From an uncultured Latescibacterota bacterium (lineage in GTDB: Bacteria > Latescibacterota > UBA2968): 64,000 bases of DNA. The notes beneath the pieces are model-generated. The model was given only the letters and a program-made list of their open reading frames with translations, had not been told where the DNA came from and did not search any database. The stretch covers positions 4,962,896 to 5,026,895 of the forward strand of contig OY282377.1 of NCBI GenBank assembly GCA_958295785.1. Reading direction: 5' to 3'. Below, in pieces: positions 1 to 64,000 of the stretch. The stretch's first letter is position 1. Each line of letters starts with the position of its first letter. Made by a program: the position numbers and the translations under genes.

Positions 1-895
1 GCACATTTTGCCGGCCATCGCCGCAACCGCCATCGCCGGCAGATCGCACCTGGGGTTGTCCAGACATTTGCGTGCCCTTGTAAGCGTAAGGGTCTTCGCC
101 TGCGACCATGACGATTTCGCGGCAATCAGCCGTTGCCATGCGCTCGCCGGGTTTGAGGTTGTGCCAGGGCAGAAGGGATTCCGCGCTCATGTAGTGGTTG
201 ACGAGCACGCGGCGAAAACCCGATTTGGCGCGGTTGGGCAACGAGCGGTGGAGCAAGTAGCCGTGAAAGAGGACGAGCGCGCCGGTTTTGACTTCCACGG
301 GTATGGCGTCGTCATCTGTATAGGGAAAACGGAAGGTTTCGTGGGCGCAATCAAAACGGGGGTCGTGTTGCACGCGCTGCGGCCACAAAATCCCGCGCTT
401 GTGCGAGCCGGGAATGACCCACAAACAGCCGTTTTCCGGGGTGGCATCATCTAGGGCAAACCAGCCGCCGGTGAGCGAGCGGTCGCGGGTGGGAATGTAG
501 ATTTCATCTTGGTGCCACGCTTGCCCGGGCTTGCCGTTGCTTTTGATAAAGAGCATGGATTGCATGCATTTGACATTGGGGCCAATGACGCGGGTGAGGG
601 CCTCGACGAGCACGGGATGGGAGAGCGCGTCGTACATCATGGGCGAAATTCTGTGTACGTGGTGGATGCACAGAATGCGGTTGAGCACTTCGCCATCGGT
701 ATCGCCAGGGGAAAAATCGGGCAACTGACTCACGGCACCGCGCTCGCCCCGACACAAGGCCGCGGTTTCAGCGCGCAGGGTTTTAACTTCTTTTTGGGTG
801 AGGGCATCGGGGATTGCGAGATAGCCATTTTCGCGGTAAAAAGCCACGTCGTCTTCTGTTATGCGAGCAGTGGATTTTTTGAGAACGCTTGCCAT
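1..895 (-). CDS. Phytanoyl-CoA dioxygenase (PhyH) family protein, partial
   Basis: This is a non-heme Fe(II)/2-oxoglutarate-dependent dioxygenase of the PhyH family, open to the left edge so its C-terminus is missing (about 298 residues visible). The facial triad is visible as H128-x-D130 in WHQDE and the distal H216, with R228/R229 as the likely 2-oxoglutarate-binding arginine. The start ATG at 895 has an AGGAG Shine-Dalgarno about 6 nt upstream. The substrate is unknown; in related genomes such proteins are numerous and sit beside sugar oxidoreductases, but this copy has no close co-directional partner in view. The family call is firm, the function open. Confidence 0.85.
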   Translation of the reverse strand, partial: MASVLKKSTARITEDDVAFYRENGYLAIPDALTQKEVKTLRAETAALCRGERGAVSQLPDFSPGDTDGEVLNRILCIHHVHRISPMMYDALSHPVLVEALTRVIGPNVKCMQSMLFIKSNGKPGQAWHQDEIYIPTRDRSLTGGWFALDDATPENGCLWVIPGSHKRGILWPQRVQHDPRFDCAHETFRFPYTDDDAIPVEVKTGALVLFHGYLLHRSLPNRAKSGFRRVLVNHYMSAESLLPWHNLKPGERMATADCREIVMVAGEDPYAYKGTQMSGQPQVRSAGDGGCGDGRQNV

Positions 896-1256
896 TGCAG
901 ACTCCTGAAAGATGAAGTGGGTAGCACGGTTGCACAATAATCGCTCAGGAGGGCGTTGGGGTCAAGGGAAATAGCGATGAGCGGTTAGCATATCGCATCA
1001 CATTAGGACAACAGCTATTCAATTTGGTATTAGACGAGGACAGGCACGGGAGCCTGTCCCTACGATACGCTGTGATAGATGCGGGCAGGACCGAGCAACC
1101 CATCGATCCGGTGCGCGGCCTGTCCCTACGATACGCTATGATAGATAGGGGCTGATCGTTGCTGGCTGAGCGTCAACCATTGGATGGGGAACTGGAGTTG
1201 GCATGTGGGGTTGCGTTGTAGGCGACGCCTGTGCGTCTGGAAAGCGCGTTTTTGAG
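896..1256. repeat. Gene-free stretch with dispersed repeats
   Basis: No convincing gene lies here. Positions 1052-1080 and 1118-1146 are near-identical 29-bp direct repeats (one mismatch) beginning GCCTGTCCCTACGATACGC, part of the short family with a CCCCTACG core that recurs through the window. Around 960-1035 the sequence resembles the linker part of the A-B repeat unit at 20045-20110: both share a GTCAAGGG start, an ATATCGCATCACAT core and a CAATTT end. Confidence 0.6.
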
Positions 1257-1937
1257 TTATCGCTTCAAGTTGCCCTGCATTTGGACGACCGCATACCAAT
1301 CCCGGCCAAAATCCCGAATCTCGTACAATCCGGCAAATCCGCTTGCGATCAGCGCGTCTTCCACATCGCGTTTGGCGTATAACCACAGCGGGCACCCGCG
1401 CAGGCGGTATCGGACGCGGCGTTGCCGGGCGAGAAAACCCTTCGACTTTGGAAAACTCGCGTAAAACGCGCCCGTCACTTCTGCGGTCAATTTCTTCAAA
1501 ACCGGGACGGGGTCTTCCACATAATCGAAAAATCCCATCAAACACGCCGCGTCAAATGTCCTGTCAAAACGCACGGCCAGGTAATCGCCCAAAACGAGTT
1601 CCACGCGCGAGGCCACATGGAGCGATGCGATGCTGTCCCGCGCAATCTCGAGCATCCCCGCTGCAATATCGATCCCCACGACCTCTTTTTTCTGCTGTGC
1701 AAACGCGACCGCGTAGCGACCCGAGCCACATCCGACGTCCAAGACCGAACGAATCGCCGGGTCTTGCGTTTGCCGCAGGGTTTCCTCAAAGCGGCGCACC
1801 ATCACCTGCCGAAACGCGCGGTCGATCCATCTGCCGAGCGCGTGCCTGCGCTTTGTATGCCCGTAGATCGCGTCGAAATTTGCGGCATACGCGTCGAAAA
1901 ATCGCCCGACTGCCCGCGTGGATTCTCGCGCTTTCAT
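1257..1937 (-). CDS. Class I SAM-dependent methyltransferase
   Basis: A 226-residue protein with a Rossmann-type SAM-binding motif VLDVGCGSGRYA (residues 65-76), an acidic motif II (GIDIAAGMLEIAR) and LMGFFDYVEDP downstream, typical of small-molecule or sugar methyltransferases. The start ATG at 1937 overlaps the TGA stop of the upstream glycosyltransferase in an ATGA arrangement, so the two are translationally coupled. The acceptor is probably a sugar or lipid intermediate of the same glycan cluster; that is inferred from context only. Confidence 0.8.
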   Translation of the reverse strand: MKARESTRAVGRFFDAYAANFDAIYGHTKRRHALGRWIDRAFRQVMVRRFEETLRQTQDPAIRSVLDVGCGSGRYAVAFAQQKKEVVGIDIAAGMLEIARDSIASLHVASRVELVLGDYLAVRFDRTFDAACLMGFFDYVEDPVPVLKKLTAEVTGAFYASFPKSKGFLARQRRVRYRLRGCPLWLYAKRDVEDALIASGFAGLYEIRDFGRDWYAVVQMQGNLKR

Positions 1938-3100
1938 CTCTCGATCCCCTCTCGATAAATGGCGTCCAATTCCCGCACCATCGCGCGGTGATCCCATCGT
2001 GCGATGGCGTGCTCGTATGCGCGTTTTCCAAATGCGCGGCCCATCTCGGCATCGCGGAGCACCCTTTCCAAACGCGCGGTCATGCCCGCAATATCGCCTT
2101 GGGGCAGGACAAAACCCGACTGCCCATCTGAGACGATTTCCCTGATGCCTTCCACCTCAAACGACACGGTGGGCAAGCGCGCCAATGACGCTTCCACCGC
2201 GACGCCGGGCAAGCCTTCGCGCAAAGAGGACAGGACGTGGACAGACGCTATCGCATAGGCCGGCGCGACATCGCGCAAAAAGCCCGCAAAAATGACCCGA
2301 TCCGCAACGCCCAACTTCTGACAAAGCCGCTCGCACGCGGCGCGCTCATCGCCTTCGCCCACCAACAGCAAGCGGGCATGGGCGTTTCGCAATTTGGCAA
2401 ATGCCGCAATGGCGTTGCGTTGCGCTTTGGCCGGCGAAAAGCGGCCAATATTGACCAGCACGGGCGCGTGTTGGGGAATGCCCATCTCGCGCCGAAATGC
2501 GTCTTTTTGCACCTTTTGCAAACGCCGTTCAAAATCCACCACGTCGATGCCGCTGTACACGACCCGTTGCGGAATGCCGCGCCCGATTTTTTTTTGGCGA
2601 TAATGCCGAAGCGCGTCTCGCCCCACCGCGATGATCAAATCGCAAGCCCATATCGTCGTTTTTTCCACCGCGATGTAGAACTGCCGTTGCAGGCGTGTGC
2701 CCGGTTCGTTAAATACCACGCCGTGAAGCCCGTAGATGACCCGCTTGCAGCCGGCCCATCGCGCGGCCAAGCGGCCCAACACGCTCGCTTTGCTTTCGTG
2801 CGTGTGAACCAAGTCGAATCGCTCGCGGCGAATCAAGCGGACAAACCACAGCAATGTGTGCAAATCGCGCCACGGGCGGATTTCCCGATCCAAATGCGGG
2901 CATATATGTGCGGAAACCCCCGGCAATTTGAGGAGATCGTCTCGCTCAATTTGCCGCCCCACCGCGATGTGAATCTCGTAATCCTTCCGCAGGCCCTTCA
3001 TCGAAAGATACACATTGCGATCCGCGCCGCCGCCGGGCGCGAGCCACGTCATGGTATGGAGTATTTTGGGTCGTCGATTCATAACCAATGGTTTGGACAT
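1934..3100 (-). CDS. Glycosyltransferase family 4 protein
   Basis: A GT-B fold, GT4-type glycosyltransferase of 388 residues. The N-terminal domain carries THESKASVLGRLAA and GLHGVV. The C-terminal nucleotide-sugar domain carries NIGRFSPAKAQ, LVGEGDER and the E-x7-E type stretch REGLPGVAVEAS, followed by GIREIVSDGQSGFVLP. The frame is open to a GTG at 3286 that overlaps the epimerase stop, but the extra 62 residues look unlike the family, so ATG 3100 is preferred (ATG 3080 also fits). It probably adds a sugar to a lipid-linked or surface glycan, acting with the neighbouring epimerase and methyltransferase. Confidence 0.8.
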   Translation of the reverse strand: MSKPLVMNRRPKILHTMTWLAPGGGADRNVYLSMKGLRKDYEIHIAVGRQIERDDLLKLPGVSAHICPHLDREIRPWRDLHTLLWFVRLIRRERFDLVHTHESKASVLGRLAARWAGCKRVIYGLHGVVFNEPGTRLQRQFYIAVEKTTIWACDLIIAVGRDALRHYRQKKIGRGIPQRVVYSGIDVVDFERRLQKVQKDAFRREMGIPQHAPVLVNIGRFSPAKAQRNAIAAFAKLRNAHARLLLVGEGDERAACERLCQKLGVADRVIFAGFLRDVAPAYAIASVHVLSSLREGLPGVAVEASLARLPTVSFEVEGIREIVSDGQSGFVLPQGDIAGMTARLERVLRDAEMGRAFGKRAYEHAIARWDHRAMVRELDAIYREGIER

Positions 3101-3282
3101 TTCTCGCTGATTTGCCACAAGGGGGGTACAACTGGCGATAGCCAGTTTCAAAGGCACAGAATCACAAAAGGGTAAATTGAGCGTTTTGCCGCGTACTGTG
3201 AACTGTAAAAACAAAAACAGGCGTTTACACGGCCCAATGGGCAACGCAAACGCCGGTTGTCGAGAAAAAAATAAAGCGGGCA

Positions 3283-4257
3283 TCACGCTTCGTAGTATTC
3301 GATGATGCGCCGCAATGTGCTGTCCAAACTGATTTTGGGATCGTAGCCCGTGATGCTTTTGATTTTGGTCAAATCGGGAATGCGATAGTTGAGGTCTTCG
3401 TAGGACCCCTTTGCAAATGCTTTGTCATAAGGCACAAATTCAATGGGCGAATCGCTTTCCGTCAATTTTTTTATTTTTTCTGCGAGGCCCTTAATGCAAA
3501 TCTCATTGGTCTCGTGATTCCCGCCCAAGTTGAAAATTTCGCCCGGTGCGTGGTCGTGTTCCATCAATGCTGTCAGCCCATCTAAGGCATCTTCGATATC
3601 GGTAAAGCACCGCCGTTGCTCGCCGTCATTATAGACCGTAATTGGATGCCCCAACAATGCCTGCTTGATAAACCGCGGCACCACCATCCCGTATTCCGCG
3701 CTTTGCCGGGGGCCAATCACATTGAAAAAGCGCACCATAATCACGGGCAACTTTTTTTCCCGCCAATAGGCCAATCCGAGCATTTCGCCGACCGCTTTGG
3801 ACGTGGAATAAATCCACCGCGTCACCGTGGTTGGGCCCAACAAGCGATCGTCGTCTTCGCTGAAGGTCGCCGAACCGTTTTTCTTTCCCGCAACCTCTGA
3901 GGTCGAGGCCAAAAGCACCCGTTTCTTTTTTTTGTTCGCCAATTCCAACAGGAGTTCGGTGCCTCGGATATTCGTGGTCAAGGACTGCAAGGGATTGTTG
4001 ATCACGTAATTGACACCCACAGAAGCCGCCAGATGATAAATGACATCACTCCAATCGACCAAGGGCCTGAGCGTTTCCGGATCGAGCACTGTGCCCACTT
4101 TCATGTGAAACCGCGGATTGTTTTCGAGGTGTCGCACATTGTCCAAATCTCCGGTTGAAAGATCGTCTAAAACATAAACTTCGTGATTCTGTTTCAACAG
4201 TCGTTCGGCCAGATGAGAGCCAATAAAACCCGCACCGCCCGTAACCAAAAACCTCAT
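3283..4257 (-). CDS. NAD-dependent nucleotide-sugar epimerase/dehydratase (SDR)
   Basis: An extended short-chain dehydrogenase of 324 residues acting on nucleotide sugars. It has the NAD-binding GGAGFIGSH motif (residues 7-15) and the catalytic S/T at 118-119 with Y150-x3-K154 in WIYSTSKAVGE. VRFFNVIGPRQ and RCFTDIEDALDGL resemble UDP-glucuronate decarboxylase and UDP-glucose 4-epimerase relatives. It would supply an activated sugar for the two adjacent GT4 enzymes. The exact reaction (decarboxylase, 4-epimerase or dehydratase) cannot be decided from sequence alone. Confidence 0.85.
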   Translation of the reverse strand: MRFLVTGGAGFIGSHLAERLLKQNHEVYVLDDLSTGDLDNVRHLENNPRFHMKVGTVLDPETLRPLVDWSDVIYHLAASVGVNYVINNPLQSLTTNIRGTELLLELANKKKKRVLLASTSEVAGKKNGSATFSEDDDRLLGPTTVTRWIYSTSKAVGEMLGLAYWREKKLPVIMVRFFNVIGPRQSAEYGMVVPRFIKQALLGHPITVYNDGEQRRCFTDIEDALDGLTALMEHDHAPGEIFNLGGNHETNEICIKGLAEKIKKLTESDSPIEFVPYDKAFAKGSYEDLNYRIPDLTKIKSITGYDPKISLDSTLRRIIEYYEA

Positions 4258-4418
4258 GTAGTCATTCCTTTCTCATTGCTGTTGTCCCGGCAAATACAAT
4301 CCTTTTTTTTTGCCATGCGAGACATACTGCCCCGCCAAAACACCTAAATATAAGGTCTCGAATGATTAAAGGCAATGAGAAATCCGAAACGACAGGATCC
4401 ACCACTCTGAAGACGGGT

Positions 4419-5258
4419 TCACCTGCCCTCGTCCACCTTTCGGATTCTCGCTGCAATTTCGCCCAGGGTCCCAAAAGAGAAATCGGTCAACAATCGGCGC
4501 AATCGGGGTTCTGTGGCTTTCAAATTGGCGTAGTGTGTCAACCGCGCTTTCCAATAAAATGCGATCCTTGGATGATCGGGATCGAGTTCCCACGGGTGGA
4601 GATAAAAGACCACGGCACGTCCGCGTTTGCCCACGGCCCTCATATTTGCACGGCTGAAAAAATAGGGAAACAGCCGAAAATACGCGCCGCCAGTGACGGG
4701 CAATCGCATGCTTCCCACTTGGCGCACAGACATCGGAATTTCGCAAATTGACCCGGCAGGAGTCTGTACCATGCGCGGTGCCAACTCAAAATCGGGAATC
4801 CCATAACGCCAGTTCCGCACGGGGAAAATGCTCGAATCGCACTGAAACCCGAGTTCTGCCAAAATATCCAAAGCCCACAGGGAATGCCTCGTAATTGAAA
4901 AATAGGCGGCGCGATATGCGGTGACGCGCTGCCCTGTTGCATGGGCAATCGCATCACAAGCCCGCTGCGTTTCTGCGCGAAATCGGTCGGGCGTCATCTC
5001 ATAGACCAGATCGTGCGACCATCCGTGGCATCCCAATTCGTGGCCTTCGTCGGCGATGCGCTGGATCAAATTGGGATAAGTTTGTGCAACGGGTCCCAAA
5101 ATAAAAAACGTGCCCCGAACATCGAACTCGGCCATTGTATCGAGCAAGCGATGGCAACACCCCTCGAGGCGTTGCGCGTTGCGCGTTGATGCGCGATCTG
5201 AAATGGGGATGCCCTGGTACCAATCTTCGACATCCACTGTAAAAGCGTGGCGCGTCAT
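4419..5258 (-). CDS. Polysaccharide deacetylase (DUF3473-type)
   Basis: A 279-residue NodB-fold deacetylase with the metal-binding set near the N-terminus (FTVDVEDWY, D9/D12) and H78-x3-H82 in CHGWSH. RAAYFSITRHSLWAL and the C-terminal FYLHPWELD are typical of the XrtA/exosortase- and exopolysaccharide-associated DUF3473 group. It removes N-acetyl groups from a glycan or lipid-linked sugar. ATG 5258 overlaps the TGA of the upstream GT4 gene (ATGA), so the pair is coupled. Confidence 0.85.
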   Translation of the reverse strand: MTRHAFTVDVEDWYQGIPISDRASTRNAQRLEGCCHRLLDTMAEFDVRGTFFILGPVAQTYPNLIQRIADEGHELGCHGWSHDLVYEMTPDRFRAETQRACDAIAHATGQRVTAYRAAYFSITRHSLWALDILAELGFQCDSSIFPVRNWRYGIPDFELAPRMVQTPAGSICEIPMSVRQVGSMRLPVTGGAYFRLFPYFFSRANMRAVGKRGRAVVFYLHPWELDPDHPRIAFYWKARLTHYANLKATEPRLRRLLTDFSFGTLGEIAARIRKVDEGR

Positions 5259-6322
5259 GATCTGCCCTGTTTGAGAAGGCCGAGCAATTGTTCGCTGCTC
5301 TTTTCGAGCGCGTAATGCGCGACCACCCGTGCGCGACCCGCCATGCCCATGCGGTTGCATAGGGCCTTGTCGTCGATCAAGTTGCCCAAAAACGCGATCC
5401 ATTCGGCGTCTGTCTCGGCCAAAAAACCCGTTTCTCCGTGCGCGACTATTTCGCGGTTGATCTCGACCGGGCTCGCGACCACGGGCAAGCCCACGGCCAT
5501 GTATTGCAACAATTTGTACCCCCCTTTGCCCCTTGTGAATGGATCGTCGGGCAGCGGCATCAGGCCAATGTCAAATGTTTGCATAAGACCGACTTCGGTT
5601 TCCAGTGCCCAGCTCGTGCGCGTCACCGGCACTGCGTCAATATCAAAATCGCCCGCGCCGATCAAGTGCAATTCCAAATGGGGATAGCGCCGCGCAAGGA
5701 TGGTCAAGGGGCCGCGAATCAAATCCAAATACCGCGTTGTCGTCTGGCTGCCGATCCACCCCAACACGGCCTTTTTTTTTTGTGATTTCGCTGCCGGGAC
5801 ATAACGCGCGGTATCTATAGGCCCGGTAATTTGCGACACGGCTGGGCAAAAGCGAGTTGCAAACCCGGCGGTGTAGGCATTTTCGACAATGGCGTGGTGG
5901 GCACATTGCAACATCGCGGGTAGCCCGGATGCGCGCCGCCGGGTACGCAAGCGATTGATCCAACTCGCACCGGGATTTTCAAGCGTAAAAATGGCGTCGT
6001 CAAAGTCAAAAAAAATTTTATGCCTGTACCGCCGCAACAGGCGCGGTACGGGAAATGAAAACAGGGCTTTTTGAATGAGAATCGCATCGTAGCGAGACGC
6101 AGTCAAAACGCACACCCACCCCGTGTACAAGGCGCGAAAATAGGACCATACGTAATACAATAGGCGCGAAAAAATGCCGCTGAACGCGACTGTGGCATCG
6201 GGCGTTACCACGCGCACATCACACGCGATGCCTGCGCGGCGCAACAGGGGCAAATAATCAAAAACCCGCGTGCGACTGCTGGCGGCCAAAGGCCCGTACT
6301 GCGCGACAAATAAAACTTTCAT
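5255..6322 (-). CDS. Glycosyltransferase family 4 protein (second)
   Basis: A 355-residue GT-B glycosyltransferase starting MKVLFVAQYGP. Landmarks are a hydrophobic stretch after residue 50 (LLYYVWSYFRALYTGW), FFDFDDAIF, LGWIGSQTTTRYL at the start of the nucleotide-sugar domain, and FTRGKGGYKLLQYMAVGLPVV plus GETGFLA near the end. The open frame runs upstream to 6748 inside the neighbouring oxidoreductase, but the Met at 6322 is the natural start, 7 nt after that gene's stop. It probably transfers a sugar in envelope or exopolysaccharide synthesis with the coupled deacetylase. Confidence 0.8.
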   Translation of the reverse strand: MKVLFVAQYGPLAASSRTRVFDYLPLLRRAGIACDVRVVTPDATVAFSGIFSRLLYYVWSYFRALYTGWVCVLTASRYDAILIQKALFSFPVPRLLRRYRHKIFFDFDDAIFTLENPGASWINRLRTRRRASGLPAMLQCAHHAIVENAYTAGFATRFCPAVSQITGPIDTARYVPAAKSQKKKAVLGWIGSQTTTRYLDLIRGPLTILARRYPHLELHLIGAGDFDIDAVPVTRTSWALETEVGLMQTFDIGLMPLPDDPFTRGKGGYKLLQYMAVGLPVVASPVEINREIVAHGETGFLAETDAEWIAFLGNLIDDKALCNRMGMAGRARVVAHYALEKSSEQLLGLLKQGRS

Positions 6323-6329
6323 AAGCGCG

Positions 6330-7382
6330 TCAAATCCAGCCGTGTTGCGTGGCGACGGGCGAGCCAGAGGTCTGATTGAACCAGCCCGGCCCGCTTTCCA
6401 AAGCGACTTCTCGCCCGGTGATGGCAGATCGTTCGGCGGCGAATAGGATTTCCATGATGTGACGCGCCCATTCGCCGTGCGTGGGCGGTTCAATGTCCAG
6501 CGCGATGGCTTCGGCAAAGGCTTTCCACTCGTTGTGCATCTGCGCGGGGGGATCGTCAAAGGGAATGTCTTCCCACTGATTGCCTTTTCCAATTTTGACG
6601 TATTTTTCGCCGGATTCGCAAAAGCGCAATGTGCCGTTTGCACAGATAACCTGACATTCGTAATTGGGCGCGCCATCGGCAAATCCAACGGCGACAGCAA
6701 CGCCTGCCAGACCGTTTTTGTAGCGGATGAAGGCCGTGGCCGAATCATCGGCGGCTTGGTAGTGGGCGCGGGTTCCTATGGCGGCTGAGACGGATGCGGC
6801 CTGCGATGCCATCACCCATGTGAGGCGATCCACGACATGGACGCCGTTGGTCAACCACATCCCGCCGCCGTGGTAGCGGCTGCGGTACTGCGGGCGGCGA
6901 CCGGCATAGCCCCAGTTTTTGGACATGTAACACACGGCGGTGATGACCGGCCCCAGTTCGCCAGAGTCGAGGATTTCTTTTGCCTTGATGCTGGTGCCGT
7001 AGTAGTGTTGCGTCAGGCCGACCATCAACTTGACCTCGTTATCGGCTGCGGCGTTGATCATCTCGTCGCACTGTTTCAGGCTGATCGCCATGGGTTTTTC
7101 CACCAAGACGTGTTTGCCCGCGTTGCAAGCGTCTGTGGTGAGGCGATGGTGGAGTTGGTGGCCCAAGGTGATGGCGACCGCGTCGATCTCGGCGTCCTGC
7201 AAGAGATCGGCGTGGGAGGCATAACTTTTGGGAATGTCGTATCTGCCCATGTATTCGCGGCGTTTTTCCTCAATGAGGTCCGCAACTGCGACAATTTCGA
7301 CATTGTCCAGCGTTGAGATGGCGTCGCAATGCGCTCGGGCAATGCCGCCCAACCCGATAATTCCAACTTTTAGGGTGTCCAT
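6330..7382 (-). CDS. Gfo/Idh/MocA family oxidoreductase
   Basis: A 350-residue NAD(P)-dependent sugar or cyclitol dehydrogenase. The Rossmann motif is GIIGLGGIARAH (residues 7-18), the conserved E95-K96-P97 supplies the catalytic lysine, and G-x-H182-x2-D185 in TNGVHVVDRL supplies the second catalytic region. It is co-directional with the MDR dehydrogenase 70 bp upstream, suggesting a shared oxidation pathway for an unusual sugar. The substrate cannot be named. Confidence 0.85.
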   Translation of the reverse strand: MDTLKVGIIGLGGIARAHCDAISTLDNVEIVAVADLIEEKRREYMGRYDIPKSYASHADLLQDAEIDAVAITLGHQLHHRLTTDACNAGKHVLVEKPMAISLKQCDEMINAAADNEVKLMVGLTQHYYGTSIKAKEILDSGELGPVITAVCYMSKNWGYAGRRPQYRSRYHGGGMWLTNGVHVVDRLTWVMASQAASVSAAIGTRAHYQAADDSATAFIRYKNGLAGVAVAVGFADGAPNYECQVICANGTLRFCESGEKYVKIGKGNQWEDIPFDDPPAQMHNEWKAFAEAIALDIEPPTHGEWARHIMEILFAAERSAITGREVALESGPGWFNQTSGSPVATQHGWI

Positions 7383-7452
7383 TTTGATGCTCCTAAAGCG
7401 AATCAGCGATACACCGCCCGCGTTCTTCGCGGATCATCTCGCATCTCACCTC

Positions 7453-8448
7453 TCACCATCGAATAACCGCGCCAATGACGTTTTTGGCTTTGCCGGTGAG
7501 GATGTTTCGATAGAGCTTTGGCGCGTCTGAAGATGTAACTCGATGGGTGATGGTGTGTTGCCACGGAAGAACGCCGCTGCCCATGTTTTTGATAACAGCG
7601 CGGCGGCAGGGGGCTTCGCCATCGTTGCAGGGATAGTACATGGTGAGGCGTTTTCCGTGTGGCAGCAAAAAATTGTACGAGATGGGATGGCGGCCGTAGT
7701 TGCCCTGAAGAATGAAGGTGCCGAGGCGGCGGCAAAGTGCGACGGCCGGGTCGATACAGGCGGGGATGCCCGTGCATTCAAAGACCACGTCTGCGCCGTC
7801 GGGGGCGATGGCGAAGACCTCTTGGTTTGCATCCGAGCTTTGAATGAGATGATCTGCACCGAGTTTTTGCGCGATAGCGAGGCGATCTGCCGCCAAGTCT
7901 ATGGCGATGACCTCACAGCCCCGATGGCTGCATGCCGCGACTACGCCCAGGCCCACGAGGCCACAGCCATACACGACAACGCGGTCGCCCATTCGGGGGT
8001 TCGCCATATCCACGCCATTGAGGCCCACGGCGGGCATAACAAATAAACTGGCGGCGGCTTCGTCAATGCCGTCGGGCAGATGGGCGACAAAGGCGCGGGG
8101 GCCCTGTGTGTCCAAAACAGCGGCAGAAGCGTGCGCGCCCTGGCACGCAGAGACTTTTTGACCCGTGAGCGCGATGGCGCGGTTCCAGCGGTAATAGACG
8201 CGGTCGCCCACCGAGAAACCCCTGGCGTTTTTGCCCGCGTGTTCCACGATGCCGACGGCTTGATAGCCCGTACACAGGGGATAGGGACCGTAGTTGAGTT
8301 TTCGGGTGATGGCGGCAAATTCAGTGCCGATGCTGACGCCGGAATAGCGGGTTTGCACCAATAGTTGATCGGGCCCTGGGTCGGGAAGAACGACCTCTTC
8401 ACAGGCAAATCTGGGGCCTTTGTGGGTGATGAGTGCAGTGGCTTTCAC
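7453..8448 (-). CDS. Medium-chain alcohol dehydrogenase-like protein
   Basis: An MDR-family NAD(P)-dependent dehydrogenase of 331 residues with GYQAVGIVEHAG and the cofactor motif VVYGCGLVGLGVVAA. The frame is open to ATG 8466, but the in-frame GTG at 8448 has an AGGAG 7 nt upstream and gives the usual VKATAL start. The position where zinc-dependent members have a catalytic Cys reads SGVSIGTE, and the GHE motif is GYQ, so catalytic zinc binding is doubtful. It sits upstream of, and probably works with, the Gfo/Idh oxidoreductase. Confidence 0.8.
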   Translation of the reverse strand: MKATALITHKGPRFACEEVVLPDPGPDQLLVQTRYSGVSIGTEFAAITRKLNYGPYPLCTGYQAVGIVEHAGKNARGFSVGDRVYYRWNRAIALTGQKVSACQGAHASAAVLDTQGPRAFVAHLPDGIDEAAASLFVMPAVGLNGVDMANPRMGDRVVVYGCGLVGLGVVAACSHRGCEVIAIDLAADRLAIAQKLGADHLIQSSDANQEVFAIAPDGADVVFECTGIPACIDPAVALCRRLGTFILQGNYGRHPISYNFLLPHGKRLTMYYPCNDGEAPCRRAVIKNMGSGVLPWQHTITHRVTSSDAPKLYRNILTGKAKNVIGAVIRW

Positions 8449-8527
8449 AGTATGGCTCCTGTACATTTTGCAAATGGTGGTGTTTCAAATATATCTGCCT
8501 CTCTGTGGCCCCTGCGTGTTGCAAATC

Positions 8528-10075
8528 TCACGCAGGGGCCACCTCGAAGGCCACCAAGTTGCGGGTCTTTTTGCTAAAGGTCACTGCGATGAGGTGGATC
8601 GGCAGGCCAGCGTCTCGATACTTGTCCGCGTAGTGCCGCTCGCGCAGTTGCGCCATTGCAGTGCCCTCGGCTGCCGCTTCGACCACTTTGAACTCGAACA
8701 AGTACATGTTGTCGTTGAAGCGCACCGCCATGTCCAAGCGGCCGTGGCTGGTGCTGTCCTCTACGGTGGTGTCTAGCCCCAGCGACGCAAAGCAGGCGTA
8801 GAACACACTGGCGTCGTAGCCTTCGTAGTCGGCGATGTCGTTTTTGGTGTGCCACGGGTAGGGGATGCTGGCGAAGAATGACTTGAACAGCGTTTCGAGG
8901 CCAGAAAAATCGTTGACTGACAGCCGTTTATATAACTGGACGATGTGCGCGGTCTGGGTTGACGCATTCCGTAGCAGGTGACGCAACAGGCTTTGGTTCA
9001 GGCTTTGCCGCACCTCTTGGTTTGGATACCCCAGTTGATAGAGGGGTTGTCCGCCGAGGTCATCCTCGTCCTGTATGGTGAGATAGCCGGTCTGGAACAA
9101 CAGGGCTTCGGTGGCAATGTGGTCAATGTCGAAAGCCGACAGCAATTCATCGGTGCCGATCATGCGCTCCAGATCGAGGGCGCGGACCCCGCGCGAGACC
9201 AGCGTCTCGATCAGAAATGTCGGCGTGGCGGTCTCGAACCAGTAGGCGCCGAACCGGCGGCGGCGAAAGAGCAACAGCACATCGAAGGGGTTATAGACCC
9301 TCTCGTTTCCCAGCCAGTTGTAGCCTTTGTACCAGCGGCGAATCTCGTCCCGATCCAAGCCGGGGAGTTCCGGTGCAAACACCGCGTCCAGATCCGCGTC
9401 CGTGTAGCCGCAAAGCGCGGAGTAGTGCGGCTCGAGGGTGATGTCGATGAGGTTGTTGAGGCCAGAGAACAGGCTGACCTTAGAGAATTTGCTCACGCCG
9501 GTGAGGAACACAAACTTGACGTGTGCGTCGCTGTCCTTGATCGTGGCATACAACCCGCGCAGAAAGTCGCGGTTGGCACGGGCGATTTCAGGCTCCTCAA
9601 GCGCGTCCAAAATCGGCTTGTCGTACTCGTCGATCAACACCACAACCCGCTGTCCCGCACGCTCGTGCAGTGCCTCGATCAGAAAGGCAAAACGCCCCGG
9701 TGCTGTCGCGGACTCGGACTTCACGGCAGCCCGACGTTCCACCCCGTCCAGTTGTGCCATCAGGTTCGCTTGCAGATAGCCCGGCTCCTTGAAATTGCCG
9801 CTGCCAAAACTCAGGCGCACCACAGGATAGCGAACCGACCAATCCCAATGGTCGCAGATGTAGAGCCCCTCGAACAGCGGCGCGTTGCCCTCGAACAATT
9901 CCTTCAACGTGTCCAAGAACAGACTCTTGCCAAAGCGACGCGGGCGCGACAAAAAGAAATGGCTGCCTTCTTCGACCAATTGCCGCATGTAGGCGGTCTT
10001 ATCGACATAGTAGCAATTTTCCTCTCGCATCTTGCGAAAGGTCTGAATGCCAATGGGCAGTTTGCGTCTCTCCAT
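8528..10075 (-). CDS. AAA-ATPase-like / PD-(D/E)XK nuclease fusion protein
   Basis: A 516-residue protein of the AAA-ATPase-like family (PF09820 type) with a C-terminal PD-(D/E)XK domain. The P-loop-like RPRRFGKS is at residues 44-51, a Walker B-like LIDEYDKP at 147-154, and the nuclease core D449...E462-F-K464 near the C-terminus. ATG 10075 is preceded by a purine-rich Shine-Dalgarno; the longer frame to 10216 is less likely. Such proteins are common as multicopy, mobile genes of unknown role in Bacteroidota, cyanobacteria and candidate phyla. Its function is unproven. Confidence 0.85.
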   Translation of the reverse strand: MERRKLPIGIQTFRKMREENCYYVDKTAYMRQLVEEGSHFFLSRPRRFGKSLFLDTLKELFEGNAPLFEGLYICDHWDWSVRYPVVRLSFGSGNFKEPGYLQANLMAQLDGVERRAAVKSESATAPGRFAFLIEALHERAGQRVVVLIDEYDKPILDALEEPEIARANRDFLRGLYATIKDSDAHVKFVFLTGVSKFSKVSLFSGLNNLIDITLEPHYSALCGYTDADLDAVFAPELPGLDRDEIRRWYKGYNWLGNERVYNPFDVLLLFRRRRFGAYWFETATPTFLIETLVSRGVRALDLERMIGTDELLSAFDIDHIATEALLFQTGYLTIQDEDDLGGQPLYQLGYPNQEVRQSLNQSLLRHLLRNASTQTAHIVQLYKRLSVNDFSGLETLFKSFFASIPYPWHTKNDIADYEGYDASVFYACFASLGLDTTVEDSTSHGRLDMAVRFNDNMYLFEFKVVEAAAEGTAMAQLRERHYADKYRDAGLPIHLIAVTFSKKTRNLVAFEVAPA

Positions 10076-10290
10076 CCTTTCCCCTTCCGTGTCCGAATCC
10101 CGTTTCGCATGCATCATCGGTCTTGGCGTGGCGGCGTTGTTTTGATTCCGCGCTCGTGTTCTCGGATGATCCATCGCTACCCATCTCGCAATCGATGAGT
10201 GCCCATGATACTGCAACCATTGCGCCCATAGATAACCGCTTCACAGGCAACGCTGGGCATTTCGTTTGTGATAGTGCGACAAGGAGGGGC

Positions 10291-10911
10291 CTATCTCTTG
10301 GCGTACTCAAACAGAGCCGTCACATCGACAGAGAAGCCATCCAACAGCGGCGAGGTCGCTGTGTCGCCGCGGGAGAATACACCGCGTTCGACATAGATGT
10401 TCCCCCCGGCGAGGGTGAGCACGGTGATGGTCTCAAAGCGAGGATCGACGATCCAGTACTCGGGAATGCCCGCCTCGGCGTAGTCCGCGCGTTTTGTGAC
10501 GAGATCCCGTGTCGGGTCATCTGGACTGACGACCTCCACTACTAGGTCCGCACCCAACCAAAAGCGATCCCGATTCCGGGGATCCGACCGAGCGCGGAGC
10601 AGGAGGAGATCCGGCTCGCGGAACTTGCCCTTGCGGACGCGCATTCGCAATGCGGCGAACAAGACGATTCCACCGAGCGGTTTAAGGTAGGCGTCAAACA
10701 GGCCATAGAGGAAACCGATGATGGCTTGGTGTGTGGCGGTGGGCGTGGGCTGTTCCTCGACATGGCCGTCGGTGAACTCAACCAAGCGGCGGGTTCGGTC
10801 TGTAAGCCAAAGGTATTGTTCGTCGCTCCAACAACCCTGGGGCGGCATGAGGTCGCACAAAAGGGCATCCAGCGCGTCTTGGGATGTCGTTGCGATCTTG
10901 GCTTGTGTCAT
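10291..10911 (-). CDS. Uma2 family (DUF820) putative restriction-endonuclease-fold protein
   Basis: A 206-residue Uma2 family protein with a PD-(D/E)XK-like core: REPDLLLL, LVVEVVSPDD, the D-x2-K/Y segment TRDLVTKRADYAEAG and IPEYWIVDP. Uma2 proteins are multicopy in cyanobacteria and related lineages and are predicted nucleases without proven function. It follows the giant secreted-protein gene by about 50 bp on the same strand, but a functional link is not evident. Confidence 0.85.
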   Translation of the reverse strand: MTQAKIATTSQDALDALLCDLMPPQGCWSDEQYLWLTDRTRRLVEFTDGHVEEQPTPTATHQAIIGFLYGLFDAYLKPLGGIVLFAALRMRVRKGKFREPDLLLLRARSDPRNRDRFWLGADLVVEVVSPDDPTRDLVTKRADYAEAGIPEYWIVDPRFETITVLTLAGGNIYVERGVFSRGDTATSPLLDGFSVDVTALFEYAKR

Positions 10912-10961
10912 GGCGTCGTCCTCAACTTTGAGACAGTGGATAGGAGGCAGACCCGCCCCGT

Positions 10962-13900
10962 TCAGCCCGCCGTGCCGAAGTGGGTGATAAAGATGAGAAA
11001 ATCGCCAAACCCAATCGCGCCATCGCTATCCAAATCGTACCGCGCATCATATCCGTCTTCACCGCGCCGCGTCCCATACTTGCTGGCAAAGGTCACGAAA
11101 TCCACAAAATTAACCTGCCCGTCGCCATTGAAGTCGGATGAGGGCCGTTGCACTTCAAGGAGGAAGGCCAACGAGGCCGTGTCGCCATCGGCGTCCAGCG
11201 CGGTCAATGTGTAGGTCGTTTCTTCCTTCACCCGGGTCGGCATACCCGAAATCGTGCGCGTCTTATAGTCGAATGTCAGGCCATCGGGCAGGAATGGCAG
11301 CAGGATATAGACCAGGGTACTGTCGCCGCTCGTCGCCGCCGGCAAGATCGCGTTGACTTCTGTCCCTATCCTGTAGCGTTGCGCGGCCACCGTTGTGTCG
11401 CCAAATGTCGGCATCAAATCCGCCATGACGACGAGGGTGAACGTCAGCGTTTCCACATCGCCATCTTCATCGGTCACGGTCAGCGTGTATTCGGTTTCGC
11501 CTATGGCCTCGAGCGGCGTGCCGGATATCTCTCGCGTCTCATCGTCAAAGGTCAATCCTTTGGGCAGATCGGACGTCAGCGCGTAGGTCAGTGTTCCGTC
11601 GCCACCCGTCGCCGCGGGCAAGGTCAGTGCTTCTATTTTTTGGTTTTGCACATAGACCTGCGCGATCCTCTGTGTATCGCCGAAGGACGCCATCCTATCC
11701 GCCGCTACCGCGAGGGTGAACGTCAGCGTTTCCGCATCGCCATCTCCATCGGTCGCGGTCAGCGAGTATTCGGTTTCGCCTATGGCCTCGAGCGGCGTGC
11801 CGGATATCTCTCGCGTCTCACCGTCAAAATTCAGGCCATCGGGCAGATCGGGCGTCAGCGCGTAGGTCAGCGTCCCGTTCCCACCTACCGCTTCGGGCAA
11901 GGTCAGCGGAGAGATGACCACGCCTTGCCGATATGTTGCGGGGCCGACTTCCTCTATAAATACCGGCGTCGTATCTTCATCGCTGGGCGTCTCTGTCACG
12001 GGGTCTGAGGGAAGGCTGTAATCCGCGTTGTTACGGGTGGCGATCACGCGCACTGTATAAGGCGCGTAGGCGATCAGCGCCGTAATCTGCGTCTGCGTCA
12101 CATCCCCACCCACTGTTTTTTGTCGATCAGAGGAAAACTCCTGTGACGCCATCTTCCACTGCACTTTGTAGCCGTGCGCGCCGATCACTGCATGCCAAGA
12201 TACAGTCAACGCCTGGACTTGGGGCGACACCTCCACGCCCGTCAAATCCGGCGGGCCATCATCGTCTATGATCATCAGCGTCACATTCGCCGGGTTGGTC
12301 ACGCCTTGGCTGTTGGTCGCCTCTGCGGACACGGTCACTTCCTTGTCCGACTCGTTCAACTGATTATCGACCGCCGTAATGGTCACGATACCCGTGCTCG
12401 CCGTCTCTCCCGCTGCGATAGTCAGCACCGCATTCGCACTCAGCGCAAAGTCGTCTGCCACCGCGCCCAACCCAGGTGTTGCCGAGACCGTCACCATCGT
12501 TGCCGCGCTCGACGCATAGTTCAGCGCAGCCGTCACGGTCGTGGCAGTGTTCTGTCCTTCCTGCCCACTCTCGTTGATCGTCGCAGGCGTTAGCACCAAT
12601 ATCGCGGTCGGCGGGCCCTCGTCGTCTGTAATTGTCAGTGTTATATCGAGCGGGGCCGTCACGCCCTGATCATTGACAGCGGCCGCCGAGACGGTCACTT
12701 CCTTGTCCGGCGCGTCCGTCGCGTTATTGACCGCCGCAATCGTCACGGTGCCGGTGCTCGTTGTCGATCCGGCCGCGACGGTCAGCACCTTGTTGTCGCT
12801 CAGTGTGAAATCGTCCGCTGTCGCGCCCGTACCCGGTAAGGCAGAAACCGTGATCGTCGTCGCCATCGTTGACGTCCGGTTCAATGTGGCTGTCACGGTC
12901 GTGGCATTGCCCACCCCGCTCTCGTCGATCGTCGCAGGCGTCAGCACGAGCGTCACCAGCGGTGGCCCCTCGTCGTCGCGGATCGCCAGCGTCACAGACG
13001 ACGGATTGGTTATCCCTTGATCATTGACGGCGGTCGCCGAAACGGTCACAGCATTATCCGGATCGTCCACCGCGTTATCGACTGCCGTTATGGTCACGGT
13101 GCCCGTGCTCGTTGTCGCACTCGCCGCGATAGTCAGCGTCGTCGTGCTGGACAGCGAGAAATCGCCCGGTACCGTATTTGCACCCGCCGCCGTGGCCACG
13201 GTGATCGTCGTGGCCTGGCTCGATGGATGGTTCAATGTGGCTGTCACGGTGCTCGCGTTACTGGCTCCACCCTCGTTGATCGTTGATGGCGAGAGCGCCA
13301 GCGTCACTGTCGGCGCGGCATCATCGTCTGTGATCGTTAGGGTCTCGTCCGACGGATTGCCCGCGATCCCTTGGCTGTTGGCAGCGGTCGCCGAGACGGT
13401 CACGGTCTTATTCGGCGCGTCCGTCGCGTTATTGACCGCCGTTATGGTCACGGTGCCGGTGCTCGTTGTCGCACTCGCCGCGATGGTCAGCGTCGTCGTG
13501 TTGCTCAACTCGAAGTCGCCCGCTATAGCAGGCGCTACCGCCGTCGCGGCCACGGTGATCGTCGTGGCCTGGCTCGATGGATGGTTTAATGTGGCTGTCA
13601 CGGTGCTCGCGTTACTGGTTCCACTCTCGTTGATCGTTGATGGCGAGAGCACCAGCGTCACTGTCGGCGCGGCATCGTCGTCTGTGATCTCCAGGGTCTC
13701 GTCCGACGGATTGCCCGCGATCCCCTGACTGTTGGCGGCGGTCGCTGAGACGGTCACGCTCTTATTCGGCGCGTCCGTCGCGTTATTGACCGCCGTTATG
13801 GTCACGGTGCCGGTGCTCGTTGTCGCACTCGCCGCGATGGTCAGCGTCGTCGTGGTGGACAGCGAGAAGTCGCCCGCTATAGCAGGCGCCACCGCTGTCG

Positions 13901-16900
13901 CGGCCACGGTGATCGTTGTGGCCTGGCTCGATGGATGGTTCAATGTGGCTGTCACGGTCGTTGAACCGCCATTTTCTGAAATCGACGAGGCCGACAGCGC
14001 AAGCATCACGGTCGGATCTCCCTCGTCGTCTGCGATGGTCAGGGTCTTGTTTGACGGATTGCCCGCGATCCCATGGCTGTTGGCGGCGGTCGCCGAGACG
14101 GTCACGCTCTTATTCGGCGCGTCCGCCGTGTTATCGACTGCCGTTATGGTCACGGTGCCGGTGCTCGTTGTCGATCCTGCCGCGATGGTCAGCGTTGTCG
14201 TGTTGCTCAACGAGAAGTCGCCCGCCACAGCAGGCGACACCGCCGCCGCCGATACGGTGATCGTCGTGGCTTGGCTCGATGGATGGTTCAATGTGGCTGT
14301 CACGGTGCTCGCGTTACTGGTTCCACTCTCGTTGATCGTTGATGGCGAGAGTGCCAGCGTCGCCGTCGGTGCGACCTCGTTGTCTGTCAGCGTCAGCGTT
14401 ACACTGGTCACGGTTCCAACCCCTTGGGTGTTGGCGGCGGTCGCCGAGACGGTCACGGTCTTATTCGGCGCGTCCGTCGCGTTATCGACTGCCGTTATGG
14501 TCACGGTGCCGGTGCTCGTTGTCGATCCTGCCGCGACGGTCAGTGTTGTCGTGTTGCTCAACGAGAAGTCGCCCGCCACAGCAGGCGACACCGGCGTCGC
14601 GGCCACGGTGATCGCCGTGGCCTGGCTCGATGGATGGCTCAATGTGGCTGTCACGGTCGTCATGCCGCCATTCTCCAAAATCGACGCGGGTGACAGCGCC
14701 AAGGTCACCGTCGGTGCATCGTCATCGTCTGTCAGCGTCAGCCCCGCACCGGTCACGGTTCCAACCCCATGGCTATTGTTCGCTGTCGCGGTCACTGTGC
14801 CTGTCCGATCAGGCTCGTCTTTGGTGTTGTTCACCGCGTTTATCGTTGCGGTGTCCGAACTGGTTGATGTATTTCCCGCTGCTATCGTGATCGTTGCGTC
14901 CGATCCCACCGTGTAGAACCCCGATGCCGGTGTCACGGTGATCGTCGTGGCCTGGCTCGATGGATTGCTCAATGTGGCTGTCACGGTCGTCGTACCGCCA
15001 TTTTCTGAAATCGACGAGGTTGACAGCGCCAAGGTCACCGTCGGTTGGGCGTCATCGTCTGTGATCGTCAGGGACTTGTTCGACGGATTGGTTATACCTT
15101 GATCATTGACGGCGGTCGCCGAGACGGTCACGGTCTTAGCCGGCTCGTCTTCGGTGTTGTTCACCGCCGTTATGGTCACGGTGCCGGTGCTCGTTGTCGC
15201 ACTCGCCGCGATGGTCAGCGTCGTCGTGGTGGACAGCGAGAAGTCGCCCGATACCGCGTTCGCACCCGCCGCCGCGGCCACGGTGATCGTCGTGGCCTGG
15301 CTCGATGGATGGTTCAATGTGGCTGTCACGGTGCTCGCATTACTGGCTCCACTCTCGGTGATCGTTGATGGCGAGAGCACCAGCGTCACTGTCGGCGCGG
15401 CGTCATCGTCTGTGATCGTCAGGGTCTCGTCCGACGGATTGCCCGCGATCCCCTGACCGTTGGCGGCGGTCGCCGAGACGGTCACGGTCTTATTCGGCGC
15501 GTCCGTCGTGTTATTGACCGCCGTTATGGTCACGGTGCCGGTGCTCGTTGTCGCACTCGCCGCGATGGTCAGCGTCGTCGTGGTGGACAGCGAGAAGTCG
15601 CCCGCTATAGCAGGCGCCACCGCCGTCGCCGATACTGTGATCGTTGTGGCCTGGCTCGATGGATGGTTCAATGTGGCTGTCACGGTGCTCGCATTACTGG
15701 TTCCACTCTCGGTGATCGTTGATGGCGAGAGCACCAGCGTCACTGTCGGCGCGGCGTCATCGTCTGTGATCGCCAGGGTCTCGTTCGACACATTGCTCTC
15801 GATCCCATGGCTGTTGGCGACGGTCGCCGAGACGGTCACGCTCTTATTCGGCTCGTCTCTGGTGTTGTTCACCGCCGTTATGGTCACGGTGCCGGTGCTC
15901 GTTGTCGCACTCGCCGCGATGGTCAGCGTCGTGCTGGACAGCGAGAAATCACTCGCTGCCGTATTTGCACCCGCCGTCGCGGCCACGGTGATCGTTGTGG
16001 CCTGGCTCGATGGATGGTTCAATGTGGCTGTCACGGTGCTCACGTTACTGGTCCCACTCTCGTTGATCGTTGATGTCGAGAGCACCAAGGTCACCGTCGG
16101 GGCGGTGTCATCGTCTGTGATCGTCAGGGTCTTGTTCGATGGATTGCCCGCGATCCCATGGCTGTTGGCGACGGTCGCCGAGACGGTCACGCTCTTATTC
16201 GGCGCATCGGTGTCGTTATTGACCGCCGTTATGGTCACGGTGCCGGTGCTCGTTGTCGATCCTGCCGTGACGGTCAGCGTCGCGCTGGACAGCGAGAAGT
16301 CGCCCGCCACAGCAGGCGACACCGGCGTCGCGGCCACGGTGATCGCCGTGGCCTGGCTCGATGGATGGTTCAATGTGGCTGTCACGGTCGTCGTGCCGCT
16401 ATTTTCTGCAATCGACGAGGCCGACAGCACCAAGGTCACCGTCGGCGCGGCGTCATTGTCTGTGATCGTCAGATTTGCACTGGTCACGGTTCCAACCCCT
16501 TGGCTGTTGGCGGCGGTCGCCGAGACGGTCACGCTCTTATCCGGCGCGTCCGTCGCGTTATCGACCGCCGTTATGGTCACGGTGCCGGTGCTCGTTGTCG
16601 ATCCTGCCGCGACGGTCAGCGTCGCGCTGGACAGCGAGAAGTCGCCCGCCACAGCAGGCGACACCGGCGTCGCGGCCACGGTGATCGCCGTGGCCTGGCT
16701 CGATGGATGGCTCAATGTGGCTGTCACGGTCGTCGTGCCGCTATTTTCTGCAATCGACGAGGCTGACAGCGCCAAGGTCACCGTCGGCGCGGCCTCGTTG
16801 TCTGTCAGCGTTAGCCCCACACCGGTCACGGTTCCAACCCCTTGGCTATTGCTCGCTGTCGCGGTCACTGTGCCTGTGCGATCAGGCTCGTCTTTGGTGT

Positions 16901-18212
16901 TGTCCACCGCGGTTATCGTTGCGGTGTCCGAACTGTTTGCCGTATTTCCCGCTGCTATCGTGATCGTTGCGTCCGATCCCACCGTGTAGAACCCCGATGC
17001 CGGTGTCACGGTGATCGTCGTGGCCTGGCTCGATGGATTGCTCAATGTGGCCGTCACATTCGTCGTGCCGCCATTTTCTGAAATCGACGCGGACGCCACC
17101 GCCAAGGTCACCGTCGGTTCATCGTCGTCATCGGGGATCGTCAGCGTCACATTGTCCGGGGGTACGATGCCGACGGTGTTCTCCGCCGTTCCCAAAACCG
17201 TGAAGGTCTTGTCCGGCGCATCGGTGGAGTTATCGACCGCCGTTATCGTCACTGTGCCCGTGCTCGTCGTCGCACTCGCCGCGATGGTCAGCGTCGTCGT
17301 GCTGGACAGCATGACGTCGCCCGCCACAGCAGGCGACACCGGCGTCGCCGATACTGTGACCGTCGTCGCCACGCTTGAAGCCTTGTGCAAAGTCGCAGTG
17401 ACCGTTGTTACATTGCTCGTGCCACTCTCACTAATTGACGTGGACGTCAGAGCCAACGATACCTTGGGGTGAGTGATCGGAATCCACTCGGCATAAAGGT
17501 TGTTGTCAGTGATCATGTTATTACCTACGCCTATGACAATCACAATGCCGCCATTGTTAACCATCGCCTGCGTGAGCGTAATCGCCGGGGGTTGCCCACC
17601 GGTACTGTGAGTCGTGCAGGTGCCCGCACGAGCGGCCCGATAGCTGGTGCCCTGGGCCAATGTAGTGCTGATGCATGCGTAGGTATGGGTGTTAATCCAG
17701 CCGAAAAGGGTATTAGCCGTGAACGACAGCGTCTGTGCGGATGTTGTCTGGGGATCCAGTGATGTCGTCAGGACATCCCAGTCATTGCTAGAGGGGGTAT
17801 TAGGGTTACGCCAAGAATCTCCCGGATTCAGGGTCATCTGCGCCAGCACCGGCGTGCCGCCAAGGGCCGTCAGCGCGAAGGTCAGCACGGCGATTATCGG
17901 GCGAAGGCAGGCGGCTAACCTCTTGTTGTTTAGCGCGTTACGGCGATCCTGCGTCGTGGGGGGGGGGGGGGGACATGGACCATTAGAGCAATTTGCATGG
18001 GGAAACCTCCTCGAAAGAAACGACAATCGGGCGCGTGCATCATCGGCGATACGGCCTTGGTTCAACACAGGCGAAAGGGGCCATGTGCCTACATTTTCGT
18101 TGGCGGCGCGATCCGGGCGTGCCTTCAGCGCCTCAAGGACGGGCGACAGCACGCGCCATATCCACCTCGAGTTGAGCGCGTGGGCAATTGTGCGATTGAA
18201 CAGTTTGATCAT
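10962..18212 (-). CDS. Giant secreted repeat protein: Calx-beta-like repeats, FN3, He_PIG-like domains, dockerin
   Basis: A 2416-residue extracellular protein. ATG 18212 has a strong AAGGAG 8 nt upstream. Order: an unusual ~98-residue leader containing a proline run (residues 81-85) from a C15 tract; a signal-peptide-like hydrophobic segment (about 99-120) ending at VLAQ; a ~120-residue unique domain; 15 repeats of about 115 residues from about 249, each running from TVTLxLS through ATLNHPSSQATT to TITDDD; an FN3-like domain (about 12000-12240); three cadherin/He_PIG-like domains with GLTFD and EISGTPLE; and a C-terminal type I dockerin with two Ca-binding loops (DFNGDGQVNF, DLDSDGAIGF). It probably acts as an adhesin or matrix protein; the dockerin suggests cohesin docking or Ca-stabilised anchoring. 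No enzyme domain is visible. It lies 64 bp downstream of a PhyH gene. Confidence 0.85.
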   Translation of the reverse strand: MIKLFNRTIAHALNSRWIWRVLSPVLEALKARPDRAANENVGTWPLSPVLNQGRIADDARARLSFLSRRFPHANCSNGPCPPPPPTTQDRRNALNNKRLAACLRPIIAVLTFALTALGGTPVLAQMTLNPGDSWRNPNTPSSNDWDVLTTSLDPQTTSAQTLSFTANTLFGWINTHTYACISTTLAQGTSYRAARAGTCTTHSTGGQPPAITLTQAMVNNGGIVIVIGVGNNMITDNNLYAEWIPITHPKVSLALTSTSISESGTSNVTTVTATLHKASSVATTVTVSATPVSPAVAGDVMLSSTTTLTIAASATTSTGTVTITAVDNSTDAPDKTFTVLGTAENTVGIVPPDNVTLTIPDDDDEPTVTLAVASASISENGGTTNVTATLSNPSSQATTITVTPASGFYTVGSDATITIAAGNTANSSDTATITAVDNTKDEPDRTGTVTATASNSQGVGTVTGVGLTLTDNEAAPTVTLALSASSIAENSGTTTVTATLSHPSSQATAITVAATPVSPAVAGDFSLSSATLTVAAGSTTSTGTVTITAVDNATDAPDKSVTVSATAANSQGVGTVTSANLTITDNDAAPTVTLVLSASSIAENSGTTTVTATLNHPSSQATAITVAATPVSPAVAGDFSLSSATLTVTAGSTTSTGTVTITAVNNDTDAPNKSVTVSATVANSHGIAGNPSNKTLTITDDDTAPTVTLVLSTSTINESGTSNVSTVTATLNHPSSQATTITVAATAGANTAASDFSLSSTTLTIAASATTSTGTVTITAVNNTRDEPNKSVTVSATVANSHGIESNVSNETLAITDDDAAPTVTLVLSPSTITESGTSNASTVTATLNHPSSQATTITVSATAVAPAIAGDFSLSTTTTLTIAASATTSTGTVTITAVNNTTDAPNKTVTVSATAANGQGIAGNPSDETLTITDDDAAPTVTLVLSPSTITESGASNASTVTATLNHPSSQATTITVAAAAGANAVSGDFSLSTTTTLTIAASATTSTGTVTITAVNNTEDEPAKTVTVSATAVNDQGITNPSNKSLTITDDDAQPTVTLALSTSSISENGGTTTVTATLSNPSSQATTITVTPASGFYTVGSDATITIAAGNTSTSSDTATINAVNNTKDEPDRTGTVTATANNSHGVGTVTGAGLTLTDDDDAPTVTLALSPASILENGGMTTVTATLSHPSSQATAITVAATPVSPAVAGDFSLSNTTTLTVAAGSTTSTGTVTITAVDNATDAPNKTVTVSATAANTQGVGTVTSVTLTLTDNEVAPTATLALSPSTINESGTSNASTVTATLNHPSSQATTITVSAAAVSPAVAGDFSLSNTTTLTIAAGSTTSTGTVTITAVDNTADAPNKSVTVSATAANSHGIAGNPSNKTLTIADDEGDPTVMLALSASSISENGGSTTVTATLNHPSSQATTITVAATAVAPAIAGDFSLSTTTTLTIAASATTSTGTVTITAVNNATDAPNKSVTVSATAANSQGIAGNPSDETLEITDDDAAPTVTLVLSPSTINESGTSNASTVTATLNHPSSQATTITVAATAVAPAIAGDFELSNTTTLTIAASATTSTGTVTITAVNNATDAPNKTVTVSATAANSQGIAGNPSDETLTITDDDAAPTVTLALSPSTINEGGASNASTVTATLNHPSSQATTITVATAAGANTVPGDFSLSSTTTLTIAASATTSTGTVTITAVDNAVDDPDNAVTVSATAVNDQGITNPSSVTLAIRDDEGPPLVTLVLTPATIDESGVGNATTVTATLNRTSTMATTITVSALPGTGATADDFTLSDNKVLTVAAGSTTSTGTVTIAAVNNATDAPDKEVTVSAAAVNDQGVTAPLDITLTITDDEGPPTAILVLTPATINESGQEGQNTATTVTAALNYASSAATMVTVSATPGLGAVADDFALSANAVLTIAAGETASTGIVTITAVDNQLNESDKEVTVSAEATNSQGVTNPANVTLMIIDDDGPPDLTGVEVSPQVQALTVSWHAVIGAHGYKVQWKMASQEFSSDRQKTVGGDVTQTQITALIAYAPYTVRVIATRNNADYSLPSDPVTETPSDEDTTPVFIEEVGPATYRQGVVISPLTLPEAVGGNGTLTYALTPDLPDGLNFDGETREISGTPLEAIGETEYSLTATDGDGDAETLTFTLAVAADRMASFGDTQRIAQVYVQNQKIEALTLPAATGGDGTLTYALTSDLPKGLTFDDETREISGTPLEAIGETEYTLTVTDEDGDVETLTFTLVVMADLMPTFGDTTVAAQRYRIGTEVNAILPAATSGDSTLVYILLPFLPDGLTFDYKTRTISGMPTRVKEETTYTLTALDADGDTASLAFLLEVQRPSSDFNGDGQVNFVDFVTFASKYGTRRGEDGYDARYDLDSDGAIGFGDFLIFITHFGTAG
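12245..17468 (-). repeat. 15 tandem ~345-bp coding repeats (Calx-beta-like)
   Basis: Within the giant gene about 15 units of roughly 345 bp are joined head to tail. DNA identity is high: the stretch encoding ATLNHPSSQATT, read on the plus strand as TGGCTCGATGGATGG and flanks, recurs almost unchanged in most units. That points to recent expansion or homogenisation. The outermost units (before 12900 and after 17050) are the most divergent. The repeats make long antisense open frames that are not genes. Confidence 0.85.
17958..17972. repeat. 15-base G/C homopolymer inside the leader of the giant protein
   Basis: Fifteen consecutive G on the plus strand (C on the coding strand) encode five prolines between the translation start and the signal-peptide-like segment of the giant repeat protein. 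At 15 bases the reading frame is intact; gain or loss of one base would disconnect the start codon from the signal peptide and the 2300 residues that follow. Confidence 0.9.
18070..18112. repeat. Dispersed-repeat copy inside the giant-protein leader
   Basis: The plus-strand phrase GGGGCCATGTGCCTACATTT followed by TCG closely matches the intergenic copy near 44800, GGGGCCAGGTCCCTACATTT followed by TCG. In both places the minus strand can be read as the peptide ENVGTWP. The N-terminal leader therefore seems partly built from an inserted dispersed repeat. Confidence 0.6.
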
Positions 18213-18276
18213 CGTTGGTCTCCTTTTGGTGAAAGAACGAATCAGCGGAACGGGGTACAACTGCATAGCCGTTTCT

Positions 18277-19068
18277 CTAAGGTTTGAGATGTTCGCCGGG
18301 AAGGCGCGAGCCGGGGTAGTTTCGATTTGGGTCGCGCTGGGCAATGGCTTCGGGAATATCCCCATCCCAATAGTCTGGCACATCGGTGGTCGCGCGCCTG
18401 TGCCATGCCAGAATGAGGGTTCTGCGCTCGTCCGTGTAATTTCTGCCAGCCGAATGCAGGACGCGGGCATCGCCCAAAATTAGCGCGCGAGCGGCCACGG
18501 GCACATGGACTTGATCGGGATGGTCGCTGAACATGATCGGATGATCTTCTTCGACGAATCGAGCGCCTTGTTCATGCGCGGGTACGAGTTGATCGTGTAG
18601 CGGAACGCGCTTGAGATGCGTGCCGGGGATGACTTTCAAACAGCCGTTTTCAACCGCGGTATCGGTCAGGTAGTCGTTCAGGAATACGATCTGCGGCCAG
18701 GGCGAGCAACTGATGGGATCGTTCCACTGCATCCAGTCCTGGTGCCAGTAGAGGGGCGGCCCTTTGGGTTCTTTGGTGAGGATGATGATGCCGCCACTGG
18801 TTTTGAAATCTCCAAAGCCCAGTTGTTCGAGTGCCCGCCGCGACGGCGCCCAGTCCAGCAGTTTTTGGATGATCGCATTGTCTTCCCCTCGCACATTGAT
18901 GTGCTGACCTTGGTATTTGAAATCTTCGGGCGGGTCGTGATCCGCGATCAACCGCTCGGATTCCTCGCGCAATTCCCCGATGAACTCGTCCGTCAAAATA
19001 TGGTCAATGACGCAGTAGCCATCTCGGAGCATATTTTCCCGCGTTTTCAGGGCCGTTTCAGGTGTCAT
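18277..19068 (-). CDS. Phytanoyl-CoA dioxygenase (PhyH) family protein
   Basis: A 263-residue Fe(II)/2-oxoglutarate dioxygenase of the PhyH family. H109-x-D111 in YWHQDW, the distal H205 in VLHSAG and R215/R216 in DERR form the expected iron and co-substrate sites, with ENGCLKVIPGTH before the distal His. ATG 19068 has a GGAGAAC-type Shine-Dalgarno. It lies downstream of two small conserved genes and directly upstream of the giant secreted protein. The substrate is unknown. Confidence 0.9.
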   Translation of the reverse strand: MTPETALKTRENMLRDGYCVIDHILTDEFIGELREESERLIADHDPPEDFKYQGQHINVRGEDNAIIQKLLDWAPSRRALEQLGFGDFKTSGGIIILTKEPKGPPLYWHQDWMQWNDPISCSPWPQIVFLNDYLTDTAVENGCLKVIPGTHLKRVPLHDQLVPAHEQGARFVEEDHPIMFSDHPDQVHVPVAARALILGDARVLHSAGRNYTDERRTLILAWHRRATTDVPDYWDGDIPEAIAQRDPNRNYPGSRLPGEHLKP

Positions 19069-19159
19069 GTTGTTCTCCTGTCTCCGGCGTATCTACCAAG
19101 ACGGAAAATCCAAACTGTGGCAGCAACTCCTCGAATGAGATGCGTTGTTGGATAGGCAT
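19058..19159 (-). CDS. Possible 33-aa small protein overlapping a PhyH start
   Basis: A short frame, ATG 19159 to TGA 19058, encodes 33 residues beginning MPIQQRISFEELL. It begins about 10 nt after the 76-aa gene and overlaps the PhyH start by 11 nt, which is compatible with a small coupled gene or leader peptide. No strong Shine-Dalgarno is visible and no family is recognised; it may be chance. Confidence 0.25.
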   Translation of the reverse strand: MPIQQRISFEELLPQFGFSVLVDTPETGEQHDT

Positions 19160-19169
19160 AACTTCAGTT

Positions 19170-19400
19170 TCAGGTCGCCGCTACCCATGCGTCTTTGGCG
19201 CGACGAGGCAATTCGACGCGAACAAAATAAGATTCGGGATATAGGTAGTCTTCATCAGATTCGTCGACGACTCTCAAATACCCCTCTTGGGTCGCTTGTT
19301 CGTCAGGCAGAATTTGGTAGATTTTTCGCTTCTCTAAATCCTCGCAACCACCGTGCTCGATACACAGAGCGAATTGAAAATTCGATGATTCTTTTTTCAT
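19170..19400 (-). CDS. Conserved small hypothetical protein (76 aa)
   Basis: A 76-residue protein with FALCIEHGGCEDLEKRKIYQ, then ILPDEQA, LRVVDESDEDYLYP and a C-terminal FVRVELP. This pattern recurs as a small conserved family of unknown function in many bacteria, including cyanobacteria. It follows the 77-aa gene by 5 nt, so the two form a bicistron. No membrane segment or catalytic motif is visible. The pairing and size are toxin-antitoxin-like, but nothing in the sequence proves that. Confidence 0.7.
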   Translation of the reverse strand: MKKESSNFQFALCIEHGGCEDLEKRKIYQILPDEQATQEGYLRVVDESDEDYLYPESYFVRVELPRRAKDAWVAAT

Positions 19401-19405
19401 GGCTT

Positions 19406-19639
19406 CTAATCCAAAAATCGTTTGATTTTCATTTTTTTTCGGCCAATTCCATGTGCCTCATACCCATGAATTTCTGCTCGACGGATATTTCCATTGATGA
19501 GGCGAATGCGGGCAATACCTTTGCGTTTTCGCCACCGGCCAACCCCATATTGTCTGCGGAGCCGTATGATCTCACGGATTCCTCCGCCTACGGCAATCGT
19601 TTCAATAGGCGCAATTGCGCCTATAATTTCAAAGTGCAT
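19406..19639 (-). CDS. Conserved small hypothetical protein (77 aa)
   Basis: A basic 77-residue protein with the conserved phrases FEIIGAIAPIETIAVGGGIRE, RLRRQYGVGRWRKRKGIA and a C-terminal YEAHGIGRKKMKIKRFLD. It is recognisable as a widespread small family of unknown function, normally found just upstream of the partner seen here (5 nt gap). The basic character would suit nucleic-acid or ribosome binding, which is only a guess. Confidence 0.7.
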   Translation of the reverse strand: MHFEIIGAIAPIETIAVGGGIREIIRLRRQYGVGRWRKRKGIARIRLINGNIRRAEIHGYEAHGIGRKKMKIKRFLD

Positions 19640-20314
19640 TGGGTATTATACCAATTTGCTTTCAAGTTGTCCATATCCTGCCTGCCATCAGGGATGAATG
19701 AGGAACAAGCGTTCCGTAGAGATCATGCATTGCTCGTCTCAAGCGTTTGGCCCTACCGCATCGTTTGTTGCCTTTGATGCGTTGGCTACGCCTGTGCCTA
19801 CGGCGTGCGGCGACCGACTTTTTTTCAACAGCAAAAAAAAGGAGGCAAAAAATGCCGCTCTCAAACGCCGAGAGGCTTGCACAGCGCAAATCGCTTTGCG
19901 GGTCACACAACATGCGTTGGCCTGCAAGGTGGGTTGCAAAATGGCTGTGGGTTGCGAGACGGCCTTGCGCGCTGTGCGTGATGGCATGATCCGATGGTCT
20001 TTTGTGATGGCATTTTTGCTATGGCTTCTCTGAATGACTGTATAACGTCAAGGGGATCGCTTGCTGGCAACATATCGCATCACATGAGGCCAACGGAAAA
20101 TCAATTTAGAAGCCCTAACATAAAGAAATTGAGCGTCTGAAACAGAGGAGTGAACACCCGCAGGAACGCCTCAAAGTCGGCCTCTCACAAATCCAGGTCA
20201 ACCCTTTTTGTTAGGGACTCTTAGTATTATACCCATCCAAATAGACATCCCGAGCTAACGGTTACACGGCTTGATGGTTATATCTCCTCGCGTTGCACAG
20301 CGCAAATGCCGTAC
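19640..20314. repeat. Intergenic dispersed repeat unit A-B, copy 1
   Basis: No gene is supported. Positions about 19645-20035 (element A) match about 27943-28350 in inverted orientation at roughly three-quarters identity. Both contain GCCTACGGCGTGCGGCGACC or its complement, both have a run AAAAAAAGGAGG or similar, and their shadow translations are alignable. Element B (20107-20220) is the first of three copies of a ~116-bp element with ends AGAAGCCCTA and TAGGGACTCT. GTATTATACC occurs on both sides of A-B (about 19643 and 20224). Confidence 0.65.
20107..20220 (+). repeat. MITE-like element B, copy 1
   Basis: This ~114-bp element has imperfect terminal inverted repeats (AGAAGCCCTAAC / GTTAGGGACTCT). 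The same sequence occurs inverted at 27803-27923 and direct at 31650-31765. The interior phrase GAGTGAACACCCGCAGGAAC is shared, with small indels. It carries no gene. Confidence 0.75.
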
Positions 20315-20629
20315 TTATCTTGGCGTGGGTTCGCCTATAGGGATGTCCAAGCGATTGAGTGCAGATGCAATGCGACACAGCATGGTAAGGGAATCGCCTT
20401 CATAGTCTGCGCTTTCAAGGCGGCAGATTACCGAAGTTGTTGTCCCTATCTTTTTGGCAAGTGCCCTCCGGCTCAGGTTTGATTCAATCCTGAGATTATA
20501 AATCTGCTCCGCCACATCCATCTCATGTTCCGCTTCAGCCAGCAAATCTTCCATTTCAGGGTTTCCTTCAATCAGGCACTGGTGGAGAATTTCCACAGCA
20601 TTCGAAGTGCCCTTTTTTTGAGTCGCCAT
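20315..20629 (-). CDS. XRE-family helix-turn-helix regulator
   Basis: A 104-residue protein with a C-terminal Cro/CI-type HTH: IYNLRIESNLSRRALAKKIG, then TTTSVICRLESADYEGDSLTML and LCRIASALN. ATG 20629 with GAGG upstream is preferred to the TTG 9 nt earlier. In size and domain position it resembles HigA-type antitoxins, but no toxin gene is adjacent, so it is an orphan regulator or a remnant of a toxin-antitoxin pair. It is flanked upstream and downstream by repeats and a sugar oxidoreductase gene. Confidence 0.75.
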   Translation of the reverse strand: MATQKKGTSNAVEILHQCLIEGNPEMEDLLAEAEHEMDVAEQIYNLRIESNLSRRALAKKIGTTTSVICRLESADYEGDSLTMLCRIASALNRLDIPIGEPTPR

Positions 20630-20742
20630 GATCTTCAACCTCAGAAAATGACCTCAATCGCGGGCATTCTATCTCCTCTTTCAAATGAAAAAGCTTTCCG
20701 TTTTTTGCTGGATTGTTGGCCTTGTGGTCCGATCAGCGGCTT

Positions 20743-21792
20743 TTAATCGACAATGGGCATATAAACCGTTGCGCCGCGTTCGACAGAGCGGAAGACCGCT
20801 TCGGTAAATTCCATGTATTTCACGCCTTGGTAGAATGTCGATTCGGCGGGTTTGCCCGTTTTGATCATGTCGATAAAATCCGCCTCGACCGTCCATGCGC
20901 GCATCTCGGACGCGGGGATTTCCAATTCTCGCAACGCATCATCGCCTGCACGCGCGCCCCAGATTCGCTGATCGTCCAAAACGGGGGCGGTCTCGTACAC
21001 CAACGTGCCATCCGTGCCGTAAATCTCAATGCGCTCGTCCGGCGCGTGGTGCGCGGTGCTGGAAAAGAGATAGACCGCTGTTGCCCCACTTTCCATTTGT
21101 GCCAAAATATTCACTGTGTCGGGACGGTCAACAGGCGCGCGCCCATCCGCTGTGGGGCGCTCGGTGATGTATGTTTCGGCTTGGGCAGACACGGACTTTG
21201 TATATCCGCACCAGCGATGCACAAACTCGACCAGCATGCCCACGCTCATAGTGTTCAAACCGGAAAAGCGACCGATCTGCCGCCAGTGCAAGGGCGTGTT
21301 GGGATCGATCCCGCCGGGCGTCATGGAGCGCACCACGATGTTGCGGATGGCGCCCACATAGCCTTCGGCGATCAACCGCTGCACAAACCAATCGCCTTTC
21401 AGCGCGTGCGGCGGCTGGCATATTTGATGCGCGAGATGCGATTCCATTGCCGCGGCGTACATCGCGTTGGCCTCGCACAAATTCATCGCCATGCGCGCTT
21501 GCACAAATGCGTGCTTGCCCGCGTCTAAAGCCGCCAAGACAAATTTACAATGCCTGTAAGGCCAGGTGCCGATCATCACCGCGTCAATGTCATTTCGGGC
21601 GATCAGCGCGTAGGGGTCGGTCATCAGATCGGGGCGCAAGCCAAATTCGGCGGCAATTTTGCCGCCGCTGTCTTCGCTGCGATTGCAAATTGCCACGACC
21701 TCGGCATCGTCAATTTTTGCCAACCCCGGAAAGTGGCGGGTGCGAAAAATACCCCCTGCGCCAATGATGCCAATGCGAATTTTATCTGCCAT
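20743..21792 (-). CDS. Gfo/Idh/MocA family oxidoreductase with atypical catalytic motif
   Basis: A 349-residue Rossmann oxidoreductase (RIGIIGAGGIFRTRHFPG at residues 6-23; C-terminal Gfo/Idh substrate domain). The segment that normally reads EKP is Q98-A99-R100 in FVQARMAMN, so the usual catalytic lysine is absent; a subgroup with an ARMAM-type motif exists and may use a different residue or bind without oxidation. ATG 21792 is chosen over the one four codons upstream. It is grouped with the downstream-oriented PhyH and isomerase genes at 21869-23733, suggesting one catabolic unit. Confidence 0.85.
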   Translation of the reverse strand: MADKIRIGIIGAGGIFRTRHFPGLAKIDDAEVVAICNRSEDSGGKIAAEFGLRPDLMTDPYALIARNDIDAVMIGTWPYRHCKFVLAALDAGKHAFVQARMAMNLCEANAMYAAAMESHLAHQICQPPHALKGDWFVQRLIAEGYVGAIRNIVVRSMTPGGIDPNTPLHWRQIGRFSGLNTMSVGMLVEFVHRWCGYTKSVSAQAETYITERPTADGRAPVDRPDTVNILAQMESGATAVYLFSSTAHHAPDERIEIYGTDGTLVYETAPVLDDQRIWGARAGDDALRELEIPASEMRAWTVEADFIDMIKTGKPAESTFYQGVKYMEFTEAVFRSVERGATVYMPIVD

Positions 21793-21868
21793 TTTTTGCC
21801 TCATTTAGAAAATTTGTGACCGATGAGCGCGAACGATTCTTCCACGCGCTCAATTTTGACGTCATGTT

Positions 21869-22723
21869 TTAGGCGTGGACCGGGAGAACGTCTCGTTCAA
21901 CCTCTTGAACTTTGCCGGGAAAGGTTTGTCCTCTTACCCACATGACCGGTTGGCCTTTGCCAATTTTATCTGCATCGGCCCATTCTGCTTGCGCGCTCAA
22001 GTAATGCGACACATAGCTGCGTCTAAATCGCTGGCTGTGGTTGTCCGTGCTTTTGTGCAGCAGGTGGGAGTGAAACCATATCACCGCGCCGGGTGGCACT
22101 TCCACGGCGATGCCGTCCTCATCGCGGGCATCGCGTGCCAGTTTGAACTCATTTTGCTGGGACCCCTCGATGTCGTCGTGTTTGGAAATGGTCCGTTTGT
22201 GGCTGCCGGGAATGACGTATAGGCATCCATTGTCGCGATCTGCCGGGTCAATGGCCGTCCAGGTGCCGACGGTCGTTGCTGTTTTGAACCGTTTGCCAAA
22301 GTAAAATTTGTCCTGATGCCAGGGGAAGCCCAACCCGATTTCCGGGGCTTTCCATATAAAGAGGTTGTTGATACCCAAAATATCTGGGCCGAGAATATCG
22401 GCGATTGGTTCTGTCAGGCGCGGGTCGCGCACGCGCGCGAGGAACTCCGGAATGTAGCAACTGGGGTGATGAATTTTGTGCATCCCGTAAATGCCGGCTC
22501 GCTTGCCTTTGCCATCTCGGACAAGGGCATTTCGGTCGATGTGGACCATGGGCATTTTTCGCTTTCCGGCGACAATGTCTTCGGCCACTTGCCGCAGATG
22601 GTCGTTTTCCATATAAGCAAACACGTTTTCGCGCACAAAATACCCGTCGCGCTCCCAACGCTGCTTTTCGTCGGATGTCATTCGTCCGGCATGCTTATGG
22701 GGGGATGATGATAGGGTGCTCAT
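21869..22723 (-). CDS. Phytanoyl-CoA dioxygenase (PhyH) family protein
   Basis: A 285-residue PhyH dioxygenase. The iron ligands are H136-x-D138 in PWHQDKF and H223 in LLHKST, with R234/R235 for 2-oxoglutarate; DNGCLYVIPGSHKR precedes the distal His. ATG 22723 has AGAGGTC upstream and is preferred to the longer open frame to 22807, which overlaps the isomerase gene. It lies 14 bp after that isomerase and about 75 bp before the Gfo/Idh gene, a three-gene operon for an unidentified substrate. Confidence 0.9.
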   Translation of the reverse strand: MSTLSSSPHKHAGRMTSDEKQRWERDGYFVRENVFAYMENDHLRQVAEDIVAGKRKMPMVHIDRNALVRDGKGKRAGIYGMHKIHHPSCYIPEFLARVRDPRLTEPIADILGPDILGINNLFIWKAPEIGLGFPWHQDKFYFGKRFKTATTVGTWTAIDPADRDNGCLYVIPGSHKRTISKHDDIEGSQQNEFKLARDARDEDGIAVEVPPGAVIWFHSHLLHKSTDNHSQRFRRSYVSHYLSAQAEWADADKIGKGQPVMWVRGQTFPGKVQEVERDVLPVHA

Positions 22724-22737
22724 ATACGACCTCTGCG

Positions 22738-23733
22738 TTATGGCATCGTCAAATCTTCGTAACCCGACAGGTGATACGCATAGCCCAAATAGTCCAACAA
22801 ATTGCACAATGCGCGGAACGCCACGCCAAACCCATCGATCCCGCTAAAGCCGCCAAACTGCCCACCGCCCTTGACATGGGGCTCGAGGTCGATAAACACC
22901 CCCGGCACGCCCATCTTTACAAACTTGCGGTGGAGGTGCGGCACGAGCGTCAGAAAATCGCGCAACACCATCTCGTGCCCGGCATCGCCTTGGTCCACGG
23001 GGATAAACCGCGTTAGCCCCCGCTTTTTCGCGCGATTCAGCATCGGGCGATTGGCCGGCGCATTGAATCCCTTAATGTGAATCCATCCCAAGCCGGGTTT
23101 TGTTTTGACATATTCGGCAAAAACCCTGTCTGGGCTGTGTCCCATGCTCTCCATGTTCCCCACATCCATGATGATGCAGGTGTTGGGACTGTCGATCTTT
23201 TCGTGCAATGCGATCAGGGTTTCGCCATCGCCGCCGATCAAATGCGATTCCACTTCAGAGCCATAGACCAGGCCCTCGGCGGCACACAGCGCGACGATCT
23301 CCGAAAGCTGATCCGCCGCTTGATTCAAGTGATCCCACGGATTGGAGCCGGCGGGATGGTAATAGCTGAAACCGCGAATGAGCTTTGTGTCAAATGCGTG
23401 CGCGAGTTCAATGGCCCGCTTGACCTCTGTGTCGAGATATTCTCTAAACGGCACATAGCGATTGTCCGTTCCATCCTCCACATCTCGCAACTTCACTTTG
23501 CCGAGCGGGGAGCCAATGCTCGACACGGCAATGCCAAATTCGCGGTGCAATTTTTGGAGCGTTTGAATCTCCTGCGCGGTCAATTCCATCACATTTTTCA
23601 CGCCATTGCCCACGTCGATAAACCGAATCGTGTAATAGGACAAACCGAGCGCGCGCATCATCGTAAATTGCTCCTCGGCGCGCTTGCTCACGGGGCCCTC
23701 GTCTGCAAAACCCGACAAAATCACCTCAGCCAC
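22738..23733 (-). CDS. Sugar phosphate isomerase/epimerase (AP-endonuclease 2 fold)
   Basis: A 331-residue TIM-barrel protein of the xylose-isomerase-like/IolE-IolI group: ILSGFADEGP at the N-terminus, GSEVESHLIG and IMDVGNMESMGH carrying putative metal ligands (E and D), then GWIHIKGFN and GVFIDLEPH. A GTG start at 23733 is chosen because AAAGGAG lies 6 nt upstream and no good ATG is near. It heads a PhyH-Gfo/Idh operon and probably isomerises a keto-sugar or inositol-type intermediate. Confidence 0.85.
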   Translation of the reverse strand: MAEVILSGFADEGPVSKRAEEQFTMMRALGLSYYTIRFIDVGNGVKNVMELTAQEIQTLQKLHREFGIAVSSIGSPLGKVKLRDVEDGTDNRYVPFREYLDTEVKRAIELAHAFDTKLIRGFSYYHPAGSNPWDHLNQAADQLSEIVALCAAEGLVYGSEVESHLIGGDGETLIALHEKIDSPNTCIIMDVGNMESMGHSPDRVFAEYVKTKPGLGWIHIKGFNAPANRPMLNRAKKRGLTRFIPVDQGDAGHEMVLRDFLTLVPHLHRKFVKMGVPGVFIDLEPHVKGGGQFGGFSGIDGFGVAFRALCNLLDYLGYAYHLSGYEDLTMP

Positions 23734-23746
23734 GACAATCTCCTTT

Positions 23747-24184
23747 CTAGGGATCGGGCCAAACCACGGGAATAGCTCGCAGTTTGCCCATTCCCTGATC
23801 ACATTTGGGCGTTATTTCAATTCTTTGACTCGTTCTGAAATCCACGCTGTCCAGCACAGTGCTCGATGTAAAAGTACACGATCCGCCAGGGGCGATCTCG
23901 ACGGGCGTGCAGGCCGTTTCACTTGCACCCAGTTCGGTTGCGTTTTCCCCCAATACACGCACGGATACCACGAGTCCCGTGAGTGCCAACTCCGATTGGC
24001 TATCGACCCCTCCGCTTGTGCGGATAAAACTCGATGGATCTTCAGGCGTACCCGAAGGCTCGCCCAGAATAGATGGGTTGCCCAAAATGGTTAAATCTTC
24101 GGATACAAAAACACGCGACCCGGCGGTGTTGTCTCCAGAACACCCCAACAAAAAGACAGCCAAAAATCCAATGGCGTATTTCAT
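23747..24184 (-). CDS. Putative lipoprotein (145 aa)
   Basis: The N-terminus MKYAIGFLAVFLLGC is a signal peptide with a lipobox LLGC ending at Cys15, so the mature protein is probably lipid-anchored. The rest is a single small domain rich in Ser, Thr and Val with VVSVRVLGENATELG and PGGSCTFTSSTV. It resembles the FxLYD/CARDB-like beta-sandwich style of the second lipoprotein at 24488, but no family is recognised. It ends 13 bp before the isomerase start. Confidence 0.7.
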   Translation of the reverse strand: MKYAIGFLAVFLLGCSGDNTAGSRVFVSEDLTILGNPSILGEPSGTPEDPSSFIRTSGGVDSQSELALTGLVVSVRVLGENATELGASETACTPVEIAPGGSCTFTSSTVLDSVDFRTSQRIEITPKCDQGMGKLRAIPVVWPDP

Positions 24185-24487
24185 TGCGGCGGCCTCTCTT
24201 CCAAAAATGACGTTGCGCGTTTAACGCACAATATACACGCGAAAATCCCATTGAGCAAGTGAAGGCGAAAAGCATTCGCAGAAGAAAGATGGATCGCGGA
24301 TTAAACGGATGACGCGGATTGCACGGATTAAAGGCGAGATGGAAGTTTATCCACAAAAGGCGCGCCGTGTTTGTAGGGGCGATGCCTCCGTGCTCGCCCA
24401 AAGATACAAGGCGGATCGCGGATTAAACGGATTGCGCGGATGCAAGGCGAGATGGAAGTTTATCCACAAATGACCACTGACTACTGA
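24185..24487. repeat. Intergenic stretch with duplicated dispersed repeats
   Basis: No gene is seen. A block with GGCGAGATGGAAGTTTATCC occurs twice (about 24336 and 24447), each preceded by the GATCGCGGATTAAACGGAT family (about 24290 and 24414). Between them is the GTAGGGGCGATGCCTCCGTG type repeat (about 24376). The same families recur at 25690, 39720, 59390 and 62340-62495. Confidence 0.7.
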
Positions 24488-24874
24488 CTACTGATTGCTC
24501 TCTTCAAAATCAAACGTCACCACATCCTGCACACCCAATAGATTCGCACGCGGGGCAAATGTTAGGGTCAGCGCGATGGCCTGTGCTTGTCCTGCTTCGA
24601 ATTTGGCGAACCGATGGGTTGCGCGGGCGATTTCTTCGCGGTTGGGGTCGCGCAATTTCCACGTCATAATCACGGGACTGATGATCGGTACCGGGCCTGT
24701 GTTGACGACCTCAGCCGAGAGATTGATTCCGGTGATGTCACCCGCTGCATTGTGAACCCGTTCGCGGCGCACATTGGCAATTGACATAAAATTCGACAGG
24801 ACCTCGGTCTCGGGCGATACGGGGACACTTCCGCAAGCGAGTAAAACGAGGCAAGAGAGAAATAGGTATTTCAT
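24488..24874 (-). CDS. Putative lipoprotein (128 aa), FxLYD-like
   Basis: A 128-residue protein whose signal peptide MKYLFLSCLVLLAC ends in a lipobox at Cys14. The mature part reads INLSAEVVNTGPVPIISPVI, MTWKLRDPN and AIALTLTFAP, the pattern of FxLYD/DUF3426-like beta-sandwich proteins. ATG 24874 begins 8 nt after the stop of uppP, so it is probably co-transcribed. Function unknown. Confidence 0.7.
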   Translation of the reverse strand: MKYLFLSCLVLLACGSVPVSPETEVLSNFMSIANVRRERVHNAAGDITGINLSAEVVNTGPVPIISPVIMTWKLRDPNREEIARATHRFAKFEAGQAQAIALTLTFAPRANLLGVQDVVTFDFEESNQ

Positions 24875-24882
24875 AGCAGTGC

Positions 24883-25662
24883 TCACATCCCAAAATACGC
24901 CATGCCCGCCAGACCGATGAGCCAGCAATAATAGGCAAAGTGTGCAAAACGCCCGCTGTTGAGCAATCCTAAGAGCCACCGGATGGCGAATACGCCAGAT
25001 ACGTAAGCCACAAGCGTGCCGATCAGCAGGGGCCAGAGCGCGTTCACGCCCGGCGGATGGGAGAGCAAGTCGCCGATTTCTAACGCGGTTGCACTCAAGA
25101 TGATGGGGATGGACATTAAAAAGGAAAAGGTCGCGGCTTCGCGGCCATCTATCCCGCGCCACAGCCCGAGGCCAATGGTTGACCCCGCCCGAGAAATCCC
25201 CGGCAACACAGCGAGGGCTTGGGCAAAGCCGATGAGCATGGCGTCAAAAAATGTCATTTCCAAACGGTGGCCTGTCGCAAAGCGCGTGCTCCACAAGATA
25301 CATCCCGTCGCCAACAAGCACCCGCACACAGCCAAAGGACTGGCAAAAGCCGCGGTGAGCATATCTTTGAACGCAATGCCCATAACGCCGGCGGGTACGC
25401 TGCCCACCATCAACAAATAAATGGTGCGCCACGATGCGCGGTCGCGCCTTAAACACCCGGCGGCCAAGTCCGCGATTCGCCCTCGCAATGCAGTGACCAC
25501 AGCGAGCAAAGTGCCGAAGTGTACGATGACTTCAAAAGTGACGTCACCCGTTTGAATGCCCCCAATGGCCTGCGCCAATGCGAGGTGCCCGGAACTGCTG
25601 ACGGGTAAAAATTCGGTTAGCCCTTGGACGAGTCCCAGGAGGATGGCTTCAAGCGAGGTCAA
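24883..25662 (-). CDS. uppP: Undecaprenyl-diphosphatase
   Basis: A 259-residue integral membrane phosphatase of the BacA/UppP family that recycles undecaprenyl pyrophosphate for cell-wall and glycan synthesis. The two signature segments are present: QGLTEFLPVSSSGHL (E17, H26) and PGISRAGSTIGLGLWRGI. Multiple hydrophobic segments span the rest. A TTG start at 25662 with AGGAGA 6 nt upstream gives the usual length; the ATG at 25746 would add 28 unrelated residues, partly from an intergenic repeat. Confidence 0.92.
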   Translation of the reverse strand: MTSLEAILLGLVQGLTEFLPVSSSGHLALAQAIGGIQTGDVTFEVIVHFGTLLAVVTALRGRIADLAAGCLRRDRASWRTIYLLMVGSVPAGVMGIAFKDMLTAAFASPLAVCGCLLATGCILWSTRFATGHRLEMTFFDAMLIGFAQALAVLPGISRAGSTIGLGLWRGIDGREAATFSFLMSIPIILSATALEIGDLLSHPPGVNALWPLLIGTLVAYVSGVFAIRWLLGLLNSGRFAHFAYYCWLIGLAGMAYFGM

Positions 25663-25735
25663 AGTATCTCCTAAAGATGCGAGGATAGAAACGTAGGGGC
25701 GATGCCCCCGTGCTCGCCCGTTTCTCACGGGATAT
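25663..25735. repeat. Dispersed GTAGGGGCGATGCCCCCGTG repeat copy
   Basis: The short spacer between uppP and the 5'-nucleotidase gene contains ACGTAGGGGCGATGCCCCCG followed by TGCTCGCCCG at about 25692-25722, a clean copy of the window-wide short repeat family. Confidence 0.7.
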
Positions 25736-26554
25736 TCATTGTGCATCGAGCAGGGTTTTGAGCAATGCTGTCGCAGCGGTCATTGGAGCGTCATGGCAGA
25801 TTACCATGTCGTAAACGCGCAGGTATTCCGCCCGGTTTGCCGAGACGGATTCATTTAGAAATCCCACGCGGATGACGCAGGCTTTGGCATTGTTCACCAT
25901 CTGCGCGTCTTCTATGGTATCGCCCAAAAGCAGGACACAGCCCCGTGCGTCAATGGCGTGACGCGCTTTGTTCAAGCTGTGGATGACCGGCTCGCAAAAT
26001 CCCGCCACCGCGCCAGAGGCGTCGAATAGCAACTGATTTGCCGTCAGCGTCACATTTTTGGCGAGCAATGCTCTGACCTTTAGGAAGCGTGAAATCGCGT
26101 TGCCAATGCCCGCGGACAAAATGAACAGGGGCACGCCTTTGTCTGCCAGCATCTCGAAAAAATTGACCGCGCCATCGCGCAGGCGGATCAGGTCTCGGGT
26201 TGCCATGTCTGCGATCATATCTTCGGTGAGGCCGTGTTGTCGCATTATCGCCAATGCCGCCATCCACCAATCGCGCATGGCGTTTTGTTTTTTGCGGTCC
26301 GAAATCGTCCGCGAGACTTCGATGGGGCGATACCGCGCGTACAACCGATCCATCTCGCGGCGATATGCCTCGCCCAAATACGCGCCGTGTACAATGGCCG
26401 AATAGGATGTTGCATCCTGCCCATCTTGGGTTCGCGCCACGGTCAATGTGCGGTCCCAATCGCTGACCACACACAGCCGTTCGATGCCCGCGTTTTGAAA
26501 CTGCGCGATTTTGTCGCGCAAAGCCAGGTGATCGGCGATCAGTACTTGTTTCAT
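25736..26554 (-). CDS. HAD-superfamily pyrimidine 5'-nucleotidase-like protein
   Basis: A 272-residue HAD phosphatase of the UMPH-1/cytosolic 5'-nucleotidase III type: the nucleophile motif VVSDWDRTLT has D32-x-D34, LFILSAGIGNAI carries motif II, and VLLLGDTIEDAQM carries the Mg-binding acidic motif IV. The length and helical cap insertion fit the family. ATG 26554 has AGGATC upstream. It probably dephosphorylates nucleoside monophosphates or a phosphosugar; the bacterial substrate is uncertain. Confidence 0.8.
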   Translation of the reverse strand: MKQVLIADHLALRDKIAQFQNAGIERLCVVSDWDRTLTVARTQDGQDATSYSAIVHGAYLGEAYRREMDRLYARYRPIEVSRTISDRKKQNAMRDWWMAALAIMRQHGLTEDMIADMATRDLIRLRDGAVNFFEMLADKGVPLFILSAGIGNAISRFLKVRALLAKNVTLTANQLLFDASGAVAGFCEPVIHSLNKARHAIDARGCVLLLGDTIEDAQMVNNAKACVIRVGFLNESVSANRAEYLRVYDMVICHDAPMTAATALLKTLLDAQ

Positions 26555-26702
26555 TGACGATCCTAAGCCGTCGTCCATAACCCGAACAACGCAATTGGCT
26601 TGGGGCGGATGGATAGGGCCGAAAGCCGATTGCATTTCGCCTCTCACATCTCGCCTTTGAGCTATAGACCGATCCTTGAAACCTACAAGTATCTCCAAAA
26701 AT

Positions 26703-27802
26703 CTATATGGCAAAAGCGAGAGAAAGTTGTTGTGGTTCCAATAGACGCTTCGTCGGTTCGGCCTCTGTACGAGCAGGGCTTACAAAGCCTCCACGTCCGT
26801 TTTGTGACTCGGCAGAACTTGCCGCGTCATACTGCCCATACTGCCCATACTGCGCTAAGTTTCGTGCCGCATTCAAATCCCGGTCAAGCACAAGACCGCA
26901 ATCCATACACACATACTCGCGTTCCGACAAGTCCATAGCGACTTTCTTCTGTCCACAATCCGAGCAGGTCTTTGTGCTTGCAAACCACCGATCCGCTTTC
27001 TCAAAAACGACACCATTCCACGCGCACTTGTATGCCAGCATCCGCAAGAATCCAGAAAGACCTGCCCGGTGAAACGCACGAGACAAATGCTTATTCCGAC
27101 GTAAGCCTGCGACATTCAGCGACTCGACAATCACACGACCAACGTGCTTCGCGCTTCCCAACGCGGATGTGGCCTTGTGGTGAACATCGTCACGAATGTT
27201 CGCGATACGCCCATAAATACGTTGTCTCTCGTCATACTTCTTTTGCCTGCGCTTACTGGTGTTTGTCTTGCCGTGAACCTTCTTTGAGCGAGAAATGCTT
27301 TTATCCACACGTCGCAACTTACGATACTGATGATCCATTGACGCCTTCGGATTCTCAACCGTCGTCCCATCGGAATACACCGCCAGCGTTTTCAATCCCA
27401 TATCAATCCCTATCGTCTCGCCGTCACGCTTGTCGGGCGGCTCCTCGCCCGTCTCAACCGTCAAGCATACAAACCAACGACCATGCGTCTTCGTCACCGT
27501 CGCTTGAACAATCTCACCCTCAAATCGCATACACTCACGCATCTTCACCCATTGGATCTTCGGCAAATACACCGCATTCCCGCACACCTTCACCGTACCT
27601 TTCCCGTTATCCGCTTGATACTTCTGACCGTATTGGCGTTTGTGCTTTCTCGGCTTTTTCGCCTGCAACTTCTTGAGCCAGTTCTTAATCGCACGATCCA
27701 GATTGTGTATCGCGTTCTTAGATGCGTTCTGACTCAACTCGGCACACCACTTATACTCGTCTTTTTTTACCGCATTAAACTCACGCTTCAGCGTATAGAC
27801 TT
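26703..27802 (-). pseudogene. tnpB: TnpB (IS605/IS607-type RuvC nuclease), 3' part of a split gene
   Basis: The main part of a TnpB, the RNA-guided nuclease ancestral to Cas12. The RuvC triad is visible: D in GIDMGLKTLAVY, E in VIVESLNVAGLR, D in DRDLNAARN. A CxxC...CxxC zinc ribbon (CSDCG, CMDCG) lies between the last two. The frame is cut at 27802 by a repeat element; upstream codons still read VYTLKREFNAVKKDEYKW before a stop inside the repeat. The missing 5' part lies at 31766-31904. Joining the two gives 1239 bp, an intact 412-codon frame. A truncated product from an internal TTG near 27737 is possible. Confidence 0.9.
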
Positions 27803-27923
27803 AGAGTCCCTAACAAAAAGCGTTGCCCTGGATTTGTGAGAGGCCAACTTTGAGGCGTTCCTCTCCATCGGGTGTTCACTCCTCTGTTTCAGACGCTTGC
27901 TTTCTTTATGTGAGGGCTTCTTA
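27803..27923 (-). repeat. MITE-like element B, copy 2 (left end of island)
   Basis: Inverted relative to copies 1 and 3; 121 bp. It starts AGAGTCCCTAAC at the tnpB junction and ends GAGGGCTTCTTA. It retains the CAAATCCAGGGCAACG and TGTTTCAGACGCTTGC stretches (in complement) of the other copies. Confidence 0.8.
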
Positions 27924-27942
27924 ATGATTCCCTTGACGTTAC

Positions 27943-28350
27943 CTAGGCATTCAGAAAAGCCATGGCAAAAAGGCCATCCCAAAAGACCCTCCGATAAAAC
28001 CATCGCGCACAGCGCGCAAGGCCATCTCGCAACCCACATCTATTTTGCACCCCACCTCGCAGGCCAGCGCATGGTGTGCGACCCGCAAAGCGCTTTGCGC
28101 TGTGCAGAGCCCCCCTCGGCGTATGAGAGCGGCATTTTTTGCTTCCTTTTTTTGCTGTTGAAAAAAGGAGGTCGCCGCACGCCGTAGGCACAGGCGTAGC
28201 CAACGCATCGGAAGTAACAAACGAGGGGGCAGAACCCAACGCTTGAGACAAGCACCGCATGATCTCTGAGGAGCGTCTGTTCCTCATTTCTCCGGCCTCC
28301 CTGATGGGAGGCCGGAGACGGACAAAGAAAAATCAAATGGGTATAAGACC
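27943..28350 (-). repeat. Dispersed element A, copy 2
   Basis: Inverted homologue of 19645-20035, including GCCGTAGGCACAGGCGTAGC, the AAAAAAGGAGG run and the terminal CTTATACCCATTT (compare TATTATACCAATTT in copy 1). It joins element B through a shared CGTCAAGGG linker, so A and B moved or were duplicated as one ~0.5-kb unit. Open frames across it are not conserved as proteins. Confidence 0.65.
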
Positions 28351-28478
28351 CCATCAATATAGCGAAACGCCCCATGCGTTTCCAGCGTGAAATCATATCA
28401 TACAAAGCGCGCCCCAACTGCCATTCTGACTCACGCCAGCGCGCGAGATCGGATCGCATTCGGAGAGGAGTCTATGTC

Positions 28479-28828
28479 ATGGCAAATCCCCTAACGAGCG
28501 TGAACGCAATCGAAACGGATCGCATGCCCCCTGAATTGCCCACGCGGGTAACCTCTGAAGTGGTAATCTACCCCTTAATGACCGCGCCCTTGTTGTTGGA
28601 AGACGAGCGTGCCGTAAAAGCCGCACAAACGGCAAGAGACGCCGGGCATAAAGTGATCGCCATTTTTGGCGCCCTCAAAGAAAGCGATGATCGCGCCCGC
28701 CCGCCGGCCAGATGCAGGTGCTCGTTCAGGGCATGGCGCGCCTCGCGCTGACGGACGTGTTGCAGTCGCATCCCTTGGGAACGATTTTTGTGTGGCCTGT
28801 TATACTCGGTATGGGAAATCTCCGTTAA
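28479..28828 (+). pseudogene. Remnant of Lon protease N-terminal (LON) domain
   Basis: ATG 28479 with GAGAGGAG upstream opens a frame containing MPPELPTRVTSEVVIYPLM and TAPLLLEDERAVKAA, recognisable as the start of a Lon N-terminal domain. The frame then diverges (residues after ESDDRARPP) and a second frame from 28712 reads MQVLVQGMARLAL, the later VLVxGL segment of the same domain, stopping at 28828. A deletion and frameshift plus loss of the ATPase and protease domains make this a dead fragment. Confidence 0.65.
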
Positions 28829-29560
28829 AGCGTGTAGATCAAGGAGCGTCAAGTTTTGTGGGGAATAATCGTCTTGAAGGTAAAGAATTGTTGTTGGGGT
28901 AAAGGATTGTGTTCGAGATGGGGTTGGTTGGGCGTTTTGGTGATGATGTCGAGCTTGTTTTCTTGTGCATTTCCTCGACCATTGACGCCGGTCAAACCCG
29001 TCAAAGATAGGCCCTGTCTCAAAGATAGGCCCTGTCTCATCGAGAGATGCAAAAAGCAAAAATGTTATCTGTCTGTTGTTGAAAGTGAACGGCGATATAT
29101 TTGTTATTCTGGGTATCATGGCAGGTGTCAGATTCATTGAAATTTGGATTTTTTGACGGGCATGATCGGGATTTTCTGATGGGCATGATCGGGAGGTGCC
29201 TGTCAGAAAAAAATAAGCAGTAAAGTCTGTATAATTTCGATTTTTCGGTCGTTTTTTCACTAGTATATAGAAGGAAGCGACCCGGGGTGGAGATGTGCTA
29301 GTGATAAAAATTTGAAAATTTTGTGAAAAAGCGATAGTAGTCTATTGCCTTTTGTCGTATGAGAAAATGGCGGTGCATTGTGAGACAGACATTGGGTGTT
29401 GTTGAGGCGTCAGATGGAGGCGATAAGGACGAGCGGCGGGGGATGTTGGGAGGGATGCAGGGGATGATGAAGGGGGGGTTGTTGTCACGGGTTTTAGAAT
29501 GGGTGGTGAAAGGAAAAAAGGGAAATGAGGATGGGCGTATTAAAGAGTTGCTTTTACAGA
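28829..29560. other. Gene-poor stretch with short tandem repeats
   Basis: No recognisable gene. An 18-bp unit TCAAAGATAGGCCCTGTC is tandemly duplicated at 29001-29036, and GGGCATGATCGGGA occurs twice near 29157-29193. Base composition shifts to more AT-rich and purine-skewed sequence. This is where the missing 3' end of the CARF gene would be expected if the IS701 element were a simple insertion; no continuation was recognised. Confidence 0.5.
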
Positions 29561-30652
29561 TAGGACTTACGCATGCTGAGTTAAAAAAGGGTGCAATTCC
29601 GTAAAATTTATCACTTTGAGGAGGTATCAATGCGCCAACCGACGCGTTTGGATTACTGTCAGTATCTGCTTAGCAGTCCCCTCAACTATACGCTGACCCA
29701 TTTCGCCGACCATAGCGAAGGGTTCAGTCATGATATGATCAACCGCTATCTCGCCGGTGATCGTATCCCACCCCGCTTGGTGTGGGAACACGTCAAAGAC
29801 CACATCGCGCTGACGCCTGAAGGCTATGTGATCTTTGATGACACGGTTTTAGACAAGCGACACGCACGCAAGATCGCGTTAGTGCGCCGTCAATATAGCG
29901 GCAACGCCCAAGGCGTCATCAATGGCATCGGGGTGGTCACATGTGTCTATGTCAATCCGCAACAGGATCGGTTCTGGTTGATTGACTATCGGATTTATGA
30001 CCCGCAAGGCGATGGCAAAACCAAATGGGATCATCTCAAGGACATGCTCTCTGCGTTGGTCTATCAGAAGCGCCTCCCTTTTACCGGGGTCTTGATGGAC
30101 AGTTGGTATGCGACCAAAACGGTCATGCGACACAGAGAGCAGATGCAAAAAACCTATTATTGTCCCCTCAAGACGAACCGGCGCGTGGACGAGTAGGCAG
30201 GCACAATCCCCTACCAGCGCGTAGATAGCTTAACTTGGACGAAAGCGCAACGCAAACAAGGCAAGTCCATTAAAATCAGAGGGTTTCCCAAAGACCACAA
30301 AGTGAAATTATTCCGGGGGGCGTCTGCTGATAGACGCACGGCGTATGTCGTGACTAACGACCATGCTCAAAACGATTCTTCAGTGGTACAACAGGTGTGT
30401 CACCAACGATGGAAAATTGAGCCATTTCACCGCGAAGTCAAACAGGTAACCGGGCTTGAAAAGTGTCCATGTCGGTTGGCACGCATGGTACGAAATCATA
30501 TTGGGTGTGCGATGTTCGTTTGGATTCGACTCGCGCAGGTGGCCTATCAAACAGGACAAACCATTTATCAAGTCAAATACCGGGGGGTGGCTGACTTCTT
30601 GAGACAACAACTCAAAGCACCTCATATTCCAATGGGGATTGCGTAAGTCCTA
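29561..30652 (+). mobile_element. IS701-family insertion sequence
   Basis: A 1092-bp element with terminal inverted repeats TAGGACTTACGCA / TGCGTAAGTCCTA. It carries one transposase gene broken by an amber codon. No target duplication is obvious (left flank ends TACAGA, right flank starts ATTGAG). Its right end supplies the TAG that terminates the truncated CARF gene on the minus strand. Confidence 0.85.
29630..30646 (+). pseudogene. IS701-family DDE transposase interrupted by an in-frame TAG
   Basis: The product starts MRQPTRLDYCQYLLSS and matches the IS701 transposase pattern: VIFDDTVLDKRHARK (first Asp, about 70-71), VLMDSWYATKT (second Asp, 157) and the Glu of QRWKIEPFHREVKQ. Codon 189 (30194-30196) is TAG, where relatives have an ordinary residue (often Ser) before the PYQRVDSL stretch. 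Reading resumes in the same frame to TAA at about 30646, total about 338 codons. An AGGAGG Shine-Dalgarno precedes ATG 29630. Only the amber separates this from an intact gene. Confidence 0.85.
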
Positions 30653-31551
30653 ATTGAGATCACGGGTTTCCAAGCCGCGATGATTGTTGAAGAGTTGCAC
30701 TTGTGCGATATATTCCATCAACCGATACAGACGCGCGATGGCATCGTCGAAACGCCCCTCGGCTTTGCGTTTCTCCGCACTGTTCCACAAATCCACGGCC
30801 CGCTCGACGCCGTACTCGGAGTGGATAACGCGGTGCAAAAAAGTCTTGTGCTTCTTCAACTTGTCTTCCAATCCCCACTCGGGCCCCCGCTCATCTCTCC
30901 TCAAGCTATTCAGATGCGCCATGGCCGATGGGTAGTCGAATTGATCCCAAGATCGATATCCCTCTGCAAGCGTTTGCAAGGTATCCATCGTTTGCGAGAC
31001 ACTCTCCAGGCCGGTCATGCCCTCGATCTGATCGAGCATGTCCACGCACGTATCAAAACGCGGTGCATTGAATTGCGCGATGGCCTGTTCCGTCATGCGG
31101 CGGATGGTCAATCGGGTTGGTTCAAGTGATGAGGCGTGTTCTGTGCCCGAAATCACGATCCCGCCTTTACCGCGTTTTCCGTGGATATAAGACAGTCTGC
31201 CAAGGGTCTCCTCAACGCCAGCAGCCACAAGCGCCGCAGACATCGCCTTGGTGCCCAATGTGAAATCCGCCACGAGGTCTTGGGCATCAAATCCTCGGTT
31301 TTTCAACGCTTGGATCGCAGCTATGCAGTCCAACGTGCATCCTTCAACATCATTCTCGTCCGACACGCGGCGGCATGCATACTTTTTGGGTTTCAGTTCG
31401 AGCTCTTCCAACAGGGTGGGAATCGTTTGGCTTTTGCTTTGTTCCGTCGTCAGAAACACCACAAAATCCGGGCGTTTGTCCCGAATGGCAAACGCAATTC
31501 CATCTGAAACCGTGGCGCCCCCCCCACTGTCACCAGCATCGCCGTGCTCAT
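30650..31551 (-). pseudogene. CRISPR-associated CARF protein (TIGR02710 family), frameshifted and truncated
   Basis: ATG 31551 with AAGGAGAGGAT upstream begins MSTAMLVTVGG, the first strand of a CARF Rossmann domain. The frame breaks in a run of eight G (31518-31525 as C on the plus strand); with nine G it reads on as GGGATVSDGIAFAIRDKRPD into the long frame. That frame has the CARF ligand motif DFTLGTKAMSAALVAAG and a helical region with ARLYRLMEYIAQVQLF. The 3' end is cut by the IS701 element, which supplies the stop. The family is associated with type III CRISPR signalling by cyclic oligoadenylates. No cas operon or array is in the window. About 300 codons remain. Confidence 0.75.
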
Positions 31552-31649
31552 ATCCTCTCCTTTCTGCAAATCCATCTCATCATTCACGGTTTCACGCGGG
31601 TAATCCGTCCCGTGCGTTGATCCACGCGATCTATTTTTACTTTGTGATC

Positions 31650-31765
31650 TAAGAAGCCCTACCCTAAAGAAAGCAAGCGTCTGAAACAGATGCGTGAACA
31701 CCCGCAGGAACGCCTCAAAGGCGGCCTCTCACAAATCCATGGCAACGCTTTTTGTTAGGGACTCT
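31650..31765 (+). repeat. MITE-like element B, copy 3 (right end of island)
   Basis: A 116-bp copy beginning TAAGAAGCCCTACCC and ending TGTTAGGGACTCT, inverted relative to copy 2. It abuts the 5' fragment of tnpB at 31766. Confidence 0.8.
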
Positions 31766-31904
31766 TAAACTCGTCCTGTTTCAATCCTGCCTCAAACGAT
31801 GCCAAAGCGTGGTTGTACGCCACACGCGCATACCCACAATGACGACTCAACAACAACGCTTGCTCATGCGTCGGAACCAATGCGATTTTGTGTGTCTTCA
31901 ACAT
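31766..31904 (-). pseudogene. tnpB: TnpB, 5' part of the split gene
   Basis: ATG 31904 lies 4 nt after the tnpA stop and opens MLKTHKIALVPTHEQALLLS, a typical TnpB N-terminus, continuing to EAGLKQDEF before entering repeat B. The fragment is 139 bp; with the 1100 bp at 26703-27802 it makes an exact multiple of three and reads DEFKVYTLKREFNAVKK across the junction, as expected for TnpB. Confidence 0.9.
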
Positions 31905-31908
31905 CCGC

Positions 31909-32538
31909 CTATCCAATTTTCAGCGCCAACTGCTTCGCCGATTCCGTCACCTGCTTTTGTGTCACTTCCGCTAAGCAATCCAAAATCTGCTTGTTCTTGC
32001 GACGCCGCGCACCAGACAACCGTGCGCTAAATACCGTGATGATTTCCAAAACATCTTGTGCTAATTCTTCTTCAAAACTGGGTTGCTCGCCACGGTGAAT
32101 AATGACAATCTCAATACCTTGCAACTCGCACAAGGCAAAAATCAACTCCGCACCGAAACGCAACAAACGATCCTGGTGCGTCAACACCTAGCGCTTCATT
32201 CGGCGACGCAGAATCAACGCTAACAACTCCTGCAACCCTTTCTTGCGATAGGTGATGCCCGATCCGAAATCCTTTATCGTCTCTGACTGCCAACCTTTCG
32301 CCGCACAATACGCCTCCAAAGCGGCTTTCTGATCGTGACTTGAAACACGCGCATAACAAAGCGTCGGCATATCGCCCGACTTCACACCTAAAATATCAGA
32401 CATCGCATCATAGCGCGTTCCGCCTTGCGATCTACGAACCGGCAACAACTCGCCCGATTGTTCCCCATTCCGCAACGTATTTAATGAGACACCGAGCATC
32501 TGCGCCGCCGCGCCAATTTTTACAATCCCCTGTTGCAT
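31909..32538 (-). pseudogene. tnpA: IS607-family serine recombinase TnpA with in-frame TAG
   Basis: A 209-codon frame from ATG 32538 (GGAGG upstream). The N-terminus is a MerR-like HTH (VKIGAAAQMLGVSLNTLR), followed by the serine-recombinase catalytic segment LCYARVSSHDQK (Ser nucleophile in ARVS) and the DRLLRFG and EEELAQDVLEIITVFSARL segments. A TAG at 32188-32190 splits it between RRRMKR and VLTHQDRLLRFG. It is directly followed by tnpB, as in IS607 elements. The point nonsense mutation makes full-length protein unlikely unless TAG is read through. Confidence 0.85.
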
Positions 32539-32602
32539 CAAACCCTCCAAATCTTACACAATATCCAACAGATATTTGTAGATTACACGCAACAGTTAAA
32601 TA

Positions 32603-33792
32603 CTCTGTAAATTAAATACTTTGGAATTTCAATTATTTCAAGGAGGCGTTCGCATGCCCAAACAACACGTCCAACTCACCCCCACAGACCGAGATACTTT
32701 GACCGCCTTGATCACCAAAGGAGACCAAAAAGCCCGAATCTACAAACGCGCTTTGGGCTTGCTTGAACTTGACCGAGGCAAAACCTACACCCAAGTGGCT
32801 CAAACCCTCGGCATGACCGGGCAGACCCTGAGCAATTGGGCAAAGAAATACCGCACCCTCGGCTTGGATGGCCTCAAAGATGCCCCGCGGCCAGGACGCC
32901 CGGTGGAGATGACCGGCAAGCAACGGGCCCAAATCACCGCCTTGGCCTGTTCAACCCCCCCGGCAGGCCATGGCAGATGGACGTTGCGCCTCTTGGCGGA
33001 TCAGTGCGTGGAATTGGGCTATTGTGAGCATCTCTCACACACGCATGTCAAGACGATTCTAAAAAAAACGAATTGAAGCCCCACTTGAAGAGAACATGGT
33101 GCATCAGCAAAGTGGATGCGTCCTTTCTCGCACGCATGGAAGCCTTGCTTTGGCTGTATGACCAACCTCATGATCCCAATGTTCCTGTGGTCTGCTTTGA
33201 TGAACGTCCTTGTTTTCTCATCGGACAAGTCCTTGATCCCTTGCCCCTAACAACAGGCCAAGTGACCAAAGAACATTATGCCTATACCAAACACGGCTCG
33301 TGTGCTTTGTTGGCCGCCATTGAGCCTTTAACCGGCAAACGGCTTGCCGAAATCTATCCCCGGCGCACGATGAAGGAATACACCCACTTTTGTCAGGCGC
33401 TGACACAGCATTGGCCACAAGCGGAGAAAATCCGCTTGGTGCAAGACAATCTCAACACGCATACCCGCCATGCCTTCTATCGTTACTTGCCGGCCGATGA
33501 GGCGTTTGCCCTCGCGCAGAAGTTTGAGTTCTTCTTTACCCCCAAGGCGGCGAGTTGGCTCAACATGATCGAGATCGAATTTTCGGCTCTGGCGCGAGGA
33601 TGTTTGAATAGGCGCATTGCGACAAAGGCGGAACTACGCCGGGAAGTTTTGGCCTTTTTCCAGGAGCGAGAGGCCAAGGGTATCCCCTTGAATTGGCAGT
33701 TCACTTTGCCCAAGGCCAGAGACAAGATGAATACCCATTATCAACGCGTTTATCCAGACAATTCAAAACTTAAAATAACTTAATTTACAGAG
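32603..33792 (+). mobile_element. IS630-family insertion sequence
   Basis: A 1190-bp element with terminal inverted repeats CTCTGTAAATTAA / TTAATTTACAGAG flanked by TA duplications at 32601-32602 and 33793-33794, as expected for IS630/Tc1 elements. It lies immediately after the stop codon of the Gfo/Idh gene (stop 33795-33797), so that gene is spared. All parts look intact. Confidence 0.92.
32654..33783 (+). CDS. IS630-family transposase made by programmed -1 frameshift
   Basis: ORF1 (32654-33076) encodes the helix-turn-helix half, with YTQVAQTLGMTGQTLSNWAKK and GLDGLKDAPRPGRP. ORF2 encodes the DDE domain with VVCFDERP, RLVQDNLNTHT and SWLNMIEIEF (D, D, E). The two frames meet at a run of eight A at 33061-33068; a -1 slip gives KTILKKNELKPHLKRTWC, the normal IS630 sequence at this junction. 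An AAGGAGG precedes the start. The fused product is about 376 residues. Confidence 0.9.
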
Positions 33793-33794
33793 TA

Positions 33795-34829
33795 TTAAAG
33801 GCCCAAATCCGCGATGTAGTCCGCGATTTTCTTCGGCTGTCCATCCGTTTCCATTGCGGCGATGACCATGGCATACGAGACGATGTTTTTTTCGATGCGC
33901 GTTTCAGAAGGCGGGCCGCCGTCGAGCCAGTTGAGAAATTCATCGAAGAGGTGATCGTGGCCTTCTCTTTCAATTTCGGGCGCGTCATAGACTTCAGGGG
34001 CCTGTCCAACGCGGTGGATGGTCACTGTCGCGCCTTCGGCGATTTCGACCGTGCCCGCTTCAAATTCGGCGCGGTAGTGTTCCCTGTGCCAGCAGTTGGT
34101 AATGCCCGCCGCCGAACTGTTGCCCTCGTAAAAGGCGTGCGTGCCGTTGTCCATGTTGACGAGGTACATGCCGCTCGAATGGTGGTCAAAGCTGGACCAT
34201 TCGGGGTTCCAGCCAAATCCCATCAGGGTGTCGGGATCGCCGCCCGAGAGAAAGCGGAGCATGTCGAAGTGATGCACCGAGCCTTCAAAGAGGAGGCCAA
34301 ATTCCATCGTGTGCCGCCAGTCTTTGCCCCATGAGCCAAATTCTCGGTAGTCGCAGGCATAGCGACCAACAATGTGCTGAAGGCGACCCAAGCGGCCCTC
34401 GTTGCGAATACGCACGAGTTCCTGCTTGTTGCGGGCATAGCGATAATTTTGAATGATGGCGCAGGGCAGGGCCGTTTGTTGTGCTGTGCGAACCATGTCT
34501 TTGGCAGCATCGAGCGTGTCCGCAATGGGTTTTTCAGAGATGACGGGCATGCCTGCTTCCAACGCGGCAATGGTCGCTGGCGCGTGAAATTGCGGCGGCG
34601 TTGCTATGCCACAAAAGTCTGCTTTGACAGCGGACACGGCGTCCTCGTGCGAGGTGAAAAGTTGATCTTTGGACAGGCCAAGTGCCTGTGCCTGCCGATC
34701 CAGCACGTCTCGATTGACATCGACGAGGCCGATGATTTTGATGCGGTCCCCAAAGTTCTGCGTCATGCGGTTGATCCAGCCGCCGGCCATCCCGCCGCCG
34801 CCGACCATGAGACACGTTTTGATTGCCAT
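33795..34829 (-). CDS. Gfo/Idh/MocA family oxidoreductase
   Basis: A 344-residue NAD(P)-dependent oxidoreductase: Rossmann motif MVGGGGMAGGW (residues 8-18) and the canonical E99-K100-P101 in VISEKPIAD. LLFEGSVHHFDMLRFL carries the catalytic H-x2-D. An IS630 insertion sits directly after its stop, so any downstream operon partner has been separated. Its sugar substrate is unknown; no PhyH or isomerase gene is adjacent. Confidence 0.87.
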   Translation of the reverse strand: MAIKTCLMVGGGGMAGGWINRMTQNFGDRIKIIGLVDVNRDVLDRQAQALGLSKDQLFTSHEDAVSAVKADFCGIATPPQFHAPATIAALEAGMPVISEKPIADTLDAAKDMVRTAQQTALPCAIIQNYRYARNKQELVRIRNEGRLGRLQHIVGRYACDYREFGSWGKDWRHTMEFGLLFEGSVHHFDMLRFLSGGDPDTLMGFGWNPEWSSFDHHSSGMYLVNMDNGTHAFYEGNSSAAGITNCWHREHYRAEFEAGTVEIAEGATVTIHRVGQAPEVYDAPEIEREGHDHLFDEFLNWLDGGPPSETRIEKNIVSYAMVIAAMETDGQPKKIADYIADLGL

Positions 34830-34848
34830 AGCACGCTCCTAAAAAAAG

Positions 34849-34886
34849 AAACCGACGTATCGCCCCACATGATACGCCGGTTTTTT
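34849..34886 (-). terminator. Rho-independent terminator (probably bidirectional)
   Basis: A 13-bp stem AAACCGACGTATC / GATACGCCGGTTT with one mismatch and a 9-base loop. It is followed by T-runs when read on either strand. It would end transcription of the minus-strand gene at 34908-35717. Confidence 0.75.
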
Positions 34887-34907
34887 GCTATTGCCAAAGG
34901 AATGTGA

Positions 34908-35717
34908 TTATTCCACCTCGAGGTCTTCTGCGTCCAGTTGATACCAAAATACATCTCCCGATTCGATGGTGCTCTGTATGCGGTTGTCTTTGTACATACC
35001 GGCGACGACAGGATAGGCGCGCTTGCCCGCGAACCGGGTCAAAAACGCAGCATTGCGGATGGCCCGCCGCGTGTCTCGGCCATTGGCTGTGAAGGAGATT
35101 TCCACGGCGATATAGCAGGTTTCGCCATCTTGGCCCGCGGCCTCCACGATCAGGTCGGCCATGTAGAAACTCCGCCGCTCGTTTTTGGGAATGTCCGCCG
35201 CATCCTGGGATTCGACCAAAGAGATGATCTTTTTTTGTGGCAAGACGCCAACCAGCTCAAATCCCATGTCATAGGCGATCAAGGCGGCATTTCTGACCGC
35301 GGCATTTCTGGCGTGACCTCCCTTGAGCACGCCCAGGCTGATGTCGATCCTATCCAATCGGTTTTCGGCTTTGTCTTGTCGATTTTCGATTCGCTCCAAT
35401 CGGCTTTCGGCTTTGTCTTGTCGATTTTCGATTCGCTCCAACCGCTTGTTCGTGGCCTCGATAAACTTATCCACCTTAGCGACAAAGGCGTTCATCTCGG
35501 CGACAAAGGCGTTCATCTCGGCGATAAACTTATCTACCTTAGCGACAAAGGCATCCACCTTAGCGACAAAGGCATCCATATTGGCGACGAACTTGGTGAA
35601 CTTTTCGGGCAGATCGAGCAACTCGGGCGTAAGCAACCGAGCGCGCAGGGCGTCAACCCATTCGGGTTTTTCATCCAGTATTTGGATCAGGTCTTCTATG
35701 GTATTTATGGTGAACAT
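34908..35717 (-). CDS. Coiled-coil protein with C-terminal nuclease-like domain (DUF3782-like)
   Basis: A 269-residue protein starting MFTINTIEDLIQIL. Residues about 45-95 are a heptad-like run of FVAKVDAFVAKVDKF and FVAEMNAFVAEMN units, followed by two exact RLERIENRQDKAE repeats, all predicted coiled coil. The C-terminal domain (FYMADLIVEAAGQDGETCYIAVEISF with RAIRNAAFLTRF) has the layout of PD-(D/E)XK-like domains in DUF3782-type proteins common in cyanobacteria and candidate phyla. Function unproven. The upstream frame to 35897 is not used. Confidence 0.75.
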   Translation of the reverse strand: MFTINTIEDLIQILDEKPEWVDALRARLLTPELLDLPEKFTKFVANMDAFVAKVDAFVAKVDKFIAEMNAFVAEMNAFVAKVDKFIEATNKRLERIENRQDKAESRLERIENRQDKAENRLDRIDISLGVLKGGHARNAAVRNAALIAYDMGFELVGVLPQKKIISLVESQDAADIPKNERRSFYMADLIVEAAGQDGETCYIAVEISFTANGRDTRRAIRNAAFLTRFAGKRAYPVVAGMYKDNRIQSTIESGDVFWYQLDAEDLEVE

Positions 35718-35896
35718 CGCAGTTCCACACTCGGGTAAAAAAATGATCGATGCGAAAAGAAATATACCATGTTTCGCTCGGTTTTGCAACCGTCCATTAT
35801 TCGCCTTTTCGCTTGCCTCCAAATGCGAAATCCGATATATAAAGTTTGGATAAGGTATGTCGTTAAGCGACAAAAGGCCCGCAAAGAGGAAAGACA

Positions 35897-36247
35897 ATGG
35901 GCAATGATCAATCGCTTATGGCGTTGGAGACCTCGAACTTCGCACCGAAGATTTCATTGTTTGAAAAACGATTGACAGTGATTCTCGCACGCGATGGCGC
36001 GATGGTATGCGCTTTCTGCCCCGAGTTGGATTTGGTGACCGAAATGGCAACGCCCGATGAAGCACTGGCAGATATGCTGGAAGCCATGCGAGATTATGCC
36101 GAGGAATATTTGGGGGATTTGGAACTGTATCAAAACAGCCCCAACCGCGCCCACCATTTGCCTTATATTCGAGAGATCGCTGCGTGTAAAGATGCGTGGG
36201 ATGTTCGAATGCCAATTGAAATCCAACAGGGCCGCATACAGATTTGA
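35897..36247 (+). CDS. HicB-like antitoxin
   Basis: A 116-residue protein with a HicB-type partially degraded RNase-H-like fold: LTVILARDGAMVCAFCPELD, LVTEMATPDEALADMLEAMR and DYAEEYL. ATG 35897 has GAGGAAAG close upstream. The downstream overlapping frame encodes a HicA-like protein, so the pair is a candidate type II toxin-antitoxin module. In such modules HicB neutralises HicA and represses the operon. The antitoxin lies first here. The 179-bp divergent region before it probably holds the promoter. Confidence 0.7.
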   Translation: MGNDQSLMALETSNFAPKISLFEKRLTVILARDGAMVCAFCPELDLVTEMATPDEALADMLEAMRDYAEEYLGDLELYQNSPNRAHHLPYIREIAACKDAWDVRMPIEIQQGRIQI

Positions 36248-36452
36248 TCAATTTCGCAAAGTGTTACGGGTTTTGGGATTCGAGAAAATTCGATCTCGAA
36301 AACACGAAACGTGGCGCAAAGTGCTCGAAAATGGAACGATTTTGCGCGTCCGCATCAGCCACAAACACGGGCGAGACATCCCGCGGTGGCTATTTTTTGA
36401 AATGTTGCGACAGGCGGGAATTGATGAAGAAAAATTTCGAGACTTGTTGTAG
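36201..36452 (+). CDS. HicA-like mRNA interferase toxin
   Basis: The conserved part reads FDQFRKVLRVLGFEKIRSRK, HETWRKVLENGTILRVRISH and GRDIPRWLFFEMLRQAGID, matching the dsRBD-like HicA fold, including the conserved His after the basic segment (KHETW). ATG 36201 overlaps the antitoxin gene by 47 nt and gives 83 residues; a GTG inside FRKV is another possible start. It would cleave mRNA when not bound by HicB. Confidence 0.65.
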   Translation: MFECQLKSNRAAYRFDQFRKVLRVLGFEKIRSRKHETWRKVLENGTILRVRISHKHGRDIPRWLFFEMLRQAGIDEEKFRDLL

Positions 36453-36546
36453 GTCCTGGAGCAATCACAGGGTGCGCTCTGAAGAATGCCCGCAGTTTTG
36501 CTGTTTTGTTTGATGTTCGGATTCAATGCTCTGAGTGTAAGCTATT

Positions 36547-37365
36547 ATGGATGCAAACGCCTTGTTGCTGTTATCGGGATATTCCGTTGCCATTGTTGCC
36601 GCGTCTTTGCTCGGCGGGTGGTTGCCGGGCATTGTGACCATGACGCACACCCGCACGCAGATGGTGATGAGCCTCGTCGCGGGGCTGATTCTCGGCGTTG
36701 CCCTTTACCATCTTTTGCCCCACGGCCTGGCGCGAATTTCCAGCCCAAACGCGGTCGAGACAGCCGTGTGGTGGATGATGCTGGGTCTCATTCTGATGCT
36801 GTTGTTGCTGCGTCTCTTCCACTTTCACCAACACGACTTCAGCGGTGAGGAGCGCGATCGCGGCCCGGATGTGCATTCGATGAGTTGGATCGGCATTGCC
36901 CTGGGCATGGCCCTGCACACGGTGACAGAGGGAATCGCGCTGGGCGCGAGCATTCGGGTGGGATGGGCGTATGAAGACGGGATGGGTTGGGCGGGGTTGG
37001 GCGTGTTTTTGGCGATCTTTCTGCACAAGCCGCTCGACGCGCTCTCCATTACGAGCATCATGCAGGCCGCCGGTCTGAGCCTTTGCGCCCGCACGGTGGT
37101 CAACGTCGGGTTTGCCATGCTCTGCCCAGTGGTTGCCCTATTGACGTTTTGGGGCGCGGGGTTGCTCGGCCCATGGGAAGGGCAAGTGATCGGCTGCACC
37201 CTGACTTTTGCGGCCGGCGCATTCCTGTGCATTTCCTTGAGCGATCTGTTGCCGGAGATCCATTTCCACCGCCACGACCGCGGCAAGCTCACCGCTTCTT
37301 TCCTCATTGGGATCGGCCTTGCTTACGCGCTGCACTTTGTCGAATCCGGCGCATTGCATCCATGA
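36547..37365 (+). CDS. ZIP family metal transporter
   Basis: A 272-residue membrane protein of the ZIP (zinc/iron permease) family with about eight hydrophobic segments. The metal-binding helix carries MALHTVTEGIALG (H, E) and the next helix FLAIFLHKPLDALS (H, K/P). A His-rich loop HFHQHD lies in the variable region, and another, HFHRHD, before the last helix. ZIP proteins import divalent cations. It converges with the DapA-like/efflux permease operon on the other strand. Confidence 0.88.
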   Translation: MDANALLLLSGYSVAIVAASLLGGWLPGIVTMTHTRTQMVMSLVAGLILGVALYHLLPHGLARISSPNAVETAVWWMMLGLILMLLLLRLFHFHQHDFSGEERDRGPDVHSMSWIGIALGMALHTVTEGIALGASIRVGWAYEDGMGWAGLGVFLAIFLHKPLDALSITSIMQAAGLSLCARTVVNVGFAMLCPVVALLTFWGAGLLGPWEGQVIGCTLTFAAGAFLCISLSDLLPEIHFHRHDRGKLTASFLIGIGLAYALHFVESGALHP

Positions 37366-37369
37366 AAAA

Positions 37370-37402
37370 GCCCCGGCGGATCAAAACCGCCGAGGCGTTT
37401 TC
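37370..37402 (+). terminator. Rho-independent terminator after the ZIP gene
   Basis: Stem GCCCCGGCGG / CCGCCGAGGC with loop ATCAAAA, beginning five bases after the ZIP stop codon and followed by GTTTTC. The stem has one bulged position. Confidence 0.7.
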
Positions 37403-37487
37403 GTACAGGAGCGTTAGGTAGCCGCCCATCAATTTTCGATAGGCTGATAAAGCGGACCTGAGTTGCGCTTCGCTCAGAACGACAGGT

Positions 37488-38705
37488 TTATTTTTCTCTG
37501 CAAGGCCGGAGGTTGGAGAGCAGGTCCCGGTACCCGCTCTTGAGACCGCCTGCGCGGAATCGCCAGACGATCAAGGCGATGAGGGCGAAGGCGCCGCCCC
37601 ACTGCACGAGTTGGAGGGTCGCAGAATGAGAGGCCGCGAGGTTGACGGAGAGCGTCGCGCCAAAGGCGATGAGGATGGCGTCGATCGAGATGCCTATAAC
37701 GACGGTCACGGCGATGACAGCGGCGACATAAACAGACGCGAAGCGCGTGCCGAACTGGCTGGCGATGATGGCGATGGTGCCGGTGTTGGAGGCCGGCCCT
37801 GTCATGAGAAAAATCAGGGCTGCGCCCGGGCTGACGCCTTTGGCAACCAGCGCGGCGGCGATGGGCGTGCTGGCAGAGGCGCAGATGTAGAGGGGCATGC
37901 CGACCAATACCATGACGGGATAGGCCAGCCAGCGGGCGTATTCATTCGCCATCAAATCGCTCGGAAGTGCCAAGTAGAGCACGCCCCCCAGTGCGACGCC
38001 CACAACCAGCGCGAACAAGATGTCGTCCGCCACTTCCACGAACCCATAGCGTAAAACGTGCTTGCAGATTTTCACAAAGTCCAAAGCGTTGGCATCCGCA
38101 TAAGAGGCGTTTTCCCGCCGGCTGATTTTGTCCCCAATGCGTCTCAGATAGGCGAACAGAGACGCTTTGAGTTGCGCGGGCGAGATGTAGCAATCGTCAC
38201 TGCCGGGCAGCAGGGGCTCGTGCGCGTCGTCGTGATCGCAATGGGAGTGGGCAGGCGACTGCGTTTCGCCGCGGTTGTCCTTTGCGAGACCGATGCAGAA
38301 GAGGCCGGCGATGACCGCAGTGATAAAGCTGATGACGGGCCTGACAAGGGCGGCGACGAATCCGAAAAATGCCTGCGTGACCAGAATGGAGTCTGCGCCC
38401 GTTTCCGGCGCGGTGATCAAAAAAGACAAGCAAGACGAACGAGACGCGCCTTTCTTCCGCATCTCGGCGACGACGGGCACGACCGAGCAACTGCAAAGCG
38501 GGATGGGCACGCCGATAGCCGCGCTGGTGCTCACGGATTTCAAGTTGTCGTCGCGCAGCCACTTGAGAATGGCGTGGCGCGAAATCAAGATGTGGATCAG
38601 TCCGGAAAGAAATAGCCCGAAGAGGAGCATGGGCGCGAGCAGCAGAAAGGACGCCCAGAGAAAATCGATGAATCCGGTCAGTATTTCCGCGAAATCGAAT
38701 GTCAT
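37488..38705 (-). CDS. Permease of the SO_0444 Cu/Zn efflux / DUF318 type
   Basis: A 405-residue integral membrane permease. The hallmarks are the motif PIPLCSCSVVPV in an early helix and SPGAALIFLMTGPASNTGT in the second half, an internal-duplication layout with a central hydrophilic His/Asp-rich loop (HSHCDHDDAHE). Relatives are linked to metal or metalloid export. ATG 38705 overlaps the stop of the DapA-like gene (ATGA), so the two are coupled although no metabolic link is obvious. Confidence 0.82.
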   Translation of the reverse strand: MTFDFAEILTGFIDFLWASFLLLAPMLLFGLFLSGLIHILISRHAILKWLRDDNLKSVSTSAAIGVPIPLCSCSVVPVVAEMRKKGASRSSCLSFLITAPETGADSILVTQAFFGFVAALVRPVISFITAVIAGLFCIGLAKDNRGETQSPAHSHCDHDDAHEPLLPGSDDCYISPAQLKASLFAYLRRIGDKISRRENASYADANALDFVKICKHVLRYGFVEVADDILFALVVGVALGGVLYLALPSDLMANEYARWLAYPVMVLVGMPLYICASASTPIAAALVAKGVSPGAALIFLMTGPASNTGTIAIIASQFGTRFASVYVAAVIAVTVVIGISIDAILIAFGATLSVNLAASHSATLQLVQWGGAFALIALIVWRFRAGGLKSGYRDLLSNLRPCREK

Positions 38706-39622
38706 TTAACCCCTTCTGTGATCGCCGGTTGATGTGTGCGGAACAGGGGGCGAAGTTTGGCGAGGATGGCGTCGAGTTCTCGGTGGTCCTCGTCGTCCAA
38801 TTGCGTGCTGCCGGGCGCGCGCATGCCGCTCGTTTTGAAGATGCCGCGGCGCACGAGGACTTCTTTGACGAGGCGGAGGCCGAGGATTTGCACCATGTTG
38901 GTCAAGGGGAGGAGTTGATCAAAAAGATCGCGCGCTGTGTTTTCGTCGCCAGATTGAAATGCGTGATAGATGTCCACATGAATGTCCACGACTGGCGCGC
39001 CGGGCATAAAGCCGCTGGCACCCCGTCGCATTTCCGAGATCATCCAGCGGCACCACGCACCCCCGAAAACGCCCTGACAGTGACCGCCCGCTTCGGCCAC
39101 AATCGCGCTGATGTGATGCGCGCTGGGATGGGCTTCTTCTTTGACGTATATGAGGTGCTCGACTTCGGCGAGCAGGCGGATAAGGGCAGCGGGCGACATG
39201 CCAGTTCCCGCGTTTTGGATGAAAATGGGCAATTGTCCCGCGCTGGAAATGGCTTCAAAGTAGCGCAGATTTTCCTCGACGCCACCGCTGCCCATATAGG
39301 GTGGCATGGCGATGACTGCATCGGCCCCCACGCGCTGGGCATGGGCCGCGTGTTCGGTGGCCGTAGAGATATTGGTGCCGGCCACTCCGGCGATAACGGG
39401 AATGCGGTTGTCGGTTTTTTTCACGACAATTTCGACCGTGGTCTGCCGCTCGCGGTCAGAGAGATATTGAAATTCACTCCCCAGCACGGGAAAGACCAGC
39501 CCTCCTGCGCCAGCGTGAATACAAAAATCGATCTGACGCGCCAGACTGTCGATATCAAAGCCGCCTGATTCGGCAACGGGTGTTTGCAACACGGGCAAAA
39601 TACCGCGGATGGGTTCGCTCAT
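38702..39622 (-). CDS. Dihydrodipicolinate synthase (DapA) family aldolase
   Basis: A 306-residue TIM-barrel class I aldolase/lyase with the Schiff-base lysine K161 in LIYVKEEA. The position that is usually Tyr in the catalytic relay (Y-N after the fifth strand) reads FIQNAG, so the proton-relay Tyr is replaced by Gln136, and the GTTGE motif reads LGSEF. It is thus a non-DapA member, perhaps a 2-keto-3-deoxy-sugar acid or N-acetylneuraminate-type aldolase; a KDG kinase-like gene lies 3 kb away. Confidence 0.82.
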   Translation of the reverse strand: MSEPIRGILPVLQTPVAESGGFDIDSLARQIDFCIHAGAGGLVFPVLGSEFQYLSDRERQTTVEIVVKKTDNRIPVIAGVAGTNISTATEHAAHAQRVGADAVIAMPPYMGSGGVEENLRYFEAISSAGQLPIFIQNAGTGMSPAALIRLLAEVEHLIYVKEEAHPSAHHISAIVAEAGGHCQGVFGGAWCRWMISEMRRGASGFMPGAPVVDIHVDIYHAFQSGDENTARDLFDQLLPLTNMVQILGLRLVKEVLVRRGIFKTSGMRAPGSTQLDDEDHRELDAILAKLRPLFRTHQPAITEGVK

Positions 39623-39699
39623 GGTGATCCTCAGCGGGCTAAATTTTGACGCTCCAAATCGCGTGCGATTTCAGCACGGTATATTTTGGGCGGTGGGGT

Positions 39700-39760
39700 T
39701 GGCGCGTCCCTTCGGGCGAGCCCATGGACATCGCCCCTACAGGCTTACGGGCAGGGACTG
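39700..39760. repeat. Dispersed short repeat copy
   Basis: CGGGCGAGCCCATGGACATC followed by GCCCCTACAGG is a diverged, inverted copy of the GTAGGGGCGATGCCCCCGTG family, placed between the DapA-like gene and the flavoprotein gene. Confidence 0.5.
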
Positions 39761-39786
39761 ACAACTCACCCATAAGGAATACATCT

Positions 39787-41166
39787 ATGGATTACGACGT
39801 CATCGTCATTGGTGGCGGCAGCGCGGGATATGCCGCAGCGCGCACGGCCCAAGAGTTCGGCGCGAAAGTTGCCATTATCGACAAAGGGCCTTTGGGTGGC
39901 CTGTGCATCTTGCGCGGGTGTATGCCCACCAAGGCCATTTTGCGCTCGTCCGAGATTATGTCGTTGATGCGCCGCGCCAGAGAATTTGGCCTGCGTGCGT
40001 CCAAATTGCGCGCCGATCTCGGTGAAATCAATGACCGCAAACGCGCACTCGTCAAGGAATTTGCGGACTATCGGATCGCGCAACTCCGCAACCCGCGATT
40101 CGCGCTCATATCTGGCAGGGCGCGCTTTGTCAATCGCAACGCCATTGCCGTGGGGCGACGAACTTTGACTGCGCGGAGTTTCATCATCAGCACGGGTTCG
40201 ACGGTTGCCGACATCGCCATTCCCGGCCTGAAAGAGGTGGGGTATCTCACCAGCGATGACGCGCTCGAATTGCGAGAATTGCCCGAGTCGATGATCGTCT
40301 TGGGCGGCGGGCCAGTGGCCGCGGAATTTGCCCAATTTTTTTGCCGCTTGGGCACGCGCACCACGCTGATTCAGCGCAGCGACCACATCTTCAGCAGCAC
40401 GGACGAAGACCTCGCCCGCCCGGTGGAGGACCGATTCAGGCAAGAGGGAATGCAAGTCTTCACCGCGACTCAGTTGCAAAAATTCACGCAACAAGACAAT
40501 GCCAAAATCGCCCATTTTCTCCACAATGGCAAACAGCGCACGACCTCGGCAGACGCGATTCTTCAGGCGTTGGGGCGCGTGCCCGCTATCCAATCGCTCG
40601 CGCTCGAAAATGCGGGCGTGCAGGTTGCAAACGGGTGCATTGCCGTGGATCAGCAGATGCGGACCAGCGCGCCCAATATTTACGCTGCGGGCGATTGCAC
40701 GGGGCTTTACGAAATTGTACACATCGCGGTGCAACAAGGCGAGGTGGCCGGGCACAACGCGGTTGGGCACACGACAAAGCGGCGCGTGGATTACAGGCTC
40801 AAAGCCGAAGTGGTTTTCACGGACCCGCAACTCGCGTCTGTGGGCGTCACGGAAAAAGAATGCCGCGAACAAAACACCCCCTATCGCGTTGCGTCCTATC
40901 CCTTTGACGACCACGGCAAATCCATGGTCATGGGCGAAACCCACGGCTTTGTCAAACTCCTCTGCCATCCCAAAACGGGCGAACTCATCGGCGGGCACAT
41001 CGTCGGGCCTGAAGCCTGTGAACTCATCCACGAACTCATCGCCATCATGCACTTTCGCGGCACGGTTTACGACTTGATGAGCATGCCGCACTATCACCCT
41101 ACCCTCGCGGAGATTCTCACCTATCCAGCCGAAGACCTCGCCGAGGAAATTCAATCCTCGGGGTGA
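39787..41166 (+). CDS. Dihydrolipoamide dehydrogenase-like FAD/NAD disulfide oxidoreductase
   Basis: A 459-residue class I pyridine nucleotide-disulfide oxidoreductase. FAD site VIVIGGGSAGYAAA (6-19), redox-active C40-x4-C45 in GGLCILRGCMPTK, NAD motif IVLGGGPVAAEFAQF, second FAD motif NIYAAGDC, and the C-terminal HYHPTLAEI with the catalytic His-Glu. It belongs to the group of Lpd, mercuric reductase and similar enzymes; no 2-oxoacid dehydrogenase genes are near, so the electron acceptor is open. ATG 39787 is preferred over an upstream in-frame ATG. Its end overlaps the convergent MFS gene by 16 bp. Confidence 0.87.
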   Translation: MDYDVIVIGGGSAGYAAARTAQEFGAKVAIIDKGPLGGLCILRGCMPTKAILRSSEIMSLMRRAREFGLRASKLRADLGEINDRKRALVKEFADYRIAQLRNPRFALISGRARFVNRNAIAVGRRTLTARSFIISTGSTVADIAIPGLKEVGYLTSDDALELRELPESMIVLGGGPVAAEFAQFFCRLGTRTTLIQRSDHIFSSTDEDLARPVEDRFRQEGMQVFTATQLQKFTQQDNAKIAHFLHNGKQRTTSADAILQALGRVPAIQSLALENAGVQVANGCIAVDQQMRTSAPNIYAAGDCTGLYEIVHIAVQQGEVAGHNAVGHTTKRRVDYRLKAEVVFTDPQLASVGVTEKECREQNTPYRVASYPFDDHGKSMVMGETHGFVKLLCHPKTGELIGGHIVGPEACELIHELIAIMHFRGTVYDLMSMPHYHPTLAEILTYPAEDLAEEIQSSG

Positions 41167-42491
41167 ATGACGGGTTTTAACTGGCGGGCGAGCAGCGCGG
41201 CAAAGGGAATAAATAACAGGGAAATGAGAAACAAATTCCGATAGGAAATCCAAGCCACGAGCACCCCGGCCAGCATGGGCAACAACCCCTGCGGAAACAT
41301 AAACATGTTCATAAAGCTGGTGTAGGTGGGCCGCCGGTCCGCGGGCGCGATGTCGAGGACATAGGTCATGCGCCCCGAATACATGCCGCTTTGAGCCGCG
41401 CCGGAAAAAACAAAGGTGAACGCGTACACCGCGACCCGCAAATCGATCTCTGTGCCCCAAAACCATATTGTGCGATGGGGTACGTATTCGATACATATTG
41501 GAACCACAATAGACAGCGCGAGCAGAAACGTGCCGTACAAAAACAACGCCTGATTGCCCTTGTAACGCCCTATCCACGCCCACGCCACATTGGAAAACAC
41601 CGCGCTAAACTGCATCGCCATTACATAAAGCCCAATATAGGCGGCGCCAATGCCCAGGCCAGTAATCGCGTAGGGCACGTAAAACGGCCCGCCCATCATG
41701 CTAAAGCCCCACAGAAATTGCACCGTGCAAAGACGCCTGAAATTCACATCCTCTTTCATTAAACTCAGGCCGTTGAGCAAATAATTTTTCAGAGAGAGTT
41801 GCGCGTGCGTGCGCCGTTCAATGGGTTCTCGAATCAGGCTAAAGATCGACACGGCCATCGCAGTGCCCAACCCCGAAAGCACGAATAACACCGCGTAATT
41901 ATTCGGAAATGACAGCCCGCTTTGCGCGCTCAAAATATAAGAAATCAAAAGCCCGGCAGCCATGGACATCGCGCCCCCGGAAAATCGGCGCAGCGCGAAA
42001 ATTTTTGACCGATGAGACGCGGGAATCGCCTTGCCCATCAGATCCATCCACGGCACGCTCATCACGCCCATCAGCGATGTGCCCATCGCGTAAGACACCA
42101 TAAAAAAAAACAAAAAAATGGCGGGCTTCATTCCCCCTAAAAAGAGGGTCATCGCGCCCACCAAAATCCACATCGCGCTTCGGGCCAACCCCGCGCCGAT
42201 CAACAGGGGCATCTTTCGGGGTTTGGGTTCGATAATTCGGGAGATGAACACCTGTGGCCAGGCCCAACCCATTCTCATGAGCGCGCCGGCCATCCCCACC
42301 AAAATGCTGGATGTGGTCAGGGTTTGCACAAAGGCCGGCATCACCAGGTCCGCGCTGATAAACGTGTAGGACATCATCACCAACCCCCCGTTGATCACCA
42401 GCAACCAACTGTTTCGGCGCACCTCTTTTTGCGTGCGCCGCGCCGCCACCACATCTCGCAGCGGCGGCCCTTCGTTGTGCGCCATTTCCAT
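41151..42491 (-). CDS. Major facilitator superfamily transporter
   Basis: A 446-residue, 12-helix MFS protein with a cytoplasmic N-terminal tail, a first helix WLLVINGGLVMMSYTF and an intracellular basic loop after helix 2-3 (RIIEPKPRKMPL). It is similar in style to the uncharacterised MFS proteins frequent in Poribacteria-like genomes beside sugar genes. Its start ATG follows a weak Shine-Dalgarno. The 3' end overlaps the flavoprotein gene on the opposite strand. Substrate unknown, possibly a sugar or nucleoside. Confidence 0.85.
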   Translation of the reverse strand: MEMAHNEGPPLRDVVAARRTQKEVRRNSWLLVINGGLVMMSYTFISADLVMPAFVQTLTTSSILVGMAGALMRMGWAWPQVFISRIIEPKPRKMPLLIGAGLARSAMWILVGAMTLFLGGMKPAIFLFFFMVSYAMGTSLMGVMSVPWMDLMGKAIPASHRSKIFALRRFSGGAMSMAAGLLISYILSAQSGLSFPNNYAVLFVLSGLGTAMAVSIFSLIREPIERRTHAQLSLKNYLLNGLSLMKEDVNFRRLCTVQFLWGFSMMGGPFYVPYAITGLGIGAAYIGLYVMAMQFSAVFSNVAWAWIGRYKGNQALFLYGTFLLALSIVVPICIEYVPHRTIWFWGTEIDLRVAVYAFTFVFSGAAQSGMYSGRMTYVLDIAPADRRPTYTSFMNMFMFPQGLLPMLAGVLVAWISYRNLFLISLLFIPFAALLARQLKPVIHPED

Positions 42492-42534
42492 AGATCGATC
42501 CCCGACTCGTTTGTTTGGCTAACTGCTGACCACA

Positions 42535-42578
42535 ACGGACAGGCACGGGGCACCGCCCCTACGTACGCCTGTGCCGCG
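42535..42578. repeat. Dispersed short repeat copy
   Basis: ACAGGCACGGGGCACCGCCC followed by CTACGTACGCCTGTG is another copy of the CCCCTACG-core family, adjacent to the stop of the 40-aa membrane protein gene. Confidence 0.6.
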
Positions 42579-42591
42579 TCTTATGCGTCCA

Positions 42592-42714
42592 TCATGAGCG
42601 CGTTGACTGGTCGGGCTTGTCATCTTTTTTTTCTCCATTTCTGATAGCCTGTACACTGACAATAATCAGGCCCGTCAGGAAGATCGTAAAAGCGATAATT
42701 GGAAACCATTCCAT
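42592..42714 (-). CDS. 40-aa single-pass membrane microprotein
   Basis: ATG 42714, preceded by a GGAG 8 nt upstream, encodes 40 residues: one hydrophobic helix (MEWFPIIAFTIFLTGLIIV) followed by a charged tail with NGEKKDDKPDQ. It sits between the KDG kinase-like gene (40 bp upstream, same strand) and the MFS gene (100 bp downstream, same strand). The topology suits an accessory subunit of the transporter. No family is recognised, and it was found by reading the gap. Confidence 0.55.
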   Translation of the reverse strand: MEWFPIIAFTIFLTGLIIVSVQAIRNGEKKDDKPDQSTRS

Positions 42715-42754
42715 CGCGAATGCTCCAGTTTGTTTTTCCTGCGATGCGTCCTAT

Positions 42755-43798
42755 TTAGCGTCTGATCCGTGCGCTCTCGCCCTTCATGGCGCGTTCTGCT
42801 TCTGCGCGCGTTGCCCAGTTCACATCGCCGGGGAACGTATGGGCCAGTGCCGAATAGGCCCCGGCAAAATCGACAATATCTCGAGCGGGCTTGCCCGCGA
42901 GCATCCCGGCAATAATCCCCGCGGAAAAATTATCGCCCCCGCCCACGCGATCCACAATTTCCAAATTTTCGTATATGCGGGAAAAATAAAATTCACTGCC
43001 ATCGTAAAGCAAGGTGCGCCAGTCATTCAACAACCCGGTTTTGGCGACGCGCAGGGTTGTGCCCACATGCGTCACATTGGGATATTGCGCTGTGGCCTTG
43101 TGCGCGACCTCCTTATAGCTTTCCGGATCCAGGGCATCGTAATCGCCCGATGTGCCTTCGGCCTTCAAGCCCATCGTCTTTTCAAAATCTTCCTCATTGC
43201 CGATGAGCACCTTCACGTGCGGGATGCACTTTGCAATGGTCTCCCGTGCTTTTTCCGAACTCCACAAGTTGGATCTGAAATTGAGATCAAAACTCGTGGT
43301 CACGCCGGCATCGCACGCCGCTCGCAACGCTTCTACGGTGGTCTCTGCCGCGCCTTTGGACAAGGCGGGTGTAATGCCACTGACGTGAAACCACCTGCTC
43401 CCTTCAAACACAGATGCCCAATTCACCATGCCGGGTTTGATATTCATAATCGCGGTATGGCCCCTGTCATAAGTCACGGCACTCGCGCGCGGCCCTACCC
43501 CCACTTCCATGTGGTAAAACCCGTTGCGCTCGAGACCGATCCCATCAAAATCCGTCCACGAGATATGGGACATATCCACCCCGTGCTCGCGACCCTTGTT
43601 GCGAATGATCCACCCCGTCCAATTATCGACCAAGCGCGAGACCCACGCCGCCTTCAATCCCAAATGCGCGCAACCGACCGCGACATTGTATTCACCGCCC
43701 CCGATCTCGACATCGAGTTTGGTTGCATTTTCCAACCGGCGGTATTCGGGTGAAGACAATCGAATCATCGCCTCGCCAAAGGTCACGACATCGTACAT
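42755..43798 (-). CDS. PfkB-family sugar kinase, 2-keto-3-deoxygluconate kinase-like
   Basis: A 347-residue ribokinase-fold kinase. GEAMIRLSSP and GGGEYNVAVG are the N-terminal substrate motifs and RVGGGDNFSAG is the anion-hole/catalytic Asp motif (first G-A-G-D position is G-G-G-D). SFDLNFRSNLW and LIGNEEDFEK are characteristic of KDG kinases. ATG 43798 has a GGAGG 6 nt upstream. It would phosphorylate 2-keto-3-deoxygluconate from hexuronate breakdown. It lies with an MFS transporter and the 40-aa protein. Confidence 0.82.
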   Translation of the reverse strand: MYDVVTFGEAMIRLSSPEYRRLENATKLDVEIGGGEYNVAVGCAHLGLKAAWVSRLVDNWTGWIIRNKGREHGVDMSHISWTDFDGIGLERNGFYHMEVGVGPRASAVTYDRGHTAIMNIKPGMVNWASVFEGSRWFHVSGITPALSKGAAETTVEALRAACDAGVTTSFDLNFRSNLWSSEKARETIAKCIPHVKVLIGNEEDFEKTMGLKAEGTSGDYDALDPESYKEVAHKATAQYPNVTHVGTTLRVAKTGLLNDWRTLLYDGSEFYFSRIYENLEIVDRVGGGDNFSAGIIAGMLAGKPARDIVDFAGAYSALAHTFPGDVNWATRAEAERAMKGESARIRR

Positions 43799-43911
43799 AT
43801 ATTCCTCCAAAAAATCAGTGGTTGGTGGCCTGTGGTCAGTCCCCGCCTAATCCCCGTCTGAATCGGGATAAACTTCTGCCTTTTTGTGGCGAAACTTACC
43901 TCTCGCCTTCC

Positions 43912-44589
43912 TCACTCATCCGAACCGCCGAGAAAGCCCGCCATCCACAGCAGGCGCGCCAATTCCAAAATCGCCACCAGTGCCGAAGCGAGGTATGTCA
44001 GCGCGGCGGCATTTAAGACCTTGCGCGATGCGGGGATTTCCTCATCGGTCAAATACCCGCCAGCGGCCAAGATATGAATGGCGCGGTTGCTGGCGTTAAA
44101 TTCAACCGGCAGGGTGACAAGGCTGAAGACGACGGCTGCGGAAAAGAACACAATGCCCAAAAAGAGCAGTTCAAATACACTGAAAAGAAACCCGGCAATA
44201 ATGAAGATCCACGCCAACTTCGATCCCAGATTTGCCACGGGAACCAAGCTGGTGCGAAGGGACAGGGGAACGTAGCCTTGCGCGTGTTGAAACGCATGCC
44301 CAGCTTCGTGTGCGGCCACGCCTATCGCGGCTAAGGAGCGATTGCCATACACACTTTCAGACAGGCGCAACATGCGGTCTTGGGGATCGTAGTGATCCGT
44401 CAAATGGCCCGAAATGGGTTCCACGCCCACATCCAAACCGCCTCGGCGCAAAATATCTCGTGCGACATGATCCGCTGTGGCGCCGCTTCGCGCGACAAAG
44501 CCATCGTATTTGCGAAAGGTGCGCTTCACTTTGAATTGCGCCCACAGCGTAATGGCAATTCCCACAAACATCACGAACAAACCTTCCAT
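43912..44589 (-). CDS. Membrane zinc metallopeptidase (YugP/DUF2268-like 'neutral zinc metallopeptidase')
   Basis: A 225-residue membrane protein with the zincin motif VAAHEAGHAFQH, an N-terminal membrane anchor (LFVMFVGIAITLWAQF) and two or more C-terminal hydrophobic segments (LAWIFIIAGFLFSVFELLFLG; YLASALVAILELARLLW). DHYDPQDRMLRLSESVYGNRS precedes the zinc site as in YugP relatives. ATG 44589 has AGGAG 6 nt upstream. Its role is unknown, probably membrane protein turnover. Confidence 0.85.
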   Translation of the reverse strand: MEGLFVMFVGIAITLWAQFKVKRTFRKYDGFVARSGATADHVARDILRRGGLDVGVEPISGHLTDHYDPQDRMLRLSESVYGNRSLAAIGVAAHEAGHAFQHAQGYVPLSLRTSLVPVANLGSKLAWIFIIAGFLFSVFELLFLGIVFFSAAVVFSLVTLPVEFNASNRAIHILAAGGYLTDEEIPASRKVLNAAALTYLASALVAILELARLLWMAGFLGGSDE

Positions 44590-44870
44590 CGTCATCTCCT
44601 TGTGAATAAGAGGTTGGGCTAAAGATGGGCCTATCTCCGTCAAAAATTGCCGAAACGACACAGTACACGACAAAACGCGCAGACACAGCCTACAACAAGC
44701 GGAACGGGGTACAACTGAGACAGCAGTTCATCAGTTCATCAAAGCACGCAGTCGTTGGGGGCTGACCGCTCATCACTCTCCACTGATTTTTTTCGACACG
44801 GGGCCAGGTCCCTACATTTTCGCCTTTGGGGTGGTGGATGGACGGGGACTGACCACCGGCACTGCTTTTT
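44590..44870. repeat. Intergenic stretch with dispersed repeat
   Basis: No gene is supported. About 44800-44827 carries GGGGCCAGGTCCCTACATTT followed by TCGCC, the copy most like the sequence inside the leader of the giant secreted protein. Phrases such as GGGGACTGACCACCGGC recall similar text near 59260 and 62285. Confidence 0.5.
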
Positions 44871-45394
44871 TTATTCGCGCTTTTTGTCGTGTTTATTTGT
44901 TCTGCTGAACTTGGATGTATCGCTTTCTTTGAGGACACGAGGTTCGAGATCAACTGGCTTTTCGCGGCTTTTCACACCTCTCTCACCACCGGCTTGCGTC
45001 TCAGGCATACTGCGCTGAGAGGACTGCTGAGTATTGTCTCGTTGCTTTGTCATGGCATTGATCTCCTTGAGATTTGTTGCGTGAACTCGATGGACCTTCT
45101 CACTGCGAGTCAAAACATAATAAGGTACTACCGAAACCAGAAGTGCTATCAATCCAAATGCTATAGACCTCTTTGCCTTGTTGAGATAGGCCAACTTCCG
45201 TTGATTGTTTTCGAAGTTCTCGTGGGCTGACTTTTCATACTGGTTCAGAAGGTTTCTCTTTCCGCAAACAGGGTCACTACGCCAGCAAGGAGAGCGACTA
45301 CGCCAGCGGGAAACGATAGGCTTGCATTGATCCTATCCTTGCGCTCAATCTCCATCTCATAGGTGCGCTGTGCAAAGTCGAATATTGAGTTCAT
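44871..45394 (-). pseudogene. Degraded membrane protein gene (internal deletion)
   Basis: An N-terminal fragment from ATG 45394 (MNSIFDFAQRTYEMEIERKD, then INASLSFPAGVVALLAGVV) stops at 45245. A second fragment in another frame reads NQYEKSAHENFENNQRKLAY, then SIAFGLIALLVSVVPYYVL and a charged tail to 44871. Together they match the two ends of a roughly 200-residue four-helix membrane protein seen in cyanobacteria and others, with the middle of about 100 residues missing. It could be two short real peptides, but a deletion derivative is likelier. Confidence 0.6.
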
Positions 45395-45416
45395 CGATCC
45401 TGTGCATTTCTTTGTG

Positions 45417-46352
45417 TTAGTTGCTGCCCAATTTCTCGCCGATCTCAATGCGATAGCCCCGCACAAATTCAGGGCCAGATACGCGCTTTTTGCCCGCGGC
45501 TTGCACTTCGTTCAACGCGAGACCTCCTTCTCCCGTTCCCACGATGAGGCCGTGTTTGTCATCCGCGCCGATCACGACGCCCGCGTCTCCCCGCGCCGCG
45601 TCGAGCGTCGCCCTGTGGACCTTGAGCAACGCGTCGCGCCACAGCGTGAACGCGCCGGGAAAGGGGTTGGCCCCCCGAATGAGATTGCGAATCTCGCACG
45701 CGCTTTTTGACCAGTCGATCCCGCCGTCCTCTTTTTGCAACTTGGGCGCGCGACTCATGCCTTCATCCGCTTGCGGCACGGGGGTGACAGAGCCATCGGC
45801 GATGCCGTCTATGGCCCGAACGAGCAATGCCGCGCCCTTCGCTTTCAACCGCGCATAGAGTTCGCCCGCTGTCTCATCGCGTTCTATGGCCACCTTTTTT
45901 TGGATTAAAATATCGCCGGTATCCACGCGCGGCGACAGTTGAAAAATGGTCACGCCCGTCTCGGTCTCGCCATTGATGATGGCCCATTGAATCGGCGCTG
46001 CGCCTCGGTATTTGGGCAGCAGGGAGGGATGCACGTTCACAGACCCCAATCTGGGAATCGCCAACACGGACCGCGGCAAAATCAAAAAGGCCACCACCGC
46101 GAACAAGTCCGGTTTCAGAACCTGCAACTGCGCGTGAAACTGCGCGTCTGTCAGGGACTCGGGTTGCAAAACAGGCACATCGAGACCCAGCGACGCAACC
46201 GCGGCTTTAATGTCGGTTGCCCGCATTTTTCGACCCCGACCGCGGGGCCGGTCCGGCCGCGTCACCACGCCTGCCAATTCGTGTCCGCTTTGAGCCACAC
46301 CCGCCAGCGACGGCACGGCAAAATCGGGCGTGCCCATAAATACAACTCGCAT
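45417..46352 (-). CDS. fmt: Methionyl-tRNA formyltransferase
   Basis: A 311-residue enzyme that formylates initiator Met-tRNA from 10-formyl-THF. MRVVFMGTPDFAVPSL opens the Rossmann domain. The formyltransferase core NVHPSLLPKYRGAAPIQWAI and the VDTGDIL motif supply the catalytic Asn, His and Asp. The C-terminal domain follows after LIRGANPFPGAF. ATG 46352 lies 2 nt after the yajC stop. It is part of a tgt-yajC-fmt run. Confidence 0.95.
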   Translation of the reverse strand: MRVVFMGTPDFAVPSLAGVAQSGHELAGVVTRPDRPRGRGRKMRATDIKAAVASLGLDVPVLQPESLTDAQFHAQLQVLKPDLFAVVAFLILPRSVLAIPRLGSVNVHPSLLPKYRGAAPIQWAIINGETETGVTIFQLSPRVDTGDILIQKKVAIERDETAGELYARLKAKGAALLVRAIDGIADGSVTPVPQADEGMSRAPKLQKEDGGIDWSKSACEIRNLIRGANPFPGAFTLWRDALLKVHRATLDAARGDAGVVIGADDKHGLIVGTGEGGLALNEVQAAGKKRVSGPEFVRGYRIEIGEKLGSN

Positions 46353-46354
46353 CT

Positions 46355-47918
<1,564 letters not shown>

Positions 47919-47956
47919 TTAAAACATTCGCCAAATGAAACGTTGCCCAATATAAC

Positions 47957-47991
47957 ATCCCGTCTCTTTTGCGTCAAGAGAGACGGGGATT
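47957..47991 (-). terminator. Possible stem-loop between the DpdA operon and tgt
   Basis: ATCCCGTCTCT pairs with AGAGACGGGGAT around an 11-base loop. On the minus strand it is followed by GTTATATT rather than a clean T-run, so it may be a weak terminator or a processing hairpin separating the five-gene operon from tgt. Confidence 0.4.
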
Positions 47992-48032
47992 TGCAGGATG
48001 AAAGGCATCTGTCAATTTAGCTGACTTCGTGC

Positions 48033-49214
48033 TCAGGGTGCAGTCGGAGCCTTAATTTTGTAATCCGCCGGAACGCCAGCGGGCCTTGGACAAAAGTGTC
48101 GGAAATCGCAAGCGACGCATGTCGCTTCGTCTTGGCAATTCGGAGCCCAAGCCTGAAGAATATTGCGATCAGTCGCTTCTGCCACGACATCTTCCTCTAC
48201 TTGACGGACAACATCATCAAAAGATGCGAGGGCATGATCAATGCTCTTTGGAGAGATCTGAATAACCCGAATGGCCCTACGCAGACGAAAAGCGAGTGAT
48301 AGTTGACTTGTATCCATGCCCTCTCGCCACATTCTGACAATCTGATCATCTTGCGAGCCAGTATCGGGCATCATATCAGTTGAGCCATGAGACAAGCCAC
48401 GCCGAAGTGCTTGCATCTCCGTTACGCCAGGCGTCAACTCATTTATGTAGATTAGGATTCCGGCTACAACCCGAAGGGCATCGGGTTGCCGTTCTCTCAG
48501 CCAGGCGTATGTTTGAATTTGCCAGTCGCCCTGCTCCCAATAAGGTTCATCGGTCAGGGGGCGTCTTGCGCCTTTGTAATCTACGATAACCTCGAATGTT
48601 TCTGGAAGGTTTGGGCAAACTTGCAGAACACATTGGCGAATAAGATTGTCGTCAGAGGCTTTCGAAAGAGTTACATGAGTCAAGACATCGATAACGCCGT
48701 GTACTTCATAGTTGTCACAGCGAAGTTCCTTTCCACTAGGTGGCACAGGTCTTGTTCCAATTACTTTGCGCTCTGTAGAAGCAATGAGCGGGAATAAGTG
48801 CGGTCCGAGTTCGTTCACCGCGACCTCAACGCGACGATATGCCGAGTCTCGAGCGGCGGTACTGCGAGCCTGCTTGCCCTGTTGTCGAAGAGCATTCTCC
48901 ACTATGTCGGCAAATTTACCAATGTCGTGAGCCTTCCAGTTTGGAGAATTTTGCCGCCATTCGCGTTGTGTGCATGGCCAAGGGAAATTAGGTGGCTGTT
49001 GGCCTTTTTGACGCAACTCATCCCAAAAGCGATAGGCCATTTCCAAGGTGCCATGCAGAAATTCGCCGAACCAAAGCTGAACGGGTCTAGATGGCGGCAG
49101 GGCACTGCCATTGTGGTATCGATACTGTAGCCGACAACGCAGATAGGATAGCAGGTCACCTGTGAGCGAATAGGATGGAACGATATGTTCCGGACGTTTG
49201 ATTTCGAGTTCCAT
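48033..49214 (-). CDS. Cas4/AddB-like PD-(D/E)XK nuclease with cysteine cluster
   Basis: A 393-residue RecB-family nuclease. It has the family motif G50-x3-H54-x3-E58 (GEFLHGTLE), D176 in GVIDVL, D212-Y-K214 in VDYKG and Q232-x-Q-x-Y236. One cysteine near the N-terminus (C27) and a C-terminal set C360, C366, C369, C375 match the split iron-sulfur ligand layout of Cas4 and AddB. ATG 49214 follows a GGAGATA that is tandemly duplicated (TTGGAGATATAAC twice at 49215-49240). It is the last gene of the operon and probably works with the UvrD-like helicase 14 bp upstream, as in AddAB-type machines. Known in kind; its role in this set is inferred. Confidence 0.85.
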   Translation of the reverse strand: MELEIKRPEHIVPSYSLTGDLLSYLRCRLQYRYHNGSALPPSRPVQLWFGEFLHGTLEMAYRFWDELRQKGQQPPNFPWPCTQREWRQNSPNWKAHDIGKFADIVENALRQQGKQARSTAARDSAYRRVEVAVNELGPHLFPLIASTERKVIGTRPVPPSGKELRCDNYEVHGVIDVLTHVTLSKASDDNLIRQCVLQVCPNLPETFEVIVDYKGARRPLTDEPYWEQGDWQIQTYAWLRERQPDALRVVAGILIYINELTPGVTEMQALRRGLSHGSTDMMPDTGSQDDQIVRMWREGMDTSQLSLAFRLRRAIRVIQISPKSIDHALASFDDVVRQVEEDVVAEATDRNILQAWAPNCQDEATCVACDFRHFCPRPAGVPADYKIKAPTAP

Positions 49215-49228
49215 GTTATATCTCCAAG

Positions 49229-51601
49229 TTATATCTCCAAAAACGGCGGTTCTACTTTTACTGGAGGCTTGCGAGTACTGTAACTTTGTCTCCAAGGCCA
49301 AGTCTCGTCGCGATGCCAACCCAAGGCTATATTCGGAATCGCCTTTTGGGTATGGTTTTTTCCGGTTCCATAGAGCAAACAACTCTCGTTTCCTACGAGC
49401 ATCAGAACGGACTGTGGGCGGCTATAGGCGACATAGTAGAGTCGCACCAAGTCGTCAAATGTACGATCCAATGGTTTACGGGCACTCCGAAGTGGAGCAA
49501 TTAGATGAGGTTCTACGTCATTTTCAGCTTGCACGACGTTCGAAATGCGATTCGGGAATCTCAAGAATCGTTGCATCGGATGATTGCGCGTGAAGCGACT
49601 TCCAACATCAACGATCACCAACGGGAACTCCAAGCCCTTTGCTTGATGGATTGTCATAAGTTGCAATTGATCACGCGGAACACTCGGCATAATGTCTTCA
49701 TCAACATCAACTTCGTTCTCTGCAATTGGTATAAGTGCGTCACGAACCAAGCTCAATCTGCTTAAACGTACATGGTCGCCATTATTAGCCGTGTTTTGTA
49801 GAAGGTGCATACCATAAGGAGAGGCCATACCTGCGCTCGCAATGATGCGCGTAATGGCCTCTAGCCATACTTGGTGCTCGGGATTACGCTGAAATTTAGG
49901 TATCCAAGAGATCAACTTAAAGACGAGTTCCAAAACTGGCCAGTCTTGAGGAAAAGCATCTCTCGCCTGCCCCGACGCCGCATCTTGCCAGTCCTTAATG
50001 AATCCACCGATTCCTTGTCCATCTCTCGGGGAAGGGTTTGAATCAACAAATTGCTGAGCACATTGTCTCCATTGCTCAAGGAAGAACCTCGCCTCTCGCG
50101 TAGGCATTACGTCATTGATGATCGTATTTTCTGGATCAACTGAGAGAAGGACGAGACCTAAGAGAACGCGCACATCGGGAATGGTTCGCAGAGCTTGACC
50201 GCGTGGATTGAAAATTTGGAGACCATTATCTTTCATTCTGTCTCGAAGCATGCCCGGAAATCGCTCTTGTGGTACACCGTTGTACTGATTGTAACTCATC
50301 TCCTCAATAGAGTGAGATAGAAATACCACATCACCTAAGGCACCGCCTTGAGCTATCCGAATTTCCCGACCTGCATCAATAGGAACTCTTTGCTGATTAA
50401 CCAGCGTATTCAGAAATGTTGCCAGATCTGTTGCGAGGCTCTTTAGATCGGCCCTAAACATACCTAATACAGGAATATATCCGCTTATGCTAGTTGACGC
50501 CACCAAAGGCTTTGAAGGCTTGATCCGTGCAGGTAAGAAATTTGTATCGCTCTTAATGTAATCGTTGTAGAACTGCACAATTTCCGGCCTTGACCGGAAA
50601 TTCCTAGTCATGTCCACTCGACGGGTCTGACGTCCTGTTTTTTGCTGACAACGCCCGGCAAACTCAGTAAAGAGTTCGACCGAGCCGCCCCGGAATCTGT
50701 ACATGGACTGGTCGTCGTCTCCAACAATGGTCATTGACAGACGGGCCATATTAAGCATAAAAAAATAAATGGCTTCCTGTAGCGGGTTTGTGTCTTGATA
50801 TTCGTCTATCAAAACCACTTGTAATCCTTCAAGCCATTTCTCAAGCGATCCATTGGACAAGCGTTGCAGAAATAGCTCCTCTAAAATTGTAAAGTCAAAG
50901 ATGTTTGTTTTAACAACTTGCTGGCGATAACGTCTCAGCATATCGACAAACAATTTTTGGGCTTGTCCAGATCGTGCGTAAATGTTCAAGTCCACCTGAT
51001 CTTGTATCAAACGTTCAAGCAAGCGTTTCGTCTCTTTTAGCGCAACTCCCCGATTGCGAGGAGACTTGCCATCGAAGGTGTACCGGCGCAAAAGGGTATC
51101 AAGGATGTCTTGATTGGATTCGTACAAATCTCGAAATGCTGACCTCTTCAAAATTAGGTTACTTGCGGAAGTTTCTGCGACTACGGGCGCGAGTGCTCCC
51201 GGCAATCGGTACTCTGTCAGTGCCTGTTGGATAATACTATCCAACGTGTCAATTCTGCATCGGTTGAGGTCAATTTGCGCGAGGTTAACAGCAGGATCAG
51301 ACTCGAGTTCTGTACAAAGGGCAGTACCCCAGTCCAGCCAGCGCGTGCGTAATTCACGGGCAGCTTTTCGAGTGAATGTAGTAATCAGAATGTTTTCGGG
51401 CAGAACATCTTCCACAAAAACAAACCGTAAGGCGCGAAGCACAAGCACGGTAGTCTTTCCCGAACCTGGGCCAGCAACAATTTGCAGAACGCGATCATCT
51501 GCATGGTTGACAGCTTTGAATTGAGCCAAGTTATCCGGATCTTTCAGGGCACGCCCAAGGCGATAGCGAACCATATCGAGAAAACGATCATTGCTAATCA
51601 T
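49229..51601 (-). CDS. UvrD/PcrA-type SF1A DNA helicase
   Basis: A 790-residue helicase. Motifs in order: Q-type LAQFKAV, Walker A AGPGSGKTT (43-51), Ia ITTFTRKAARELR, II VLIDEYQDTNP, III IVGDDDQSMYRFRGG, IV/V LMTIHQAKGLEFPLVIV and VI YYVAYSRPQSVL. ATG 51601 with AAAGGATG upstream is preferred to ATG 51676, which overlaps the herA end. It lacks a fused nuclease; the PD-(D/E)XK protein encoded next could supply it. It probably unwinds DNA 3'-5' within the DpdA-NurA-HerA cassette. Confidence 0.92.
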   Translation of the reverse strand: MISNDRFLDMVRYRLGRALKDPDNLAQFKAVNHADDRVLQIVAGPGSGKTTVLVLRALRFVFVEDVLPENILITTFTRKAARELRTRWLDWGTALCTELESDPAVNLAQIDLNRCRIDTLDSIIQQALTEYRLPGALAPVVAETSASNLILKRSAFRDLYESNQDILDTLLRRYTFDGKSPRNRGVALKETKRLLERLIQDQVDLNIYARSGQAQKLFVDMLRRYRQQVVKTNIFDFTILEELFLQRLSNGSLEKWLEGLQVVLIDEYQDTNPLQEAIYFFMLNMARLSMTIVGDDDQSMYRFRGGSVELFTEFAGRCQQKTGRQTRRVDMTRNFRSRPEIVQFYNDYIKSDTNFLPARIKPSKPLVASTSISGYIPVLGMFRADLKSLATDLATFLNTLVNQQRVPIDAGREIRIAQGGALGDVVFLSHSIEEMSYNQYNGVPQERFPGMLRDRMKDNGLQIFNPRGQALRTIPDVRVLLGLVLLSVDPENTIINDVMPTREARFFLEQWRQCAQQFVDSNPSPRDGQGIGGFIKDWQDAASGQARDAFPQDWPVLELVFKLISWIPKFQRNPEHQVWLEAITRIIASAGMASPYGMHLLQNTANNGDHVRLSRLSLVRDALIPIAENEVDVDEDIMPSVPRDQLQLMTIHQAKGLEFPLVIVDVGSRFTRNHPMQRFLRFPNRISNVVQAENDVEPHLIAPLRSARKPLDRTFDDLVRLYYVAYSRPQSVLMLVGNESCLLYGTGKNHTQKAIPNIALGWHRDETWPWRQSYSTRKPPVKVEPPFLEI

Positions 51602-51662
51602 AAAACATCCTTTAGCGTTTCGTACAAACAATAGGAGCGGATTGAGTTCATTGCTCTTTCCA

Positions 51663-53483
51663 TTAGGCGTTTCCATACTTTGCCTCTAAGAAGGAAACTA
51701 TGCGACCATTTGCATCTTCAGTCTTCACGGGTAGGGGAACTGCCTCAAGACCTGTCGCATCATGACTGACCAGAAGCCACTGTCCTTTCACAAACTTAAA
51801 TGTTTGATTCAACATCTCATCGCCGAAGCCAAAAGCCTCAGAAACGGCTGTGCGGTCGCTGGCTCTCGGCAACTTCGAGATGAAGTAGGTGTGCGGTTGG
51901 GACATGATGTTGGTATCGAGATAGCGAATCCGCTGGGTTGCTATGCCGAGACCAATTCCAAATTTTCTTCCGCGCCGCGCAATTGTCTCTGCAATCTCGG
52001 CGGAGTTTGCATAGCTACCAGTACCCCTCGCACGGATAAATTCGTCGGCCTCGTCAAATATGAAGCCAACGACCGGATCAATAACGCCGTTAAGTCTCCG
52101 GCTCTCATATAGTTCATTTCCAAGATTGTGCGAAAAATCTCTAAGTTCGCTGGGGTTATGAGATTGGACTATCCAGAGAGAATGACGAGTGCTATCATTT
52201 AGATCGTCTATGATTTCAGGCAACGTCATACTCGCAGCCAAATGTTCGGCTGTTGACCGTTCGAGTTCTTCGAGTTTGGAAAGATGATTGGCATAGTCCT
52301 CTTGAAACTCGGCATGTTTCGGTTGTCCAAGTAGTTTCTGCAATTTCTCCCTGATCTGCTTCGCCAAGTCAGGGGTAAAACGCGCTTTTTTGTAGTCTCC
52401 GATTTTGGATTCCCGCAATACCATCTTGGCCAACTCTCTCCGATTTGTAGTCTTTGTTTGCCGCCTATCCTTTGCCCAACGAACCATATCATCGGAAAAG
52501 AAGAGATCGTAAACGGTTATGCTTTTCGATTCGTTGAAATAGCATATTTTTTGATTTTTGATAAAATCGAGAAGAGCCCATGCCATTTTCTTTCTCTGTC
52601 CCTGAAGGGCTTTGGGAAGAAGGGTAGCGCGTAAGAGTTGCTTTGTGGCCTCAGTATCTTTCGGTGCCCCATTTAGAGCGTTAATATACCTGAACGTTCC
52701 TTCGGGCAAGGTATTTCTGCCAAGCGTGAGCAGACGCCCTTCGACATGCTCTGAAAGAAGTTGATCGATGAGCAGAGCAGTATATTCGCTCATCATATCG
52801 AAAAATACCAACTTGACTGGCTCTTGGGTCGATTCATAAATTTTTGCTACTATCGTCGACAAAAGATTAGACTTGCCCACACCGGTAAAACCGAAAATAG
52901 CAAAATGAGTGCGGAGCAACTCGTCAATACGCATCAGAATTTCGACATCTGGATCGCGGGCGAGCGTTCCAATCACAGCGAGGTTCTTCTCCTCTTTTTT
53001 ATCGATTCCATTATTGGCAATCAGGTTTGTAGTTTCACTGTCGAGCACGCGAACTCTCGACCCGACCATTGCCATGTTTGTCTCAGGCCCAATTTCAAGA
53101 GACGTATCAGTGTATGATTCCGGTTCCATGATTTCCAAAAGTGTTGGAATCGCCGTAGCTTCAATCTTTGTCGTTTCCTCTGTGGCCTCTTTGTCCTGGG
53201 ATTCCCAATCTTGCGCCGCGCTGCGAGTAGCTTCAACAACAAACCCCGGATAACCCGAGTTTCCACTTTGCAACGCAAAATGTGAAGGCATAATGCCCGT
53301 GACTTCCAGCACGGACCAACGGCGAGTCTTATCATCTGAACCGAAGTTCGCAACTGCCAGCATTGTCCCTTCCTGAATTGCATTTATCGCTTCGCGCGTG
53401 TAATCAAACCAGATGGTGTACCGGAATCGCGTATCGGGCGAGTCCTGCATTGACATCAAAGTGCCCTCAAGTTTCTGAAACAT
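51663..53483 (-). CDS. HerA-like FtsK/HerA-superfamily DNA translocase
   Basis: A 606-residue HerA/VirB4-clade ATPase. The N-terminus resembles a HAS-barrel, followed by NLAVIGTLARDPDVEIL and Walker A GFTGVGKS (198-205). Walker B is VVGFIFDEADEFI, and the arginine-finger and sensor region is ETIARRGRKFGIGLGIATQR. An insertion of about 150 residues lies between them. ATG 53483 with AAGGAGG is 2 nt after the NurA-like stop. In archaea HerA forms a hexamer on NurA to resect DNA ends; in bacteria HerA proteins are often in anti-phage systems. The partner here is the NurA-like protein just upstream. Confidence 0.88.
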   Translation of the reverse strand: MFQKLEGTLMSMQDSPDTRFRYTIWFDYTREAINAIQEGTMLAVANFGSDDKTRRWSVLEVTGIMPSHFALQSGNSGYPGFVVEATRSAAQDWESQDKEATEETTKIEATAIPTLLEIMEPESYTDTSLEIGPETNMAMVGSRVRVLDSETTNLIANNGIDKKEEKNLAVIGTLARDPDVEILMRIDELLRTHFAIFGFTGVGKSNLLSTIVAKIYESTQEPVKLVFFDMMSEYTALLIDQLLSEHVEGRLLTLGRNTLPEGTFRYINALNGAPKDTEATKQLLRATLLPKALQGQRKKMAWALLDFIKNQKICYFNESKSITVYDLFFSDDMVRWAKDRRQTKTTNRRELAKMVLRESKIGDYKKARFTPDLAKQIREKLQKLLGQPKHAEFQEDYANHLSKLEELERSTAEHLAASMTLPEIIDDLNDSTRHSLWIVQSHNPSELRDFSHNLGNELYESRRLNGVIDPVVGFIFDEADEFIRARGTGSYANSAEIAETIARRGRKFGIGLGIATQRIRYLDTNIMSQPHTYFISKLPRASDRTAVSEAFGFGDEMLNQTFKFVKGQWLLVSHDATGLEAVPLPVKTEDANGRIVSFLEAKYGNA

Positions 53484-53485
53484 GA

Positions 53486-55312
53486 TCACCTCCTTGCAGA
53501 GTCTCTGGTCGTTCTAAAAGTATCGCTGAGTGGATTGCTACTCAACACTATCGTCGATGAGTCAATTGTTTTGCCGACCCACCGTCCCATACTTTTGGCT
53601 CCCCAATCCGCTTTGTGTAGCGGATCTGGATAGCCAATGGCCTCGGCAAAGTGATTTTTGGTTAAGACGGATAATAAATACATCATTACAGTCTGTCCAC
53701 GGTTGATGTGTTTAGAATCTCGCCAAGCGAATGGCTCGATACGACCCAATGCGTTTGTCTCGATTGAAATTGATTCAGGTGAAGTCTCTGAACCAAAGGA
53801 ATCGAAAAAGGGTTGTAAGAGCCTTTCTATGAAAACGACATGGCCCATGAGCGGATTCTTTTTCGCACGACTCAAAAAGAACTGTCCCAGCGATTTCATA
53901 AAAAGACGCTCCTGATTCGCAATTCGTCCCATTACGCCTCCGACTTGGGTTTTGCCCGTCTTATCATCGCGCTCGCGGTGGAGTGTCATAAATGCCGAAT
54001 CGAACTCAATCGTTGCCCATGGAGCCTCGAGATGAGAATCAAAACGCGGCAACGCCTCACAGAGCATTCGGTCCGTCCACGGAAGCACATTGACCGTTAG
54101 GTTGCGAAGTTGGGGATGAAACCCCGTCTCCAGCGTTACGCCAAAATAATTGCGTCCAAAATAACGAGACGCGGAATCTTTTATGATTCCATATAACAGA
54201 ACTTTGCGTTCCCAACTTACCTCTATGAGCATACGCATCCCAACATCTACAAGAAAGTTCAAATCATTGGAAGACATCCACTGCCTTCGTAAGACGCCCA
54301 AGTCATCTATGGCCTCGTATTGAAGTGCAGTAGGGTCTTTTTGAAGGAAAAGCCGCTTACAGATATTTTGAAAGAAATCCTTTGTGTAGTCCCAAGATTC
54401 ACGAACATTTACCAAAGGAACTCCTCTCTCGTCTAAAACTCCGCGTCTGACTAGCCAGTCAAGTGCTCTTTTGAGACTGGCAATTTCCACACCATAGATT
54501 TGAGCAATGGCGTTGAGGTTCACCCGTTGTATAGGCTCTTTTAAGAGAGAAGCAATAATTGTCCTAGGGCGATCTATGTTCTTACTTGAAGGTATTCCGA
54601 ATATATCGTTCACGGGTTGGGCATAAGCGACTGCTATGTCTGCTTTTGTCAAACTTCTGCGGTCATAAGGATAGCCCACCAAACCGACCTTATCTTGAGC
54701 TTGGGCAACATTTGCGAGAACGGATGAGGGCGACAAATCCATCAACACGAGATGGGGCGCGTCCAGAGCAGATGATGTGATGGTATTGATCGCCAAGAAA
54801 ATCTCAGCCAGTTGCATAATTTGGGTATGGACACTCGCCACGTTAGCCTCTTCCTCATTCGTCGCCAAGAATTGCTCCCCCTGTGGCTGGAGTTCTTCAA
54901 GTCTTGCAAACGGCACGGGAATCCAAGCGACCATGGAAACATCCTGTTCAAGACTCCAACGCTTGTAGTGAACTTTATGATCGCCAGCATCCAACTCGAG
55001 TTCTCCGCGTGCGCCATAAGCTCCCCCAAAGAAAGTGAGCATATCGGAGAATTGCTCGCGCCTACATGTGCCATCTATCGCAATGAACTGGAGCCGACGA
55101 GTCCCCAAAACACGTTCTATATCTTCCTGTAGTCGGTCTCGGCCTCGCTGCGACGAGAATCGGTTGCGAAACTGGACGATCTGAGTTGAGAGAAACTGTC
55201 CATAAAATTCTTCGGCGGCCGCGAGTCGTTCTGAGACGAGTTCGTTATATTGATCTCGTCCAACATTTAAGGCATCTCGGTAAGCCGTGCTGATCTCAGA
55301 TACTCTGGACAT
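53486..55312 (-). CDS. NurA-domain nuclease (608 aa)
   Basis: A 608-residue protein with a NurA-type RNase-H-like fold: FIAIDGTCRREQFSDMLTFF has the first catalytic Asp (D80), GGAYGARGEL follows as in NurA, and HLVLMDLSPSSVL looks like the second acidic strand. A middle helical region (residues about 260-330, with RVNLNAIAQIYGVEIASLKR and ALDWLVRRGVLDERG) looks like a winged-helix insertion. It is about twice the size of archaeal NurA. ATG 55312 overlaps the DpdA-like gene by 17 nt and has AGGAGG 6 nt upstream, and its stop lies 2 nt before herA. Pairing with HerA supports the NurA call. Confidence 0.75.
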   Translation of the reverse strand: MSRVSEISTAYRDALNVGRDQYNELVSERLAAAEEFYGQFLSTQIVQFRNRFSSQRGRDRLQEDIERVLGTRRLQFIAIDGTCRREQFSDMLTFFGGAYGARGELELDAGDHKVHYKRWSLEQDVSMVAWIPVPFARLEELQPQGEQFLATNEEEANVASVHTQIMQLAEIFLAINTITSSALDAPHLVLMDLSPSSVLANVAQAQDKVGLVGYPYDRRSLTKADIAVAYAQPVNDIFGIPSSKNIDRPRTIIASLLKEPIQRVNLNAIAQIYGVEIASLKRALDWLVRRGVLDERGVPLVNVRESWDYTKDFFQNICKRLFLQKDPTALQYEAIDDLGVLRRQWMSSNDLNFLVDVGMRMLIEVSWERKVLLYGIIKDSASRYFGRNYFGVTLETGFHPQLRNLTVNVLPWTDRMLCEALPRFDSHLEAPWATIEFDSAFMTLHRERDDKTGKTQVGGVMGRIANQERLFMKSLGQFFLSRAKKNPLMGHVVFIERLLQPFFDSFGSETSPESISIETNALGRIEPFAWRDSKHINRGQTVMMYLLSVLTKNHFAEAIGYPDPLHKADWGAKSMGRWVGKTIDSSTIVLSSNPLSDTFRTTRDSARR

Positions 55313-57023
55313 TTCTACCCTCCTGGATATTCCCATACAGCATGAGTGTGTTGTGTGCTCCTCGCCTCCTATTTCGATTGGCCCCACGAAAGATGAGGAT
55401 ATGGATGCCGAGACTTTGGCAAAAGGGGCAGTCGCAATTTCGCCAAGGGCGTTCCTCTAGTGTCCTACGGTATTGTGCATGCATGGCCTGCATTTCGCTG
55501 GACCTCACTAAATGCTGGTCATAACTTACAACGGCCTCAAGGACTTCATTGACAGGGACTTCATCTCGGTCATATCGGCATAACAGGTTCAAAACTTTGC
55601 GTTCCTCTTGCTCCAATTGAGAGATGTTCTCAGATGTCGCTATCAGTCGCTTGCGCGTGCGTCCATCACTTGTCATCGGCACCCGCAATGCCGCGTACCA
55701 CTTGCCATTGGCACCGAGGTAATTTTGATTGGAACGGAGCCACGCTTTTCGGAAATACGTCGCGCTGTCAAAGCTGTCAATCTTGAGTTTTTGAAACAAA
55801 TCTTGAAGTTTGGGGCGAAAGATGCCAAAGAGATGTATCCAAGGACGTTCCTTGAGTTCGTTGGCAGCAGTCATCACGGCTCGCGCAATGCTTTCAATCT
55901 CGTTATCTCGCTTGGGAACAAGGCCCCCGAGTGCCAAGTGGCGATACCCGAGGTCATAATAGTCGTGGACAAATTGAGCATACTGCTCCGGATTTCGTGC
56001 TTGAATAGTGCCCACCGGATTAAACTGTGCCTTTCGTTTTTTAGCCGCCTCTATGAACTGCTCCGCATTTTCACGAGTTATGTCCACTCTATCTTGACGT
56101 TCCTCATCGGAAAGAACCCTTGGTTCTCCGTTCTTGTTGATTTTTTGAACTGGAATGTGATCAACCGACGCCCCAAAGTTGAAGCCATATAACTCGTATA
56201 GCGCGACCGCCTGATCCACACTTATAGTCGGCTCATCCTCGTTCACGTAGCTGAAGGCACCACAATCGCCAAATAGCCACTGATGATCCATAAGACCAAA
56301 CTGTTTGCGTAGCGGCAGAGGAGACAGGGCACCTGCTTCCGTACCTTCTAATCTACGCAAAGGGCCTTTCGATGTTCCCTGCTGAGCGAGGCTGACGAGG
56401 ATACCGTCGCACATTTTTTTTGGTTGCATCAAAATGCAACAGTGTTTATCCCCTCTTTCTTCACGAGTCTTTCCCGAGAAAGTGTCTTGCTCAAAATTGA
56501 ACTTCGGATCCAGAAGGTCATCCCAATCCGGAAGAAAATAGCGTCGTCTCTCAGTGCCGCCTTCAACTTCGGCCCTTATACGCTGATCGGGCGAGGTGCG
56601 ATTGAGAAAAGTCTTGATTTGACGCATTTTCTCCCCAATGCCGCCTTGAATTTGTTTAAACGGTATGGATAAAGAAGATAGTGTGGGCTGAAGGGCGGGA
56701 AGATAGTTCTTTCCCAACGACAGATATACAGCATTGTGATAATCAGCCCACTTTTTTAGAATGACAGAACACTCAGTCGCTTTTGCTCTAGCTGTCGTTG
56801 GGGTCATCCGAGAGTCGTAGTCCTCAATGCCCTTCAGACTTCCAAACAAACCGTATTCCGCAGAGAGGATCGCAATAGACAAGTCAGATGGCCATTGATG
56901 GTCTCGCAGGAACTTTTTGATGACCCGATAATGAGACCCCTCATAACGGTCAAGTGCAGGAAGCAGTCCCTTGCAATCTCGTTTGGTCTGAGAACAACCG
57001 AGAATGAGTAACTGTTTATTCAT
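55296..57023 (-). CDS. DpdA/TgtA5-like DNA 7-deazaguanine transglycosylase with DUF6884-like N-terminus
   Basis: A 575-residue transglycosylase paralogue. Residues 1-140 look like DUF6884 (LLILGCSQTKRD; SAEYGLFGSLKGIEDYD). The TGT barrel follows. Aligned by eye to the housekeeping Tgt at 46746: D253 in FGDCGAFSY (TDSGGF), D288 in ASVDHIP (VFDECTP), Q341 in GTIQARNPEQY, G366-G367 in LALGGLVP, nucleophile-position D419 in DSFDSATYF (DMFDCVMPT), and a zinc set C530-x-C532-x2-C535...H557. DpdA proteins insert 7-deazaguanines (preQ0 derivatives) into DNA. It is the first gene of the NurA-HerA-UvrD-nuclease operon. No preQ0 synthesis genes are in the window. tRNA as substrate cannot be excluded. 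Confidence 0.8.
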   Translation of the reverse strand: MNKQLLILGCSQTKRDCKGLLPALDRYEGSHYRVIKKFLRDHQWPSDLSIAILSAEYGLFGSLKGIEDYDSRMTPTTARAKATECSVILKKWADYHNAVYLSLGKNYLPALQPTLSSLSIPFKQIQGGIGEKMRQIKTFLNRTSPDQRIRAEVEGGTERRRYFLPDWDDLLDPKFNFEQDTFSGKTREERGDKHCCILMQPKKMCDGILVSLAQQGTSKGPLRRLEGTEAGALSPLPLRKQFGLMDHQWLFGDCGAFSYVNEDEPTISVDQAVALYELYGFNFGASVDHIPVQKINKNGEPRVLSDEERQDRVDITRENAEQFIEAAKKRKAQFNPVGTIQARNPEQYAQFVHDYYDLGYRHLALGGLVPKRDNEIESIARAVMTAANELKERPWIHLFGIFRPKLQDLFQKLKIDSFDSATYFRKAWLRSNQNYLGANGKWYAALRVPMTSDGRTRKRLIATSENISQLEQEERKVLNLLCRYDRDEVPVNEVLEAVVSYDQHLVRSSEMQAMHAQYRRTLEERPWRNCDCPFCQSLGIHILIFRGANRNRRRGAHNTLMLYGNIQEGRNVQSI

Positions 57024-57096
57024 AATTTTTATCTTTCAAGAAATCCAAGAAGACTAGTCAAAAAAAGCAAGGGGTTTGACGTATGCCTTATGCCCC

Positions 57097-58278
57097 TCAT
57101 TTCACGGCCTCTTCGGCGAGAACGAATGTAAAACCCTGTTCCTCCAATGCGGGCAACACGCGCTGGAGTGCTTTTAGGGTTTCGCGTTTTGCGTGTCCAA
57201 TGCCAATTGCCGCGCCTTCCTGCCGTGCGCGTGCAGCGAGTGCGTACAGCCGCTTGACGATTGCGTCCTCGTCATCTATGAGATCCAAAAACAAGGCCCC
57301 GTGGCCGCTGGGGATGCCCATTTCCTGCGCGATGGCGTAGGCCGCGGATTGGGGGGACGTCATGCTATCGACAAAAAAGAAATCGCGCTGTTTTACAACT
57401 TGCAACACGACTTTCATGGCGTCTGCATTTTGCGTTAGCCGCGACCCCAGGTGGTTGTTCATCCCCCGCGCATGGGGCACGGCGGCCAGGGCGTTTTGGG
57501 TCAATTCGGCGATTTTTTGGGGCGCATCATCTGAAAAGATCGCATTGGGGCCCGGATCGCGCTCGGGATAGCCTATCGGCTCCATCGGCAAATGCACCAT
57601 CACCCCGTGGTTTTTCTCTATCGCCTGTTGCGCGGTCCAAGCCGTGTGCCTCTCGCCGGGAAAGATCGAAAGCGTAATCGGTTGCGGCAGGTCGCAGAAA
57701 GACTGGATCAACTTTTGATCTTGGTAGCCAAAATCGTCGATCACAATGGCAATGCGCCCCGCGGTTCGCTCGCGTTCTGCATTGTGCTCAAGCGCGATCA
57801 AATGGGTGGGTTTGCCATTTAAGCCCACGTAGAGCGACAACACATTGCCCGACCGATTTTCGCTGCCCTCGAGTACTGCCCCGCCCAATTGATGGGCCAA
57901 GCGGGTCAAAGACAGATTGCACACAGACAGGGGCAAAACACTTGGCACGTCTGCCCGGATATTCCAGCGCAAGGAGTCGATTTCAGATTCGGGCAACCGC
58001 GCCACTTGAATGACTTCGCGGGGAATGCCCAAGCCAATCAACACCGCTTTTGCCCGTGCGGTCATGGTATCGGCAAATGCGTCGACATCTTCGGGTCCCG
58101 CTTTCCATTGGGGTGTCTCGTCTGCCAAAGGCGGGACATACTGCCGAGAGGGCGGTTGCCAAAAATAGGCGACCAATCCGCCGGCGAGCAGCGCGACACA
58201 GGGCACAATCCACAAGAGCATGGATCGCTTCTCGCGCGCCATTTTTCGCGTTTTTTTGGGTGATGAACGCTTCGCCAT
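57097..58278 (-). CDS. Divergent polysaccharide deacetylase family protein
   Basis: A 393-residue protein with a basic N-terminus and one membrane helix (SMLLWIVPCVALLAGGLVAYF), then a periplasmic region. The C-terminal domain (from RIAIVIDDFGYQ) is the divergent polysaccharide deacetylase (YibQ type): LSIFPGERHTAW, GVMVHLPMEPIGYP, GMNNHLGSRLTQN and FFVDSMTS. These proteins are often encoded beside envelope proteases or EnvC; here an M50 protease gene lies 9 bp upstream. The catalytic activity of the family is uncertain. Confidence 0.88.
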   Translation of the reverse strand: MAKRSSPKKTRKMAREKRSMLLWIVPCVALLAGGLVAYFWQPPSRQYVPPLADETPQWKAGPEDVDAFADTMTARAKAVLIGLGIPREVIQVARLPESEIDSLRWNIRADVPSVLPLSVCNLSLTRLAHQLGGAVLEGSENRSGNVLSLYVGLNGKPTHLIALEHNAERERTAGRIAIVIDDFGYQDQKLIQSFCDLPQPITLSIFPGERHTAWTAQQAIEKNHGVMVHLPMEPIGYPERDPGPNAIFSDDAPQKIAELTQNALAAVPHARGMNNHLGSRLTQNADAMKVVLQVVKQRDFFFVDSMTSPQSAAYAIAQEMGIPSGHGALFLDLIDDEDAIVKRLYALAARARQEGAAIGIGHAKRETLKALQRVLPALEEQGFTFVLAEEAVK

Positions 58279-58287
58279 TTTGCCATC

Positions 58288-59253
58288 TCAATAAATTTGA
58301 ATGGGATCCGGAATAAAACACAAAACAAAAATCGCCAGCGATGCGTACCCGATCCACCGCCTGGGCGGATCCAGTTCGACATCGGGATTTGCGGGCGGCG
58401 GATGATGGCGGCCCAACAGCGAAGCCATGCCCAACCAAATCAGCCAACCGATCCAGCGGGAATTGTACCACGCTTCAAACACGGCTTGGGCATCCCACCA
58501 ATGATACGGCGGCCCCAGTGCCCACATCGCGGCCAGTCCCACCATAGTCGCCCGAGAAATCAACCGGTGTTTCGGACCAAAAATCGCATAGACAATATGA
58601 CCGCCGTCAAATTGTCCCATCGGCAACAAATTCAACACGGTCACAAACAATCCCAACCAGCCTGCAAACGCCACCGGATGCAGCATCACACTATAGCTAT
58701 CGGGCAAATCGCCGATCACCCAATTGCCCAACCAACTCGACAACAGGGAATCGCCCAGCGCGATTGTCCCGTGTGAAACATCGCGCACTGCTCGCACTTC
58801 CGACATGTCTAGCCCAACGCATAGCGCGATGACAGACATGACAAACCCCGCAATGGGGCCAGACGCGCCAATGTCGATCAATGCCCGTCGGTTGGGAATG
58901 GGCGACCGCAATTTGATCACCGCGCCCAAGGTGCCAATGAGTGAGGGAAAGGGAATAAAATAGGGCAATGTTGCCCGCACGCCCCAATAGCGCGAGGTCA
59001 GATAATGCCCCATTTCGTGTACTCCCAAAATGATCAGCAGCGTCGCTGAAAACGGCAAACCATAGACCAGACAGCGCGGATCGATCAAAACGCGCCAGTC
59101 ATCGGCCCCAGGCGCAGATGCCAGTTGTGACGACATGTACATGCCCGCCACTGTCGTCGTGTACGCAGTCGCCAAAAACAGCCCGATATGCAGTTTCAAA
59201 TTCGCCTGCGTTTCAACGGGGATGAATTGTTTGTCGTTGAAATTGTCTGCCAT
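58288..59253 (-). CDS. Site-2-protease-like M50 family membrane metalloprotease
   Basis: A 321-residue polytopic membrane protein with the zinc motif H79-E-M-G-H83 in LGVHEMGHYL and the third ligand D216 in LNLLPMGQFDGGH. LKHIGLFL-type first helix, then a loop SSQLASAPGADDW before the catalytic helix, resemble the EGY-like site-2 proteases that cleave within membranes. PALINDIGASGP-type text is present as LIDIGASGPIAGF. It heads a pair with the deacetylase-like gene. Confidence 0.87.
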   Translation of the reverse strand: MADNFNDKQFIPVETQANLKLHIGLFLATAYTTTVAGMYMSSQLASAPGADDWRVLIDPRCLVYGLPFSATLLIILGVHEMGHYLTSRYWGVRATLPYFIPFPSLIGTLGAVIKLRSPIPNRRALIDIGASGPIAGFVMSVIALCVGLDMSEVRAVRDVSHGTIALGDSLLSSWLGNWVIGDLPDSYSVMLHPVAFAGWLGLFVTVLNLLPMGQFDGGHIVYAIFGPKHRLISRATMVGLAAMWALGPPYHWWDAQAVFEAWYNSRWIGWLIWLGMASLLGRHHPPPANPDVELDPPRRWIGYASLAIFVLCFIPDPIQIY

Positions 59254-59586
59254 AGTCAGTGGTCAGTCCCTGTCCATCCACCCATCCACAGGTGAGAGGC
59301 AAGATGTAAGTTTAGCCAGAAAAACACGAGCGGGGTACAACGAGCGACAGCCCGTTCAAAGGCGCAAAAGGCGAGCGGTGTGTGTAGTGCCCCCGTGCTC
59401 GCCCAAAGATACAAGACGTGAGACGTGAGAGGGCTACCCAGCGACCCCCGAAACCCGACGCACTCCGCCGATACATTGCGATTCCATTTGTCCCCCGTCC
59501 CGTAGATCGTATTGCCAAAAAAAGTAAGAGGTGAGAGGGCCTTCCCCTCACCTCTTCCCGTTGTTGTCTCGCGTCTCACGCCTTGA
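59254..59586. repeat. Intergenic stretch with dispersed repeats
   Basis: No gene. About 59380-59415 carries GTGTAGTGCCCCCGTGCTCG followed by CCCAAAGATACAAG, also present near 24390. AAGATACAAGACGTGAGACG recalls text near 62380. The terminator of the PII gene lies at its right end. Confidence 0.6.
59514..59556 (-). terminator. Rho-independent terminator of the PII gene
   Basis: On the minus strand AAGAGGTGAG pairs with CTCACCTCTT around GGGAAGGCCCT and is followed by ACTTTTTTT, 30 bases after the stop of the PII-protein gene. Confidence 0.82.
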
Positions 59587-59934
<348 letters not shown>

Positions 59935-60081
59935 CTAAATGTAACCACAGACGAACACGGACAAACACAGTGTGAATGCCGGATGGCATTCGGTTAAATG
60001 CGCTATTGACATCGCGTGCAAAAGCCAATATTCTGTGCTATCCACCCCGAACAATCACCCCTTTGCAACAAAGGAATCGCC

Positions 60082-60444
60082 ATGGCATCTCCCGTTACCG
60101 CGCTATCGGAAACCGCAACCGAAAAATTTCCCTGGGGCACGCTCAATTGGCTGATGGGCCAAGCGATTGATCCCGATGCCGAACAAACCTTTGGCCTGGC
60201 TGTCATTGAACCGGGGCGGCAAAATCCACCGCATTACCATCCCAACTGCGAAGAAATCCTCTACGTCATTTCCGGAACCTGCGAACACACTTACGGCGAC
60301 GACAACTATGTGCTCAAACCCGGCGATAGCATTCGGGTTCCCGCTGGCGTTGTCCATCACGCGATTAACACAGGCGATGAACCGCTGCGCGCCATCATCT
60401 CATTCTCATCGGGCGACCGCCAAACCGTATTTCTCGGGGAATAG
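60082..60444 (+). CDS. Cupin-domain protein
   Basis: A 120-residue single-cupin protein. Motif 1 is GRQNPPHYHPNCEEILYVISG (H, H, E) and motif 2 PGDSIRVPAGVVHHAIN (H), so a metal site is likely. ATG 60082 has AAAGGA upstream. It is the first gene of a short plus-strand run with a HAD phosphatase 25 bp downstream. Small cupins often bind or isomerise sugars or act as regulators; substrate unknown. Confidence 0.87.
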   Translation: MASPVTALSETATEKFPWGTLNWLMGQAIDPDAEQTFGLAVIEPGRQNPPHYHPNCEEILYVISGTCEHTYGDDNYVLKPGDSIRVPAGVVHHAINTGDEPLRAIISFSSGDRQTVFLGE

Positions 60445-60469
60445 CAATTAACAACTGATCACTTCACTT

Positions 60470-61036
60470 ATGCTAAAAGCCATCATTTTCGACATGGACG
60501 GCACGCTGACCGAGTCGTATATCAATTGGTTGGAACTGCGTTCAAAAATCAATTGCCCGCCCGCACAAACCATCATCCAATATATAGACAAGTTGCCGGC
60601 GCAACAATGTAAACGCGCCCGCGATATTTTGATCAAAAAAGAGTGGGAGGCCGCACGATATGCCGCCATTCGCGCTGGCGCGGTGGCACTCATAGACGCG
60701 CTTCGCGCTCGCAATTTCAAACTCGGCTTGGTGACCAACAACCACGGCGCGGCCATGCGCTGTGTAATCGCCCGGCTCAATCGCGCTTTTGACGTGGCCT
60801 TCAGCCGCGACGATGGCCCCATCAAGCCCGATCCCCATCTCATCTATCGAACCCTCCAAACCCTCGGCATTTCTCCAAACGAAGCCATCGGCATCGGCGA
60901 CAGCCGCTACGATCTCATGGCTTGTGCGGCAGCCCATGTGCGCTGCATTCACCTCACCGATGGATCATCCGATCTCGCCCACGATCCCCATGTCGCGTCA
61001 TTGGATGCGATCCTACCGCTCTTGGATCGGATTTAG
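60470..61036 (+). CDS. HAD-superfamily phosphatase (phosphoglycolate phosphatase-like)
   Basis: A 188-residue HAD hydrolase. Motif I IIFDMDGTLTES (D-x-D-G-T), motif II LVTNNHG, motif III KPDPHLIYRTL and motif IV GIGDSRYDLMAC are complete, with a short helical cap. It probably dephosphorylates a small phosphorylated metabolite. It converges with the aminotransferase gene, whose stop is 8 bp away. Confidence 0.9.
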   Translation: MLKAIIFDMDGTLTESYINWLELRSKINCPPAQTIIQYIDKLPAQQCKRARDILIKKEWEAARYAAIRAGAVALIDALRARNFKLGLVTNNHGAAMRCVIARLNRAFDVAFSRDDGPIKPDPHLIYRTLQTLGISPNEAIGIGDSRYDLMACAAAHVRCIHLTDGSSDLAHDPHVASLDAILPLLDRI

Positions 61037-61044
61037 GGATAGAT

Positions 61045-62223
61045 TCATCGCCCTTGCGAAAGCAATTTCTCCGCGCACACGCGGATTCGCGCCAACGCCT
61101 TTTCGATATTTTCCACCGAGTTCGCGTAGGAAAGCCGCAAATAGCCCTCGCCGTATTCGCCAAAGTCCGATCCGGCCAAGCAGGCCACATGGCCCTCGTT
61201 CAAAATCAAATCCGCGACTTCGGCAGATGATTTGCCCAATCCCGCGATATTTGGAAATGCGTAAAAAGCACCTTCGGGCATCGGGCATGTGATTCCGTCA
61301 ATTGCATTGAGACCCTGGACAATGATCGCACGGCGTTTGCGAAACGCATCTATCATGTCGTCAACCACATCTTGCGGGCCTTTCAGCGCAGCCACCGCCG
61401 CGATTTGCGTGAACGCAGCCGTACACGAATTGCTGTTGATCATCAGCCGATTAAAATGCGGCACGAGATCGCGGGGCATCACGCCGTAGCCAACGCGCCA
61501 GCCGGTCATGGCATAGCTCTTGGAAAACCCGTCGAGAATGATCGTCAAATCGGCCATGCCCTCGGAACCCGCAACGCTGTGAAACGCATCGCCATAGACC
61601 ATTCGGGAATAAATTTCGTCGGCCAACACGGGAATTTGATATTCGATCGCCACCTCGGCAATGGCGTGCAAATCGCGTTTTGAAATCACGCCGCCGGTGG
61701 GATTTTGTGGCGAGTTTAGGATGATCAACTTCGTGCGCTTTGTCACCAAGTCGCGCAGATGATCCACATCCACGCCAAACCCACGCGCTTCTATGAGCGG
61801 TATGGGCACGGGGCGCGCGCCCGCAAAGCGAATCACGGACTCGTAAATCGGATACCCCGGATTGGGATACATGACCTCGTCGCCCGCTTCGGCCAAGGCG
61901 AGGATCGCGTAAAACGCAATCGGCTTGGCGCCGGGCGTGACCACCACTTGATCGGGATGCGCGTCTATCTGCCGCGTTTTTGCAATCTCCTCGGCGATGG
62001 CCTCGCGCAACTCGGGCAGGCCCACGGGCGGGCCGTAACGGGTAAAGCCATCCGCGAGTGCTTGTTGCCCGGCCTCGACAATGTGCGCGGGCGTGTCAAA
62101 GTTCGGCTCGCCGGCTTCCAGATGCACGACATCGCACCCCCTCGCCTCTAGCGCGCGCGCCTTGGCCATCACCTCAAATGCAGATTCCGTGCCCAATAGG
62201 GACATGCGATTTGCAAGGTGCAT
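61045..62223 (-). CDS. PLP-dependent aminotransferase, aspartate/aromatic type
   Basis: A 392-residue class I fold aminotransferase. K235 in DGFSKSYAMTGWRVGY forms the PLP aldimine; N174 in SPQNPTGG, D202 and Y205 in ADEIYS and R243 are also in place, with the C-terminal substrate arginine in GYLRLSYA. LEAGEPNFDTP opens the protein. It lies 259 bp downstream of prephenate dehydratase, so transamination of phenylpyruvate is a plausible role. Confidence 0.92.
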   Translation of the reverse strand: MHLANRMSLLGTESAFEVMAKARALEARGCDVVHLEAGEPNFDTPAHIVEAGQQALADGFTRYGPPVGLPELREAIAEEIAKTRQIDAHPDQVVVTPGAKPIAFYAILALAEAGDEVMYPNPGYPIYESVIRFAGARPVPIPLIEARGFGVDVDHLRDLVTKRTKLIILNSPQNPTGGVISKRDLHAIAEVAIEYQIPVLADEIYSRMVYGDAFHSVAGSEGMADLTIILDGFSKSYAMTGWRVGYGVMPRDLVPHFNRLMINSNSCTAAFTQIAAVAALKGPQDVVDDMIDAFRKRRAIIVQGLNAIDGITCPMPEGAFYAFPNIAGLGKSSAEVADLILNEGHVACLAGSDFGEYGEGYLRLSYANSVENIEKALARIRVCAEKLLSQGR

Positions 62224-62482
62224 AATTAAATCCTCCCCTGTTGAAAATCAGCTTTCAGCCCCGCCGCCCGGTACGAGGACAGGCGGGGACTGACTACGGA
62301 CTGCTGATCACTGACCACTGTCTTTTGTATCTTGCCTTTTCGGGCGGGCACGGGGGCCGCGCCCCTACGTTTCTATCCTCGCATCTTGTATCTTGCTTTT
62401 TCGGGCGGGCACGGGGGCCGCGCCCCTACGTTTTTGTGGGGTTGGTTTTCGCCTTTCATCCGCGCAATCCGCGTCATCCGTT
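62224..62482. repeat. Intergenic stretch with a duplicated dispersed repeat
   Basis: Two near-identical copies, 62325-62372 and 62386-62433, read CGGGCGGGCACGGGGGCCGC followed by GCCCCTACGTTT, spaced about 61 bp. They are followed by the GCGCAATCCGCGTCATCCGT family (62460-62496), which runs into the end of pheA. Confidence 0.8.
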
Positions 62483-63376
62483 TCATCCGCGATCCATCTT
62501 ACCTCTCACCACTTCCCCTTCGACCGCGTCGCCTTGTCGATACGAGCCGAGCACCTTGACGAATGTTGCGATTTCCCTCAGGTGATCGATGGCGCGGACG
62601 CAGGGCTCTTGCCCGAGGTGGCCTTCAAAATCCAGTGAAAAAGCGTATTCCCAGGGCTTGCCCGCAAGGGGGCGGGATTCGATTTTGAGCAAATTGAGAT
62701 CGCGCAGGGCAAACACGCTCAAACCCTTGAACAACGCGCCCGGCACATTTTTCATTGCAAATACAATCGATGTTTTTGCAGGCCCTTCAATGGCTAAATT
62801 TTCAGGTGCGGATGCCTCGGGCGCCACCACCAAAAACCGCGTGTAATTTTGATGGTCGTCCTCAATGCCCGCCCGCAAAATTTCCAAATCGTAATCCACA
62901 GCCGCTTGGACACTCGCTATGGCAGCCGAATCGCGTGCGCCCGACGCTTTCAATGCCTTCGCCGCGCCCGCGGTATCGGACGCCATCACCGCTTTGACCT
63001 GCGGCAACGACGCGAGAAATTCCGCACATTGCGCCAGGGCAGGGGCTTGGGAACAAACAGCGCGCACATCCGCCAACTCAACCCCGGGATTCACGATCAA
63101 GTTGTGGACGATCCGCAACTTCAATTCGCCCACAATCTGCAAATTGTACGCGGACAGATGGTCGTAATTTTCGTGAATGCTGCCCATCAACGAATTTTCA
63201 ATGGGCACCATCCCGTGCGTGCAATCCCCGCGTTCGACCGCTGCAAACAGAGACGCAAAATCGCGCTGCGGCGCAACGCGCACCTCTTTGCCAAAATAGG
63301 AACGCGCCGCCATCTCGCTAAACGCACCGTATTCGCCTTGAAATGCGACCAGAGTTTTGTTCACTGAATTATCCAT
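62483..63376 (-). CDS. pheA: Prephenate dehydratase
   Basis: A 297-residue monofunctional prephenate dehydratase for phenylalanine synthesis. GEYGAFSEMAA and GMVPIENSLMGSI are in the catalytic lobes, NYTRFLVV carries the TRF motif, and the ACT regulatory domain has GALFKGLSVFALRDLNL and the IESRP phenylalanine-binding motif. ATG 63376 overlaps the end of the upstream deacetylase-like gene. The last residues (KMDRG then TGA) are encoded inside a dispersed repeat. Confidence 0.94.
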   Translation of the reverse strand: MDNSVNKTLVAFQGEYGAFSEMAARSYFGKEVRVAPQRDFASLFAAVERGDCTHGMVPIENSLMGSIHENYDHLSAYNLQIVGELKLRIVHNLIVNPGVELADVRAVCSQAPALAQCAEFLASLPQVKAVMASDTAGAAKALKASGARDSAAIASVQAAVDYDLEILRAGIEDDHQNYTRFLVVAPEASAPENLAIEGPAKTSIVFAMKNVPGALFKGLSVFALRDLNLLKIESRPLAGKPWEYAFSLDFEGHLGQEPCVRAIDHLREIATFVKVLGSYRQGDAVEGEVVRGKMDRG

Positions 63377-64000
63377 CCATGAGTACTCCGAGATGTGCTG
63401 CGACGCTGCGGGACAGGCCGCCCAAGTCATAGCCGCCTTCCAAGACCGAGATCATCCGCCCGCGTGCGTGTTCGTTTGCAACAGCCAGCACGCGCTTTGT
63501 CATCTCGGCAAAGCCGGATTCCGTCGCCAGCGTGCCGGACAACGGATCTGCCCAGTGCGCGTCAAACCCAGCGGAAACAATGACGAACTGCGGTTGAAAG
63601 GCGTGCATCGCGGGCAAAAACACGTCGTCGAACACGCGCAAGTACAGGTCGTCATCGCTGCCTGCGGGCACGGGTGCGTTCAAGGTGAACCCCTCGCCCG
63701 CGCCAATGCCGGTTTCGTCTGCGCGGCCCGTGCCCGGGTAATGCGGGAATTGGTGGATGCTGAAGAAAAACACCGAGGGGTCGGTCTCCAAGATGTGCTG
63801 CGTGCCATTGCCGTGATGCACGTCCCAATCGACAATGACCACGCGCGCAATGCGATGTGTTTCTTGCACGTATCGCGCGGCAATGACCGCGTTGCCAAAC
63901 AGACAAAACCCCATGGCGCGGTCGCGCTCGGCGTGGTGCCCGGGCGGGCGCACCGCACAAAAAGCCGCATCCACGCGCCCGTCCATCACCGCATCGACCG
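63369..64000 (-). CDS. Histone deacetylase family protein, partial
   Basis: The C-terminal part (about 210 residues) of an arginase/deacetylase-fold metallohydrolase, open to the right edge. RPPGHHAERDRAMGFCLFGN, VVIVDWDVHHGNGTQH (zinc Asp and His), PHYPGTG, SAGFDAHWADPL (third ligand Asp) and LEGGYDLGGLSRSV are diagnostic. Bacterial relatives deacetylate acetylpolyamines, acetoin-system or small amide substrates. It is translationally coupled to pheA (8-bp overlap). Confidence 0.92.
   Translation of the reverse strand, partial: VDAVMDGRVDAAFCAVRPPGHHAERDRAMGFCLFGNAVIAARYVQETHRIARVVIVDWDVHHGNGTQHILETDPSVFFFSIHQFPHYPGTGRADETGIGAGEGFTLNAPVPAGSDDDLYLRVFDDVFLPAMHAFQPQFVIVSAGFDAHWADPLSGTLATESGFAEMTKRVLAVANEHARGRMISVLEGGYDLGGLSRSVAAHLGVLMDG

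Follow-up and report, generated by a model that had tools for sequence, protein, structure and literature searches.

A candidate Dpd-type self-marking system with a predicted helicase-nuclease restriction arm, acquired as a five-gene block by a Latescibacterota bacterium

Five minus-strand genes at positions 48033-57023 of a 64,000-nucleotide stretch of DNA from an uncultured Latescibacterota bacterium (assembly GCA_958295785.1, contig OY282377.1, positions 4,962,896 to 5,026,895; hereafter the window) probably constitute a horizontally transferred self-marking system of the Dpd type, equipped with a helicase-nuclease restriction arm. At the sequence level, the analysis documents the gene families, the conservation of their catalytic residues, transfer of the block as a single unit, purifying selection and a recurrent linkage between the DpdA writer and a helicase-nuclease pair.

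Results

Transfer of the five genes as one block

All five open reading frames are intact. The 17-nt overlap between genes 1 and 2 and the following gaps of 2, 61 and 14 nt, obtained with internal ATG starts, were reproduced to the base from the preliminary description of this DNA when the ORFs were checked, and strong Shine-Dalgarno sequences lie upstream of genes 2 and 3. The genes are contained in a clean insertion of 9.1 kb (47979..57103, unstranded), located between tgt and a polysaccharide-deacetylase gene in a 5.66-Mb genome that consists of a single contig. These two genes lie side by side in 10/10 congeneric genomes, and only the genome carrying the window has the block at this site. 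The block has a GC content of 47.9% and its flanks one of 56%; the corresponding GC3 values are 0.45-0.50 and 0.66-0.70.

A second copy with identical five-gene order occupies a different chromosomal place in a Latescibacterota genome from another family of the same class (G046). DNA similarity between the two copies, about 79%, is restricted to 48030-57026, and the dN/dS ratios of all five gene pairs (0.07-0.15) indicate purifying selection. The block is therefore a single-unit horizontal transfer, and the earlier view of the five genes as one unit is borne out by the empty sites and by the confinement of the G046 homology to these genes. A search for marks of the insertion turned up neither terminal repeats nor a tRNA gene. 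The block stands alone amid housekeeping genes, outside any defence island, which counts against a defence reading. In the G046 copy the UvrD gene is split by a transposase gene (L004, 7933-9072), so that this copy is probably inactive, whereas the window copy is intact. Outside the block, inspection of the window by eye revealed a 2502-aa minus-strand ORF with repeated Calx-beta-like units and a dockerin-like C-terminus (10962-18470), as well as TnpB-like and other transposase-like ORFs (26703-27737 and 29591-30196).

Gene 1 as a fusion of DpdC-like and DpdA domains

Gene 1 (55296..57023, minus strand, 575 aa) encodes a predicted DNA 7-deazaguanine writer, in which a DpdC-family (DUF6884) domain (residues 4-140; 56604..57014, minus strand) precedes a DpdA transglycosylase domain (residues 161-567; 55323..56543, minus strand). 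With a score of 341.9 bits, the protein exceeded the 200-bit cut-off of the NCBIfam DpdA equivalog NF041059, and it matched both the PADLOC DpdA model (2e-97) and the solved DNA-guanine transglycosylase 7ui4 (E 9.8e-67). Residues D253, D419 and H289 and the Zn ligands C530/C532/C535/H557 are kept in 98-100% of DpdAs (n=50). In the alignment, D253 and D419 coincide with the two catalytic aspartates of TGT, and H289 may correspond to the conserved histidine mentioned in phage DpdA (PMC6884629).

The N-terminal 150 residues exceeded the cut-off of Pfam DUF6884 when scanned alone; among relatives of this domain, 26/26 matched DUF6884 and 11/26 also matched the YaaA family. Its AF2 model (pLDDT 95.6) had YaaA (DUF328) 5caj and AF0587 2q07 as its sole PDB matches with E < 0.001. 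Since true DpdC proteins of dpd clusters (PADLOC DpdC, up to 6e-142) also match Pfam DUF6884, and a published survey places dpdC under DUF6884 (PMC11888242), gene 1 is a DpdC-DpdA fusion, whose DpdC part is the short form only. This is consistent with the preliminary description, which had recognized the first gene as a TGT paralogue with a DUF6884-like N-terminus. Its remark that dpdB-dpdK are not visible in the block holds for DpdB and dpdD-K but is incomplete, because the N-terminal domain itself belongs to the DpdC family.

With a canonical tgt located 160 bp downstream, gene 1 might act on tRNA or be inactive, its neighbourhood being an accident of gene transfer. This tgt is native, however, and relatives that lack the block retain its surroundings intact. 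The preliminary description had named a grouping with tRNA-acting TGTs as grounds for refutation; in the tree, the window DpdA falls far from tRNA TGT, including the tgt next door, within a 100/100 clade of 18 fused DpdAs, every one of which is found at a locus with UvrD and nuclease genes. With intact catalytic residues, purifying selection and a linkage repeated in many phyla, this reading is highly improbable. The identification of gene 1 as a tRNA TGT was rejected mainly on the tree, the presence of the native tgt in relatives with the empty site, and purifying selection; judged by its sequence, gene 1 is a true DpdA of the DNA type.

Helicase, nuclease, HerA and probable NurA genes

Clear Pfam matches upheld the earlier identification of genes 3-5 as HerA ATPase, UvrD-type helicase and PD-(D/E)XK nuclease. 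Gene 3 (51663..53483, minus strand, 606 aa) encodes a HerA hexameric translocase ATPase (Pfam DUF87/HerA, 9.7e-18; PADLOC HerA, 2e-77), the Walker residues of which are invariant among relatives (n=17). Gene 4 (49229..51601, minus strand, 790 aa) encodes a UvrD/Rep-type SF1 helicase (Pfam UvrD-helicase, 5e-45) with helicase motif residues conserved at 99-100% (n=70 relatives). The product of gene 5 (48033..49214, minus strand, 393 aa) is a PD-(D/E)XK nuclease of the Cas4/AddB type (Pfam PDDEXK_1, 2.6e-12), in which H54, D176, D212, K214, Q232, Y236 and C27/C366/C369/C375 are 99-100% conserved (n=83 relatives), a residue and four-cysteine pattern typical of Cas4/AddB Fe-S nucleases. The five cysteines counted previously in this protein need correction: nine are present, four of which are the conserved ones. 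Genes 4 and 5 together appear to combine an SF1 helicase with a RecB-family nuclease bearing Fe-S cysteines, as expected of an AddAB-type pair.

Gene 2 (53486..55312, minus strand, 608 aa), which overlaps gene 1 and ends 2 nt before the HerA gene, probably encodes a NurA nuclease, as suggested by its motifs and by its distance to HerA. The motifs IAIDGT, VLMDLS, IIKDS and GYPDPLHKAD (D105, D217, K403, YP..L..AD) follow one another in NurA order. Approximately 145 extra residues separate motifs II and III; weak winged-helix matches fall in this stretch, which is possibly a winged helix. No significant Pfam or PDB match was obtained for gene 2, and 6-14 of 2000 shuffled sequences scored as high as gene 2 against the NurA HMM. 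Alignment with two other NurA types by hhalign gave no support, cutting out the presumed insert brought no gain, and an AF2 model built from four sequences only had a pLDDT of 31. Searches for relatives in plasmids, viral contigs, 64 phylum genomes, 22 core-carrying genomes, 85 Poribacteria and 400 Chloroflexota returned the G046 copy as the only real one; a weak match elsewhere was discounted, since it contained four stops. The previous label of NurA-like nuclease therefore fits the motif order and the HerA partnership but finds no significant counterpart among known families or structures.

A three-gene core with a recurrent NurA-HerA add-on

With the nuclease family as query, a scan of 84,980 species genomes yielded 79 loci. 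Of these, 36 were non-methanogen loci flanked by 7 kb or more on either side; in this subset, the nuclease gene was accompanied by an adjacent UvrD gene in 36/36 and by DpdA/TGT within the locus in 30/36; two of the remaining six (L043 and L055) bear dpdD/K/J homologues instead. Four arrangements were distinguished. The compact trio DpdC-DpdA > UvrD > PD-(D/E)XK (A) occurs in Nitrospira, Pelotomaculum, Dehalococcoidia, Acidimicrobiales, Planctomycetes, Thiosymbion, Desulfobacterales and others. A trio with a separate DpdC (B) includes archaea (L066), and at the archaeal locus L064 DpdA is present with no recognized DpdC gene. In Rhizobiales and Burkholderiales, the UvrD-nuclease pair is combined with DpdC-DpdB-DpdA-DpdB-Que (C), and larger clusters (D) contain NurA-HerA, a short TGT-like protein and DEAD helicases. 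The short TGT-like protein (~300 aa) and DEAD helicases were observed at L014, L049, L053, L058, L067, L070 and L076, all of which except L053 also carry a family (c26) with no Pfam or PADLOC match.

NurA and HerA were present in 9/79 loci, each time with the other three families, so that co-occurrence of all five genes in unrelated genomes, which the preliminary description had suggested as a check, was indeed found. Further cases are the window itself and a plasmid of Picosynechococcus, the latter as judged from its annotation. In Poribacteria, the order is NurA-HerA-DpdCA-UvrD-nuclease (NurA by Pfam, 1.3e-4 and 5e-4), and NurA proteins at such loci are of three sequence-unrelated types. The basic unit is DpdC-DpdA with UvrD and PD-(D/E)XK, distributed over many bacterial phyla and archaea, and NurA-HerA is a recurrent add-on. 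The notion of a compact five-gene system thus stands insofar as the five genes move together and recur, but the core comprises three genes and NurA-HerA is optional.

In the reverse search, with DpdA as the query against 392 Planctomycetota genomes, DpdA proved rare, exceeding the cut-off in 8/392. Fused DpdAs of the window class had UvrD and PD-(D/E)XK just downstream in 5/5 cases, two of these pairs being divergent; the remaining DpdAs had canonical partners or none. On plasmids with strong DpdA matches, the nuclease was present in only 3/17, indicating that the helicase-nuclease pair is one option among several. The label "fused writer" changed at least eight times on the nuclease tree, a quick tree with SH-aLRT support only, compared with two changes on the DpdA tree; the helicase-nuclease genes thus seem to have been repeatedly re-paired with different DpdA writers.

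Several related loci deserve separate mention. On a 143-kb IMG/VR "viral" contig (L094, 5589-14234), the compact trio is followed by a Type IIG restriction-modification gene, and its writer groups with the Planctomycetota versions. Two Bradyrhizobium loci (L031 and L032, ~10001-11197) hold the UvrD-nuclease pair with no DpdA nearby; their closest relative, L012, has DpdA, and these pairs are possibly orphan effectors. A YhhQ-like transporter gene (c35) is located near the helicase-nuclease genes at L018, L059 and L060; the YhhQ family has been reported as a preQ0 importer.

These neighbourhoods also bear on whether the pair attacks foreign DNA at all. The helicase and nuclease could be accessories of the writer or of repair, opening DNA for DpdA or mending the breaks and stalled forks to which the modified base gives rise; the block would then be a DNA-modification island that leaves foreign DNA alone. 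In Methanobacteriota (L072-L092), the same UvrD-nuclease pair, without DpdA, is found at a conserved position on the chromosome, close to Mre11-, Rad50- and HerA-like genes; the pair therefore also has a non-Dpd role and is perhaps an unrecognized archaeal end-processing enzyme. An operon of unfused UvrD and Cas4-like genes was likewise judged repair-like by Hudaiberdiev et al. (PMC5704561), and L047 and L071 hold the pair alongside a canonical dpdD/J/K arm. On the other hand, the pair is the sole candidate effector in compact loci, it seems to have changed its writer partner repeatedly, and it adjoins known restriction-modification genes in some loci, the defence neighbours recorded being Type III RM, Type IIG RM, dpdE/F and dpdD/J/K. 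We therefore regard an accessory role as unlikely, though worth keeping in mind, and retain the restriction arm as the preferred interpretation.

Discussion

Salmonella-type systems include DpdB as part of the writer. No match to DpdB was obtained in the whole genome, and none of dpdD-dpdK is among the five block proteins. The absence of DpdB counts against a Dpd-type reading; it is offset by the finding that in E. coli the DpdA of phage 9g inserts dPreQ0 by itself (PMC6884629), and some clusters are considered able to do without DpdB (PMC12839542). The host encodes QueC (G000:C1:4155890, 2.5e-77), consistent with a supply of preQ0.

Our inferences about the product of the modification, the protection of marked DNA, the target and the defence role are as follows. 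The DpdA domain of gene 1 would swap guanine in host DNA for preQ0 drawn from the host queuosine pathway, and the DpdC-like domain would turn the inserted preQ0 into its amide form, ADG. Unmarked DNA would be unwound and degraded from ends or nicks by an AddAB-like pair, formed by the UvrD helicase and the Fe-S PD-(D/E)XK nuclease, while in the five-gene form NurA-HerA may supply a second end-resection motor and nuclease.

The polarity of this scheme is not fixed by the sequences. Gene 1 might instead tag invading or replicating DNA for destruction by the helicase-nuclease, in a type IV-like or abortive manner; since phages carry 7-deazaguanines (PMC6884629), a system that recognizes the modified base could be of use. 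The Dpd island studied so far was reported to block unmodified DNA (PMC11888242; PMC6884629), however, and the relatives use the same writer families, which makes inverted marking a rather improbable account. ADG-linked restriction activity has been described as not further explored (PMC12707154).

On balance, we lean towards the view that these loci represent an undescribed class of Dpd immunity, with an AddAB-like helicase-nuclease in place of dpdD-K as the reader of the 7-deazaguanine mark. Such systems would be three-gene operons, present in many bacterial phyla as well as in some archaea, whose writer is a single DpdC-DpdA protein with no need of DpdB, and would have recruited NurA-HerA more than once to form a double end-resection machine. 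If this is true, it would be the smallest Dpd system known to us, with three genes instead of eleven, and base-marking immunity would become directly testable in a laboratory strain. By analogy with Chi, which controls AddAB/RecBCD, 7-deazaguanine could then also act as the gate for a processive helicase-nuclease. Some dpd islands are listed without a restriction operon, and the pair may supply the effector that they lack. Dpd-type systems would extend to further phyla and archaea, where surveys requiring dpdA plus dpdB would miss them.

Comparison with known systems

In the openly available literature, we found no published account of DpdA with UvrD and PD-(D/E)XK, or with HerA and NurA. The block resembles AddAB/RecBCD and the UvrD-Cas4 proteins (PMC5704561) in coupling an SF1 helicase to a RecB/Cas4-type nuclease with an Fe-S cysteine set. 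Unlike in UvrD-Cas4 fusions, which are also found beside Type III RM and Dcm genes, the helicase and nuclease are separate genes here and are linked to DpdA; the UvrD-Cas4 survey makes no mention of a transglycosylase (PMC5704561). The adjacent HerA and probable NurA genes recall archaeal HerA-NurA and HerA-based capture, but the pair is embedded in a DpdA operon, and three sequence-unrelated NurA-like types occur at such loci.

BREX-Related Capture (BRC) also combines a HerA/FtsK translocase with a TGT homologue; it is built on PglZ, DUF6079, a STAND NTPase and DUF4007, and its seven components include no UvrD and no Cas4-like nuclease (PMC12839542). Membership of BRC was rejected, as the block encodes none of PglZ, DUF6079, STAND NTPase and DUF4007. 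BRIGADE (PMC12458937) shares Dpd-like writer genes and a nuclease, occasionally of the PD-(D/E)XK type. It is built on YprA-family helicases and known from halophilic archaea only (PMC12458937), and the block was excluded from it for lack of a YprA helicase. For gene 4, PADLOC ranked GajB, the UvrD-like helicase of Gabija (GajAB), highest; this match reflects generic SF1 similarity, and Gabija was dismissed because the block has no GajA OLD-family nuclease.

The closest comparison is with Dpd islands, which Thiaville in 2016 and Yuan in 2018 reportedly described as dpdA-dpdK. Homologous DpdA, a DpdC-family domain, preQ0 from the Que pathway and a scattered, transferred distribution are shared. 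Unlike these islands, in which dpdD-K are the restriction genes (PMC11888242), the block has DpdC fused to DpdA and no DpdB or dpdD-K, the restriction arm being replaced by UvrD and PD-(D/E)XK, plus NurA-HerA. Given its DpdC-family domain, the block is better called a Dpd variant than a wholly separate system.
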